NCBI GenBank assembly: GCA_028285205.1
Contig: JANQQA010000141.1
Coordinates: 1-33,276 of the forward strand
Origin: Bythopirellula sp.
GTDB lineage: Bacteria; Planctomycetota; Planctomycetia; Pirellulales; Lacipirellulaceae
DNA length: 33,276 nt
Direction of reading: 5' to 3'
The notes beneath the pieces are model-generated. The model did no database searches. It saw only the letters and a program-made list of their open reading frames with translations, and was not told the DNA's origin. Each line of letters begins with the position of its first letter. Position 1 is the first letter of the stretch. The translations under genes and the position numbers were made by a program. Positions 1 to 33,276 of this stretch are shown here, piece by piece.

Positions 1-1
1 G

Positions 2-598
2 GACGACACGAAGCTTGGCGACATCAAAAAGCACGGCAAAGCGATCAAGAAGGACCATGAGTTGGCGATGGAACTCTGGTCGACCGGCGATTACCATCCG
101 CGCATGCTCTCGGTCTTAATCTTCGATAGGAAGCTGCTGACCGAAGACCTGATCAATCAGCTTGCCGTAGATTTACTTGACCACCAGGAGGAGCAACGGA
201 ATCAACTAACAGACTGGCTATTGGCGAATCAGCTGATGAAGGACAAGAAGCTCGCGGCACTGATGGAAACGTGGGAGCATGACGCGTTGCCGATCCTGCG
301 CCGGCTATTCTGGTACCATCAGGCGCGCCTGCGTTGGACGGGACAGACACCTCCCGAAAACAGCGCAGAGTTGCTCGATTCTCTAGAAAAAAACCTGGCG
401 AGTGAAGAGCCCACAGTGCAATGGGCGATGAACTTCTGCGCCGGACAAATTGGAGTCCACGAACGCAAATACCGATCCCGCTGCATCAAGCTCGGCAAAT
501 CGGTGGGCCTTTACAAAGACGAAAAAGTCGCCAAGAACTGCACGCCATCGTACCTGCCAGAATTCATTCGTATCGAAGTCGCTAAACGAGAATTGTAA
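2..598 (+). CDS. DNA alkylation repair protein (AlkD-like), 3' part only
   Basis: The reading frame is open from the left edge, so the true start lies outside the window. About 198 codons remain and end in TAA at 596-598. The visible protein is almost entirely helical. Its segments WSTGDYHPRMLSVLIFD, NQLTDWLLAN and QWAMNFCAGQIGVH match the pattern of HEAT-like-repeat DNA glycosylases of the AlkC/AlkD superfamily (COG4912 type), in which short helical repeats hold alkylated DNA and release N3- or N7-alkylpurines. The tail, with GLYKDEKVAKNCTPSYLPEFI, is also typical of that family. A TTG at 62 could be read as a start, but the frame upstream of it is open and looks coding, so I treat it as internal. 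It lies on the same strand as the next gene, 154 bp away. The family call is from memory of its sequence pattern. Confidence 0.72.
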   Translation, partial: DDTKLGDIKKHGKAIKKDHELAMELWSTGDYHPRMLSVLIFDRKLLTEDLINQLAVDLLDHQEEQRNQLTDWLLANQLMKDKKLAALMETWEHDALPILRRLFWYHQARLRWTGQTPPENSAELLDSLEKNLASEEPTVQWAMNFCAGQIGVHERKYRSRCIKLGKSVGLYKDEKVAKNCTPSYLPEFIRIEVAKREL

Positions 599-752
599 AC
601 TGATAAGATGCTGCGGGCCGCGACGCTTGGCCAACGCCTCCAAAGTGAGGCCGATCACAACGGACTCTGAGTCGAGTGCAGTGTTAGACCGGCTACTCAC
701 CAGAAACGCAGAAACCGTTGGCTTCAGCAGCCGTGGAGGTACGAATCCTACA

Positions 753-2045
753 ATGCGACGATTGCGATTTAGCCTTGCGATGTTCTTCGTCTTCGTAACC
801 CTGGTCGCTATGGGTTGCTGGTGGTATGTCACGATGCGGCCTAGGTGGGCGGCAGATGCATCTTTGGCGGAACTCAATCTGCTGCAGGGACAGCGTAAGA
901 CGGGGCAGTTAAAGTGGGGAACTGAAATGAGGCAGCTGATTGAGATCGGTCCGCCGGCTCTGCCGGTGCTCATTGAGGCACTGGATTCGACACCCGAGGA
1001 TGATCGGTTCAACCTGCGCACCATCCCCTTCGCCATGAACTGCATCGAGGACCCTCGAGCGGTGCCTGCACTGATTCGCGCCATTCCTCGTTGCTTTGGG
1101 GCAGACGGTAGCGATATGGGCTACCGGGTGGGCGATGCCAAGCTCCGAAAGTACCTCGCAGAGCGTCACGGTGACGAAGATCGCACGATGACCCTGTCTT
1201 ACGGTCGTCCAGTGAATGAAGTATTCGGCGCGCTGAAGAAATTGACGGGGCGAGACGCGGACCATCTTGATTTGGCCTTCGTCTCGAAACGCACCGACGA
1301 TACGCCGCGGCAAACGTTTCTGAAGCGTCGCCTCTACGAGCGGTCAGCCGAACGTTGGGCCGCTTGGTGGGAATCGAATTGGCGTAAGTACACCGGCGAT
1401 TGGCGGTATTCGAAGGTAGATTTGCCGAGCCGATCTGTAGCAATTTCCGACCCTAAAGACGTGGGCGTTGATGAGAACATTACGAGGGTTGCCAAACGGA
1501 GCTACCAAGGAATCATCATCCAGCCGGTATGCGCTAGCAGCCAGAGAGTTTGCTTCCTTGATGTCGACACAAATCGATGGTCCGTCTTGCCCAAACGATT
1601 TGCACATCTGAAGGAACCTGTCGAGACCCTGCCATCGGAAGTTCTTGCTTGGGCCAAACAGGAGGGTTTCGATTTCTACGGAGCGAAACTTCAGGCGGAC
1701 GGCAAATCACATTACGTCATCAAAGCGATTGAAACGCAGGTGATTGAAGTCGACAGTGACAGCAAGGACCGCTCCTGGACTGTGGCATCGGCAAAGCAAC
1801 TCGGCAGACTGACCGGCGAATTGGTCGCCCATTGGGACGCGGCCCAGAATCAGCTAGTGCTTGATTCGCCCGGTGAATTTGTGTTCATTACCAAAGAGAA
1901 CACCGTAGGCATTGTCGCCCTCGGCGCAGAGGTGACCTCCACGGGTTATCGCTTCGGAGAGGCGAGTAAAGACCGCAACCTCGCCACGACGGGGCACCGC
2001 CTGGGCCGCAGGATTGGCTTGTCCTACTTGGTGCCCGGAAACTGA
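753..2045 (+). CDS. Membrane-anchored HEAT-like-repeat protein, function unknown
   Basis: The frame stays open upstream to 450, but that part overlaps the alkylation-repair gene and is low-complexity and non-protein-like. I place the start at ATG 753, which follows GGAGGT (735-740, a rather long 12-nt spacing) and begins a classic signal anchor (MRRLRFSLAMFFVFVTLVAMGCWWY, here split as residues 1-10 basic and 9-25 hydrophobic). The product is about 430 aa. Residues 57-115 contain EIGPPALPVLIEAL and DPRAVPALIRAI, two HEAT-like helical repeats as used for protein-protein contacts. The rest has no motif I recognise. It is probably held in the cytoplasmic membrane with the bulk outside. This short basic leader followed by FxFVTLVA is common in planctomycete proteins. 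Specific function cannot be given. Confidence 0.68.
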   Translation: MRRLRFSLAMFFVFVTLVAMGCWWYVTMRPRWAADASLAELNLLQGQRKTGQLKWGTEMRQLIEIGPPALPVLIEALDSTPEDDRFNLRTIPFAMNCIEDPRAVPALIRAIPRCFGADGSDMGYRVGDAKLRKYLAERHGDEDRTMTLSYGRPVNEVFGALKKLTGRDADHLDLAFVSKRTDDTPRQTFLKRRLYERSAERWAAWWESNWRKYTGDWRYSKVDLPSRSVAISDPKDVGVDENITRVAKRSYQGIIIQPVCASSQRVCFLDVDTNRWSVLPKRFAHLKEPVETLPSEVLAWAKQEGFDFYGAKLQADGKSHYVIKAIETQVIEVDSDSKDRSWTVASAKQLGRLTGELVAHWDAAQNQLVLDSPGEFVFITKENTVGIVALGAEVTSTGYRFGEASKDRNLATTGHRLGRRIGLSYLVPGN

Positions 2046-2119
2046 TCGGAACATCGAAACCGGGCAGCGGTGGCGCGCCTCGAGCAGATTTCGTCAACCA
2101 GCTACCGCGACGATAAGGT

Positions 2120-3139
2120 TCAGATGCCCTTCAAACGTGTCCAGAGTTTTCGAAATATCTCCCCGAGTGGCGCCTGGTGGGGAACTGCGTAGCTCTCTAC
2201 GACCACGCCGGGATTTGGTTTTTCGATGAGTAGATACGTAAACGGATAACGTTGTTGCTCACCGCCAAAATCGAGTTTGCCGAAATTCATCACGTGCAGC
2301 AGCAGCCCTTCTTCGTGAGGCCGGACGCAATAGTATTCGTTGGCAAACCAAGTGAGCCGGTCGACCTCGTAGGTCTCCGCCAGGTCACCAAGCAACTCGT
2401 CGTCGCGTGGTATGAACTCAAAATCGATCTTCGTGTCGGAGTCAAACAGCGAATAGAACCCAACCTGATAGCCCTGCTCACCCTCGGCGACGCCATACCA
2501 GAGAATACTGTTCAGCGGCGTGGGGCACGTCATAAACCGACTCACCTCGACGCTTGACTCAGCCAGCGCGTCGGCGAACACGCCTTCGACGTGGGTCTTC
2601 ACGGCAAATGTAAACACCAAATAGCCGGTGCTGAGAATCAAGCCGAGGTTGTTGATTCGCCGGCGCCAACGACTCGACCGCTCGAAGAACAGGCAAGCGA
2701 CGACACAAGACAAAAACGGAACTGTGTAGAGTGGATCGATGATAAAGATGTTGCTCCATGCAATCCGTGCATCGGAAAACGGTGTGAAGATCTGCGTCCC
2801 GTAGTTCGTACAGCAATCGAGCGCGATATGAGTCAGCAACACGAGAAAGAAAAACGCAAACCAGCGCCAGTAGCCAATCTGTCGCTGATCGTTGCGATAC
2901 CATCGGACGAAGAGCGAGCTGAACAACGGCGTGGCGACCGCAACCAGCAGCAACGAATGACTCAGCGCACGATGATGGACGATAAATCCGACGGGATCCA
3001 ACATCGGAGAGAAAACGACGTCCAAGTCAGGCAACGTACCGAATGCCGCTCCCCAGAAAATCGCGCGATTGCCCAATTGCCGTCCTAGCACGGCTTCGCC
3101 GACAGCCGCGCCCAGGGTGATCTGCGTGACGGAATCCAT
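2120..3139 (-). CDS. Membrane-bound metal-dependent hydrolase, YdjM/PF04307-like
   Basis: A 339-aa protein starting MDSVTQITLGAAVGEAVLG, the standard beginning of the YdjM-type family. It has the family's candidate metal-binding residues: Asp38 and Asp40 (GTLPDLD), His55, His56 and His61 (HHRALSHS), and His104 and Asp108 (THIALDCCTNYG). Several hydrophobic spans in the first 185 residues (around 26-45, 62-80, 92-108, 133-152, 165-182) indicate an integral inner-membrane protein. The C-terminal part, about 150 residues, is soluble and looks extracytoplasmic. E. coli YdjM is LexA-regulated, but I see no LexA box here. The substrate of this family is unknown. The gene converges with the HEAT gene (74 bp between stops) and has only a weak RBS (AGG about 8 nt before ATG). 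Confidence 0.8.
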   Translation of the reverse strand: MDSVTQITLGAAVGEAVLGRQLGNRAIFWGAAFGTLPDLDVVFSPMLDPVGFIVHHRALSHSLLLVAVATPLFSSLFVRWYRNDQRQIGYWRWFAFFFLVLLTHIALDCCTNYGTQIFTPFSDARIAWSNIFIIDPLYTVPFLSCVVACLFFERSSRWRRRINNLGLILSTGYLVFTFAVKTHVEGVFADALAESSVEVSRFMTCPTPLNSILWYGVAEGEQGYQVGFYSLFDSDTKIDFEFIPRDDELLGDLAETYEVDRLTWFANEYYCVRPHEEGLLLHVMNFGKLDFGGEQQRYPFTYLLIEKPNPGVVVESYAVPHQAPLGEIFRKLWTRLKGI

Positions 3140-3228
3140 GCGTACGGCCTAGGTGGGCGATGCCAGGTGAACTATTTGTAATCGAAGCAGGGCCTGACCT
3201 CGGCTCCGACCGGCAGACTCTGGCGTCC

Positions 3229-4917
3229 TCAGACCGCCGCCATCTCCAGCGCCTGTTCAGCTAGTGCCTTGCGTTGTGGACAGCCGTAGTTCGTCCACCA
3301 GTCGGCGGCGATCGCGCTGGTCCAGTCGTCGGTGATGGGCACTTCGTCGAGCATGTAACGCAGCGTCGCGGTGTCCTGGATGCGATCTTCGGGCTGCTTC
3401 TCCAAGCAGCGGAGGATGATCTCTTCCAGCTCGACGGGGATGTCAGGATTCAATTCGCGTGGCGAACGTGGCGTTTCCGACGCCTGGGCGACCATCACTT
3501 TGATCGGCTGACTGTAGTTAAAGGGCGGCTCTCCGGTAGCCATGTAGTACATGACGGCCCCGAGAGAATAGATGTCGCTACGAGCGTCGACTTGCCCGCT
3601 GCCGGTGGCTTGCTCAGGCGACATAAACAGCGGCGAGCCGGTGATCGCGCCTTCTTGCGTCAGGCCACTGTCCTCGACCTCGGTCGTTGGTTTCGCGAGT
3701 CCGAAATCGAGCAACTTCGCCACGTCGAATAATCCGCCACGGTAAGCGCAGTAGATGTTCGCAGGCTTGATATCACGGTGAATCAGCCCCTGATTGTGGG
3801 CTTCGGTCAAAGCGTCACAGATCTGACGCATCAGATGGACGATACGCGCCGGTGGTAGGGCGCCGTGAATGTCCACCAACTCGCCCAGATTGTGACCGGG
3901 GAGGAACTCCATGACATAGTAGAAAGTTCCGTCTGCCGTCCGCCCGTAGTCGAAGATGTCGATCGAGTTCCAATGCGAGAGCTTGGCGGTTGCGCGGACT
4001 TCGCGTTCGAAGCGAGCCAGAACTTGCGGATTGCCGGCTTTCTCCGGCCGGATGATCTTGATCGCACAGGGCCGCTTCATCATCTCGTGCTCAGCCAGGT
4101 AGACTTCGCCCATGCCGCCCGAACCGAGCATTTGCTTGAGACGGTACTGGCCAAGCTGCTTGGCGACGAACGCCTCGTGACGCAGCGCGTTGATCGACTT
4201 CACGCCGACCGTAGCGGTCACGACCGTGAGGATCATGACCATCAGAAGTTCGACGAAAACTCCTTGGAACTCGCTGACCTGCACCAACTCGGCGAACTGA
4301 GGCGAATTGAAATAGGCGAGGATCTCGACCGCAATCGGGCAGAGTCCCATCACACTCATGACGGCCGCCGCACGCTTCCAGGAATTGGGAACGAAGAGCG
4401 CGTAGCAGAAAATCAGCAACGACCAAGCGCCGGCGATATTTGGGATATGCGAGTGTCCATCACCAAGTTGCGCACAGTAGATGAGCTTGTGATAGCCAAG
4501 GAGGACGAAAAACAGACTCGATCCGCCGAAGATCAAGAACTCAGCCAAGTTCAGGTTGCGCTCGATGACGCGGCAGTGCACGCAGAGGCGTTGTGCCACG
4601 AGGCCAAGTAGCACCGTCACGGTCAGGTGCGCGTAGAAAACAACGGCATGATCGCCGAGCACGTACTCGTCGAATGCCCACAGCGAGCGTACGAGGAATG
4701 CAGCGAAGCCGGCACACAGCAGGATTGCGACCATTCGCAACCGGCTGCGGAGTAGATCGCGGGTTTCTTGCGTCTGACCCGGAGCGCTTCCCTCGATCAA
4801 TGCGACTCGTTTGCGGGCGGAGTCGCGCAGATGTGTGCTGTCATTGGAATTGAGCGGAAAGCCCGAGGGGGACTCGATCGTTTCCGCGTTGTCAAATTTG
4901 GCTGCTTCGGGAGCCAT
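3229..4917 (-). CDS. Six-TM serine/threonine protein kinase (Hanks type)
   Basis: The start is ATG 4917, preceded by AGGAGA (minus strand, 4927-4932) at about 9 nt. A longer frame to 5010 exists but lacks this support. The product is 562 aa. Residues 61-240 hold about six hydrophobic helices (around 61-80, 91-108, 123-141, 161-177, 183-203, 221-240). The kinase domain follows at about 258-525, with all hallmarks present: GSGGMGEVY (265-273), Lys287 in AIK, HRDIKPAN (380-387), DFG (404-406) and the APE-equivalent SPE (433-435). It should be catalytically active. The layout is reversed from the common PknB plan, where the kinase is N-terminal and the TM and sensor follow. Here a polytopic membrane sensor precedes the kinase, so the signal may be within or at the membrane. 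It lies 170 bp downstream of the nucleotide-sugar dehydrogenase on the same strand, without obvious functional linkage. Confidence 0.88.
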   Translation of the reverse strand: MAPEAAKFDNAETIESPSGFPLNSNDSTHLRDSARKRVALIEGSAPGQTQETRDLLRSRLRMVAILLCAGFAAFLVRSLWAFDEYVLGDHAVVFYAHLTVTVLLGLVAQRLCVHCRVIERNLNLAEFLIFGGSSLFFVLLGYHKLIYCAQLGDGHSHIPNIAGAWSLLIFCYALFVPNSWKRAAAVMSVMGLCPIAVEILAYFNSPQFAELVQVSEFQGVFVELLMVMILTVVTATVGVKSINALRHEAFVAKQLGQYRLKQMLGSGGMGEVYLAEHEMMKRPCAIKIIRPEKAGNPQVLARFEREVRATAKLSHWNSIDIFDYGRTADGTFYYVMEFLPGHNLGELVDIHGALPPARIVHLMRQICDALTEAHNQGLIHRDIKPANIYCAYRGGLFDVAKLLDFGLAKPTTEVEDSGLTQEGAITGSPLFMSPEQATGSGQVDARSDIYSLGAVMYYMATGEPPFNYSQPIKVMVAQASETPRSPRELNPDIPVELEEIILRCLEKQPEDRIQDTATLRYMLDEVPITDDWTSAIAADWWTNYGCPQRKALAEQALEMAAV

Positions 4918-4926
4918 CCAGTAGGG

Positions 4927-4932
4927 TCTCCT
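4927..4932 (-). promoter_or_regulatory. Shine-Dalgarno AGGAGA that fixes the kinase start
   Basis: On the minus strand AGGAGA sits about 9 nt upstream of ATG 4917. It decides for that start over the in-frame upstream start at 5010, whose extra 31 residues look non-native (Arg/Pro/Cys-rich). Confidence 0.6.
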
Positions 4933-5087
4933 GATCGCAAGAACACTGCAGAACGCTGGGCATGGCGCACGTGCGGCAGAACGGCCGAAGCGTTCCCCTA
5001 TTCTAGTCACTTGGCCCTCGAATGGGCAGTGGCAGAGCGAGATTCCTTCGCGTTAGACCGTGATTGCAGGGGTCGGAACGCTATCGA

Positions 5088-6422
5088 TTACGCCTTGACA
5101 ACCGTTGCTGCGGGAGCGGCAACCCGATGCATTGCGTTACGTGTGTCCACGACTAGCTTGCTATGCCGTCCGATCAGCTCGTAATCGAACGCGGAATGGT
5201 CGGTCGAAATCAGCACGCAGTCCTGCTCGTTAAGGTACGCTTGCGTGAGTTCGGAGCTATGCAAGTCCGGAACATTGAAGTGCCGCATGCCAGGCAGATG
5301 CGGGATGTGTGGGTCGCTGTAAGAGATTTGGGCCCCTTGCGCGGCAAGCAACTCGAGCAACCGAAACGACGGACTTTCGCGCGGATCGTCCACATCGCGT
5401 TTGTAGGCCATGCCCAGGATGCAGATCTTACTACCTTTCACGGACTTCTCCACGTCGTTAAGCGCCCGCGCGACGCGTTGCACGACGTACTCGGGCATGC
5501 TGGTATTCACTTCGCCCGTCAGCTCGATGAAACGGGTCGGCATGTCGTTCTTCCGTGCGACCCAGCTGAGATAGAACGGATCAATCGGAATGCAGTGTCC
5601 ACCCAAGCCGGGACCAGGATAAAAAGCCTGGAATCCAAACGGCTTCGTCTTGGCCGCTTCGATCACGTCCCAGACGTCGATACCAATGTGATCGAACAGT
5701 TTCTTCAGTTCATTCACCAAGGCAATGTTCACGGCTCGGTAGGTGTTTTCCAACACCTTGCAAGCTTCGGCAACTTCGCACGAGGCGACAGGGACCACTT
5801 TGCTGACAGCTTTGCCGTACAGATTCTCGGCCAGTTTCGCGCTGGCTTCGTCGTATCCACCGACCACCTTGGGGATGCCGCCGGCGGTGAAATCTGGATT
5901 GCCGGGATCTTCACGTTCTGGGCTGTAAGCCAGAAAGTAGTCTTCCCCACAAGTGAGTTCACTCTTGCTGAGGATCGGCAGCATGACGTCGCGTGTGGTC
6001 CCGGGGTAGGTCGTGCTTTCCAGCACCACAAGTTGGCCGGGACGCAGGCGCGTAGCAATTTGCTCTGCGGTTGACTCGACGTAGCTCAAATCAGGGTCGC
6101 GGCTTTCGGACAGCGGGGTGGGCACGCAGATGAGGATCGCATCCGGCTCGGCCAAGCGCTTCATCGAGGCTGTCGGCTCAAAGAGTTTCTCCCCGATGCA
6201 GCGTGTCACCCATTCGGAGGAAAGGTGCCCGATGTAGCTTTCGCCCGCCAGCAGTTTTTCCACCTTCGAACTGTCGACATCGAAGCCTAGGACGCGATAG
6301 CCCGCGTCGATGAACGCCTGCGCCAAAGGCAGGCCGACATAGCCCAATCCGACAATGCCAACTAGCGCAGATCGATCGTCGAGTTTTCCCTGCAACGTCG
6401 TTTGGGCAGACTGCTGATTCAT
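5088..6422 (-). CDS. wbpA: UDP-N-acetylhexosamine 6-dehydrogenase (WbpA/TviB/WecC-type)
   Basis: NAD-dependent nucleotide-sugar dehydrogenase of 444 aa that oxidises C6 of a UDP-HexNAc to the uronic acid in the cytoplasm. The Rossmann loop is VGIVGLGYVGLP (21-32), the NAD-binding Asp lies in GFDVD (47-50), and the catalytic cysteine is Cys277 in GGHCIPIDP. That extended signature points to the N-acetyl-sugar branch (WbpA, TviB) rather than UDP-glucose dehydrogenase (Ugd), which has a different surround. GTG 6431 is three codons upstream of ATG 6422; neither has a good Shine-Dalgarno. It is transcribed divergently from the 4-epimerase, the arrangement expected for partners such as TviB/TviC. 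With the WbpB, WbpD and WbpE homologues at 24.6-27.5 kb it would supply UDP-GlcNAcA, the first intermediate of diacetamido-uronate synthesis. The symbol is by homology of role, not proven orthology. Confidence 0.88.
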   Translation of the reverse strand: MNQQSAQTTLQGKLDDRSALVGIVGLGYVGLPLAQAFIDAGYRVLGFDVDSSKVEKLLAGESYIGHLSSEWVTRCIGEKLFEPTASMKRLAEPDAILICVPTPLSESRDPDLSYVESTAEQIATRLRPGQLVVLESTTYPGTTRDVMLPILSKSELTCGEDYFLAYSPEREDPGNPDFTAGGIPKVVGGYDEASAKLAENLYGKAVSKVVPVASCEVAEACKVLENTYRAVNIALVNELKKLFDHIGIDVWDVIEAAKTKPFGFQAFYPGPGLGGHCIPIDPFYLSWVARKNDMPTRFIELTGEVNTSMPEYVVQRVARALNDVEKSVKGSKICILGMAYKRDVDDPRESPSFRLLELLAAQGAQISYSDPHIPHLPGMRHFNVPDLHSSELTQAYLNEQDCVLISTDHSAFDYELIGRHSKLVVDTRNAMHRVAAPAATVVKA

Positions 6423-6802
6423 ATGCCACACTCGTATGGAGCCGCGTCGGCTCGTGAGAATTTCGCCAAGCTACCCCTCCGCAGAATACGAACTAGCTCG
6501 ACACGAGCGACTCGGGGCAACGCAAATGCAATAGCGAAACTTATACGGAAAACCGTCGTAAATCAATAGAAACGAAGCCGCGTCGGAACCCCGTGGCTCG
6601 TTGAAAACCTCCATCCACGATTGGTCGTTTTGCCGTAGGGAGCCGTTAGATCACTCGCATGGCAGCTGATGTTGTCACTTGCCGCAGAAGCCGCGTACAA
6701 TCACGGTTTCGATCGCCCCAGCTCGGTCCGCTAGCAAGTACCGATCGTCTACCCCTGGATGGCACTCGCCCAGCATTCGAACCTGCACCGTTGAGCAACT
6801 GA
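6423..6802. other. 380-bp divergent intergenic region of the sugar gene pair
   Basis: No gene-like reading frame is seen. It holds the plus-strand promoter candidate at 6672-6701 and a weaker minus-strand -10-like TATAAG (6540-6545). The latter has TTGATT at only 15 bp spacing, which is suboptimal, about 115 nt before the dehydrogenase start. An AT-rich stretch around 6520-6575 is the likeliest control zone. Confidence 0.4.
6672..6701 (+). promoter_or_regulatory. Sigma70-like promoter of the 4-epimerase gene
   Basis: TTGTCA (6672-6677, 5/6 to TTGACA) and TACAAT (6696-6701, 5/6 to TATAAT) are 18 bp apart. Transcription would start near 6708, giving a leader of roughly 95 nt before ATG 6803. 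This is the best promoter match I found in the window. It is a pattern match only. Confidence 0.5.
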
Positions 6803-7744
6803 ATGACACGAAAGTTCTTAGTCACCGGAGGCGCCGGATTCATCGGCTCACACATTGCCACCGCGCTGGTCGAGCGCGGCGACGATGTCGTCGTGCTGGA
6901 TAACTTGAGTACCGGCCGTAAGGAGAACCTTGAGCACCTCGGCGACCGGGTCACCCTCATTGAAGGTTCGCTGTTGGATCGTGCCGCCGTGGAGCAGGCG
7001 GTCGAAGGTGCTGATGTCGTGTACCATCAGGCAGCGCTGGCATCGGTGCCACGAAGTGTGAAGAAGCCGCTCGACACCAACGCGGCTTGCGTAACGGGGA
7101 CACTCCATATCCTCGATGCTGCGCGGGTGGCTGGCGTGAAGCGGGTGGTCTATGCGGGGTCAAGTAGTGCGTACGGCGATCAGCCGAACATGTCGAAGCG
7201 CGAGTCAGATCTTCCTAGTCCCCTTTCGCCCTACGCGGCGGCGAAACTCGCGGGGGAACTCTACTGCAAAGCGTTTACCGCGACCTACGGGCTAGAGACC
7301 GTCGTGATCCGGTACTTCAATGTCTTTGGACCTCGGCAAGATCCCAACAGCGAGTACTCGGCAGTCATTCCCATTTTCGTCACGAAGATGGTACGCGGCG
7401 AGCGCCCCACGATTTACGGCGATGGCAATCAGTCACGCGATTTCACGTATATCGACAACGTCGTGCGTGGAAACCTGGCGGCAGCGGACGCGGCCGAGGC
7501 GGTCGGCCATTCGATCAACGTCGCGTGCGGCACACAATTCACCTTGCTGCATCTGGTTGAGGCGATCAACAGGGTGCTCGGCACCGATATCGAACCCATC
7601 TTCGACGCGGCGCGGGCGGGTGACGTTCGCGAGAGCCTGGCCGATATTACCAGCGCCAGAGCGCTGCTCGATTACGAGCCTCAGGTCACCTTCGACGAAG
7701 GCCTACAACGCTCGATCGACTATTATCGCTCGCTTATTGGGTGA
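6803..7744 (+). CDS. NAD-dependent UDP-HexNAc(A) 4-epimerase (WbpP/TviC-type SDR)
   Basis: Extended short-chain dehydrogenase/reductase of 313 aa. The NAD-binding motif is TGGAGFIGS (8-16). The catalytic set is Ser121/Ser122 with Tyr144-x3-Lys148 (SPYAAAKLAGE), and RYFNVFGPRQDP is the substrate-loop signature of UDP-sugar 4-epimerases. HQAALASVPRSVKKP resembles the WbpP/TviC branch that handles N-acetylated sugars. In the cytoplasm it would interconvert gluco- and galacto-epimers of UDP-GlcNAc or its uronic acid. ATG 6803 follows directly on the Rossmann strand; no clear Shine-Dalgarno precedes it. Divergence from the dehydrogenase suggests they serve one pathway. GalE or a dTDP-glucose-dehydratase-like role is less likely because the TGxxGxxG/YxxxK surroundings fit WbpP better. 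Confidence 0.82.
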   Translation: MTRKFLVTGGAGFIGSHIATALVERGDDVVVLDNLSTGRKENLEHLGDRVTLIEGSLLDRAAVEQAVEGADVVYHQAALASVPRSVKKPLDTNAACVTGTLHILDAARVAGVKRVVYAGSSSAYGDQPNMSKRESDLPSPLSPYAAAKLAGELYCKAFTATYGLETVVIRYFNVFGPRQDPNSEYSAVIPIFVTKMVRGERPTIYGDGNQSRDFTYIDNVVRGNLAAADAAEAVGHSINVACGTQFTLLHLVEAINRVLGTDIEPIFDAARAGDVRESLADITSARALLDYEPQVTFDEGLQRSIDYYRSLIG

Positions 7745-7816
7745 TCGTTCCTCGAGTTTTTACTCCGAAGCAGTGGCGTGCTGCTAAGCTGCCGCATAGC
7801 TCACAGATCAGCATTT

Positions 7817-7833
7817 TCCAGTCAGAAACTGGA
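7817..7833. other. Small inverted repeat after the 4-epimerase gene
   Basis: TCCAGT (7817-7822), a 5-nt loop and ACTGGA (7828-7833) can form a 6-bp hairpin 73 bp after the epimerase stop. There is no T run after it, so a terminator function is doubtful. Confidence 0.2.
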
Positions 7834-7951
7834 GCATCATTCTCGCTGTTCTGGACGGCAGACGAGTGAATTCGCTTTCTCAACATCCCCAAGCTATCCT
7901 ATTGTAAGCGCATTTCGTGCTGGCGCTGGCATCCTTGGGAGAGTTCTAGAT

Positions 7952-8953
7952 TTGCGTCGTTTCTTCATCCAACGTAGAGCCGGTTTTACGCTGGTCGAAC
8001 TCTTAGTGGTCATCGCCATTATCGGCGTGCTGCTCGCATTGCTGCTTCCCGCAGTGCAACAGGCTCGCGCCAGTGCGCGCCGCGCACATTGCGCCAACAA
8101 CCTAAAGCAGGTTGGGTTGGCGCTGCAAAATCACCATAGCGCGAAGCGACGCTTTCCGCCGGCGGGCGAAGGGTACGGCTGGTGTCGGCATCCAATGAAT
8201 GGCGGCACTGCTGTCGTCCGCAACTGGAATGGGCTGCTCTACCTGTTGCCGTATTTGGAGCAGCAACAACTTTACGAGCAAATCGACTTTGACAGCGCCA
8301 CCGCCAATACCGTGGCTGGTAATCCCAAGTGCTGCGGACCGAACGAAACGCTGGGGGCGCTGCTGGGCGATGCCGTGGCCAGCGGCAACGATGCCCTCGT
8401 GGCGCAGATTCTGCCGGTGTTCGTGTGCCCCGAGGATATTGGAGAGCCGCACGCACGCAACAGTTTGATGTATCGCGTCGGTTCCAGCGATTTCACCGGC
8501 GCGAAGACGAACTACGATTTTAGCACGGCCAATGCATACACCTGCGCTCACTGGGCACGACACGACGCAGGCGAACGTCGCATGTTCGGCGAAGATAGCA
8601 ATACCGATGCGGCGATGGTCACCGACGGACTCTCCAACACGGTTGCGATGGCCGAGACACTGCGGGACGTAGCCAACGGCGAAGGCATCACTTGGGGCTA
8701 TCGAGCTTGGGTGATGGTTGGAATCGACCTAGGCAATTACGGCATCAACCAATGGCAAGATCCCTACTACATCTCTCGACCGCGCAGGTCGCAACTTCGC
8801 AGTTGGGGACACGCCGGCAGCTTGCACAGCGACAATGTTCACGTACTGATGGCCGATGCGTCGGTGCATCTGTTGCAGGAATCCACCGATGCTCGGGTGC
8901 TGGAGCTGCTTTCTAGCATGGCGGATGGCGAGGCTTTTGACTCACCGTTCTAG
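7952..8953 (+). CDS. DUF1559 prepilin-like protein (copy 1), H-X9-DG variant
   Basis: The start is TTG 7952, with GGGAGAG (7937-7943) 8 nt upstream. The frame is open to 7778 but without an RBS or sensible sequence. The roughly 333-aa product has a short basic leader ending RRAG and then [16 protein letters not shown], a type IV prepilin/pseudopilin cleavage and assembly helix. The DUF1559 (SBP_bac_10-like) domain follows, including the LKQVGLALQNHH, PYLEQQQLYEQI and DGLSNTVAMAET patches. The C-terminal H-X9-DG signature reads HSDNVHVLMADAS, so the terminal Gly is Ala. Planctomycetes encode many of these proteins, presumed to be exported through a type II secretion or pilus-like machinery; their role is unknown. 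It follows the epimerase after about 200 bp, so it may have its own promoter. Confidence 0.85.
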   Translation: MRRFFIQRRAGFTLVELLVVIAIIGVLLALLLPAVQQARASARRAHCANNLKQVGLALQNHHSAKRRFPPAGEGYGWCRHPMNGGTAVVRNWNGLLYLLPYLEQQQLYEQIDFDSATANTVAGNPKCCGPNETLGALLGDAVASGNDALVAQILPVFVCPEDIGEPHARNSLMYRVGSSDFTGAKTNYDFSTANAYTCAHWARHDAGERRMFGEDSNTDAAMVTDGLSNTVAMAETLRDVANGEGITWGYRAWVMVGIDLGNYGINQWQDPYYISRPRRSQLRSWGHAGSLHSDNVHVLMADASVHLLQESTDARVLELLSSMADGEAFDSPF

Positions 8954-9045
8954 TCATGCGGTCATCGTATCGCCGCGTGAGCTGAAGTTGCCGGAATCGC
9001 AGCCGAATCGGCAATTCCCCGCACTTCTCGTACCACGACAAATGC

Positions 9046-9073
9046 TTGCTACCCCCCCAGTTGATGGTACAAT
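9046..9073 (+). promoter_or_regulatory. Possible sigma70-like promoter of the metallophosphatase gene
   Basis: TTGCTA (9046-9051, 4/6) and TACAAT (9068-9073, 5/6) are 16 bp apart; the spacer contains a run of seven C. The leader to ATG 9163 would be about 80 nt. The same -10 hexamer, TACAAT, is used by the epimerase promoter candidate. Confidence 0.4.
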
Positions 9074-9162
9074 CTGTAGTAGCTAGCTAGGGTTTGCTTA
9101 GGACGGTGCTACCTAGAAAGTGCCACCTGCCAGTCCATCAACCCCAGCGGCGTAGCTCCGAC

Positions 9163-10509
9163 ATGATCGCGCGCACAGCAGCTCTTTCATCGCGTCTTTG
9201 GACGAGAGCCCTCTATCGCACGTCGGCCGTCCTGTTACTGACTACCGTCGTCGCCTCGTTGTCCCACACACGAGTCCTCGCCGATTCACCCGTGCTGGTC
9301 GTTGGTGCCGCGGCGGACGTACAGTACGAAGACCGCGAACCGGGGCCTCATCCCGACGACATCCGCCGCTGGTACGACACGGCGCACGTTCGCTTGGACG
9401 GGGCGATTCGGGCTTGGAACGCGAGAACCGACATCGATTTGGTGATGCACCTTGGTGACATCATCAACGCAAAGTGGGAGAGCTTTGATGCGGTGCTCGA
9501 TTATGCTGACGGGACGGACTACGATCCCGATTTACTCACGTTTCGTGACCTGAACGTGCCGAGCTACCAGCTGTTGGGCAACCATGAGTTTTATGCCATT
9601 CAAGATGATCCCCATCCGGACGGAGAAGACGACCTGCATGTGCGTGAGCGTCTAGGCTTGGCCAACAACCTAGGCTACTACGAGTTGCGACCCGTCGACG
9701 GTTACCGATTTGTGATTCTCGACGACCAGGTTCCCGAAGCGAATCCGGAACGCCCCGAAGACAGCTTTGGACTTGGTGATCGGCGCGAGCGCTACTTCGA
9801 TCAGCAGATGCAGTGGGCACGTCGCATGGTGGCGGACGCGTACCGCGAAGGTGAGAAGGTCATCCTTTATCAACACTACCCGATGTCCAGCTACTACAAC
9901 GACCGCGAGCTGAATACTTGGGAAGCGGAACTCGCTTCGATCATCGAGACTTACCCAAACATCGTTGCACACTTTTCAGGACATTTTCATAGCGGTCCCG
10001 GGAAACCGAAGAACGGCGTGTTGTTCGACACGCTGGGAGGCACACTAAGTGCCAACCCCGAGCTTGATCAAAACATCTGGTACGTCCTGGAGTTTTACGA
10101 CGACCGCGTGGTTGTAGACCAGTTTGGCGAGAACTTCTACCTCGACCCCGACGAAGACGATAAAGAGTTCTTCTATCGCGACCATACCGCGCCACTCGCG
10201 TGCGATCCGGGCGACAATTGCCAGGAAGTGACCTTCACCGACTTCAACGGCGATGGCGACTTCGACGGTGATGATCTGGCAGTGTGGCGCTCGCGGTACG
10301 GTCAACTGTCGCAGGCGACCCTGGCTGACGGGGATGCCCAGGGCGACCAGGACGTCGACGGCGGTGACTTCCTCGGTTGGCAACGGGCGGAACACGTCTC
10401 GGTCGCAGCAGCGGTTTCGCCAATCGCCGTGCCAGAACCTAGTTCGATCGTGCTGCTGGGCATGCTATTGCTGACGTCGGTCGCGAGCGCGGCGAGAATG
10501 CGCAAGTAA
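9163..10509 (+). CDS. Exported metallophosphatase (ADPRibase-Mn-like) with dockerin and PEP-CTERM
   Basis: I chose ATG 9163 because a signal peptide begins there (basic Arg-rich start, SAVLLLTTVVASLS, cleavage near VLA-DS at 38-42). An upstream start at 9094 would add 23 non-signal residues. The product is 448 aa. The calcineurin-like phosphoesterase ligands are visible: Asp52 and Gln54 (ADVQY), Asp99 (HLGD), Asn140-His (LLGNHE), His238 (YQHYP), and His274 and His276 (SGHFH). The DxQ in place of DxH is characteristic of the Mn-dependent ADP-ribose/CDP-alcohol diphosphatase branch. Residues 357-410 have two Asp-rich, dockerin-type calcium loops (DFNGDGDFDGDD, DQDVDGGDF). The tail VPEPSSIVLLG-hydrophobic-RMRK is a PEP-CTERM sorting signal (424-448), cleaved in other bacteria by exosortase. 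It should be a cell-surface or secreted phosphodiesterase; the natural substrate is unknown. Confidence 0.88.
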   Translation: MIARTAALSSRLWTRALYRTSAVLLLTTVVASLSHTRVLADSPVLVVGAAADVQYEDREPGPHPDDIRRWYDTAHVRLDGAIRAWNARTDIDLVMHLGDIINAKWESFDAVLDYADGTDYDPDLLTFRDLNVPSYQLLGNHEFYAIQDDPHPDGEDDLHVRERLGLANNLGYYELRPVDGYRFVILDDQVPEANPERPEDSFGLGDRRERYFDQQMQWARRMVADAYREGEKVILYQHYPMSSYYNDRELNTWEAELASIIETYPNIVAHFSGHFHSGPGKPKNGVLFDTLGGTLSANPELDQNIWYVLEFYDDRVVVDQFGENFYLDPDEDDKEFFYRDHTAPLACDPGDNCQEVTFTDFNGDGDFDGDDLAVWRSRYGQLSQATLADGDAQGDQDVDGGDFLGWQRAEHVSVAAAVSPIAVPEPSSIVLLGMLLLTSVASAARMRK

Positions 10510-10591
10510 TCCGACCATAGCACTGCAGTGGTTTCAAGCGCCAATTTCGTGCTTCCGTCAGCCGTGACATCTATGTGCGGCACTCCGGCAT

Positions 10592-10620
10592 TTGTGTGCG
10601 ATTCACGGAATCGATACACT
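10592..10620 (+). promoter_or_regulatory. Weak promoter candidate for the small kinase-like gene
   Basis: TTGTGT (10592-10597) and TACACT (10615-10620) are 17 bp apart, each with a modest match to consensus. It lies 58 bp before ATG 10678. Spacing is ideal, but the hexamers alone are not convincing. Confidence 0.22.
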
Positions 10621-10677
10621 GCTTCTTTGTCGTTCTGCTTAACGAGACTCTCGCGCTAGGCCCACTGGTTGCACGCG

Positions 10678-11040
10678 ATGTGGTGGAATCGTCGAAAACC
10701 TGAGTGTAAGAAGTTCCTGGAAATACTGCAGCGGAGCCGTCTGCTTGATAAAGCTGAAATCCGCCGAGCTTGCCGTGACGTGAAATCTAAGTCGCTTGAG
10801 GAGCTTTGTACCCATCTTGTGCAAAGTGGCGTGATTACTCAATGGCAATGTGACAAGCTGAAAGCAGGAAGACACAGAGGGTTCTTTTTTGATAAGTTTG
10901 TACTACAAGATCAACTTCGCAAAGATGATGTTAGCACCACCTACTTAGCAATCGACTTGGAAACGGATGAGAAGGTGGGGTTGCGTGTTATATTTCCGTT
11001 CGACGGAGGGTCATTCACTGCCGAGATCGTACAGTTGTAG
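10678..11040 (+). CDS. Small kinase-N-terminus-like protein, kinase core absent
   Basis: A 120-aa protein starting at ATG 10678 (the TTG at 10669 is also in frame). Its first 70 residues follow the pattern found at the N-terminus of many planctomycete Ser/Thr kinases. These are a FLEILQRSRLLD segment, a LCTHLVQSGVITQWQCDKL helix-turn segment and GRHRGFFFDKFVLQDQL, which normally leads straight into the kinase glycine loop. Here the loop is lost (RKDDVSTTYLA in place of GxGGMGxVYLA) and the protein ends about 35 residues later. The next 140 bp do not continue a kinase in any frame I could follow. Either it is a truncated kinase remnant or a short stand-alone family that reuses the kinase N-terminal domain. 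The intact frame and tidy C-terminus make a real small protein plausible. It is not catalytic as a kinase. Confidence 0.6.
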   Translation: MWWNRRKPECKKFLEILQRSRLLDKAEIRRACRDVKSKSLEELCTHLVQSGVITQWQCDKLKAGRHRGFFFDKFVLQDQLRKDDVSTTYLAIDLETDEKVGLRVIFPFDGGSFTAEIVQL

Positions 11041-11181
11041 CGCCACAGCGGCGATGAGTTTGTCAATCGTGAGCGTACGTCAGTTGCAACAGGAAGACCA
11101 CGCTTTTCATACGACTTCTGGTCTGTCATCGTAAGCGTCACCCCCGTCGTGATGGCCCGATCGCAAATAAGGTGAGAGAGT

Positions 11182-12378
11182 ATGCAGAAAACCGCTCAAC
11201 CAGATGCCACGTGGTTCGAGATCCCTGCCCTATGGGCGTCTTCCATCGCCTTGTATCTTTCCATTGCGTCATTGACCTACGCGCAGGTGGGACATTCCGA
11301 GGTGACCATTCCGACGCTTGATTTGGCTGATCAGCAACATCGGCAAGTCGTCGTTGACCGGGAAGCGGGGCAGTACTTGGGACATCCAACGACGGTGCTG
11401 CTGGAAGACAACAAGACGATTCTCACCGTGTATCCCAAGGGCCATGGCCGCGGCCCCATCGTCATGAAGCGCAGCGACGATGCGGGGCTGACCTGGTCGG
11501 AGCGTCTACCAACTCCTGAAAGCTGGGCAACCTCCAAAGAAACGCCAACGATTCACCGTGTGATCGACAGCACCGGCAAGAAGCGCTTGATTGTCTGGTC
11601 GGGACTCTACCCGGCGCGTCTTTCCGTGAGCGAGGACGATGGCGAGTCGTGGAGTGAACTGGAGCAAGTGGGAGACTGGGGCGGCATCGTGGTGATGGGC
11701 TTCGTCGAGCCGCTCAGTACGCCTGGGCATTACTTAGCTATGTTCCACGACGACGGGCGTTTTATTTCTGCAGATTCAAAGCGCAGTAATCCGAGCGTGA
11801 TGACGCTTTACCAAACACGATCGACCGATGGCGGTCTTACCTGGAGCGCCCCGGAAACGATCTGGAGTAGCAGCGAAGTCCACCTGTGCGAACCGGGTTG
11901 CATTCGTTCTCCTGACGGAAAACAGTTTGCGGTCCTGCTCAGGGAGAACCGTCGCGTGAAGAACTCTCACATCATTTTTTCCAACGACGAGGGCCAGACG
12001 TGGTCGGAACCCAAGGAAGTGCCGCTTGCTTTGACTGGCGATCGGCATACAGGCAAGTACTCACCGGATGGGCGATTGCTGATCTGCTTCCGCTGCTGTT
12101 CACCAAAACGCGCTGCCGATAGCAGACCTTTTGAAGGTGACTGGGTCGCTTGGGTTGGGACGTACGACGACCTGGTAAACGGAGCCGAAGGGCAGTACTC
12201 ACTTCGCTTGGCGGACAACACGAAGGCTTACGACACGACCTATCCAGGCGTCGAAGTTCTCCCCGACGGAACCTTTGTGACTACCACGTACGGTCACTGG
12301 ACCAAGGGAGAGCAACCCTACATCTTGTCGGTGCGACTGAAGCTTGATGAACTTGATCGCTTTGCGCAGCAGCGGTGA
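11182..12378 (+). CDS. Exported sialidase-like protein with Asp-box repeats
   Basis: 398 aa, starting at ATG 11182 after a purine-rich GTGAGAGAG stretch. There is a likely signal peptide (hydrophobic core 17-33, cleavage near TYA-QV). The body is an exo-alpha-sialidase/BNR six-bladed propeller candidate. Four Asp boxes of the form S-x-D-x-G-x-T/S-W are seen at about 98-105, 150-157, 214-221 and 267-274. PTIHRV, SGLYPARL and CEPGCIRSPDG fit the arginine-rich active-site neighbourhood of this superfamily. I cannot assign all three catalytic arginines. Related planctomycete proteins are often annotated as exo-alpha-sialidase, but the fold also occurs in other glycoside hydrolases and non-enzymatic proteins, so substrate specificity is open. 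It is probably extracytoplasmic and may act on surface or environmental acidic glycans. Confidence 0.78.
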   Translation: MQKTAQPDATWFEIPALWASSIALYLSIASLTYAQVGHSEVTIPTLDLADQQHRQVVVDREAGQYLGHPTTVLLEDNKTILTVYPKGHGRGPIVMKRSDDAGLTWSERLPTPESWATSKETPTIHRVIDSTGKKRLIVWSGLYPARLSVSEDDGESWSELEQVGDWGGIVVMGFVEPLSTPGHYLAMFHDDGRFISADSKRSNPSVMTLYQTRSTDGGLTWSAPETIWSSSEVHLCEPGCIRSPDGKQFAVLLRENRRVKNSHIIFSNDEGQTWSEPKEVPLALTGDRHTGKYSPDGRLLICFRCCSPKRAADSRPFEGDWVAWVGTYDDLVNGAEGQYSLRLADNTKAYDTTYPGVEVLPDGTFVTTTYGHWTKGEQPYILSVRLKLDELDRFAQQR

Positions 12379-12429
12379 TCCAATCCGCGCTGAGTGCGTA
12401 ATTGCCGCATCCCATGAGTGCGTTTTTTC

Positions 12430-12457
12430 TTGTGATCACGCCCACATCGCCTAGAAT
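12430..12457 (+). promoter_or_regulatory. Possible sigma70-like promoter of DUF1559 copy 2
   Basis: TTGTGA (12430-12435, 4/6) and TAGAAT (12452-12457, 5/6) are 16 bp apart in the 119-bp gap after the sialidase gene. The leader would be about 35 nt to ATG 12498. Confidence 0.35.
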
Positions 12458-12497
12458 TTTAGCAAGTGGACTAAGGCCAAGTTCGAGGTTCCCCAGA

Positions 12498-13475
12498 ATG
12501 TCGCTTCAGAAAACTCGGACACATCGAGCATTTACACTGGTCGAGTTGCTGGTGGTGATCGCGATCATCGGCGTTTTGATTTCGTTGTTGCTGCCCGCCG
12601 TGCAGGCGGCGCGTGAATCGGCCCGCGGAAATAGTTGCCGAAACAAATTGAAACAGATCGGACTGTCACTCCACCAGTACCACGACGCGATCGGGCAATT
12701 GCCGCTGGGCAGCCAGGGACGCAATTCCGACAGTGCGCGAAGGTTCAACTACCGATCCGGAGTGATTCGCACGGCGTTCTTGATTTACCTGTTCCCTTAC
12801 CTTGAGGAAGGGGCCGTCTACGACCGATACGACTTCAAAATCGCGACGAATCAGCAAACGCAGATGGTGACCTCACCAATCAATAATCGCTTGGACATCT
12901 GGAGTTGCCCTTCCGACGAACCATTCACCGGTCAGCAATGCGAGGGGGGCAATGCTCAGGATCACAAAGGCAATTATGGCGTAAATTGGGGTCAGTACAC
13001 TTTCGCGTTTCAGTCGCAGCGGTGTCAGGACGAGCGAATCGCTCCCGACGATTGCCACATTGCGCCGTTTCACCTGCAGTTCGGAGCACGGTTCGGCCAG
13101 ATACGCGATGGACTGAGTAACACTGCCGCGCTGGTCGAAATGCTTCAAGCGCCAGCGGAAGATCGTTGCGACCGTCGAGGAAGAATTTGGAATGACGAAG
13201 CAGGTTGCTATCAGGTCATGTTCCGGTTTCCGCCCAACACAGCGGAACCCGATGTGACGCGCTGCACGCATCGACCCGAGCTCAACCTGCCTTGCCAACC
13301 CAAGTCTAATTTTCCGCAAGACGAGTTTATCAGCGCCCGCAGTCGCCACCCCGGCGGCGTGCACTTGCTGTTGTGTGATGGCAGTGTCCACCACTCGGCC
13401 GACGGCGTGGATGTCGACGTTTGGCGAGCTTACTCAACGATCGACAGCGAAGAAGTAATCAACGCGCTGCCCTAG
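12498..13475 (+). CDS. DUF1559 prepilin-like protein (copy 2)
   Basis: The start is ATG 12498, with GAGG (12485-12488) at 9 nt. Frame upstream to 12402 is not protein-like. The product is 325 aa: leader [11 protein letters not shown], then [33 protein letters not shown]. The residue before the cleavage Phe is Ala rather than the usual Gly. DUF1559 patches [27 protein letters not shown] and [13 protein letters not shown] follow. The C-terminal signature [13 protein letters not shown] has the canonical H-X9-DG form, unlike copies 1 and 3. It carries several Cys residues in the middle (CEGG, CQDER, CHIAP), suggesting disulphides outside the cell. It is likely exported by a pseudopilus-type system; function unknown. 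Confidence 0.86.
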
Positions 13476-13568
13476 TCTTCGATCAACTTCATTGTCGAAT
13501 CGCCCTGACCAGTCAGTTCCGACGCCAGCGAAATTGTCAGCTTCTCGGACCTGCTGATGTCGTCGGCA

Positions 13569-13985
13569 CTACTCGCGAGTCGGCTGCACTGTAAAGTCCA
13601 TTTCAGTATCTTCTTGCGGTAGGTCGACGGACTGCTGATAGTCTCTGAAGAGCGCGTTTCCGAACGGGGAGTCGTCGTTACCACCTTGCCCGTCAAAGCC
13701 ATCAATGCGAACGATGTGAGGGCCACCGACGGTTCCTTTGCCTGTGGCGGCTCGCGTATCAAAGGCGCCGTCTTGAATGATCGCCACTCCCTGAGGGCCG
13801 CGATTGCCTTTCACGGGGTCGGGGTCGAACACGATCCGCCCGGTAGGCACCGGCGCTCCGCGAAACTCAACTCGGCCCTGCACATGATAGCGCCGAGGCC
13901 CCTTGTCCCCTGAACATCCAGTTCCCAACAAGACGGCGACCGTCAGGCCGCATGTATACAGGGACGTGCGAACGTGATGGATCAT
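13569..13985 (-). CDS. Small lipoprotein with transthyretin-like (carboxypeptidase-regulatory) fold
   Basis: 138 aa with an N-terminal lipoprotein signal (hydrophobic 9-22, lipobox LGTGC with Cys24). The mature part reads GRVEFRGAPVPTGRIVFDPD, then GPQGVAIIQDGAFDTR and GTVGGPHIVRIDGFDG, the beta-sandwich repeat pattern of the small carboxypeptidase-regulatory-like lipoproteins that are abundant in planctomycetes. These are usually encoded directly next to DUF1559 genes, as here. It starts 48 bp downstream of DUF1559 copy 3 on the same strand, so a two-gene operon is likely. No clear Shine-Dalgarno precedes ATG 13985. Function unknown; envelope-located by its lipobox. Confidence 0.82.
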   Translation of the reverse strand: MIHHVRTSLYTCGLTVAVLLGTGCSGDKGPRRYHVQGRVEFRGAPVPTGRIVFDPDPVKGNRGPQGVAIIQDGAFDTRAATGKGTVGGPHIVRIDGFDGQGGNDDSPFGNALFRDYQQSVDLPQEDTEMDFTVQPTRE

Positions 13986-14033
13986 TGGATGAGGATTCCG
14001 TGGACGACTTGGGGCCCTGGTATTTGATACAAA

Positions 14034-15017
14034 CTAGCGCGGCCGGGCACCGGTCGCATCTTCGGCGAACTCGCCACGATTCGCAAGCTCTCGGTACGTG
14101 AAGATATCGAGGTCTTCGGAAACGAAGCTTGCGCTCGCATCGCAGCGGGCGAAGTGTGCGCCGCCGGGATGCAAGCTACTGAAGGTCTGGTCGTTGAACA
14201 ATCCCGGAACCAAGTTAATGCCGTCCACCACGTTTTTGGAAGCTGACATGCCAGCCGCAGCACGGGGGTTCACGCCAAAGCCGATCCCGCGGATCCAACA
14301 CGATCCGTCGCCCCCGGCAAAATCGGCGTCGTGCGTCGAAGCGCTAATCACGAAGATCGTGGGGTGAGCAATTTCTCCGACCAAGAATGTGTTGGTTGTG
14401 CCAGAGGTGATCTCGCGCATGTTGGTGGAGTGGTCGCGGCGCAACACGCCTTGCGAGGCAAAACCGCCGTTTTGTCTTGGGTTCGGATCTTCTACCGCGT
14501 AAGTCTGTCCGGTTGCGTCAGTGCCCTTCGGACCCATGATGCCGTAGTAGTGTGAGGTGTAGGTCTGCACACCACCTCGTAACGTACTACTACCGTGTCG
14601 CGCGAAGAGTGTCGTGGCGCTGGGGCATAAGAAAGTATCAATTCGATTTATCCCATGTTCCAGCTTGTTCGCGCCGCGAAAATCCGTACCATCGTCGATC
14701 GCAAACCGGTCGAACAGCGGTTGCTGCTCGATGTACGGCAGAATGAAAACGTTCCAAGACAGCCCATCGTTGACGGTCGCCCCAGGAGGAAACCCGTCCA
14801 ACACGTCGTGATAGTTCTGCATCGCCAACGCGACTTGGCGCAAGCTGTTCAGGCATGTCGATCGGCGGGCGGCCTCGCGAGCTGCTTGGACTGCCGGCAG
14901 CAGCAATGCGACCAAGACACCAATGATCGCGATGACAACGAGCAACTCAACCAACGTGAATCCTGGCCGGCGGAGAGGACGGGCAAAGAACGTCTCATGC
15001 CCACCTGCAGCTGTCAT
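14034..15017 (-). CDS. DUF1559 prepilin-like protein (copy 3), H-X9-DG variant
   Basis: From ATG 15017 the product is 327 aa: MTAAGGHETFFARPLRRPG, then [36 protein letters not shown]1559 patches LRQVALAMQNYHD, PYIEQQPLFDRF and SGTTNTFLVGEI, and a C-terminal signature HPGGAHFARCDAS (Gly of DG replaced by Ala, as in copy 1). The start is uncertain. An in-frame ATG at 15146 has GGAG about 11 nt upstream and would add 43 residues ahead of the prepilin leader. That would be unusual for a prepilin, and the extra part resembles the interior of a DUF1559 domain (see the separate entry). It is probably co-transcribed with the downstream lipoprotein. Confidence 0.83.
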   Translation of the reverse strand: MTAAGGHETFFARPLRRPGFTLVELLVVIAIIGVLVALLLPAVQAAREAARRSTCLNSLRQVALAMQNYHDVLDGFPPGATVNDGLSWNVFILPYIEQQPLFDRFAIDDGTDFRGANKLEHGINRIDTFLCPSATTLFARHGSSTLRGGVQTYTSHYYGIMGPKGTDATGQTYAVEDPNPRQNGGFASQGVLRRDHSTNMREITSGTTNTFLVGEIAHPTIFVISASTHDADFAGGDGSCWIRGIGFGVNPRAAAGMSASKNVVDGINLVPGLFNDQTFSSLHPGGAHFARCDASASFVSEDLDIFTYRELANRGEFAEDATGARPR

Positions 15018-15195
15018 TTCTAGTGACGCAGAGACGGTGATACCTATATCACATTCGTCTGGTGGCAACTGTAGCGTGCCGATTTCGTCCAGCCGTCGCA
15101 CGCCAGGATCAGCAATAGCATAAGTTTGGACGTTCGTACCAGCCATGCTGTGAATGACTCCATATAAATTGGAACGGCCCGAGACGCTGAGAATC
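15018..15195 (-). pseudogene. Remnant of a further DUF1559 gene fused in frame ahead of copy 3
   Basis: In the same frame as copy 3, after a TAG near 15195-15197, the minus strand reads NLYGVIHSMAGTN, then VQTYAIADP. This parallels the interior of copy 3 itself, HYYGIMGPKGTDATG then QTYAVEDP. Y-G, G-T, QTYA and DP line up with one gap. It looks like a leftover middle segment of a duplicated DUF1559 gene joined without frame break to the intact copy. The similarity is short and was aligned by eye. Confidence 0.35.
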
Positions 15196-15197
15196 TA

Positions 15198-16209
15198 CTG
15201 GGGAATCCCGGTTCAACAAGTCACCCATAAGCTTGGGCAGAGCTCGATCGTCACGATGAGCTACCGTGGTACGGCAGGCATTCATTGGACTACAGTTTAA
15301 GCGGTCGGAACTCTAACGACAACAAATCTCTGGGAGGGCGGCCTGCGCTAAACACTGCTAAAGAAGCGGCTGTGCCGTCGTCCATCCAGCTCGTACCGCC
15401 GTGCCAGGGCTGTGGGGTAGGCGCTGCGCTCAGATTTTTGTGCATTCACGAGCGCCCCGTTTGAGAGGCTCTACCGAGTTGGCATCCGCAGTCTCGCGGT
15501 TGTCGAAGTACTCGCCGTAGGCCGCTTGTTGGTTTGCAGAGGCGTTAAACCCACCATAGCTTCACTCCCTTCGCGCCCGCGTTGAGAAGTATCCGCTCCG
15601 ATGCTCCTCGCGTTGCCGCGCAGGATTGTACTTGGTCGGCATCCCGCTGCCGACTGCTGCCCGGTACTTCTTGACTAGGCCGAGGACTATACAGAAGCAC
15701 ACTATTCGACGATACTGGAAACTCGACGATGTTTGGCGACGTCAACCGGGGCCTAGGCCGCCAAACCAGCGTGTGGATCATTGAAGTTGCTCGATGGTAG
15801 CGAACTTTTTCCACCCTGCGGCGTATCAACATATGTGGTAAGCGGGCAACAACACGTTGCCCAAAATCAGCGCGGATGACGACAGTGTGGAAGGTCGTCG
15901 ACACGCTCTACGGAGAGGGCCTCGAATCGCGACACTTGGAACGTGGTAACGCTGACGCGTTGCACCACCATTCCCTTCTTTCAAAAAAAGCCGCCAGCCT
16001 GCTTGGGAATTCTGAACTAGGCTTCCTATGTGCGAGTAACGAATGTCGCTCGCGATATACGCACCAATCAGGCTTATCTTGACCTCGTCATCGCTTACCT
16101 CGACGCGGTCACCGGCTTTTCAATCGAGGAAGAATCTGGCTTTGTTCGGCGAGTCTACTGACCAGGTGGACGTCCCGACTGCGGGCAAAGACTGTCGCGG
16201 GGGAGAGAC
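15198..16209. other. About 1 kb without an intact gene; decayed coding traces
   Basis: No frame here gives a convincing whole protein. Three traces look coding-like. On the minus strand 15430-15561 reads GGFNASANQQAAYGEYFDN and onward to a TGA, and the same frame just upstream (past an in-frame TGA at 15562-15564) contains GLVKKYRAAVGSGMPTKYNP. On the plus strand 16021-16161 reads VTNVARDIRTNQAYLDLVIA and onward for 46 codons from a TAG to a TGA with no ATG. I do not recognise their families with confidence. The last could be the end of an outer-membrane efflux-type helix, but this is weak. Promoters for the flanking divergent genes should lie here; I found no strong match. Confidence 0.4.
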
Positions 16210-19200
16210 ATGCGTAAGGAAGCTCATCAAAAGTTCGACTGGTCCGGAAGAGTTGAACAGCTAGAAGAGAAGATCGTGATGTCGGCTGATCCACTGGGCG
16301 GATTGCTCGGTGGGCAGATTCACCACCATGCGATCGTCGACGAGATGCCTCCGCTCGCGCATCATGATGCGGATGATGGTCTGCCGCCCATTGAGCATCA
16401 TCTGGCAGAGGACTTGCCTCCGATTAATCACCACCAGGAGAGGGAGGCTGACTTTTGGATTGATTACGAAAACCTGCGTACGATTGAAGAAGAAATCGGG
16501 CGCATTGAGCAGACACTGGCGAACGCCCACGATCAGTCGGGAATGGCCGATGTCACCAACGACTACGGCTTTGACGGCACGGGGCAAACTGTCGCCGTTA
16601 TCGACAGCGGCATTGCTTACGATCACATTGGGTTAGGTGGTGGCTTTGGTTCCAATTACCGCGTCGTCGGTGGCTGGGATTTTACTGAGGGCGACGCCGA
16701 TCCCTACGATGATGGCGCCGCGGGTTCGCACGGCACCCATGTCGCGGGTATTGTCGGCGGAAGCCACGGACAGCATCAGGGGGTCGCTCCCGGGGTAGAT
16801 CTAGTCGGGCTGCGTGTGTTTAACGATGCGGGTGACGGGTACTTCTCCTGGGTAGAAGACGCCCTGCAGTGGGTTCACAACAACAAGGACAGCTTTGAAA
16901 ATCCGATCACCGCGGTGAATCTGTCACTCGGTGTGGCCTCGTACAACTCCGACGCGATTCCAAGTTGGGCAAATCTGGAAAATGAGTTCAACCTGCTGAG
17001 GCAGGCAGGCATATTCATCTCGGTGTCCGCGGGCAACAGTTTCACGAACTTCGAAACAGCCGGGCTAAGTTACCCGGCAGCCAGCCCTCACGTCGTGCCG
17101 GTCGCCTCGGTCGACGACAGCGGCTTGATGAGCTATTTCAGCCAGCGCAATTCGCGGGTGATCGCGGCCCCGGGTCGCGGCATCTTCAGCACGGTGCCCG
17201 ACTATCGAGGCGACAACAACGGCATCACCGACGACTATCGAAGTTTCTCGGGGACGAGTATGGCTGCCCCGTACGTGGCGGGAGCGAGCGTGATCATCCG
17301 TGAGGCGATGGAGTTTGTCGGTTACACGAATATCACTCAGGAAACGATTTACAACCACATGGTTTCGACGGCTGACTCGTTCTACGATTCAGCAACCGAC
17401 GCGTACTACAATCGACTGAATATGGACACGGCGATTGATGCCCTGATGCCAACGGACGACTTCGGGTCGACGCTGGGTTCGGCATTTGACGTGGGAAGTC
17501 TTGGCAATGATCAGTCGATGAGTGGCGTGATCAGCACGCTGGACGACGTGGACTACTTCAAGTTCACCGCGTCTGCTACGGGATCCGTCTCATTCACCGT
17601 GTCGAACCTGACGCACAACCTAACCGCCGATTGGACGTCGGACACCATTGGCGTATGGAGCGGCGCAAACAACGAGACGTTCACGATCGACGTGGTTGCC
17701 GGGCAAGAGTACACCGTCGGATTTTCGTCGGATGACGGACTGGGCTACTACGATCTTGATATCACCTCTGAGGCCTCGGATACGTTCACCTTTAGCGACT
17801 GGGGAGCGCACAGTTTTTCGGCAATCAATGACGTTAGCAATACGGGCGAGAGCTGGTATCGCGTGGTTGCCAATAACACGGCCTACTTCACGGCACAGGC
17901 ATTCTTTGATGCAGGCGGCGGGCAAGTAAGCTTGGAAATCCGCAACGCCAACCTAGAACTAATCGCCACGGGCAACCCGTCCGGTGGTGCTGCTCGTGTG
18001 GACGCGTTTGCCACTGCCGGGTCAGAGTTGTTCCTCAAGGTGACTGGCAACAACAGTGACATCGATTTCCGCTTAACAAACCTGGTGTCCGTCAGTGACA
18101 CCACCGTCAACGTAACGGGTACCTCGGGCAACGACACGTTCACGTTCAACGCGGGCAGCTCGCATTATCTCACCGTCAATGACACGAACTATGTGTTCCA
18201 CTCTGCCTCGGTATCGAACTTCGTCTTCGATGGCGGTGCGGGTCACGACTCTATGACGATAACCGGCACTACGGCCGCTGAAACGGCGACTTTGCGCGTC
18301 AACGAGGCTAGGCTGGTAGGTGCAGGCCTGACCGTCGAATCGTTCGGCACCGAGACCAACACCATTCACAGTGGCGGCGGCCTGGATACCGCCACCTTCC
18401 ACGATTCGGCAGGAGACGACACGTACATTGGTTGGTCCGATCGCGTTTCGCTCACTGGCACCGGATATGCAAACACAGCACAGGGCTTTGTCGAAACGCA
18501 CACGTACGCGACGACTGGCCAAGACCGAGCCACGTTCTATGACTCGGCAGGCAACGACGTATACGTCGGTCGTGCGACTCGTGCCGAGCTTCGCGGCACA
18601 GGTTTCGACAATAGCGTCTACGGATTCGACAACACTCGCGCCTACTCGAGCACCGGACACGACCACGCCGTGTTCTACGACTCCGCAGGCGACGACGTGT
18701 ATGTTGCCTGGGCTGATCGAGCACTCATCACCGGGACAAACTACTACAACGACGCGTACGGCTTCGAACGGACCCTGGCATATTCGTCGACCGGCAATGA
18801 CAAAGCCGTCTTTCACGATTCGGCGGGCGATGACATTTACGTCGCGCGTTCGGACCGGACGTCACTTTCCGGTGCGGGTTTCTACAACACGGTTTACAAT
18901 TTCTCGACTACCGAGACATATGGCACAACGGGCAATGACCGCGCGATCTTCTACGACACCGCTGGAAACGACGTACTGGTCGCTCGGGTGCAGCAGAGTT
19001 CATTACGCGGCACCGGCTACTTCAACCGTGTCTGGAACTTCGGCACGGTGGATGCCTATGCTTCGGGTGGATACGACATCGGCATCCTCTACGACTCAGA
19101 CGGCGATGATGTCTACGTCGGCCGTTCCACCAGCGCATATCTACGCGGCGAGGGATTCAAGAACACGGCTTACGCGTTCGAACGGACGATTACCTACGCC

Positions 19201-19695
19201 AGCGGGGGCCATGACATCGCCGTGCTGTACGACTCTGCCGGCGACGACGTGTACGTGGCGAGGGCTGAACGCACCCACTTAGTGGGCGAAGGATTCTACA
19301 ACGACGTCCGCAACTTCAATCACACGCTGGCCTACTCGTCGACGGGCAACGATCGCGTGGTGTTCCACGACACGTCTGGCAACGATACGTACGTTGCATG
19401 GTCTAATCGCGCTTTGATGACAGGTGACAATTACTACAATGACACGCGTGGATTCAATCGAACGGAGGCCTATGCGACCACCGGCAATGACCGCGCGGTC
19501 TTGCACGACTCGACAAACGATGACGCAGTTCACGCCGTTGCATGGGGGGCCTACATGAGTGACGGCCAGTACCGCAATGAGGCACACGACTTCACCACCG
19601 TCGGCGCCTATTCGACGCACGGGGGCAACGACGTGGTCGCGGAACAAGTCGACGCGCTCGACTACGCGTTCTCCACAGTCGGAGACTGGAGTTGA
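16210..19695 (+). CDS. Giant subtilase (S8) with His-rich N-region and ten 46-aa surface repeats
   Basis: 1161 aa from ATG 16210, with a GGGGGAGA purine run about 5 nt before. It opens with QLEEKIVMSADPL (17-29), like the LEPR-type N-termini of planctomycete surface proteins, in place of a classical signal peptide. A His/Asp/Pro-rich stretch (38-75) and a short helical segment (80-108) may form the propeptide. The peptidase S8 domain spans about 115-410 with Asp132 (VIDSG), His174 (HGTHVAG), oxyanion Asn276 (SAGN) and Ser350 (GTSMAAP), so it should be active. A PPC-type beta domain follows (about 418-515, DDVDYFKF), then a second beta domain (about 515-600) and a GNDTFTF/GGAGHD section. Ten tandem repeats run from residue 680 to 1140. 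It is expected on or outside the cell surface. Its TGA directly abuts the stop of the convergent E1 beta gene. Confidence 0.88.
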   Translation: MRKEAHQKFDWSGRVEQLEEKIVMSADPLGGLLGGQIHHHAIVDEMPPLAHHDADDGLPPIEHHLAEDLPPINHHQEREADFWIDYENLRTIEEEIGRIEQTLANAHDQSGMADVTNDYGFDGTGQTVAVIDSGIAYDHIGLGGGFGSNYRVVGGWDFTEGDADPYDDGAAGSHGTHVAGIVGGSHGQHQGVAPGVDLVGLRVFNDAGDGYFSWVEDALQWVHNNKDSFENPITAVNLSLGVASYNSDAIPSWANLENEFNLLRQAGIFISVSAGNSFTNFETAGLSYPAASPHVVPVASVDDSGLMSYFSQRNSRVIAAPGRGIFSTVPDYRGDNNGITDDYRSFSGTSMAAPYVAGASVIIREAMEFVGYTNITQETIYNHMVSTADSFYDSATDAYYNRLNMDTAIDALMPTDDFGSTLGSAFDVGSLGNDQSMSGVISTLDDVDYFKFTASATGSVSFTVSNLTHNLTADWTSDTIGVWSGANNETFTIDVVAGQEYTVGFSSDDGLGYYDLDITSEASDTFTFSDWGAHSFSAINDVSNTGESWYRVVANNTAYFTAQAFFDAGGGQVSLEIRNANLELIATGNPSGGAARVDAFATAGSELFLKVTGNNSDIDFRLTNLVSVSDTTVNVTGTSGNDTFTFNAGSSHYLTVNDTNYVFHSASVSNFVFDGGAGHDSMTITGTTAAETATLRVNEARLVGAGLTVESFGTETNTIHSGGGLDTATFHDSAGDDTYIGWSDRVSLTGTGYANTAQGFVETHTYATTGQDRATFYDSAGNDVYVGRATRAELRGTGFDNSVYGFDNTRAYSSTGHDHAVFYDSAGDDVYVAWADRALITGTNYYNDAYGFERTLAYSSTGNDKAVFHDSAGDDIYVARSDRTSLSGAGFYNTVYNFSTTETYGTTGNDRAIFYDTAGNDVLVARVQQSSLRGTGYFNRVWNFGTVDAYASGGYDIGILYDSDGDDVYVGRSTSAYLRGEGFKNTAYAFERTITYASGGHDIAVLYDSAGDDVYVARAERTHLVGEGFYNDVRNFNHTLAYSSTGNDRVVFHDTSGNDTYVAWSNRALMTGDNYYNDTRGFNRTEAYATTGNDRAVLHDSTNDDAVHAVAWGAYMSDGQYRNEAHDFTTVGAYSTHGGNDVVAEQVDALDYAFSTVGDWS
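18247..19629 (+). repeat. Ten tandem 138-bp (46-codon) repeats in the protease C-terminus
   Basis: Units start at 18247, 18385, 18523, 18661, 18799, 18937, 19075, 19213, 19351 and 19489. Nine are exactly 46 codons and the last is 47. The consensus is roughly D-x-A-x-F-[HY]-D-[ST]-A-G-[ND]-D, then x-Y-V-[AG]-R, then L-x-G-x-G-[FY]-x-N, then F-x-x-T-x-A-Y-[SA]-[ST]-T-G-[NH]. The first unit is diverged and the last decays. Units 3 and 8 of the conserved set resemble each other most (AW-x-x-RAL and NYYND). The GNDxxxFxDSAGDD segments recall calcium-binding beta-roll (RTX-like) repeats, but the period is longer than the RTX nonapeptide. Confidence 0.9.
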
Positions 19696-20709
19696 TCAGC
19701 TAGCGATACTCAAGGCGGGCCGTGTCGTTTGTCCTGCTTTCAAGAGTTGCGCGGCTTCCGCCGTAATCTGCTCAGCAGTCACGTAATACGCCTGCTCCAA
19801 CACATGACTGGACGGCGCGGGAACATCAGGCAATCCGAGGCGTCGAACGCCGGCGCGAAGTGACTCGAACCCGCGATCAGCGACGGTCGCCGCGATTTCT
19901 GCTCCAACACCGTAGGTCTTCCAAGCTTCGTCGACAACGAGTAGCCGCCCAGTCTTGCGTACCGATTCGAGTACGCACGCTTCGTCCCACGGCTTGATCG
20001 AACGCAAGTCTATGACCTCGGCGAAAATCCCTTGGTCGGCAAGCGATCCGGCCGCTTGCAACGCGAGAGGCACCATGGTCGAAGTCGCAACGACTGTGAC
20101 GTCCGTGCCGGTGCGACAGACATGTGCTTTACCGATTTCTACCTCGTACATTTCCTCAGGCACCTCACACTCTTGCTCGTAGAGTGCCCGGTCATCGATG
20201 TACATCACCGGATTCTCGTCGCGGTGTGCCGCAATTAGTAGCCCCTTCGCATCGTGGGCAGTACTTGGCATCACCACCTTCAACCCTGGAATGTGGGCGA
20301 ACATCGCTTGCAGCGCTTGTGAGTGTTGCGCACCTTGTTCGCCCCGCCGATTGATGACGGCTCGGATCACCAGCGGTACGCCCATCTGGCCACCGAACAC
20401 GTACGACCAGTTAGCCGCTTGGTTCACAATCGCGTCAACGGCCAATAACATGAAATCCATCCGCGGGTGAAATACGATCGGTCGCATTCCCGCCAACGCC
20501 GCGCCCACGGCAGCGCCTGTCGTCGCGTTTTCGCTCACGGGCGAATCGATGACGCGCTCGCGACCGAATTGCTTGTCGAGGTCTTTCATGCTGCTGCCCG
20601 CGTACCAGGGACTCCATAGCCCTTGGCCGATGATGAACGCACGCGAGTCGGTTTCTAGAAGTTGGCCGTGAGCTTCGCGAATTGCTCCAGCATAGTTTAG
20701 GAGGCGCAT
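19696..20709 (-). CDS. 2-oxoacid dehydrogenase E1 component, beta subunit (transketolase-like)
   Basis: 337 aa. It has the E1 beta layout: pyrimidine-binding domain with VIDSPVSENATTGAAVGAAL, catalytic Glu60 contacting the thiamine diphosphate aminopyrimidine, then DAIVNQAANW (92-101), RRGEQGAQHSQALQAMFAHI (121-140, His129) and GLKVVMPSTAHDAKGLL. The C-terminal transketolase domain contains DVTVVATSTMV and AEVIDLRSIKPWD. With the alpha subunit it forms an alpha2beta2 thiamine-diphosphate enzyme that decarboxylates a 2-oxo acid. Its ATG at 20709 lies inside the end of the alpha gene (13-bp overlap), so the two are translationally coupled. No E2 or E3 gene is in the window. Sequence alone does not tell whether pyruvate, a branched-chain oxoacid or something else is the substrate. 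The gene is tail-to-tail with the protease gene, with no base between stops. Confidence 0.87.
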   Translation of the reverse strand: MRLLNYAGAIREAHGQLLETDSRAFIIGQGLWSPWYAGSSMKDLDKQFGRERVIDSPVSENATTGAAVGAALAGMRPIVFHPRMDFMLLAVDAIVNQAANWSYVFGGQMGVPLVIRAVINRRGEQGAQHSQALQAMFAHIPGLKVVMPSTAHDAKGLLIAAHRDENPVMYIDDRALYEQECEVPEEMYEVEIGKAHVCRTGTDVTVVATSTMVPLALQAAGSLADQGIFAEVIDLRSIKPWDEACVLESVRKTGRLLVVDEAWKTYGVGAEIAATVADRGFESLRAGVRRLGLPDVPAPSSHVLEQAYYVTAEQITAEAAQLLKAGQTTRPALSIAS

Positions 20710-21701
20710 TGGGTGACTCCCTGCGGTTGATAGAAAACGTGGTCTAGCACTTCGCTCGCTTCGGGTCGCGGCGATTGTCGGGCATAGAGTTCCGCGCCAC
20801 GCACCTCGTCATCAACGAGGTGCCGAAGCTCGTCAAGTGTCGCTTCCGCGACACCGAGTTCAAGAAGCTGTCGTCTGGTTGCGGCGATGGGGTCTTTCTG
20901 CACCCACTCTTGCAGTTCGTCCTTCCGTTTTACACCGACGTCATAATCCCAAGCGGGACCCACATGTCCTCGCCAGCGAAACGTCCGATACTCGATCAAC
21001 GTCGGACCGCCACCGCTGCGGGCTCGAGCGACAGCCTCTAGCGCGGCCTGATACACCGCCTCTACGTCGTTGCCGTCGACGCTCATGCTGGCGATCCCGT
21101 GGGCGTCACCTGATTGGGGGATATTGTCCTTGAGTCGTCGCTCGTCGATACCCATGTGGCTGGAGTACAAGTTGTTTTCGCAAACGAACAGGACGGGCAG
21201 CTGATTGATGCCGGCTAAATTTAGTGACTCGTGAAAGTGCCCTTCTTCCGTCGCGCCATCGCCGAAGAACGCCACCGATACATTGCTCTCACCTCGCAAC
21301 CGATAGGCCATGCCAGCGCCGACGGCAATCGGAATCGTCGCGGCGACAATTGGGACTGTCCCTACAACGCCGACTTCCGGAGCACAGACGTGCATCGAAC
21401 CACCGCGACCGCTCGAGCAGCCCGTGCGACGGCAGAATATTTCCGCCATCAGCGTGCGCATATCACCACCCTTCGCCAGGTAGTGCCCATGCGAGCGATG
21501 GGCGCCGAATATCTGGTCTTCGATCTCAAGAGCGGCGCAAACACCCGTGGGTGGCGCTTCCTGCCCGATGCAGAAGTGACATGCGGTTTTCACGTCCTTC
21601 GATTCGACAAGTTCCGCAACGCGCTCCTCGAAGACACGGATTCGCAACATCATGTGATAGAAATCTACGAGCCTATCTCGCTCAATCGATTGGCCTTTCA
21701 T
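20697..21701 (-). CDS. 2-oxoacid dehydrogenase E1 component, alpha subunit
   Basis: 334 aa from ATG 21701, which has a perfect AAGGAG 8 nt upstream. A GTG one codon earlier is less well placed. The thiamine diphosphate/Mg motif is GDGATEEGHFHESLNLA (147-163) with the terminal Asn-Asn at 176-177 (CENNLYS). The flanking H-RSHGHYLAKGGD and GRGGSMH (99-104) are the cofactor-site loops of pyruvate/acetoin/branched-chain E1 alpha subunits. It pairs with the overlapping beta gene. Placement downstream of the methyltransferase, sugar transferase and aldo/keto reductase suggests it works on a glycan precursor or its acyl substituent, not in central metabolism. That is inference: acetoin or branched-chain dehydrogenase operons would carry an E2, and none is visible here. 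Confidence 0.88.
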   Translation of the reverse strand: MKGQSIERDRLVDFYHMMLRIRVFEERVAELVESKDVKTACHFCIGQEAPPTGVCAALEIEDQIFGAHRSHGHYLAKGGDMRTLMAEIFCRRTGCSSGRGGSMHVCAPEVGVVGTVPIVAATIPIAVGAGMAYRLRGESNVSVAFFGDGATEEGHFHESLNLAGINQLPVLFVCENNLYSSHMGIDERRLKDNIPQSGDAHGIASMSVDGNDVEAVYQAALEAVARARSGGGPTLIEYRTFRWRGHVGPAWDYDVGVKRKDELQEWVQKDPIAATRRQLLELGVAEATLDELRHLVDDEVRGAELYARQSPRPEASEVLDHVFYQPQGVTQCAS

Positions 21702-21709
21702 CACACTCT

Positions 21710-21715
21710 CTCCTT
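21710..21715 (-). promoter_or_regulatory. Strong Shine-Dalgarno AAGGAG before E1 alpha
   Basis: AAGGAG on the minus strand, 8 nt before ATG 21701. It is the best ribosome site in the window and selects ATG over the neighbouring GTG at 21704. Confidence 0.7.
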
Positions 21716-21771
21716 CGTGACGTCGTTACTTTGCGGGGTAGATGATTTCGTCTTTCACCGTTCCAAATGAG

Positions 21772-22722
21772 TTAGGCCACTAACGGCTCCGACAGGGCGT
21801 CAAGATCATCAAGCTCCCGGCAACTCTCGCTATCGAGCAACCAAGAAGCACTGCCCACATTGTCGTCCACTTGACTCGGTCGTTTGGCGCCAAACAACAC
21901 CACATCAATGTTCTGAGAGTCGACCAGCCAGCGAATCGCGACCTGCGCTGGACTGCGCGCCGACTTTGCCGCCACGCTCCGCACAACGTCGACGACCTTT
22001 AGATTGGCTTTGAACTTCGCACCGCTGAAGTTTTCGTAACGATGTCGACGATCGCCCTTCGCGAAGCTCGCGTTGACATCGAATTTGCCTGTCAGTAACC
22101 CCTGAGCGAGTGCTCCCCAAGCCACCAACTTAACGCCGTATTTCCGAGCCACTGGCACGAGCGTTTCGAGCTGTTCCCGATCAACCAGGCTGCACTGGAA
22201 CTGCACAGCAGCGATCTGCGTCACACTGCACGCCTGTTCCAACTGCTCAGCTGAGAAGTTGGAAACACCGATTGACTGAATCTTGCCCGCCTCCTGGCAA
22301 CGCTGCAGCGCGCCGATCACATCCACAATGGGAGTGATATGATCCGGCCAATGGACATAGTACAACGGGATGCTCTCCAAGCGCAACCTGCGCAAACTCG
22401 ACTCAAGTGCCGAACGCAAATAGGGCAGTGAGAGGTCTTTCGTCGTGCTGCCGTCTGCGTCCCAACGGACTCCGAATTTCGTTGCGATCACCGCGTCGTG
22501 CCGCTGCGATCCGAGTGCTTCGCTCAGCAGTCGCTCAGATTGCCCGAGACCGTACACGTCCGCAGTGTCGAAGAACGTCACGCCGTGGTCCCAAGCTCGC
22601 CGTACGGCATCCACGCCCTCCGTCGCTTGAAAGTCCGCACCCCAACCATGCCCGCCTAACGGGCAACCGCCAAATCCCAATCGGGTGACGGACAGCCGTC
22701 GCGAAAGTTGCACACTCTCCAT
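21772..22722 (-). CDS. Aldo/keto reductase
   Basis: 316 aa from ATG 22722, preceded by AAGGAG 6 nt upstream (22729-22734). The catalytic tetrad of the AKR superfamily is complete: Asp52 (FDTADVYG), Tyr57, Lys82 (ATKFG) and His124 (YYVHWPD). The NADPH-binding end has GVSNFSAEQL and the phosphate-loop region LFGAKRPSQVDDN. It is a soluble cytoplasmic TIM-barrel NADPH-dependent oxidoreductase. The start codon overlaps the sugar-transferase stop as TAATG, so the two genes are translationally coupled, and E1 alpha follows after 70 bp. In this setting it may reduce a keto-sugar or the ketone made by the E1 enzyme. General detoxification roles of the family cannot be excluded, and nothing in the sequence names the substrate. 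Confidence 0.87.
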   Translation of the reverse strand: MESVQLSRRLSVTRLGFGGCPLGGHGWGADFQATEGVDAVRRAWDHGVTFFDTADVYGLGQSERLLSEALGSQRHDAVIATKFGVRWDADGSTTKDLSLPYLRSALESSLRRLRLESIPLYYVHWPDHITPIVDVIGALQRCQEAGKIQSIGVSNFSAEQLEQACSVTQIAAVQFQCSLVDREQLETLVPVARKYGVKLVAWGALAQGLLTGKFDVNASFAKGDRRHRYENFSGAKFKANLKVVDVVRSVAAKSARSPAQVAIRWLVDSQNIDVVLFGAKRPSQVDDNVGSASWLLDSESCRELDDLDALSEPLVA

Positions 22723-23351
22723 TAGTGGCTCCTTCGAAGGCTGCGGTGGACCAGCGTGTAACATGTTCTCAAGATTATGGATAAGTCACCGAGGAAAGAT
22801 CGTTGGTTGACGTATTGCAGGCGCAGTGCATTCTTTTGAGGCAAGATCTGCTCTCGAAAAACCTTATCGGGGTCTTCCGATCCAACGTGCGACTGGAGAT
22901 CATGAAACTTAAGGCTGGAGAGATCAGTAATCCCAGGCCGGACGGATAAGATCTGTCGTTCCTCTTCGGTAAACTGACTCGTGTACTCTTCAACCTCAGG
23001 ACGAGGGCCCACAAAGCTCATTTCACCCCGCAAGACGTTCAATAGTTGCGGGAGTTCATCCAACTTGTATTTCCGCAGGAAGTGCCCAATGCGAGTGATC
23101 CGCGCATCGCTGTCGCCCGTGGTCGTGCCGCCTAGCTGCTCGGCTTCTGCAACCATTGAGCGGTACTTGTAGATCTGAAATGGGACACCCCATCTACCGG
23201 ATCGCCGCCCTCGGTAGAGGACGGGACCAGGCGAGCTGAGCTTGACGGCTAGCGCGGTCAGCAACATCACCGGACTGAGCACGACGAGCCCTACAGCCGC
23301 GAGCACAAAGTCGAATGCTCTTTTCGAAATGTCGTAGGCACTATGCCGCAT
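22722..23351 (-). CDS. Initiating sugar-phosphate transferase (bacterial sugar transferase family, short form)
   Basis: 209 aa from ATG 23351; a longer frame to a TTG at 23414 lacks support. One N-terminal hydrophobic segment (14-36) precedes the catalytic domain, with KYRSM (62-66), the LRKYKLDELPQLLNVLRGEMSFVGPRPE run (92-119) and VRPGIT (137-142). These are signatures of the polyprenyl-phosphate phosphoglycosyl transferases (PF02397; WcaJ, WbaP and PglC relatives). It would move a sugar-1-phosphate from UDP-sugar to undecaprenyl phosphate at the cytoplasmic membrane, the first step in building a repeat unit. It is the short, PglC-like form without the extra N-terminal TM bundle of WcaJ/WbaP. 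Its start overlaps the methyltransferase end by 11 bp and its stop overlaps the AKR start, so the three are a tight transcription unit. Confidence 0.9.
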   Translation of the reverse strand: MRHSAYDISKRAFDFVLAAVGLVVLSPVMLLTALAVKLSSPGPVLYRGRRSGRWGVPFQIYKYRSMVAEAEQLGGTTTGDSDARITRIGHFLRKYKLDELPQLLNVLRGEMSFVGPRPEVEEYTSQFTEEERQILSVRPGITDLSSLKFHDLQSHVGSEDPDKVFREQILPQKNALRLQYVNQRSFLGDLSIILRTCYTLVHRSLRRSH

Positions 23352-24267
23352 GTTTTCGATCGCTAGGGGTCGTTTTTGAAGTGCCACCAACCGCCGTCGG
23401 CTTATGCAGTTCAAAGGTAAATTGCCAACCCATGTACGACAGCGGTGGTATCTTCAGTACGACGGCGTCCAGGGCATTGCCGACTGCTAAAGCTGTACCG
23501 AACAAGGGCGTCCGACGCAGCGGTGTTGCCATAATGCTGAACAAGTGCCAGTACTTCACGTTCTTGACCGCGAAGTTACGCTTCGCCAATTTCAGATCTT
23601 TATGCGAGAGAATGTGGTGCTTTTCCCACTCCGTTCGCAGTTCCGGTGTGATCAGACGATACAGTTTCACCACCGGGTTGTAGTCGAGCGCTTCAACCGC
23701 CAGGCAGATCCCGCCGGGCTTTAAGACTCTTGCCATCTCTGGAAAGGCCTGCTTCACATCCAAGTGGTGCAACATGCCCGAGCAGATGATCACATCCACG
23801 CAATCGTCTGGAAGGCGTGTATCTTCACAGTCGCCCTGAATGAATACTGCCGTGGCGTCGACGCCTTCACGGCGCGCGTCCTCGCGTGCGTTCTCCACGG
23901 AGATCTTGCTAACGTCGAGTCCAATTGACAAGGCCGCGCCCATGCGCGCCGCCTCGCGTGTGAGGCTTCCCTGACCACAGGCGTAGTCTAAGACGACTTT
24001 GCCAGGAACGTGCTGCTTGATCCAATCGAGGACATAGCTGGTCGACTTTTCGGTCGTTGAGTAGAAGCGCTTGTTGGCACGTTTCTTCTCCGGCAGATCT
24101 TCCGAGCTTGGGTCATGACCACATCGATCTACCTTGCTGTCATGGAATACCGCTTCTTCTTGCTTGCGTTGCTCAAGCGTATCGACCCAACCGCTGTCGG
24201 CAGCTCGATCGAGCGATGGTAGCAATGCATTCAGTTCGGCCACAGTCATACTATCTGAGCTGGTCAC
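23341..24267 (-). CDS. SAM-dependent methyltransferase (class I)
   Basis: 308 aa from GTG 24267, chosen because GGGAGA (24276-24281 on the minus strand) sits 8 nt upstream. The in-frame ATG at 24249 has no ribosome site. Residues 89-110 carry motif I (KVVLDYACGQGSLTREA), followed by GLDVS (116-120), the GDCEDTRLPDD acidic loop (145-155) and SGMLHHLDV (163-171), as in Methyltransf_11-type enzymes. The C-terminal 100 residues (with LYRLITPELRTEWEKHH) are a family-specific extension that recurs in glycan-locus methyltransferases. It probably O-methylates a sugar of the glycan, or a lipid-linked intermediate, in the cytoplasm. It is the first gene of the minus-strand operon and overlaps the next gene by 11 bp. 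Confidence 0.85.
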   Translation of the reverse strand: MTSSDSMTVAELNALLPSLDRAADSGWVDTLEQRKQEEAVFHDSKVDRCGHDPSSEDLPEKKRANKRFYSTTEKSTSYVLDWIKQHVPGKVVLDYACGQGSLTREAARMGAALSIGLDVSKISVENAREDARREGVDATAVFIQGDCEDTRLPDDCVDVIICSGMLHHLDVKQAFPEMARVLKPGGICLAVEALDYNPVVKLYRLITPELRTEWEKHHILSHKDLKLAKRNFAVKNVKYWHLFSIMATPLRRTPLFGTALAVGNALDAVVLKIPPLSYMGWQFTFELHKPTAVGGTSKTTPSDRKHAA

Positions 24268-24609
24268 TCGACTATTCTCCCATCGAGAGGCGGTGAAATG
24301 CTTAGAATTGCGGGGGATTCATAGTGGCATCGCAAGAGTGCGACGACCTATGAGCGGCGGACTATAGGCCGTGCCGCAGTTGTCATCAACAGCAATCTGT
24401 GACGCGACATAGGCGTTGACACACGTGCGTGAATTCAAGACGATCCGCGTCACAACAGATCCGGCTCCCCGCTAAAATCTGTGCCGAGATCGAAGTGACA
24501 CCGCGATTCCACTTGGGCAAATCGACGTCAGTACGATTACCCTAATCCGGATTCCGTCGTGTGCACGGATGATCTTACGATCTACGATCCAGTATACTCG
24601 AGAAGATCT
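24268..24609. other. 342-bp divergent intergenic region of the glycan locus
   Basis: No gene-like frame. It contains the minus-strand promoter candidate at 24361-24389. On the plus strand there is a perfect TTGACA (24416-24421) with no good -10 at 16-18 bp, and a TATACT (24591-24596 area) too near the WbpB-like start to be useful. Both glycan operons should be controlled from here. Confidence 0.4.
24361..24389 (-). promoter_or_regulatory. Candidate promoter of the minus-strand glycan operon
   Basis: On the minus strand TTGATG (24384-24389) and TATAGT (24361-24366) are separated by 17 bp (4/6 and 5/6 to consensus). Transcription would start near 24355, leaving about 88 nt before GTG 24267. 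Its position fits the whole MT to E1 beta operon. Confidence 0.45.
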
Positions 24610-25596
24610 ATGAATTTTGCTCTGATCGGCGCTGCAGGTTACATCGCACCTCGCCACATGCAAGCGATTCACGACACTGGCAATCAACTGCTCGCAGCCG
24701 TCGACCCGCACGATAATGTGGGGCAACTCGACCGCTACTTCACGCAAGCCAAGTTCTTCACTGAGATTGAACGATTCGATCGATACCTGGAAAAGCTACG
24801 GCGCAACGCAGCGCCGGAGAGCCGTGTCAACTACGTCAGCATCTGCAGCCCAAACTATTTGCACGATGCACATGTGCGGCTCGCGTTGCGAGTCAAGGCA
24901 AATGCCATCTGCGAGAAACCGCTAGTCATTTCGCCCTGGAACCTGGACGCACTTGAGGAACTCGAAGCCGAATCGGGCCAAAGAGTTTACACGGTCTTGC
25001 AACTGCGCAGCCTTCCCACAATCAGAAAGTTGCGCGAGCAGCTACTTCAGTCCGAAGAGCGTGCCAAACCGGAAGTCTCGCTGAACTATATCACGCGCCG
25101 CGGAGCGTGGTACGACGTTTCCTGGAAGGGTGAGCGATCCAAATCGGGTGGCATCGCGATGAACATTGGCATCCACTTTTTCGACCTACTGTTGTGGCTG
25201 TTTGGCGACGTCGAATCAAGCTTCGTCGAGTTACACGAAAAACGAAGAATGGCGGGGAGATTAGAGTTGGAACGCGCAAACGTAAGTTGGTTCCTCTCCG
25301 CCGACGAAACCGACCTGCCGAAACAATGCGTCGAGCAAAACCAATTCGCCTACCGGTCAATGACGCTCAATGGCGAAGAAGTTGAATTCTCGAACGGGTT
25401 CACGGATCTACATACTCGTGTTTACGAAGAGATCCTCGCGGGGTGCGGAACCGGAATCGCTGATGCACGTCCCGCTATCGAGTTGGTTCATCAGATCAGC
25501 CACGCCGAAGTCGCGACGGGGCCCAGCACCATCTCGCTTGAGTCTGCCTTGGCTCGTTCCAATGAACCGCACATACAGCGACGGCGTGTCGCCTAG
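24610..25596 (+). CDS. wbpB: UDP-GlcNAc(A) 3-dehydrogenase (WbpB/WlbA-type Gfo/Idh/MocA oxidoreductase)
   Basis: 328 aa from ATG 24610, which begins the Rossmann strand (MNFALIGAAGYIAPRHMQAI). The frame runs open to 24559 but without Rossmann sequence. The N-terminus is the WbpB/WlbA signature: GAAGYIAPRHM, VDPHDNVG, YVSICSPNYLHDAHVR (75-90), AICEKPL (99-105, the Lys103 of EKP) and WNLDAL. Downstream, GGIAMNIGIHFFDLLLWLFG carries the family His/Asp. The reaction, from the Pseudomonas and Bordetella members, is oxidation of C3 of UDP-GlcNAcA to the 3-keto sugar using NAD, coupled with the next transaminase. Its partners WbpD- and WbpE-like follow in order. It is the first gene of the plus-strand operon; the ribosome site is only a weak GAGAAG. 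Confidence 0.88.
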   Translation: MNFALIGAAGYIAPRHMQAIHDTGNQLLAAVDPHDNVGQLDRYFTQAKFFTEIERFDRYLEKLRRNAAPESRVNYVSICSPNYLHDAHVRLALRVKANAICEKPLVISPWNLDALEELEAESGQRVYTVLQLRSLPTIRKLREQLLQSEERAKPEVSLNYITRRGAWYDVSWKGERSKSGGIAMNIGIHFFDLLLWLFGDVESSFVELHEKRRMAGRLELERANVSWFLSADETDLPKQCVEQNQFAYRSMTLNGEEVEFSNGFTDLHTRVYEEILAGCGTGIADARPAIELVHQISHAEVATGPSTISLESALARSNEPHIQRRRVA

Positions 25597-25638
25597 TCGA
25601 CGGCGTTGGATGTAGAGCATCGACACCAAGGGACCCGC

Positions 25639-26253
25639 ATGATGAACAATACCGACTATCAAGTGCACGAGTCGTCCTACATCGACGATGGCGTCGAAAT
25701 CGGAGTCGGCACGTGTATCTGGCACTTTTGCCATATCATGACCGGAGTCACGATTGGCCGTGATTGCCGGCTCGGGCAGAATGTCGTCGTCGGACCACGC
25801 GCCACTGTGGGTGACAACGTCAAGATCCAAAACAATGTCTCAGTCTATGAAGGCGTCACCTTAGAAGACCATGTCTTTTGCGGCCCCTCCGTGGTGTTTA
25901 CGAACGTCCAGACTCCTCGCTCGGCGTTCCCAAGAAACACATCCGTCGACTTCGCTCCGACACGGATCAAGACCGGCGCGAGCCTGGGCGCGAACGCGAC
26001 CATCGTGTGCGGAAACACGGTCGGTCGGCATGCTCTCGTTGGTGCGGGAGCGGTCGTTACGCGCGAAGTGCCCGACTACGGCGTCGTGTACGGAAATCCC
26101 GCGCGTCTGAACGGCTGGGCATGTGAGTGCGGCGAGATTCTCGAGCTCGTCGACGATCGCTCGACATGCAGCCACTGCGGTCGCCAATACCAGACGCTCA
26201 GCGACTCGACCCTGTCACGCATGCCGGAATTCCCATCATCGGACGTGGCCTGA
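25639..26253 (+). CDS. wbpD: UDP-amino-sugar N-acetyltransferase (WbpD/WlbB-type, left-handed beta-helix)
   Basis: 204 aa from ATG 25639 (ATG 25642 is also possible); AAGGGA lies 5-8 nt upstream. The body has hexapeptide repeats ([IV]-G-x4 pattern: IGVGTCIWHF, VTIGRDCRLGQNVVVGPRATVGDN, VKIQNNVSVYEGV, VFCGPSVVFTNV), which form a trimeric left-handed beta-helix acyltransferase. His29 in IWHF is the family's candidate catalytic His. The C-terminus holds a small CxC...CxxC zinc-ribbon-like motif (CECGEILELVDDRSTCSHCG, 162-181), as in WbpD/WlbB relatives with a terminal cap. It would acetylate the 3-amino group made by WbpE, giving UDP-2,3-diacetamido-2,3-dideoxy-glucuronate. It follows WbpB by 42 bp and precedes WbpE by 49 bp. 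Confidence 0.88.
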   Translation: MMNNTDYQVHESSYIDDGVEIGVGTCIWHFCHIMTGVTIGRDCRLGQNVVVGPRATVGDNVKIQNNVSVYEGVTLEDHVFCGPSVVFTNVQTPRSAFPRNTSVDFAPTRIKTGASLGANATIVCGNTVGRHALVGAGAVVTREVPDYGVVYGNPARLNGWACECGEILELVDDRSTCSHCGRQYQTLSDSTLSRMPEFPSSDVA

Positions 26254-26302
26254 AGCGCATCGACCAAGTACACGCATCCTGCCCACACCTCAACGAACCC
26301 TC

Positions 26303-27514
26303 ATGCAACCACATCAGATACCCCTCCATCAGCCGCAATTGGAATACGAGTCGCTTCGTACTGAACTCGATGCGGCAATGCAATCTGCGGCAGCTGGAGG
26401 GAAATACATCCTCGGTCCTGAGACCCAGCAGTTTGAACGCGAGTTCTCGGACTATGTGGGAACGGCACATGCCGTGGGCGTAGGCAACGGCAGCGACGCG
26501 CTCTACCTGGCGTTGCAGGCTCTTGAAATCGAACCTGGCGATGAAGTGATCACAACGCCGTTCACCTTTTTTGCCACCTCCGAAGCGATTCTGAGGGTCG
26601 GCGCGAAGCCGGTGTTCGTCGATATCGAACCGGACGGATTCAATCTCGATGTGAAGCGAATTGCGCAAGCGATCACCCCAAGCACTCGCGCAATTCTACC
26701 GGTCCACCTGTTTGGACAGCCATGCCAGATGGCAGAACTGCGCGAGATCGCGATGCGCCATCAACTGCACGTTGTCGAAGACTGTGCCCAAGCGACCGGC
26801 GCAAGCTACCGTGACCCACAGACTGGTGAATCTCGCAAGGCAGGAAGCCTGGGCGACGTGGCATGCTTCAGCTTCTTTCCGACCAAGAACCTTGGCACCC
26901 TCGGCGACGGAGGTATGGTCACGACGGACAACCCGGAGATCTATCGACGCGTTGAAATGCTGCGTCGCCACGGTTCGACGAAGAAATACCACCATGGCGA
27001 GCTCGGCATCAACAGTCGGCTCGACGAGTTGCATGCAGCCATGCTGCGGGTCAAACTTCCGCACCTGGACGCTTGGAACCTTCGACGTAGGCAGCTCGCT
27101 GAGCAATACCGCGCACTCCTGTCGGGCAGCGATGCAATCCTACTGCCGCAGCAGACGACGACGGATGACGCGTGCGAAAACAGTATGCCACACGTGTTTC
27201 ATCAATTCACGATTCGCGTGGACAGCCGCGACGAAGTGCAACTTCAGCTGAGGGAGCTGGGAATTCATACGGCAATCTACTACCCGCTTCCGCTGCACTT
27301 GCAGCAAGTGCACAGTGACCTCCGTCTCGGTAAAGGGGCGTTTCCACAGGCAGAACGCGCCGCTGCAACTTGCTTAAGCCTGCCGATGCATCCGCACTTA
27401 TCAACCGATGACGTGAACCGCGTCGCCATGTGCGTACTCAACGTTGTCGCGCAAAGTGTCACGAGCCAGAACGCCCCTCAGGACCAAGCATGCTATGCGA
27501 ATCTGGCTTCTTAA
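26303..27514 (+). CDS. wbpE: PLP-dependent UDP-3-keto-GlcNAcA aminotransferase (WbpE, DegT/DnrJ/EryC1/StrS)
   Basis: 403 aa from ATG 26303. The frame upstream to 26123 overlaps WbpD and is not protein-like. The N-terminus, PLHQPQLEYESLRTELDAAM, with LGPETQQFEREF and HAVGVGNGSDALYLAL, is the sugar-aminotransferase start. DCAQATGA (160-167) supplies Asp160 for the PLP ring nitrogen and Lys195 (FSFFPTKNLGTLGDGGM) is the Schiff-base lysine. GINSRLDELHAAMLRVKL is the dimer/active-site loop. It would convert the 3-keto group from WbpB to an amine with glutamate as donor. It has no obvious Shine-Dalgarno. Its end overlaps the start of the downstream glycosyltransferase by 20 nt. Confidence 0.9.
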   Translation: MQPHQIPLHQPQLEYESLRTELDAAMQSAAAGGKYILGPETQQFEREFSDYVGTAHAVGVGNGSDALYLALQALEIEPGDEVITTPFTFFATSEAILRVGAKPVFVDIEPDGFNLDVKRIAQAITPSTRAILPVHLFGQPCQMAELREIAMRHQLHVVEDCAQATGASYRDPQTGESRKAGSLGDVACFSFFPTKNLGTLGDGGMVTTDNPEIYRRVEMLRRHGSTKKYHHGELGINSRLDELHAAMLRVKLPHLDAWNLRRRQLAEQYRALLSGSDAILLPQQTTTDDACENSMPHVFHQFTIRVDSRDEVQLQLRELGIHTAIYYPLPLHLQQVHSDLRLGKGAFPQAERAAATCLSLPMHPHLSTDDVNRVAMCVLNVVAQSVTSQNAPQDQACYANLAS

Positions 27515-28778
27515 AATCGGCGAACCGGTGCCAACAGACGCGACCAACGTGCGTCTGCTTCGCATGGGGCTCCTTGCGGAACAGTTGACACAACGCGGCC
27601 ACGAGGTGGTGTGGTGGACGTCCACTTTCGACCATCGTCGCAAATGTCAGAGATTTGGAAACACGACGAAAATCCAGCTCAGCGACTACTACCAACTATT
27701 GACTCTACGGTCACCAGGCTACCAGAAGAACATCTCGTTGCAGCGAATGCTCGACCACGAGATCGTCGCGCGTAAGTTCCAGCAGGCCAGCATAAACGCT
27801 GCCCGCCCCGACGTAGTGCTGGCCGCTCTGCCAACCTTAGAACTCGGCCGTGTGGCTGCCGAGTACGCTCATGCGAACGACGTGCCGCTGGTTGTCGATG
27901 TTCGCGATATGTGGCCCGATGTCTTCGAGCGTGCCCTGCCTAGATTCGGCCGGATAGCCGCAGCGCCACTGCTACGCTACTTCGATCGTATGGCCAAAGG
28001 AGTTTGTCAAAGTGCGACTGCAATCACTGGGCATACGGAGGAATTTGTCGACTGGGGACTCCAAAAAGCAGGTAGAGCCCGCAATGGCTGGGATCGCCAT
28101 TTTCCCTTCGCCTACCATCAAAATCCAGTCTGTGAACAGTTGAAAGCCGAGGCTCGCGCGCACTGGGAACAACTTCAGGTCCTTGGAGCGGGCGACAACA
28201 AAATCGTCAGTTTCGTCGGCACGCTGAGCCATCAGTTTGCGATTGAGCCAGTAATCGAGGCTGCGCGCAAACTTGGCAATACCAAGAACGTCACATTCGT
28301 CATCGCCGGCGACGGTGAGAAGCGTGCGCAGTGGATGGACGCGACAAAACACTGCTCGAATGTAGTCTGGCCGGGCTGGATCGACACGCCGAAGATCCAG
28401 GTCTTGTTGGAGCACTCGACACTGGCGTTAGCACCGTATCACAACACGCCAGACTTCGCGATGAGCATCCCCAACAAAGTCGTTGAGTATCTCGCATCTG
28501 GCACTCCTGTCTTGACCTCTCTGGAAGACAGCTCAATGAATCAGTTGCTGATGCAGTCAGGTTGTGGGCAGTCATACGCGGGCGATGCTCAACAGCTCGC
28601 CGAACTGGTCGTGCACCTGACCACCGACGACTCAACCCGTCGTGCCATGTCCGATCGCGCGACACAGGTGTTCCAACAGCAGTTCGCTGCAGAAAAAGTT
28701 TACGGTGAGATGATTCATTTGCTTGAACAGATCGCTGGCGGATGCGCACGCGGCAACACCATGGGATTGGCTGCATAG
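27495..28778 (+). CDS. Glycosyltransferase family 4 (GT-B fold)
   Basis: 427 aa from ATG 27495, inside the end of wbpE; an earlier frame to 27444 lacks a Rossmann start. The protein is MRIWLLKIGEPVPTDATNVR, then GLLAEQLTQRGHEVVWWTS (28-43). PDVVLAALP and VVDVRDMWPDVFERA (133-147) are the nucleotide-sugar GT4 features of WbuB/WlbH-like enzymes. FVGTLSHQFAIEP, FVIAGDGEKR and WPGWIDTPKIQVLLEHST follow, then SIPNKVVEYLASGTPVLTS as the C-terminal acceptor loop. It should be a cytoplasmic or membrane-peripheral transferase that adds a sugar to the lipid-linked unit; its donor cannot be told from sequence. The Wzx-like gene follows 35 bp downstream. Confidence 0.85.
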   Translation: MRIWLLKIGEPVPTDATNVRLLRMGLLAEQLTQRGHEVVWWTSTFDHRRKCQRFGNTTKIQLSDYYQLLTLRSPGYQKNISLQRMLDHEIVARKFQQASINAARPDVVLAALPTLELGRVAAEYAHANDVPLVVDVRDMWPDVFERALPRFGRIAAAPLLRYFDRMAKGVCQSATAITGHTEEFVDWGLQKAGRARNGWDRHFPFAYHQNPVCEQLKAEARAHWEQLQVLGAGDNKIVSFVGTLSHQFAIEPVIEAARKLGNTKNVTFVIAGDGEKRAQWMDATKHCSNVVWPGWIDTPKIQVLLEHSTLALAPYHNTPDFAMSIPNKVVEYLASGTPVLTSLEDSSMNQLLMQSGCGQSYAGDAQQLAELVVHLTTDDSTRRAMSDRATQVFQQQFAAEKVYGEMIHLLEQIAGGCARGNTMGLAA

Positions 28779-28813
28779 CCAGTCGTATCGTCGATTACAA
28801 CCATTCAGCACGC

Positions 28814-30175
28814 ATGACATCGCTACCCAACACAATCGCCGACAATGGAGGGGCACGCGTCGAGCGGCAACCGCTTTCCAGGAATCTGCTCGCCACGAAG
28901 GCCCAGTACCTGCTCACCTATGGGACATCAGCCGTCTTGATGGTGTGCGGACTTATCGTGTATCGACTGGCGAGTCAGCAGTTTTCGGACGTCAGCTTTG
29001 CTCAATACACGCTGATGCGACGCAGTATCAGTTTCCTGGTTCCGCTGCTGATGGCTGGCCTGGGCGTTGGAATCGCCAAATGCGTTGCACAGACCATCGC
29101 CAGTGCGAAGCACCCAGCGACCGGTCTTCAATTTCTTACCGCCGGCACGTTCGCAGCGTTCGCCAGCGCAGGACTCTGGATGGGTGCGACGACGCTGTAC
29201 CCGCAGCAAGTCTCCTATCTTTGCACCGGAAGCGGCGAATACGCTGCGCTGGTCCAATCGCTCGCCCCAATGCTGCTCGGGCTATTGTTGAGCGCATGCT
29301 CAACTGCTTACTTGCGCGGCAGAATGCACGTGAGCACCGCCAATATGCTCCGCGTCGTAAGCCTGGGCGTAGTGCCGATCGCCGTGCTCAGCAGTGTGGA
29401 CGAACCCACGTCATTCTTCTCTCACTGCGGGCTGACTGTAATCGCCATCAATGCTGTGGCGTTGATAACAATTCTGCTTGCGAATCGCACCCGGGCATGG
29501 TGGCCAACATGGCAAACCTCCCGCAAGCTTCTCTCCATAAGTCTTCCACGTGTGCCAGGCGATCTGGCGTTTTATGGACTATTAGTCATTCCAGCTACTC
29601 TCGCGGCGCACCGCTTCGGCATTCGCACCGGTGGCGAAGTCGCCTACGCTCTGAGTTTACTCGCCTTGGCGCAACAGATCGTGGTTGCCCCCAGTTATCT
29701 GCTCTTGCCTGAGGCATCAGCCTTGCTGTCTTCCGGGCAACGAGACCGCGTCGCGAGTCGTGTGAAGAAACTGGTGTGTGTGACCACTGGTTGCACGATT
29801 GTCCTAGTGATGATCGTAGAACTCCTCGCAGAACCACTCATCCGCTTGCACTTGGGAAGTTCAACACCCAGCGTGGCACAGGCGATACGACTGCTGATGC
29901 CTGCCGCGATTCCACTGAATGCAGCGATCTGCGTGCGTGGCGTCATCGATGCAGCTAACGACAAACCGATTATGCCAAGAATCTGCCTTGTTGCGCTAGC
30001 AAGCTTCGTTCTGTTGGCCCTGATACCGTGGCCTGCCAGATGGGGTGCCACTCCAACTCTAGTTGCGTTCGATGCGTCGGTTTTACTCCTCGGTGGCCTG
30101 GCACTGTGGGCGACGCTGCAAGCGCTAAACGACTCAAGCCGACCTGACTCTGACAAGATCGACCAAGCTACATAG
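28814..30175 (+). CDS. Polysaccharide/lipid-linked repeat unit flippase (Wzx-like)
   Basis: 453 aa from ATG 28814 (MTSLPNTIADNG). About twelve hydrophobic segments are visible, the first at about 34-52 (GTSAVLMVCGLIVYRLA), the last near the C-terminus. The N-terminal half has the family pattern SDVSFAQYTLMRRSISFLVPLLMAGLGVGIAK, and the middle has KLLSISLPRVPGDLAFYGLLVIPATLA and LLLPEASALLSSG, like PST/Wzx exporters. It would flip undecaprenyl-linked oligosaccharide across the cytoplasmic membrane. Neighbours fit: a GT immediately before and a Wzy-like gene 13 bp after. There is no Shine-Dalgarno at ATG 28814. Confidence 0.8.
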   Translation: MTSLPNTIADNGGARVERQPLSRNLLATKAQYLLTYGTSAVLMVCGLIVYRLASQQFSDVSFAQYTLMRRSISFLVPLLMAGLGVGIAKCVAQTIASAKHPATGLQFLTAGTFAAFASAGLWMGATTLYPQQVSYLCTGSGEYAALVQSLAPMLLGLLLSACSTAYLRGRMHVSTANMLRVVSLGVVPIAVLSSVDEPTSFFSHCGLTVIAINAVALITILLANRTRAWWPTWQTSRKLLSISLPRVPGDLAFYGLLVIPATLAAHRFGIRTGGEVAYALSLLALAQQIVVAPSYLLLPEASALLSSGQRDRVASRVKKLVCVTTGCTIVLVMIVELLAEPLIRLHLGSSTPSVAQAIRLLMPAAIPLNAAICVRGVIDAANDKPIMPRICLVALASFVLLALIPWPARWGATPTLVAFDASVLLLGGLALWATLQALNDSSRPDSDKIDQAT

Positions 30176-30188
30176 CTCCAACCCTCTC

Positions 30189-31514
30189 ATGTTTCCTGGC
30201 TTAATTGCAATCTATCTGATTCTGTTTGTGATGTGTGCGGTCGCGTTCTCATCACGCGAAGGCTATTGGTCTCCGGTCACGATTTTCGGCATCACCGCCT
30301 TTTATTACTACCTCGCCTTGCCGCTGGAACTGTATCTGAAAGGCGAGGAAGTCTTTTCGACGTATCCCGCCTTGTTCTTGGTTACTGACGAAACCAGATT
30401 GCGTATTGCGATTGCCGCCGTCCTTTCGTTTCTTGGGTTTATTGCAGGTCACCACCTTTCGGGACTGGGACAAGCGCTTCGTGAGAGTCATCAGCAAGCC
30501 AACGGAAGGATCCCCCGATCGCTGGCCTGGTTTTTCATCGGCTCGGTTGGACTGCTGTTCATGGTCTACGGCACAACGATCTTTGAGCGGCTGTCCTATA
30601 TGGAAGCCGCGGAACGAAAGTCGGGCGACTCTTTCTTCGGGTTCATTACCAAAAACTGCCTAATTCTCATTGGGCTCTTGGCAGCTACGGTGTTGCAGCG
30701 GCGGGACCTCTCTCGGTATTTCGCCCTTCCGCTACTGCTGCCCATAATCTATTGGGGATTCTTCACATCTGACAAGAATCCGTTGCTAATTGCCGCACTC
30801 GCCGTCAGCGTGATTTGGGTCGGCGTAAAAAGTCGGTCCACCAAGTACCTATACTTTTACTGTGGTGCGGCGATCCTGGCGGTGGCCAGCCTCCCACTGT
30901 TTTCCGCTTTGCGGGCGGAGCAAGACGTGCAGATCGGCTCAGCCTTTGAGAACTTCTCCGTTGAACGAACCGACGCCCGCGGACCGCTGATGAGCCTCTC
31001 AGCGACCATGGCGAACGAAGAGCCCACAATTCATGGGATGAGCTACATCCAAGGGCTCGTTTCCTGGGTGCCGCGCTCCATTTGGCCCAACCGGCCCAAG
31101 AATCTCGCGCAAGAATTCGCAGTGGCGAACATCCCCAACTGGAACGAAGGCATGGGGCTCGGCTATTCGTTGCTTGCCGAAGGCTATGTCAATTTCGGCT
31201 TTACCGGAGTCTTTCTTCACTACCTCGTGTTGTCGCTTATGATGGGGTGGATCATGCGCGCCACCTACGCCCTGTGCAAAAGCTCGGGCGACACGGCCTA
31301 CTGGCGCGCACTGGTGGTGATCGTCTACTTCCAGCTGTTGGTACTGATGCATCGCGGTCCCGTGTCGCAAGTGGTTCAGATTGGTATTCACGAATTCGTC
31401 GTGCCTGTTTTTCTGTTTTGGATTCTCGATCGCAGGACCAAGCATGCGAATCGCGGGCTCCGATCACGGCCCAACCTGCCGCTTACGTCGCGTCGGGCTA
31501 TCGCGGCGACCTGA
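30189..31514 (+). CDS. O-antigen/exopolysaccharide polymerase (Wzy-like)
   Basis: 441 aa from ATG 30189, 13 bp after the flippase stop. About ten or eleven predicted TM segments (for example 5-22, 28-47, 71-88, 110-128, 151-166) surround a large periplasmic loop. The loop contains YIQGLVSWVPRSIWPNRPKN, a pattern like the W-x-PR-x-x-WP-x-KP stretch of Wzy proteins, and NWNEGMGLGYSLLAEGYVNFG, typical of oligosaccharide repeat unit polymerases. Sequence conservation in Wzy is always low, so this call leans on topology and position. It would join lipid-linked repeat units in the periplasm. The last 30 residues (after WILDRRTKH) are basic and may be cytoplasmic. Confidence 0.78.
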   Translation: MFPGLIAIYLILFVMCAVAFSSREGYWSPVTIFGITAFYYYLALPLELYLKGEEVFSTYPALFLVTDETRLRIAIAAVLSFLGFIAGHHLSGLGQALRESHQQANGRIPRSLAWFFIGSVGLLFMVYGTTIFERLSYMEAAERKSGDSFFGFITKNCLILIGLLAATVLQRRDLSRYFALPLLLPIIYWGFFTSDKNPLLIAALAVSVIWVGVKSRSTKYLYFYCGAAILAVASLPLFSALRAEQDVQIGSAFENFSVERTDARGPLMSLSATMANEEPTIHGMSYIQGLVSWVPRSIWPNRPKNLAQEFAVANIPNWNEGMGLGYSLLAEGYVNFGFTGVFLHYLVLSLMMGWIMRATYALCKSSGDTAYWRALVVIVYFQLLVLMHRGPVSQVVQIGIHEFVVPVFLFWILDRRTKHANRGLRSRPNLPLTSRRAIAAT

Positions 31515-31569
31515 GTTAGCGGCACCAGTGGATGTACGAAGCAACCTTGCGGCAGATTGGAGTAACGTC

Positions 31570-32580
31570 TTGCGAGTCTTATGGGTTCACAATTTTTCGC
31601 CTGACACGGTCGCTTCCGGGGTGTTCATGCATGTTCTCGCCGAGAAGATGCGCGATCTGAGCGTCGAAATTCAGCTCCACTACACCGGCTGCCTGAAGAG
31701 CATTCGTGGCTACCGTGCTGTCGCCAAACAGATACGCGAGATTTCTGCACGGTATGATCTTGTGCACTCTCAATTCGGATCCGCCTGCGGCTACCTGGCA
31801 GCGCATGCGCAGGGACCGAAGATCTTGACCCTCCGGGGCACTGACTTGCTTGGTAGCGATACTGGCGGCTTCCGCAACCGATTGCATGGGCGGCTGGTGC
31901 GCTGGATGACCGGGAGCTCGATCCCTTCTTACGATCGTGTACTCGTTGCCTCGCAACGGATGCGTGCAGAACTCATGCAACATCACAAGCGAGAAGCGGG
32001 AATTGAAATATTGCCCAGCGGCATCGACTTGAAAAAGTTCCAGCCGCTCAGCCGCCAGCAAGCGCGGGAGCGGCTCGGCTGCGGAGACGACCAACGACCT
32101 TGGATGCTTTTTTCGTCTGTGACGAAGAACAACCACGTCAAACGTCCGCAGCTGGCACTGGAAGTCCTTGCTCAAGCGCAGCGCGAGATGCCGGAACTGG
32201 TCATGCAAACACTCACCGGTAAGCCCCACGCGGAAGTGCCACTGTGGATGAACGCGTCGAATGCCGTCTTGCTGACTTCGACGCGTGAGGGATGGCCGAA
32301 CATCGTCAAGGAAGCGCTAGCATGCAATACACCGTTTGTGAGTACGGATGTCAGTGATCTCGCCAGCATCGCTAGCATCGAGCCGAGTTGCCATGTGTCT
32401 TGCGACGATCCGAAAAATCTCGCGAGATTTCTGGTGCAAACCATCAATTCTCCGCGACCTGAGACCCTCTCCAAACACGTCCAAGAGATGGAACTGGAAC
32501 ACACGGGCCAAAAGCTACGCACAATCTACCGTTCCGTTCTGGAACCCAATGCAGTGCTAGCTGTCGATGCGGCAGCATAG
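31570..32580 (+). CDS. Glycosyltransferase family 4 (second)
   Basis: 336 aa from TTG 31570. GGAG (31559-31562) is 7 nt upstream, and the protein starts directly with the Rossmann strand LRVLWVHNFSPDTVASGVFM. A GTG at 31528 and longer frames to 31381 overlap the wzy tail and lack an RBS. The C-terminal GT-B domain has ILPSGIDLKKFQP (147-159), SSVTKNNHVKRPQLAL and STREGWPNIVKEALACNTPFVSTDV. The GT4 EX7E pair is Glu240 and Glu248. It probably adds a sugar to the glycan repeat on the cytoplasmic face; donor and linkage cannot be told. It is the last gene of the plus-strand run before a 259-bp gap. Confidence 0.85.
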   Translation: MRVLWVHNFSPDTVASGVFMHVLAEKMRDLSVEIQLHYTGCLKSIRGYRAVAKQIREISARYDLVHSQFGSACGYLAAHAQGPKILTLRGTDLLGSDTGGFRNRLHGRLVRWMTGSSIPSYDRVLVASQRMRAELMQHHKREAGIEILPSGIDLKKFQPLSRQQARERLGCGDDQRPWMLFSSVTKNNHVKRPQLALEVLAQAQREMPELVMQTLTGKPHAEVPLWMNASNAVLLTSTREGWPNIVKEALACNTPFVSTDVSDLASIASIEPSCHVSCDDPKNLARFLVQTINSPRPETLSKHVQEMELEHTGQKLRTIYRSVLEPNAVLAVDAAA

Positions 32581-32787
32581 CGAGTCTTGCCCCGGTTTCC
32601 ACACGGCACCTTATCCTTCCTTCTGGCCTGGTCTGCTGGGGTTTCTGCTCCAGCGAATTCCGTTTCCGTGTGGCGATGCGTGAGAACGATCTTGCGTCAG
32701 TGACCGGGAAAAGCTATTTACGTTTCGCGCGGGAGTCAAGTCGGCGCAACAATCCCCGTACCCGTAAATACCCCCAGACTCTTCCAC

Positions 32788-32808
32788 CGCCGCGTTCATT
32801 CCGCGGCG
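32788..32808. other. Short GC-rich hairpin upstream of the Wza-like gene
   Basis: CGCCGCG (32788-32794), a 7-nt loop and CGCGGCG (32802-32808) form a 7-bp stem. The sequence after it is CTGGTTCTTT rather than a clean T run, so it is a weak intrinsic terminator at best. It could equally be a leader structure of the Wza-like gene 32 bp below. The whole 32581-32839 gap holds no gene-like frame; a poor -35/-10-like pair (TTGCGT, TATTTA) lies near 32693-32720. Confidence 0.3.
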
Positions 32809-32839
32809 TGCTGGTTCTTTATCGAATCAAACTATTTCA

Positions 32840-33276
32840 ATGGACCCACTCGCTAGATCAAGCTTGCGGAGGCGGTACCTGCAACTTGTACCGCTGTTGG
32901 CGCTACTCCTGCACGCGGGCTGTCAGTCGGGAGCCTATCAGGCGGCAAATCTGCCGATCGAATTCCGGACACAGCCGACGAAGCAAACTGCGCAGGTCAA
33001 TTTCTCCCATGTAGCCGCGCCAGGTGAGGGTGCGAATATGCTCTCGCCCGGCGACCTCCTTGAGGTGACGGTCGCATCGGGGAGGTCAGAGGAAACCGTG
33101 CAGCCGACGTTACTTCGCGTCGGTGACGATGGTTCGGTCGACGTGCCAATTGTTGGGCCGGTACCCGTTGCCGGGCTCGAGCCCTATCGGGCGAGTCAGA
33201 ACATTTCCAACCTCGCGATCCAACGCGGCATGTACCGTCATCCGTCGGTAACGGTCGAGATCAAATCGAAGGCCAT
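32840..33276 (+). CDS. wza: Polysaccharide export outer-membrane lipoprotein (Wza-type), 5' part
   Basis: The frame starts at ATG 32840 and stays open to the right edge, so about 145 codons are seen and the gene is truncated by the window. The N-terminus is a lipoprotein signal: basic MDPLARSSLRRR, a hydrophobic run to 27 and lipobox LLHAGC with Cys28. Then comes MLSPGDLLEVTVASG and LLRVGDDGSVDVPIVGPV PVAGL, the poly-export (PF02563) domain with its LxPGDxLxV and R-V-x-x-D-G-x-V-x-x-P pattern. It is followed by ASQNISNLAIQRGMYRHPSVTVEIK. It would form the outer-membrane exit channel for the polymer made by the preceding genes. No Shine-Dalgarno is visible. Symbol by role only. Confidence 0.88.
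   Translation, partial: MDPLARSSLRRRYLQLVPLLALLLHAGCQSGAYQAANLPIEFRTQPTKQTAQVNFSHVAAPGEGANMLSPGDLLEVTVASGRSEETVQPTLLRVGDDGSVDVPIVGPVPVAGLEPYRASQNISNLAIQRGMYRHPSVTVEIKSKA

What the first reader, a model, noticed from the sequence alone, without database searches (positions are those of the whole stretch)
19696..24267. An orphan E1 alpha/beta pair embedded in a glycan operon with AKR, methyltransferase and initiating transferase
The minus-strand run is MT, sugar transferase, AKR, E1 alpha, E1 beta. The MT, sugar transferase and AKR genes overlap one another (11-bp overlap, TAATG) and the two E1 genes overlap by 13 bp, while the AKR-E1 alpha gap is 70 bp with a strong AAGGAG. There is no E2 lipoyl transferase or E3 nearby. 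So the thiamine diphosphate enzyme may not make acyl-CoA for central metabolism. It may instead make an activated acyl or acetoin-like unit, or a branched sugar, that the AKR reduces and the MT methylates before transfer to the glycan. This is the most system-like novelty here.
Basis: partly seen in the sequence, partly recalled or inferred. Interest (0 to 1): 0.7.

Follow-up and report, generated by a model that had tools for sequence, protein, structure and literature searches.

The report
Sugar-branching enzyme pair in glycan operon
A pair of genes resembling the first part of pyruvate dehydrogenase sits in a bacterial surface-polysaccharide operon, where it most likely grafts a two-carbon branch onto a sugar; the chemistry is known from antibiotics, but here it recurs in surface-glycan gene clusters of many kinds of bacteria.

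Summary
The E1 pair is an orphan: the genome's only E1_dh hit, while its only E2 goes with an AceE. The E1 beta belongs to a family seen here in 82 loci under 19 phylum labels, none with an E2/E3/lipoyl gene detected nearby. ThDP catalytic residues are kept; at the E2-docking position 72 of 81 have Lys/Arg, none Asp/Glu. Neighbours recur: PGT (58 of 82), a PglF/CapD-type 4,6-dehydratase (42), and an AKR (11) or a DegT aminotransferase (61), rarely both (2). This mirrors antibiotic branched-sugar pathways (alphaKADH2: AviB1/B2, Pau11/12, KbDH), where an E1-like pair adds acetyl from pyruvate to a ketosugar and the branch ketone is reduced (Pau7, an AKR) or transaminated (kibdelomycin). Best reading: E1 pair plus AKR make a hydroxyethyl-branched sugar for a surface polysaccharide. 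A 2025 review places alphaKADH2 mainly in antibiotics and LPS branching with YerE, so the glycan setting is a new variant of a known kind. No activity or product is shown; acceptor, timing and the MT's role are unknown.

The parts
19696..20709 (-). E1 beta subunit (Transket_pyr + Transketolase_C), 337 aa
   Evidence: Pfam 100.3 and 139.4 bits; beta-E60 and beta-H129 in 82 of 82 family rows
20697..21701 (-). E1 alpha subunit (E1_dh), 334 aa, start ATG 21701 (GTG ORF start 21704)
   Evidence: Pfam E1_dh 212.4 bits; only E1_dh match in the genome
21772..22764 (-). Aldo-keto reductase; likely true start ATG at 22723
   Evidence: Pfam Aldo_ket_red 239 bits; TAATG junction; tetrad D/Y/K/H (recalled motif) present
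22722..23414 (-). Initiating sugar transferase (Bac_transf, small PglC-like form); likely true start ATG at 23351
   Evidence: Pfam PF02397 195.9 bits; overlap
23341..24267 (-). SAM-dependent methyltransferase, target unknown
   Evidence: Pfam Methyltransf_11 83.7 bits; homologue in the same place in G091
24559..25596 (+). Gfo/Idh/MocA oxidoreductase, first gene of the divergent glycan operon
   Evidence: Pfam GFO_IDH_MocA 59.3 bits
25606..26253 (+). Hexapeptide acyltransferase
   Evidence: Pfam Hexapep 65.6 bits
26123..27514 (+). DegT/DnrJ/EryC1 aminotransferase (with its oxidoreductase and acyltransferase neighbours WbpB/D/E-like, by recall)
   Evidence: Pfam PF01041 416.1 bits
27444..28778 (+). 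Glycosyltransferase family 4-like; homologues lie just before the MT in G091 and several relatives
   Evidence: Pfam Glyco_trans_1_4 56.3 bits
28742..30175 (+). Possible flippase (weak evidence)
   Evidence: no Pfam match; TIGR02900 at 21.7 bits, below its cut-off
30189..31514 (+). Wzy-type polymerase
   Evidence: Pfam O-ag_pol_Wzy 53.3 bits; TIGR04370 44.6 bits, cut-off 40
31381..32580 (+). Glycosyltransferase family 4-like
   Evidence: Pfam Glyco_transf_4 47.9 bits

Best explanation
The E1 alpha/beta pair is a stand-alone ThDP carboligase of the alphaKADH2 sugar-branching kind. It decarboxylates a 2-oxoacid (most likely pyruvate) and adds the C2 unit to the ring ketone of a ketosugar, giving a tertiary alcohol with an acetyl branch. 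The AKR then reduces the branch ketone to a hydroxyethyl group; in most related loci a DegT aminotransferase stands in its place and would give an aminoethyl branch. The sugar goes into a Wzy-type surface polysaccharide, perhaps as its first residue through the neighbouring initiating transferase. Shown here: orphan status, intact ThDP catalytic residues, loss of the E2-docking acidic residue, conserved gene set, AKR/DegT alternation. Inferred: donor, acceptor, position of the branch, order of steps, roles of PGT and MT.
For: Only E1_dh in the genome; only E2 goes with AceE. No E2/E3/lipoyl match in 82 of 82 family loci (3.3-33 kb, median 14 kb) against 12 of 21 control loci. Catalytic beta-E60 and beta-H129 in 82 of 82. 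E2-docking position (human E1 beta D289, role recalled): K/R in 72 of 81, D/E in 0; controls with an E2 have D/E in 18 of 19 readable rows (8 of 9, 10 of 10). Family is one clade (99*) inside a 100* clade with seven other E2-less E1s of sugar clusters. AKR 11, DegT 61, both 2, neither 12 of 82; AKR directly before E1 alpha in 11 of 11. PglF/CapD-type dehydratase, a maker of 4-ketosugars, within 5 kb in 42 of 82, among them 6 of 11 AKR loci (five checked by Pfam); this genome has such genes elsewhere. Precedent: Pau11/Pau12 + AKR Pau7, and KbDH with a transaminated branch.
Against: No activity or product known. No 4-ketosugar maker lies beside the operon in this window. The E1-adjacent DegT is closest to QdtB, DesV and WbpE among named solved structures, which by recall aminate ring ketones, not branches. 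AKR here is nearest IolS and GSP69, while Pau7 is AKR5. The AKR/DegT alternation is not significant in the independent-pairs test (6 pairs, median p 0.25; 0.125 with all 72 rows), and 2 loci have both, 12 neither. PGT, DegT and dehydratase genes are common in glycan clusters; no background rate was measured. Lys/Arg at the docking site also occurs in E2-less E1s outside glycan clusters (L161, L163). Sequences of AviB, Pau and KbDH were not available for a tree.
Confidence: 0.6

Rival explanations
1. Chain extension rather than branching: the pair works like a split transketolase or DXS, adding a C2 unit to an aldehyde to make a longer ketose or 1-deoxyketose, whose ketone AKR reduces or DegT aminates before activation and transfer.
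For: Same cofactor chemistry. In the sister clade, E1 pairs lie with kinase, isomerase and nucleotidyltransferase genes such as build activated heptoses (L139 PfkB and SIS; L140 kinase, nucleotidyltransferase, epimerases; L212 by eye).
Against: No such sugar-activation family recurs near the 82 family loci (none of the families found in more than 8 loci, as far as I identified them). Transketolase profile match is weak (22.3 bits against 212.4 for E1_dh).
Confidence: 0.15
2. The AKR acts on another ketone (for example on a sugar ring) and is only a neighbour; the E1 pair does branching or something else on its own.
For: Wide AKR family; nearest solved relatives are IolS and GSP69. The window's own DegT, Gfo/Idh and acyltransferase genes form a separate pathway.
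Against: AKR lies directly before E1 alpha in 11 of 11 AKR loci, 17-99 bp away, in lineages that are scattered over the tree (8 changes, at least 5 forced), and rarely with DegT.
Confidence: 0.1
3. Ordinary E1 of a 2-oxoacid dehydrogenase complex that works in trans with an E2 encoded elsewhere.
For: Nearest solved relatives are pyruvate dehydrogenase E1 subunits; catalytic residues intact.
Against: Single E2 with its own AceE; docking residue reversed; below the NCBIfam equivalog cut-offs (299.3 against 393.85 for alpha); no E2 in 82 of 82 loci.
Confidence: 0.05
4. A free small molecule (acetoin, acyloin or aldehyde) is made and reduced, unrelated to the glycan apart from genome position.
For: Acetoin-linked E1s are relatives in the same superfamily (review).
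Against: Recurrent PGT, 4,6-dehydratase and aminotransferase neighbours on the same strand in many phyla.
Confidence: 0.05

Closest known systems
Paulomycin Pau11/Pau12 + Pau7 (PMC4425429, PMC4753412; passages seen)
   Same: E1 alpha/beta homologues without E2, proposed to add a C2 unit from pyruvate to a sugar, followed by an AKR that reduces the branch ketone (Pau7 shown in vivo and in vitro)
   Different: Antibiotic cluster in Streptomyces; AKR of family AKR5; genes not in one E1-AKR cassette; no initiating transferase
alphaKADH2 branching enzymes: AviB1/B2, EvdU5/EvdS3, KbDH alpha/beta (PMC12247030, section 2.2 read; PMC10338323, passages)
   Same: Two-subunit E1-like carboligases for C2 branches on ketosugars; branch reduced or transaminated
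   Different: Review places them mainly in antimicrobial natural products (about 120 clusters); here in surface-glycan operons of many phyla
YerE (yersiniose A, O-antigen of Yersinia pseudotuberculosis)
   Same: ThDP-dependent C2 branching of an NDP-4-ketosugar for a surface polysaccharide
   Different: A member of the decarboxylase superfamily in the review, not an E1 alpha/beta pair
PglF-PglE-PglC type initiation of glycans (recalled)
   Same: 4,6-dehydratase, DegT aminotransferase and small initiating transferase recur around the family
   Different: An E1-like pair is added, and in 11 of 82 loci an AKR stands beside it

Membership tests
E1 of a 2-oxoacid dehydrogenase complex (PDH/BCKDH type) | E1_dh and transketolase-like subunits with ThDP motif and catalytic Glu/His | tested here: met
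E1 of a 2-oxoacid dehydrogenase complex (PDH/BCKDH type) | Cognate E2/E3 in the operon or an E2 elsewhere that lacks an E1 | tested here: not met
   no E2/E3 nearby; the only E2 goes with AceE
E1 of a 2-oxoacid dehydrogenase complex (PDH/BCKDH type) | Acidic residue at the E2-docking site of E1 beta (recalled role) | tested here: not met
   Arg285 in the window; K/R in 72 of 81, D/E in 0 of the family
E1 of a 2-oxoacid dehydrogenase complex (PDH/BCKDH type) | Score above NCBIfam cut-offs for PDH E1 | tested here: not met
   alpha 299.3 against 393.85; beta 308.6 against 321
alphaKADH2 sugar-branching carboligases | Separate E1 alpha and beta homologues without E2, in a sugar gene cluster | tested here: met
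alphaKADH2 sugar-branching carboligases | Source of a ring-ketone sugar in the organism | tested here: met
   Gmd-like gene on C35 and PglF/CapD-like gene on C17, not beside this operon
alphaKADH2 sugar-branching carboligases | Groups in a tree with AviB, Pau and KbDH sequences | not testable with these tools
   sequences not held; papers 34 and 85 not held
alphaKADH2 sugar-branching carboligases | Carboligation of pyruvate with a ketone | not testable with these tools
   needs an assay
AKR with an octose-ketoreductase role (Pau7-like) | AKR fold family and catalytic tetrad | tested here: met
   Pfam 239 bits; Y, K, H in 11 of 11 and D in 10 of 11 cassette AKRs (L068 has E; fragment L072_0 left out)
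AKR with an octose-ketoreductase role (Pau7-like) | Membership of AKR5 (Pau7 is AKR5I) | not tested
   Pau7 sequence not held; nearest solved chains are IolS and GSP69
YerE-like branching enzymes | Decarboxylase-superfamily ThDP enzyme | tested here: not met
   Pfam finds E1_dh and transketolase-type domains only
Split transketolase | Transketolase_N as best match of the first subunit | tested here: not met
   22.3 bits against 212.4 for E1_dh

The most novel reading that the evidence does not exclude
A widespread surface-glycan cassette, found in bacteria of many phyla and in some archaeal bins, in which an E1-type carboligase C-branches the very sugar that the neighbouring transferase loads first onto the lipid carrier, with an interchangeable finishing module (AKR for an alcohol, DegT for an amine). 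C-branched octose-like sugars would then be a common motif of environmental cell surfaces rather than a rarity of a few O-antigens and antibiotics, and the antibiotic alphaKADH2 enzymes could be offshoots of it.
Probability: 0.3. Interest if true: 0.75.

Novelty: new variant of a known kind. Interest (0 to 1): 0.55.

Why it matters
Genes like these score as pyruvate or acetoin dehydrogenase subunits and are easily counted as central metabolism. If they are sugar-branching carboligases, the 242 stretches found in one scan (a lower bound, since exact patterns were needed) point to C-branched surface sugars in many lineages, give a gene signature by which to find them, and offer enzymes that make tertiary alcohols. 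The natural swaps of AKR for DegT give a ready test of whether the E1 product is a ketone.

Tried and rejected
Rejected: an E1 acting in trans with the genome's E2 (AceE serves it; docking residue reversed); split transketolase by profile; YerE family; viral carriage (viral-contig scan: 23 pattern matches, none confirmed).

An error of mine, mended: cluster F0, labelled GTi, merges initiating transferases with PglF/CapD dehydratases and epimerases. The '71 of 82' is therefore not used; one search separates them (PGT within 2.6 kb on the same strand 58 of 82, or 39 of 51 with at least 2.6 kb on both sides; dehydratase within 5 kb 42 of 82, or 23 of 37 with at least 5 kb on both sides; 31 of the 42 align over 474 aa or more, the shorter ones may be pieces or other SDRs). 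F8 counts differ between (19 loci; 39) and are not used. ORF-based AKR/DegT counts (11 AKR, 56 DegT, 2 both, 17 neither) missed genes hidden by antisense ORFs; one search replaces them.

Led nowhere: paper searches for E1 pairs with DegT or in polysaccharide clusters gave nothing relevant; one search gave no paper with Asp289, so that residue's role is recalled. Krug et al. 2024 and the AviB paper are not held. No structure was predicted.

Rows dropped: tree has 107 rows (82 family, 25 others); left out were L016, L042, L052 (fragments), L011, L012, L017 (duplicates of L040, L041, L043) and the rows L015-L035 other than L018, L022, L024, L027 (mostly fused E1s). Searches used 72 of 82 rows (10 lack an E1 alpha of over 250 aa). 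Control rows (46) include the three duplicates and L016 = L042.
Full report
What is there. On the minus strand, 24267 to 19696, lie a methyltransferase (MT), a small initiating sugar transferase (PGT), an aldo-keto reductase (AKR), E1 alpha and E1 beta. A divergent plus-strand set holds a Gfo/Idh/MocA oxidoreductase, a hexapeptide acyltransferase, a DegT aminotransferase, two glycosyltransferases and a Wzy-type polymerase; a flippase is only weakly indicated. The setting is a Wzy-type polysaccharide.

The pair is an orphan. The genome has one E1_dh match, this one, and one E2 match. Its Transket_pyr matches are three: transketolase, DXS and this E1 beta (names by my reading of the sequences). 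An AceE of 901 aa on contig C254 is followed by the lipoyl start of an E2, and the E2 catalytic part lies at the edge of contig C82. That the two pieces are one aceF is inferred; aceE lies directly before aceF in 3 of 4 relatives with the orphan pair (AceE 82% identical in G091), not in the 14 kb fetched from the fourth, G122, which also has a second, fused E1. Each of these four genomes has one E2 match. The genome is not complete, so a missing second E2 is possible.

The family. Of 296 genomes of the order, 82 have an E1 alpha match at E <= 1e-40; five are at 52% identity or more (this genome, G091, G189, G084, G122), the others listed at 47% or less. G091 has the same five genes in the same order. 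A scan of genome contigs with the E1 beta alignment gave 242 stretches that encode relatives, of which the best 80 were kept. The patterns HPRMDFM and GQGLWSPW were used, so conservation of those columns is partly by selection. With the window and G091 this makes 82 loci, three of them the contigs of G189, G084 and G122 again, under 19 phylum labels in the tree (three archaeal). Nearly all are metagenome bins, so single placements may be wrong.

What the enzyme has kept and lost. beta-E60 and beta-H129 are in 82 of 82; alpha-H71 and alpha-H246 in 72 of 72, and the GDG...NN motif in 71 of 72 with one D-to-E change. In Geobacillus E1, E59-beta triggers cofactor activation and H128-beta serves pyruvate addition and acyl transfer (PMC2663715, passages). 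At the position of human E1 beta D289 (docking role recalled; position counted on the alignment) the family has K/R in 72 of 81 and D/E in none. Controls whose loci hold an E2 have D/E in 18 of 19 readable rows: 8 of 9 (L044 has L, L052 is a gap) and 10 of 10. Two controls with only a free lipoyl protein have R and K (L137, L138). But K/R is not special to glycan loci: E2-less E1s elsewhere have it too (L161, L163; also L190, L205, L206, L209, of unknown setting). beta-120, near the catalytic His, is Asn in 82 of 82 against Gly in 43 of 44 filled control rows. On the E1 beta tree the family is one clade (99*), inside a 100* clade with seven E1s that also lack E2 and lie in sugar clusters (L040, L041, L045, L046, L049, L139, L140). 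That tree is a quick one with 35 of 104 branches under 80 support.

The neighbourhood. No E2, E3 or lipoyl gene was detected in any of the 82 loci (3.3 to 33 kb, median 14 kb), against 12 of 21 control loci. By tblastn on the same strand, an AKR lies within 1.5 kb in 11 of 82 and a DegT aminotransferase within 2.6 kb in 61; 2 have both, 12 neither (Fisher p 4e-5). With at least 2.6 kb on both sides: 6 AKR only, 38 DegT only, 2 both, 5 neither of 51, p 6e-4. Loci are related, so these p values are too small. On the trees the two labels need 8 changes, at least 5 forced by supported branches, about as scattered as shuffled labels (mean 8.6). The independent-pairs test points the same way but is not significant (6 pairs, on average 3.5 opposite, 0.1 same, 2.4 no difference; median p 0.25; 0.125 with all 72 rows). 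The window's own DegT gene, 4.6 kb away on the other strand, was not counted. A PGT lies within 2.6 kb in 58 of 82 and directly before the AKR in 10 of 11 AKR loci; a PglF/CapD-type dehydratase lies within 5 kb in 42 of 82, and in 6 of 11 AKR loci (Pfam check of five examples, L099's on the other strand). Such genes are common in glycan clusters and I have no background rate. In this genome a PglF/CapD-like gene lies on C17 and a Gmd-like one on C35.

Precedent. In paulomycin, the E1-like Pau11/Pau12 are proposed to add a C2 unit from pyruvate, and Pau7, an AKR, was shown to reduce the acetyl branch to hydroxyethyl (PMC4425429 and PMC4753412, passages; also PMC4802897, passages). For everninomicin, UDP-4-keto-xylose is the hypothesized acceptor of EvdU5/EvdS3 (PMC10338323, passages). 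A 2025 review (PMC12247030; section 2.2 read whole, other passages) calls the class alphaKADH2, reports in vitro carboligation by KbDH, and says that the branch ketone is reduced in some products and transaminated in kibdelomycin. PMC10055692 (listing only) speaks of an alpha-aminoalkyl linkage in its amycolose. The review gives YerE-like enzymes to cell structures such as LPS and alphaKADH2 mainly to antimicrobial products. The AKR/DegT alternation is what two of those fates would look like in gene content.

Limits of the reading. The named solved structures nearest to the E1-adjacent DegT (example L106) are QdtB, DesV and WbpE (names DesV and all reactions recalled), ring aminotransferases, which speaks for a ring ketone in DegT loci. 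The nearest solved AKRs are IolS and GSP69; four other AKRs in this genome are 30-35% identical. In the sister clade E1 pairs lie with sugar-activation genes, so chain extension remains a rival. Timing of branching (before or after transfer) and the MT's target are open.

Verdict. Most likely an alphaKADH2-type sugar-branching carboligase with its ketoreductase, working in surface-polysaccharide synthesis (confidence 0.6). The mechanism class is known; the glycan-operon setting, the breadth and the swapped finishing enzyme are the new part. In searches I saw no paper that describes E1-type branching enzymes in surface-glycan operons; most subscription journals, and the 2024 in-silico survey that the review cites, are not held.

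Noticed in passing
window 16210-19695 (+); L036:5000-8371 (+): A large subtilase gene (Peptidase_S8) ends right beside E1 beta in convergent orientation, and a homologue (53% over 1098 aa) lies in the same place in G091; its link to the glycan is unknown.
   Followed up: partly
L139, L140, L212: A sister clade of E2-less E1 pairs lies with DegT, epimerase and sugar-activation genes (PfkB/SIS, kinase, nucleotidyltransferase), as if building an activated higher sugar.
   Followed up: partly
L161:7989-10035 (Streptomyces griseofuscus plasmid pSGRIFU1): An E2-less E1 pair with the same H-x-R and Gln/Lys signatures lies in a cluster with condensation-domain, acyl carrier and P450 genes, perhaps a carboligase of a non-sugar natural product.
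   Followed up: no
L056 (G000:C254), between aceE (ends 2760) and the E2 lipoyl start: A short ORF that looks like a DUF559-type endonuclease (name recalled) lies between aceE and aceF.
   Followed up: no
L114:11235-13679: One 814-aa protein fuses an initiating sugar transferase to a PglF/CapD-type dehydratase, right after an E1-DegT set.
   Followed up: no
L137:8003-8242 and L138:7940-8188: Plasmid E1 pairs followed by a stand-alone lipoyl-type protein and no E2 core; both have Arg or Lys at the E2-docking position.
   Followed up: no
window 3229-5010 (-): A 593-aa protein with a Ser/Thr protein kinase domain near a nucleotide-sugar dehydrogenase (5088-6431) and an epimerase (6803-7744).
   Followed up: no
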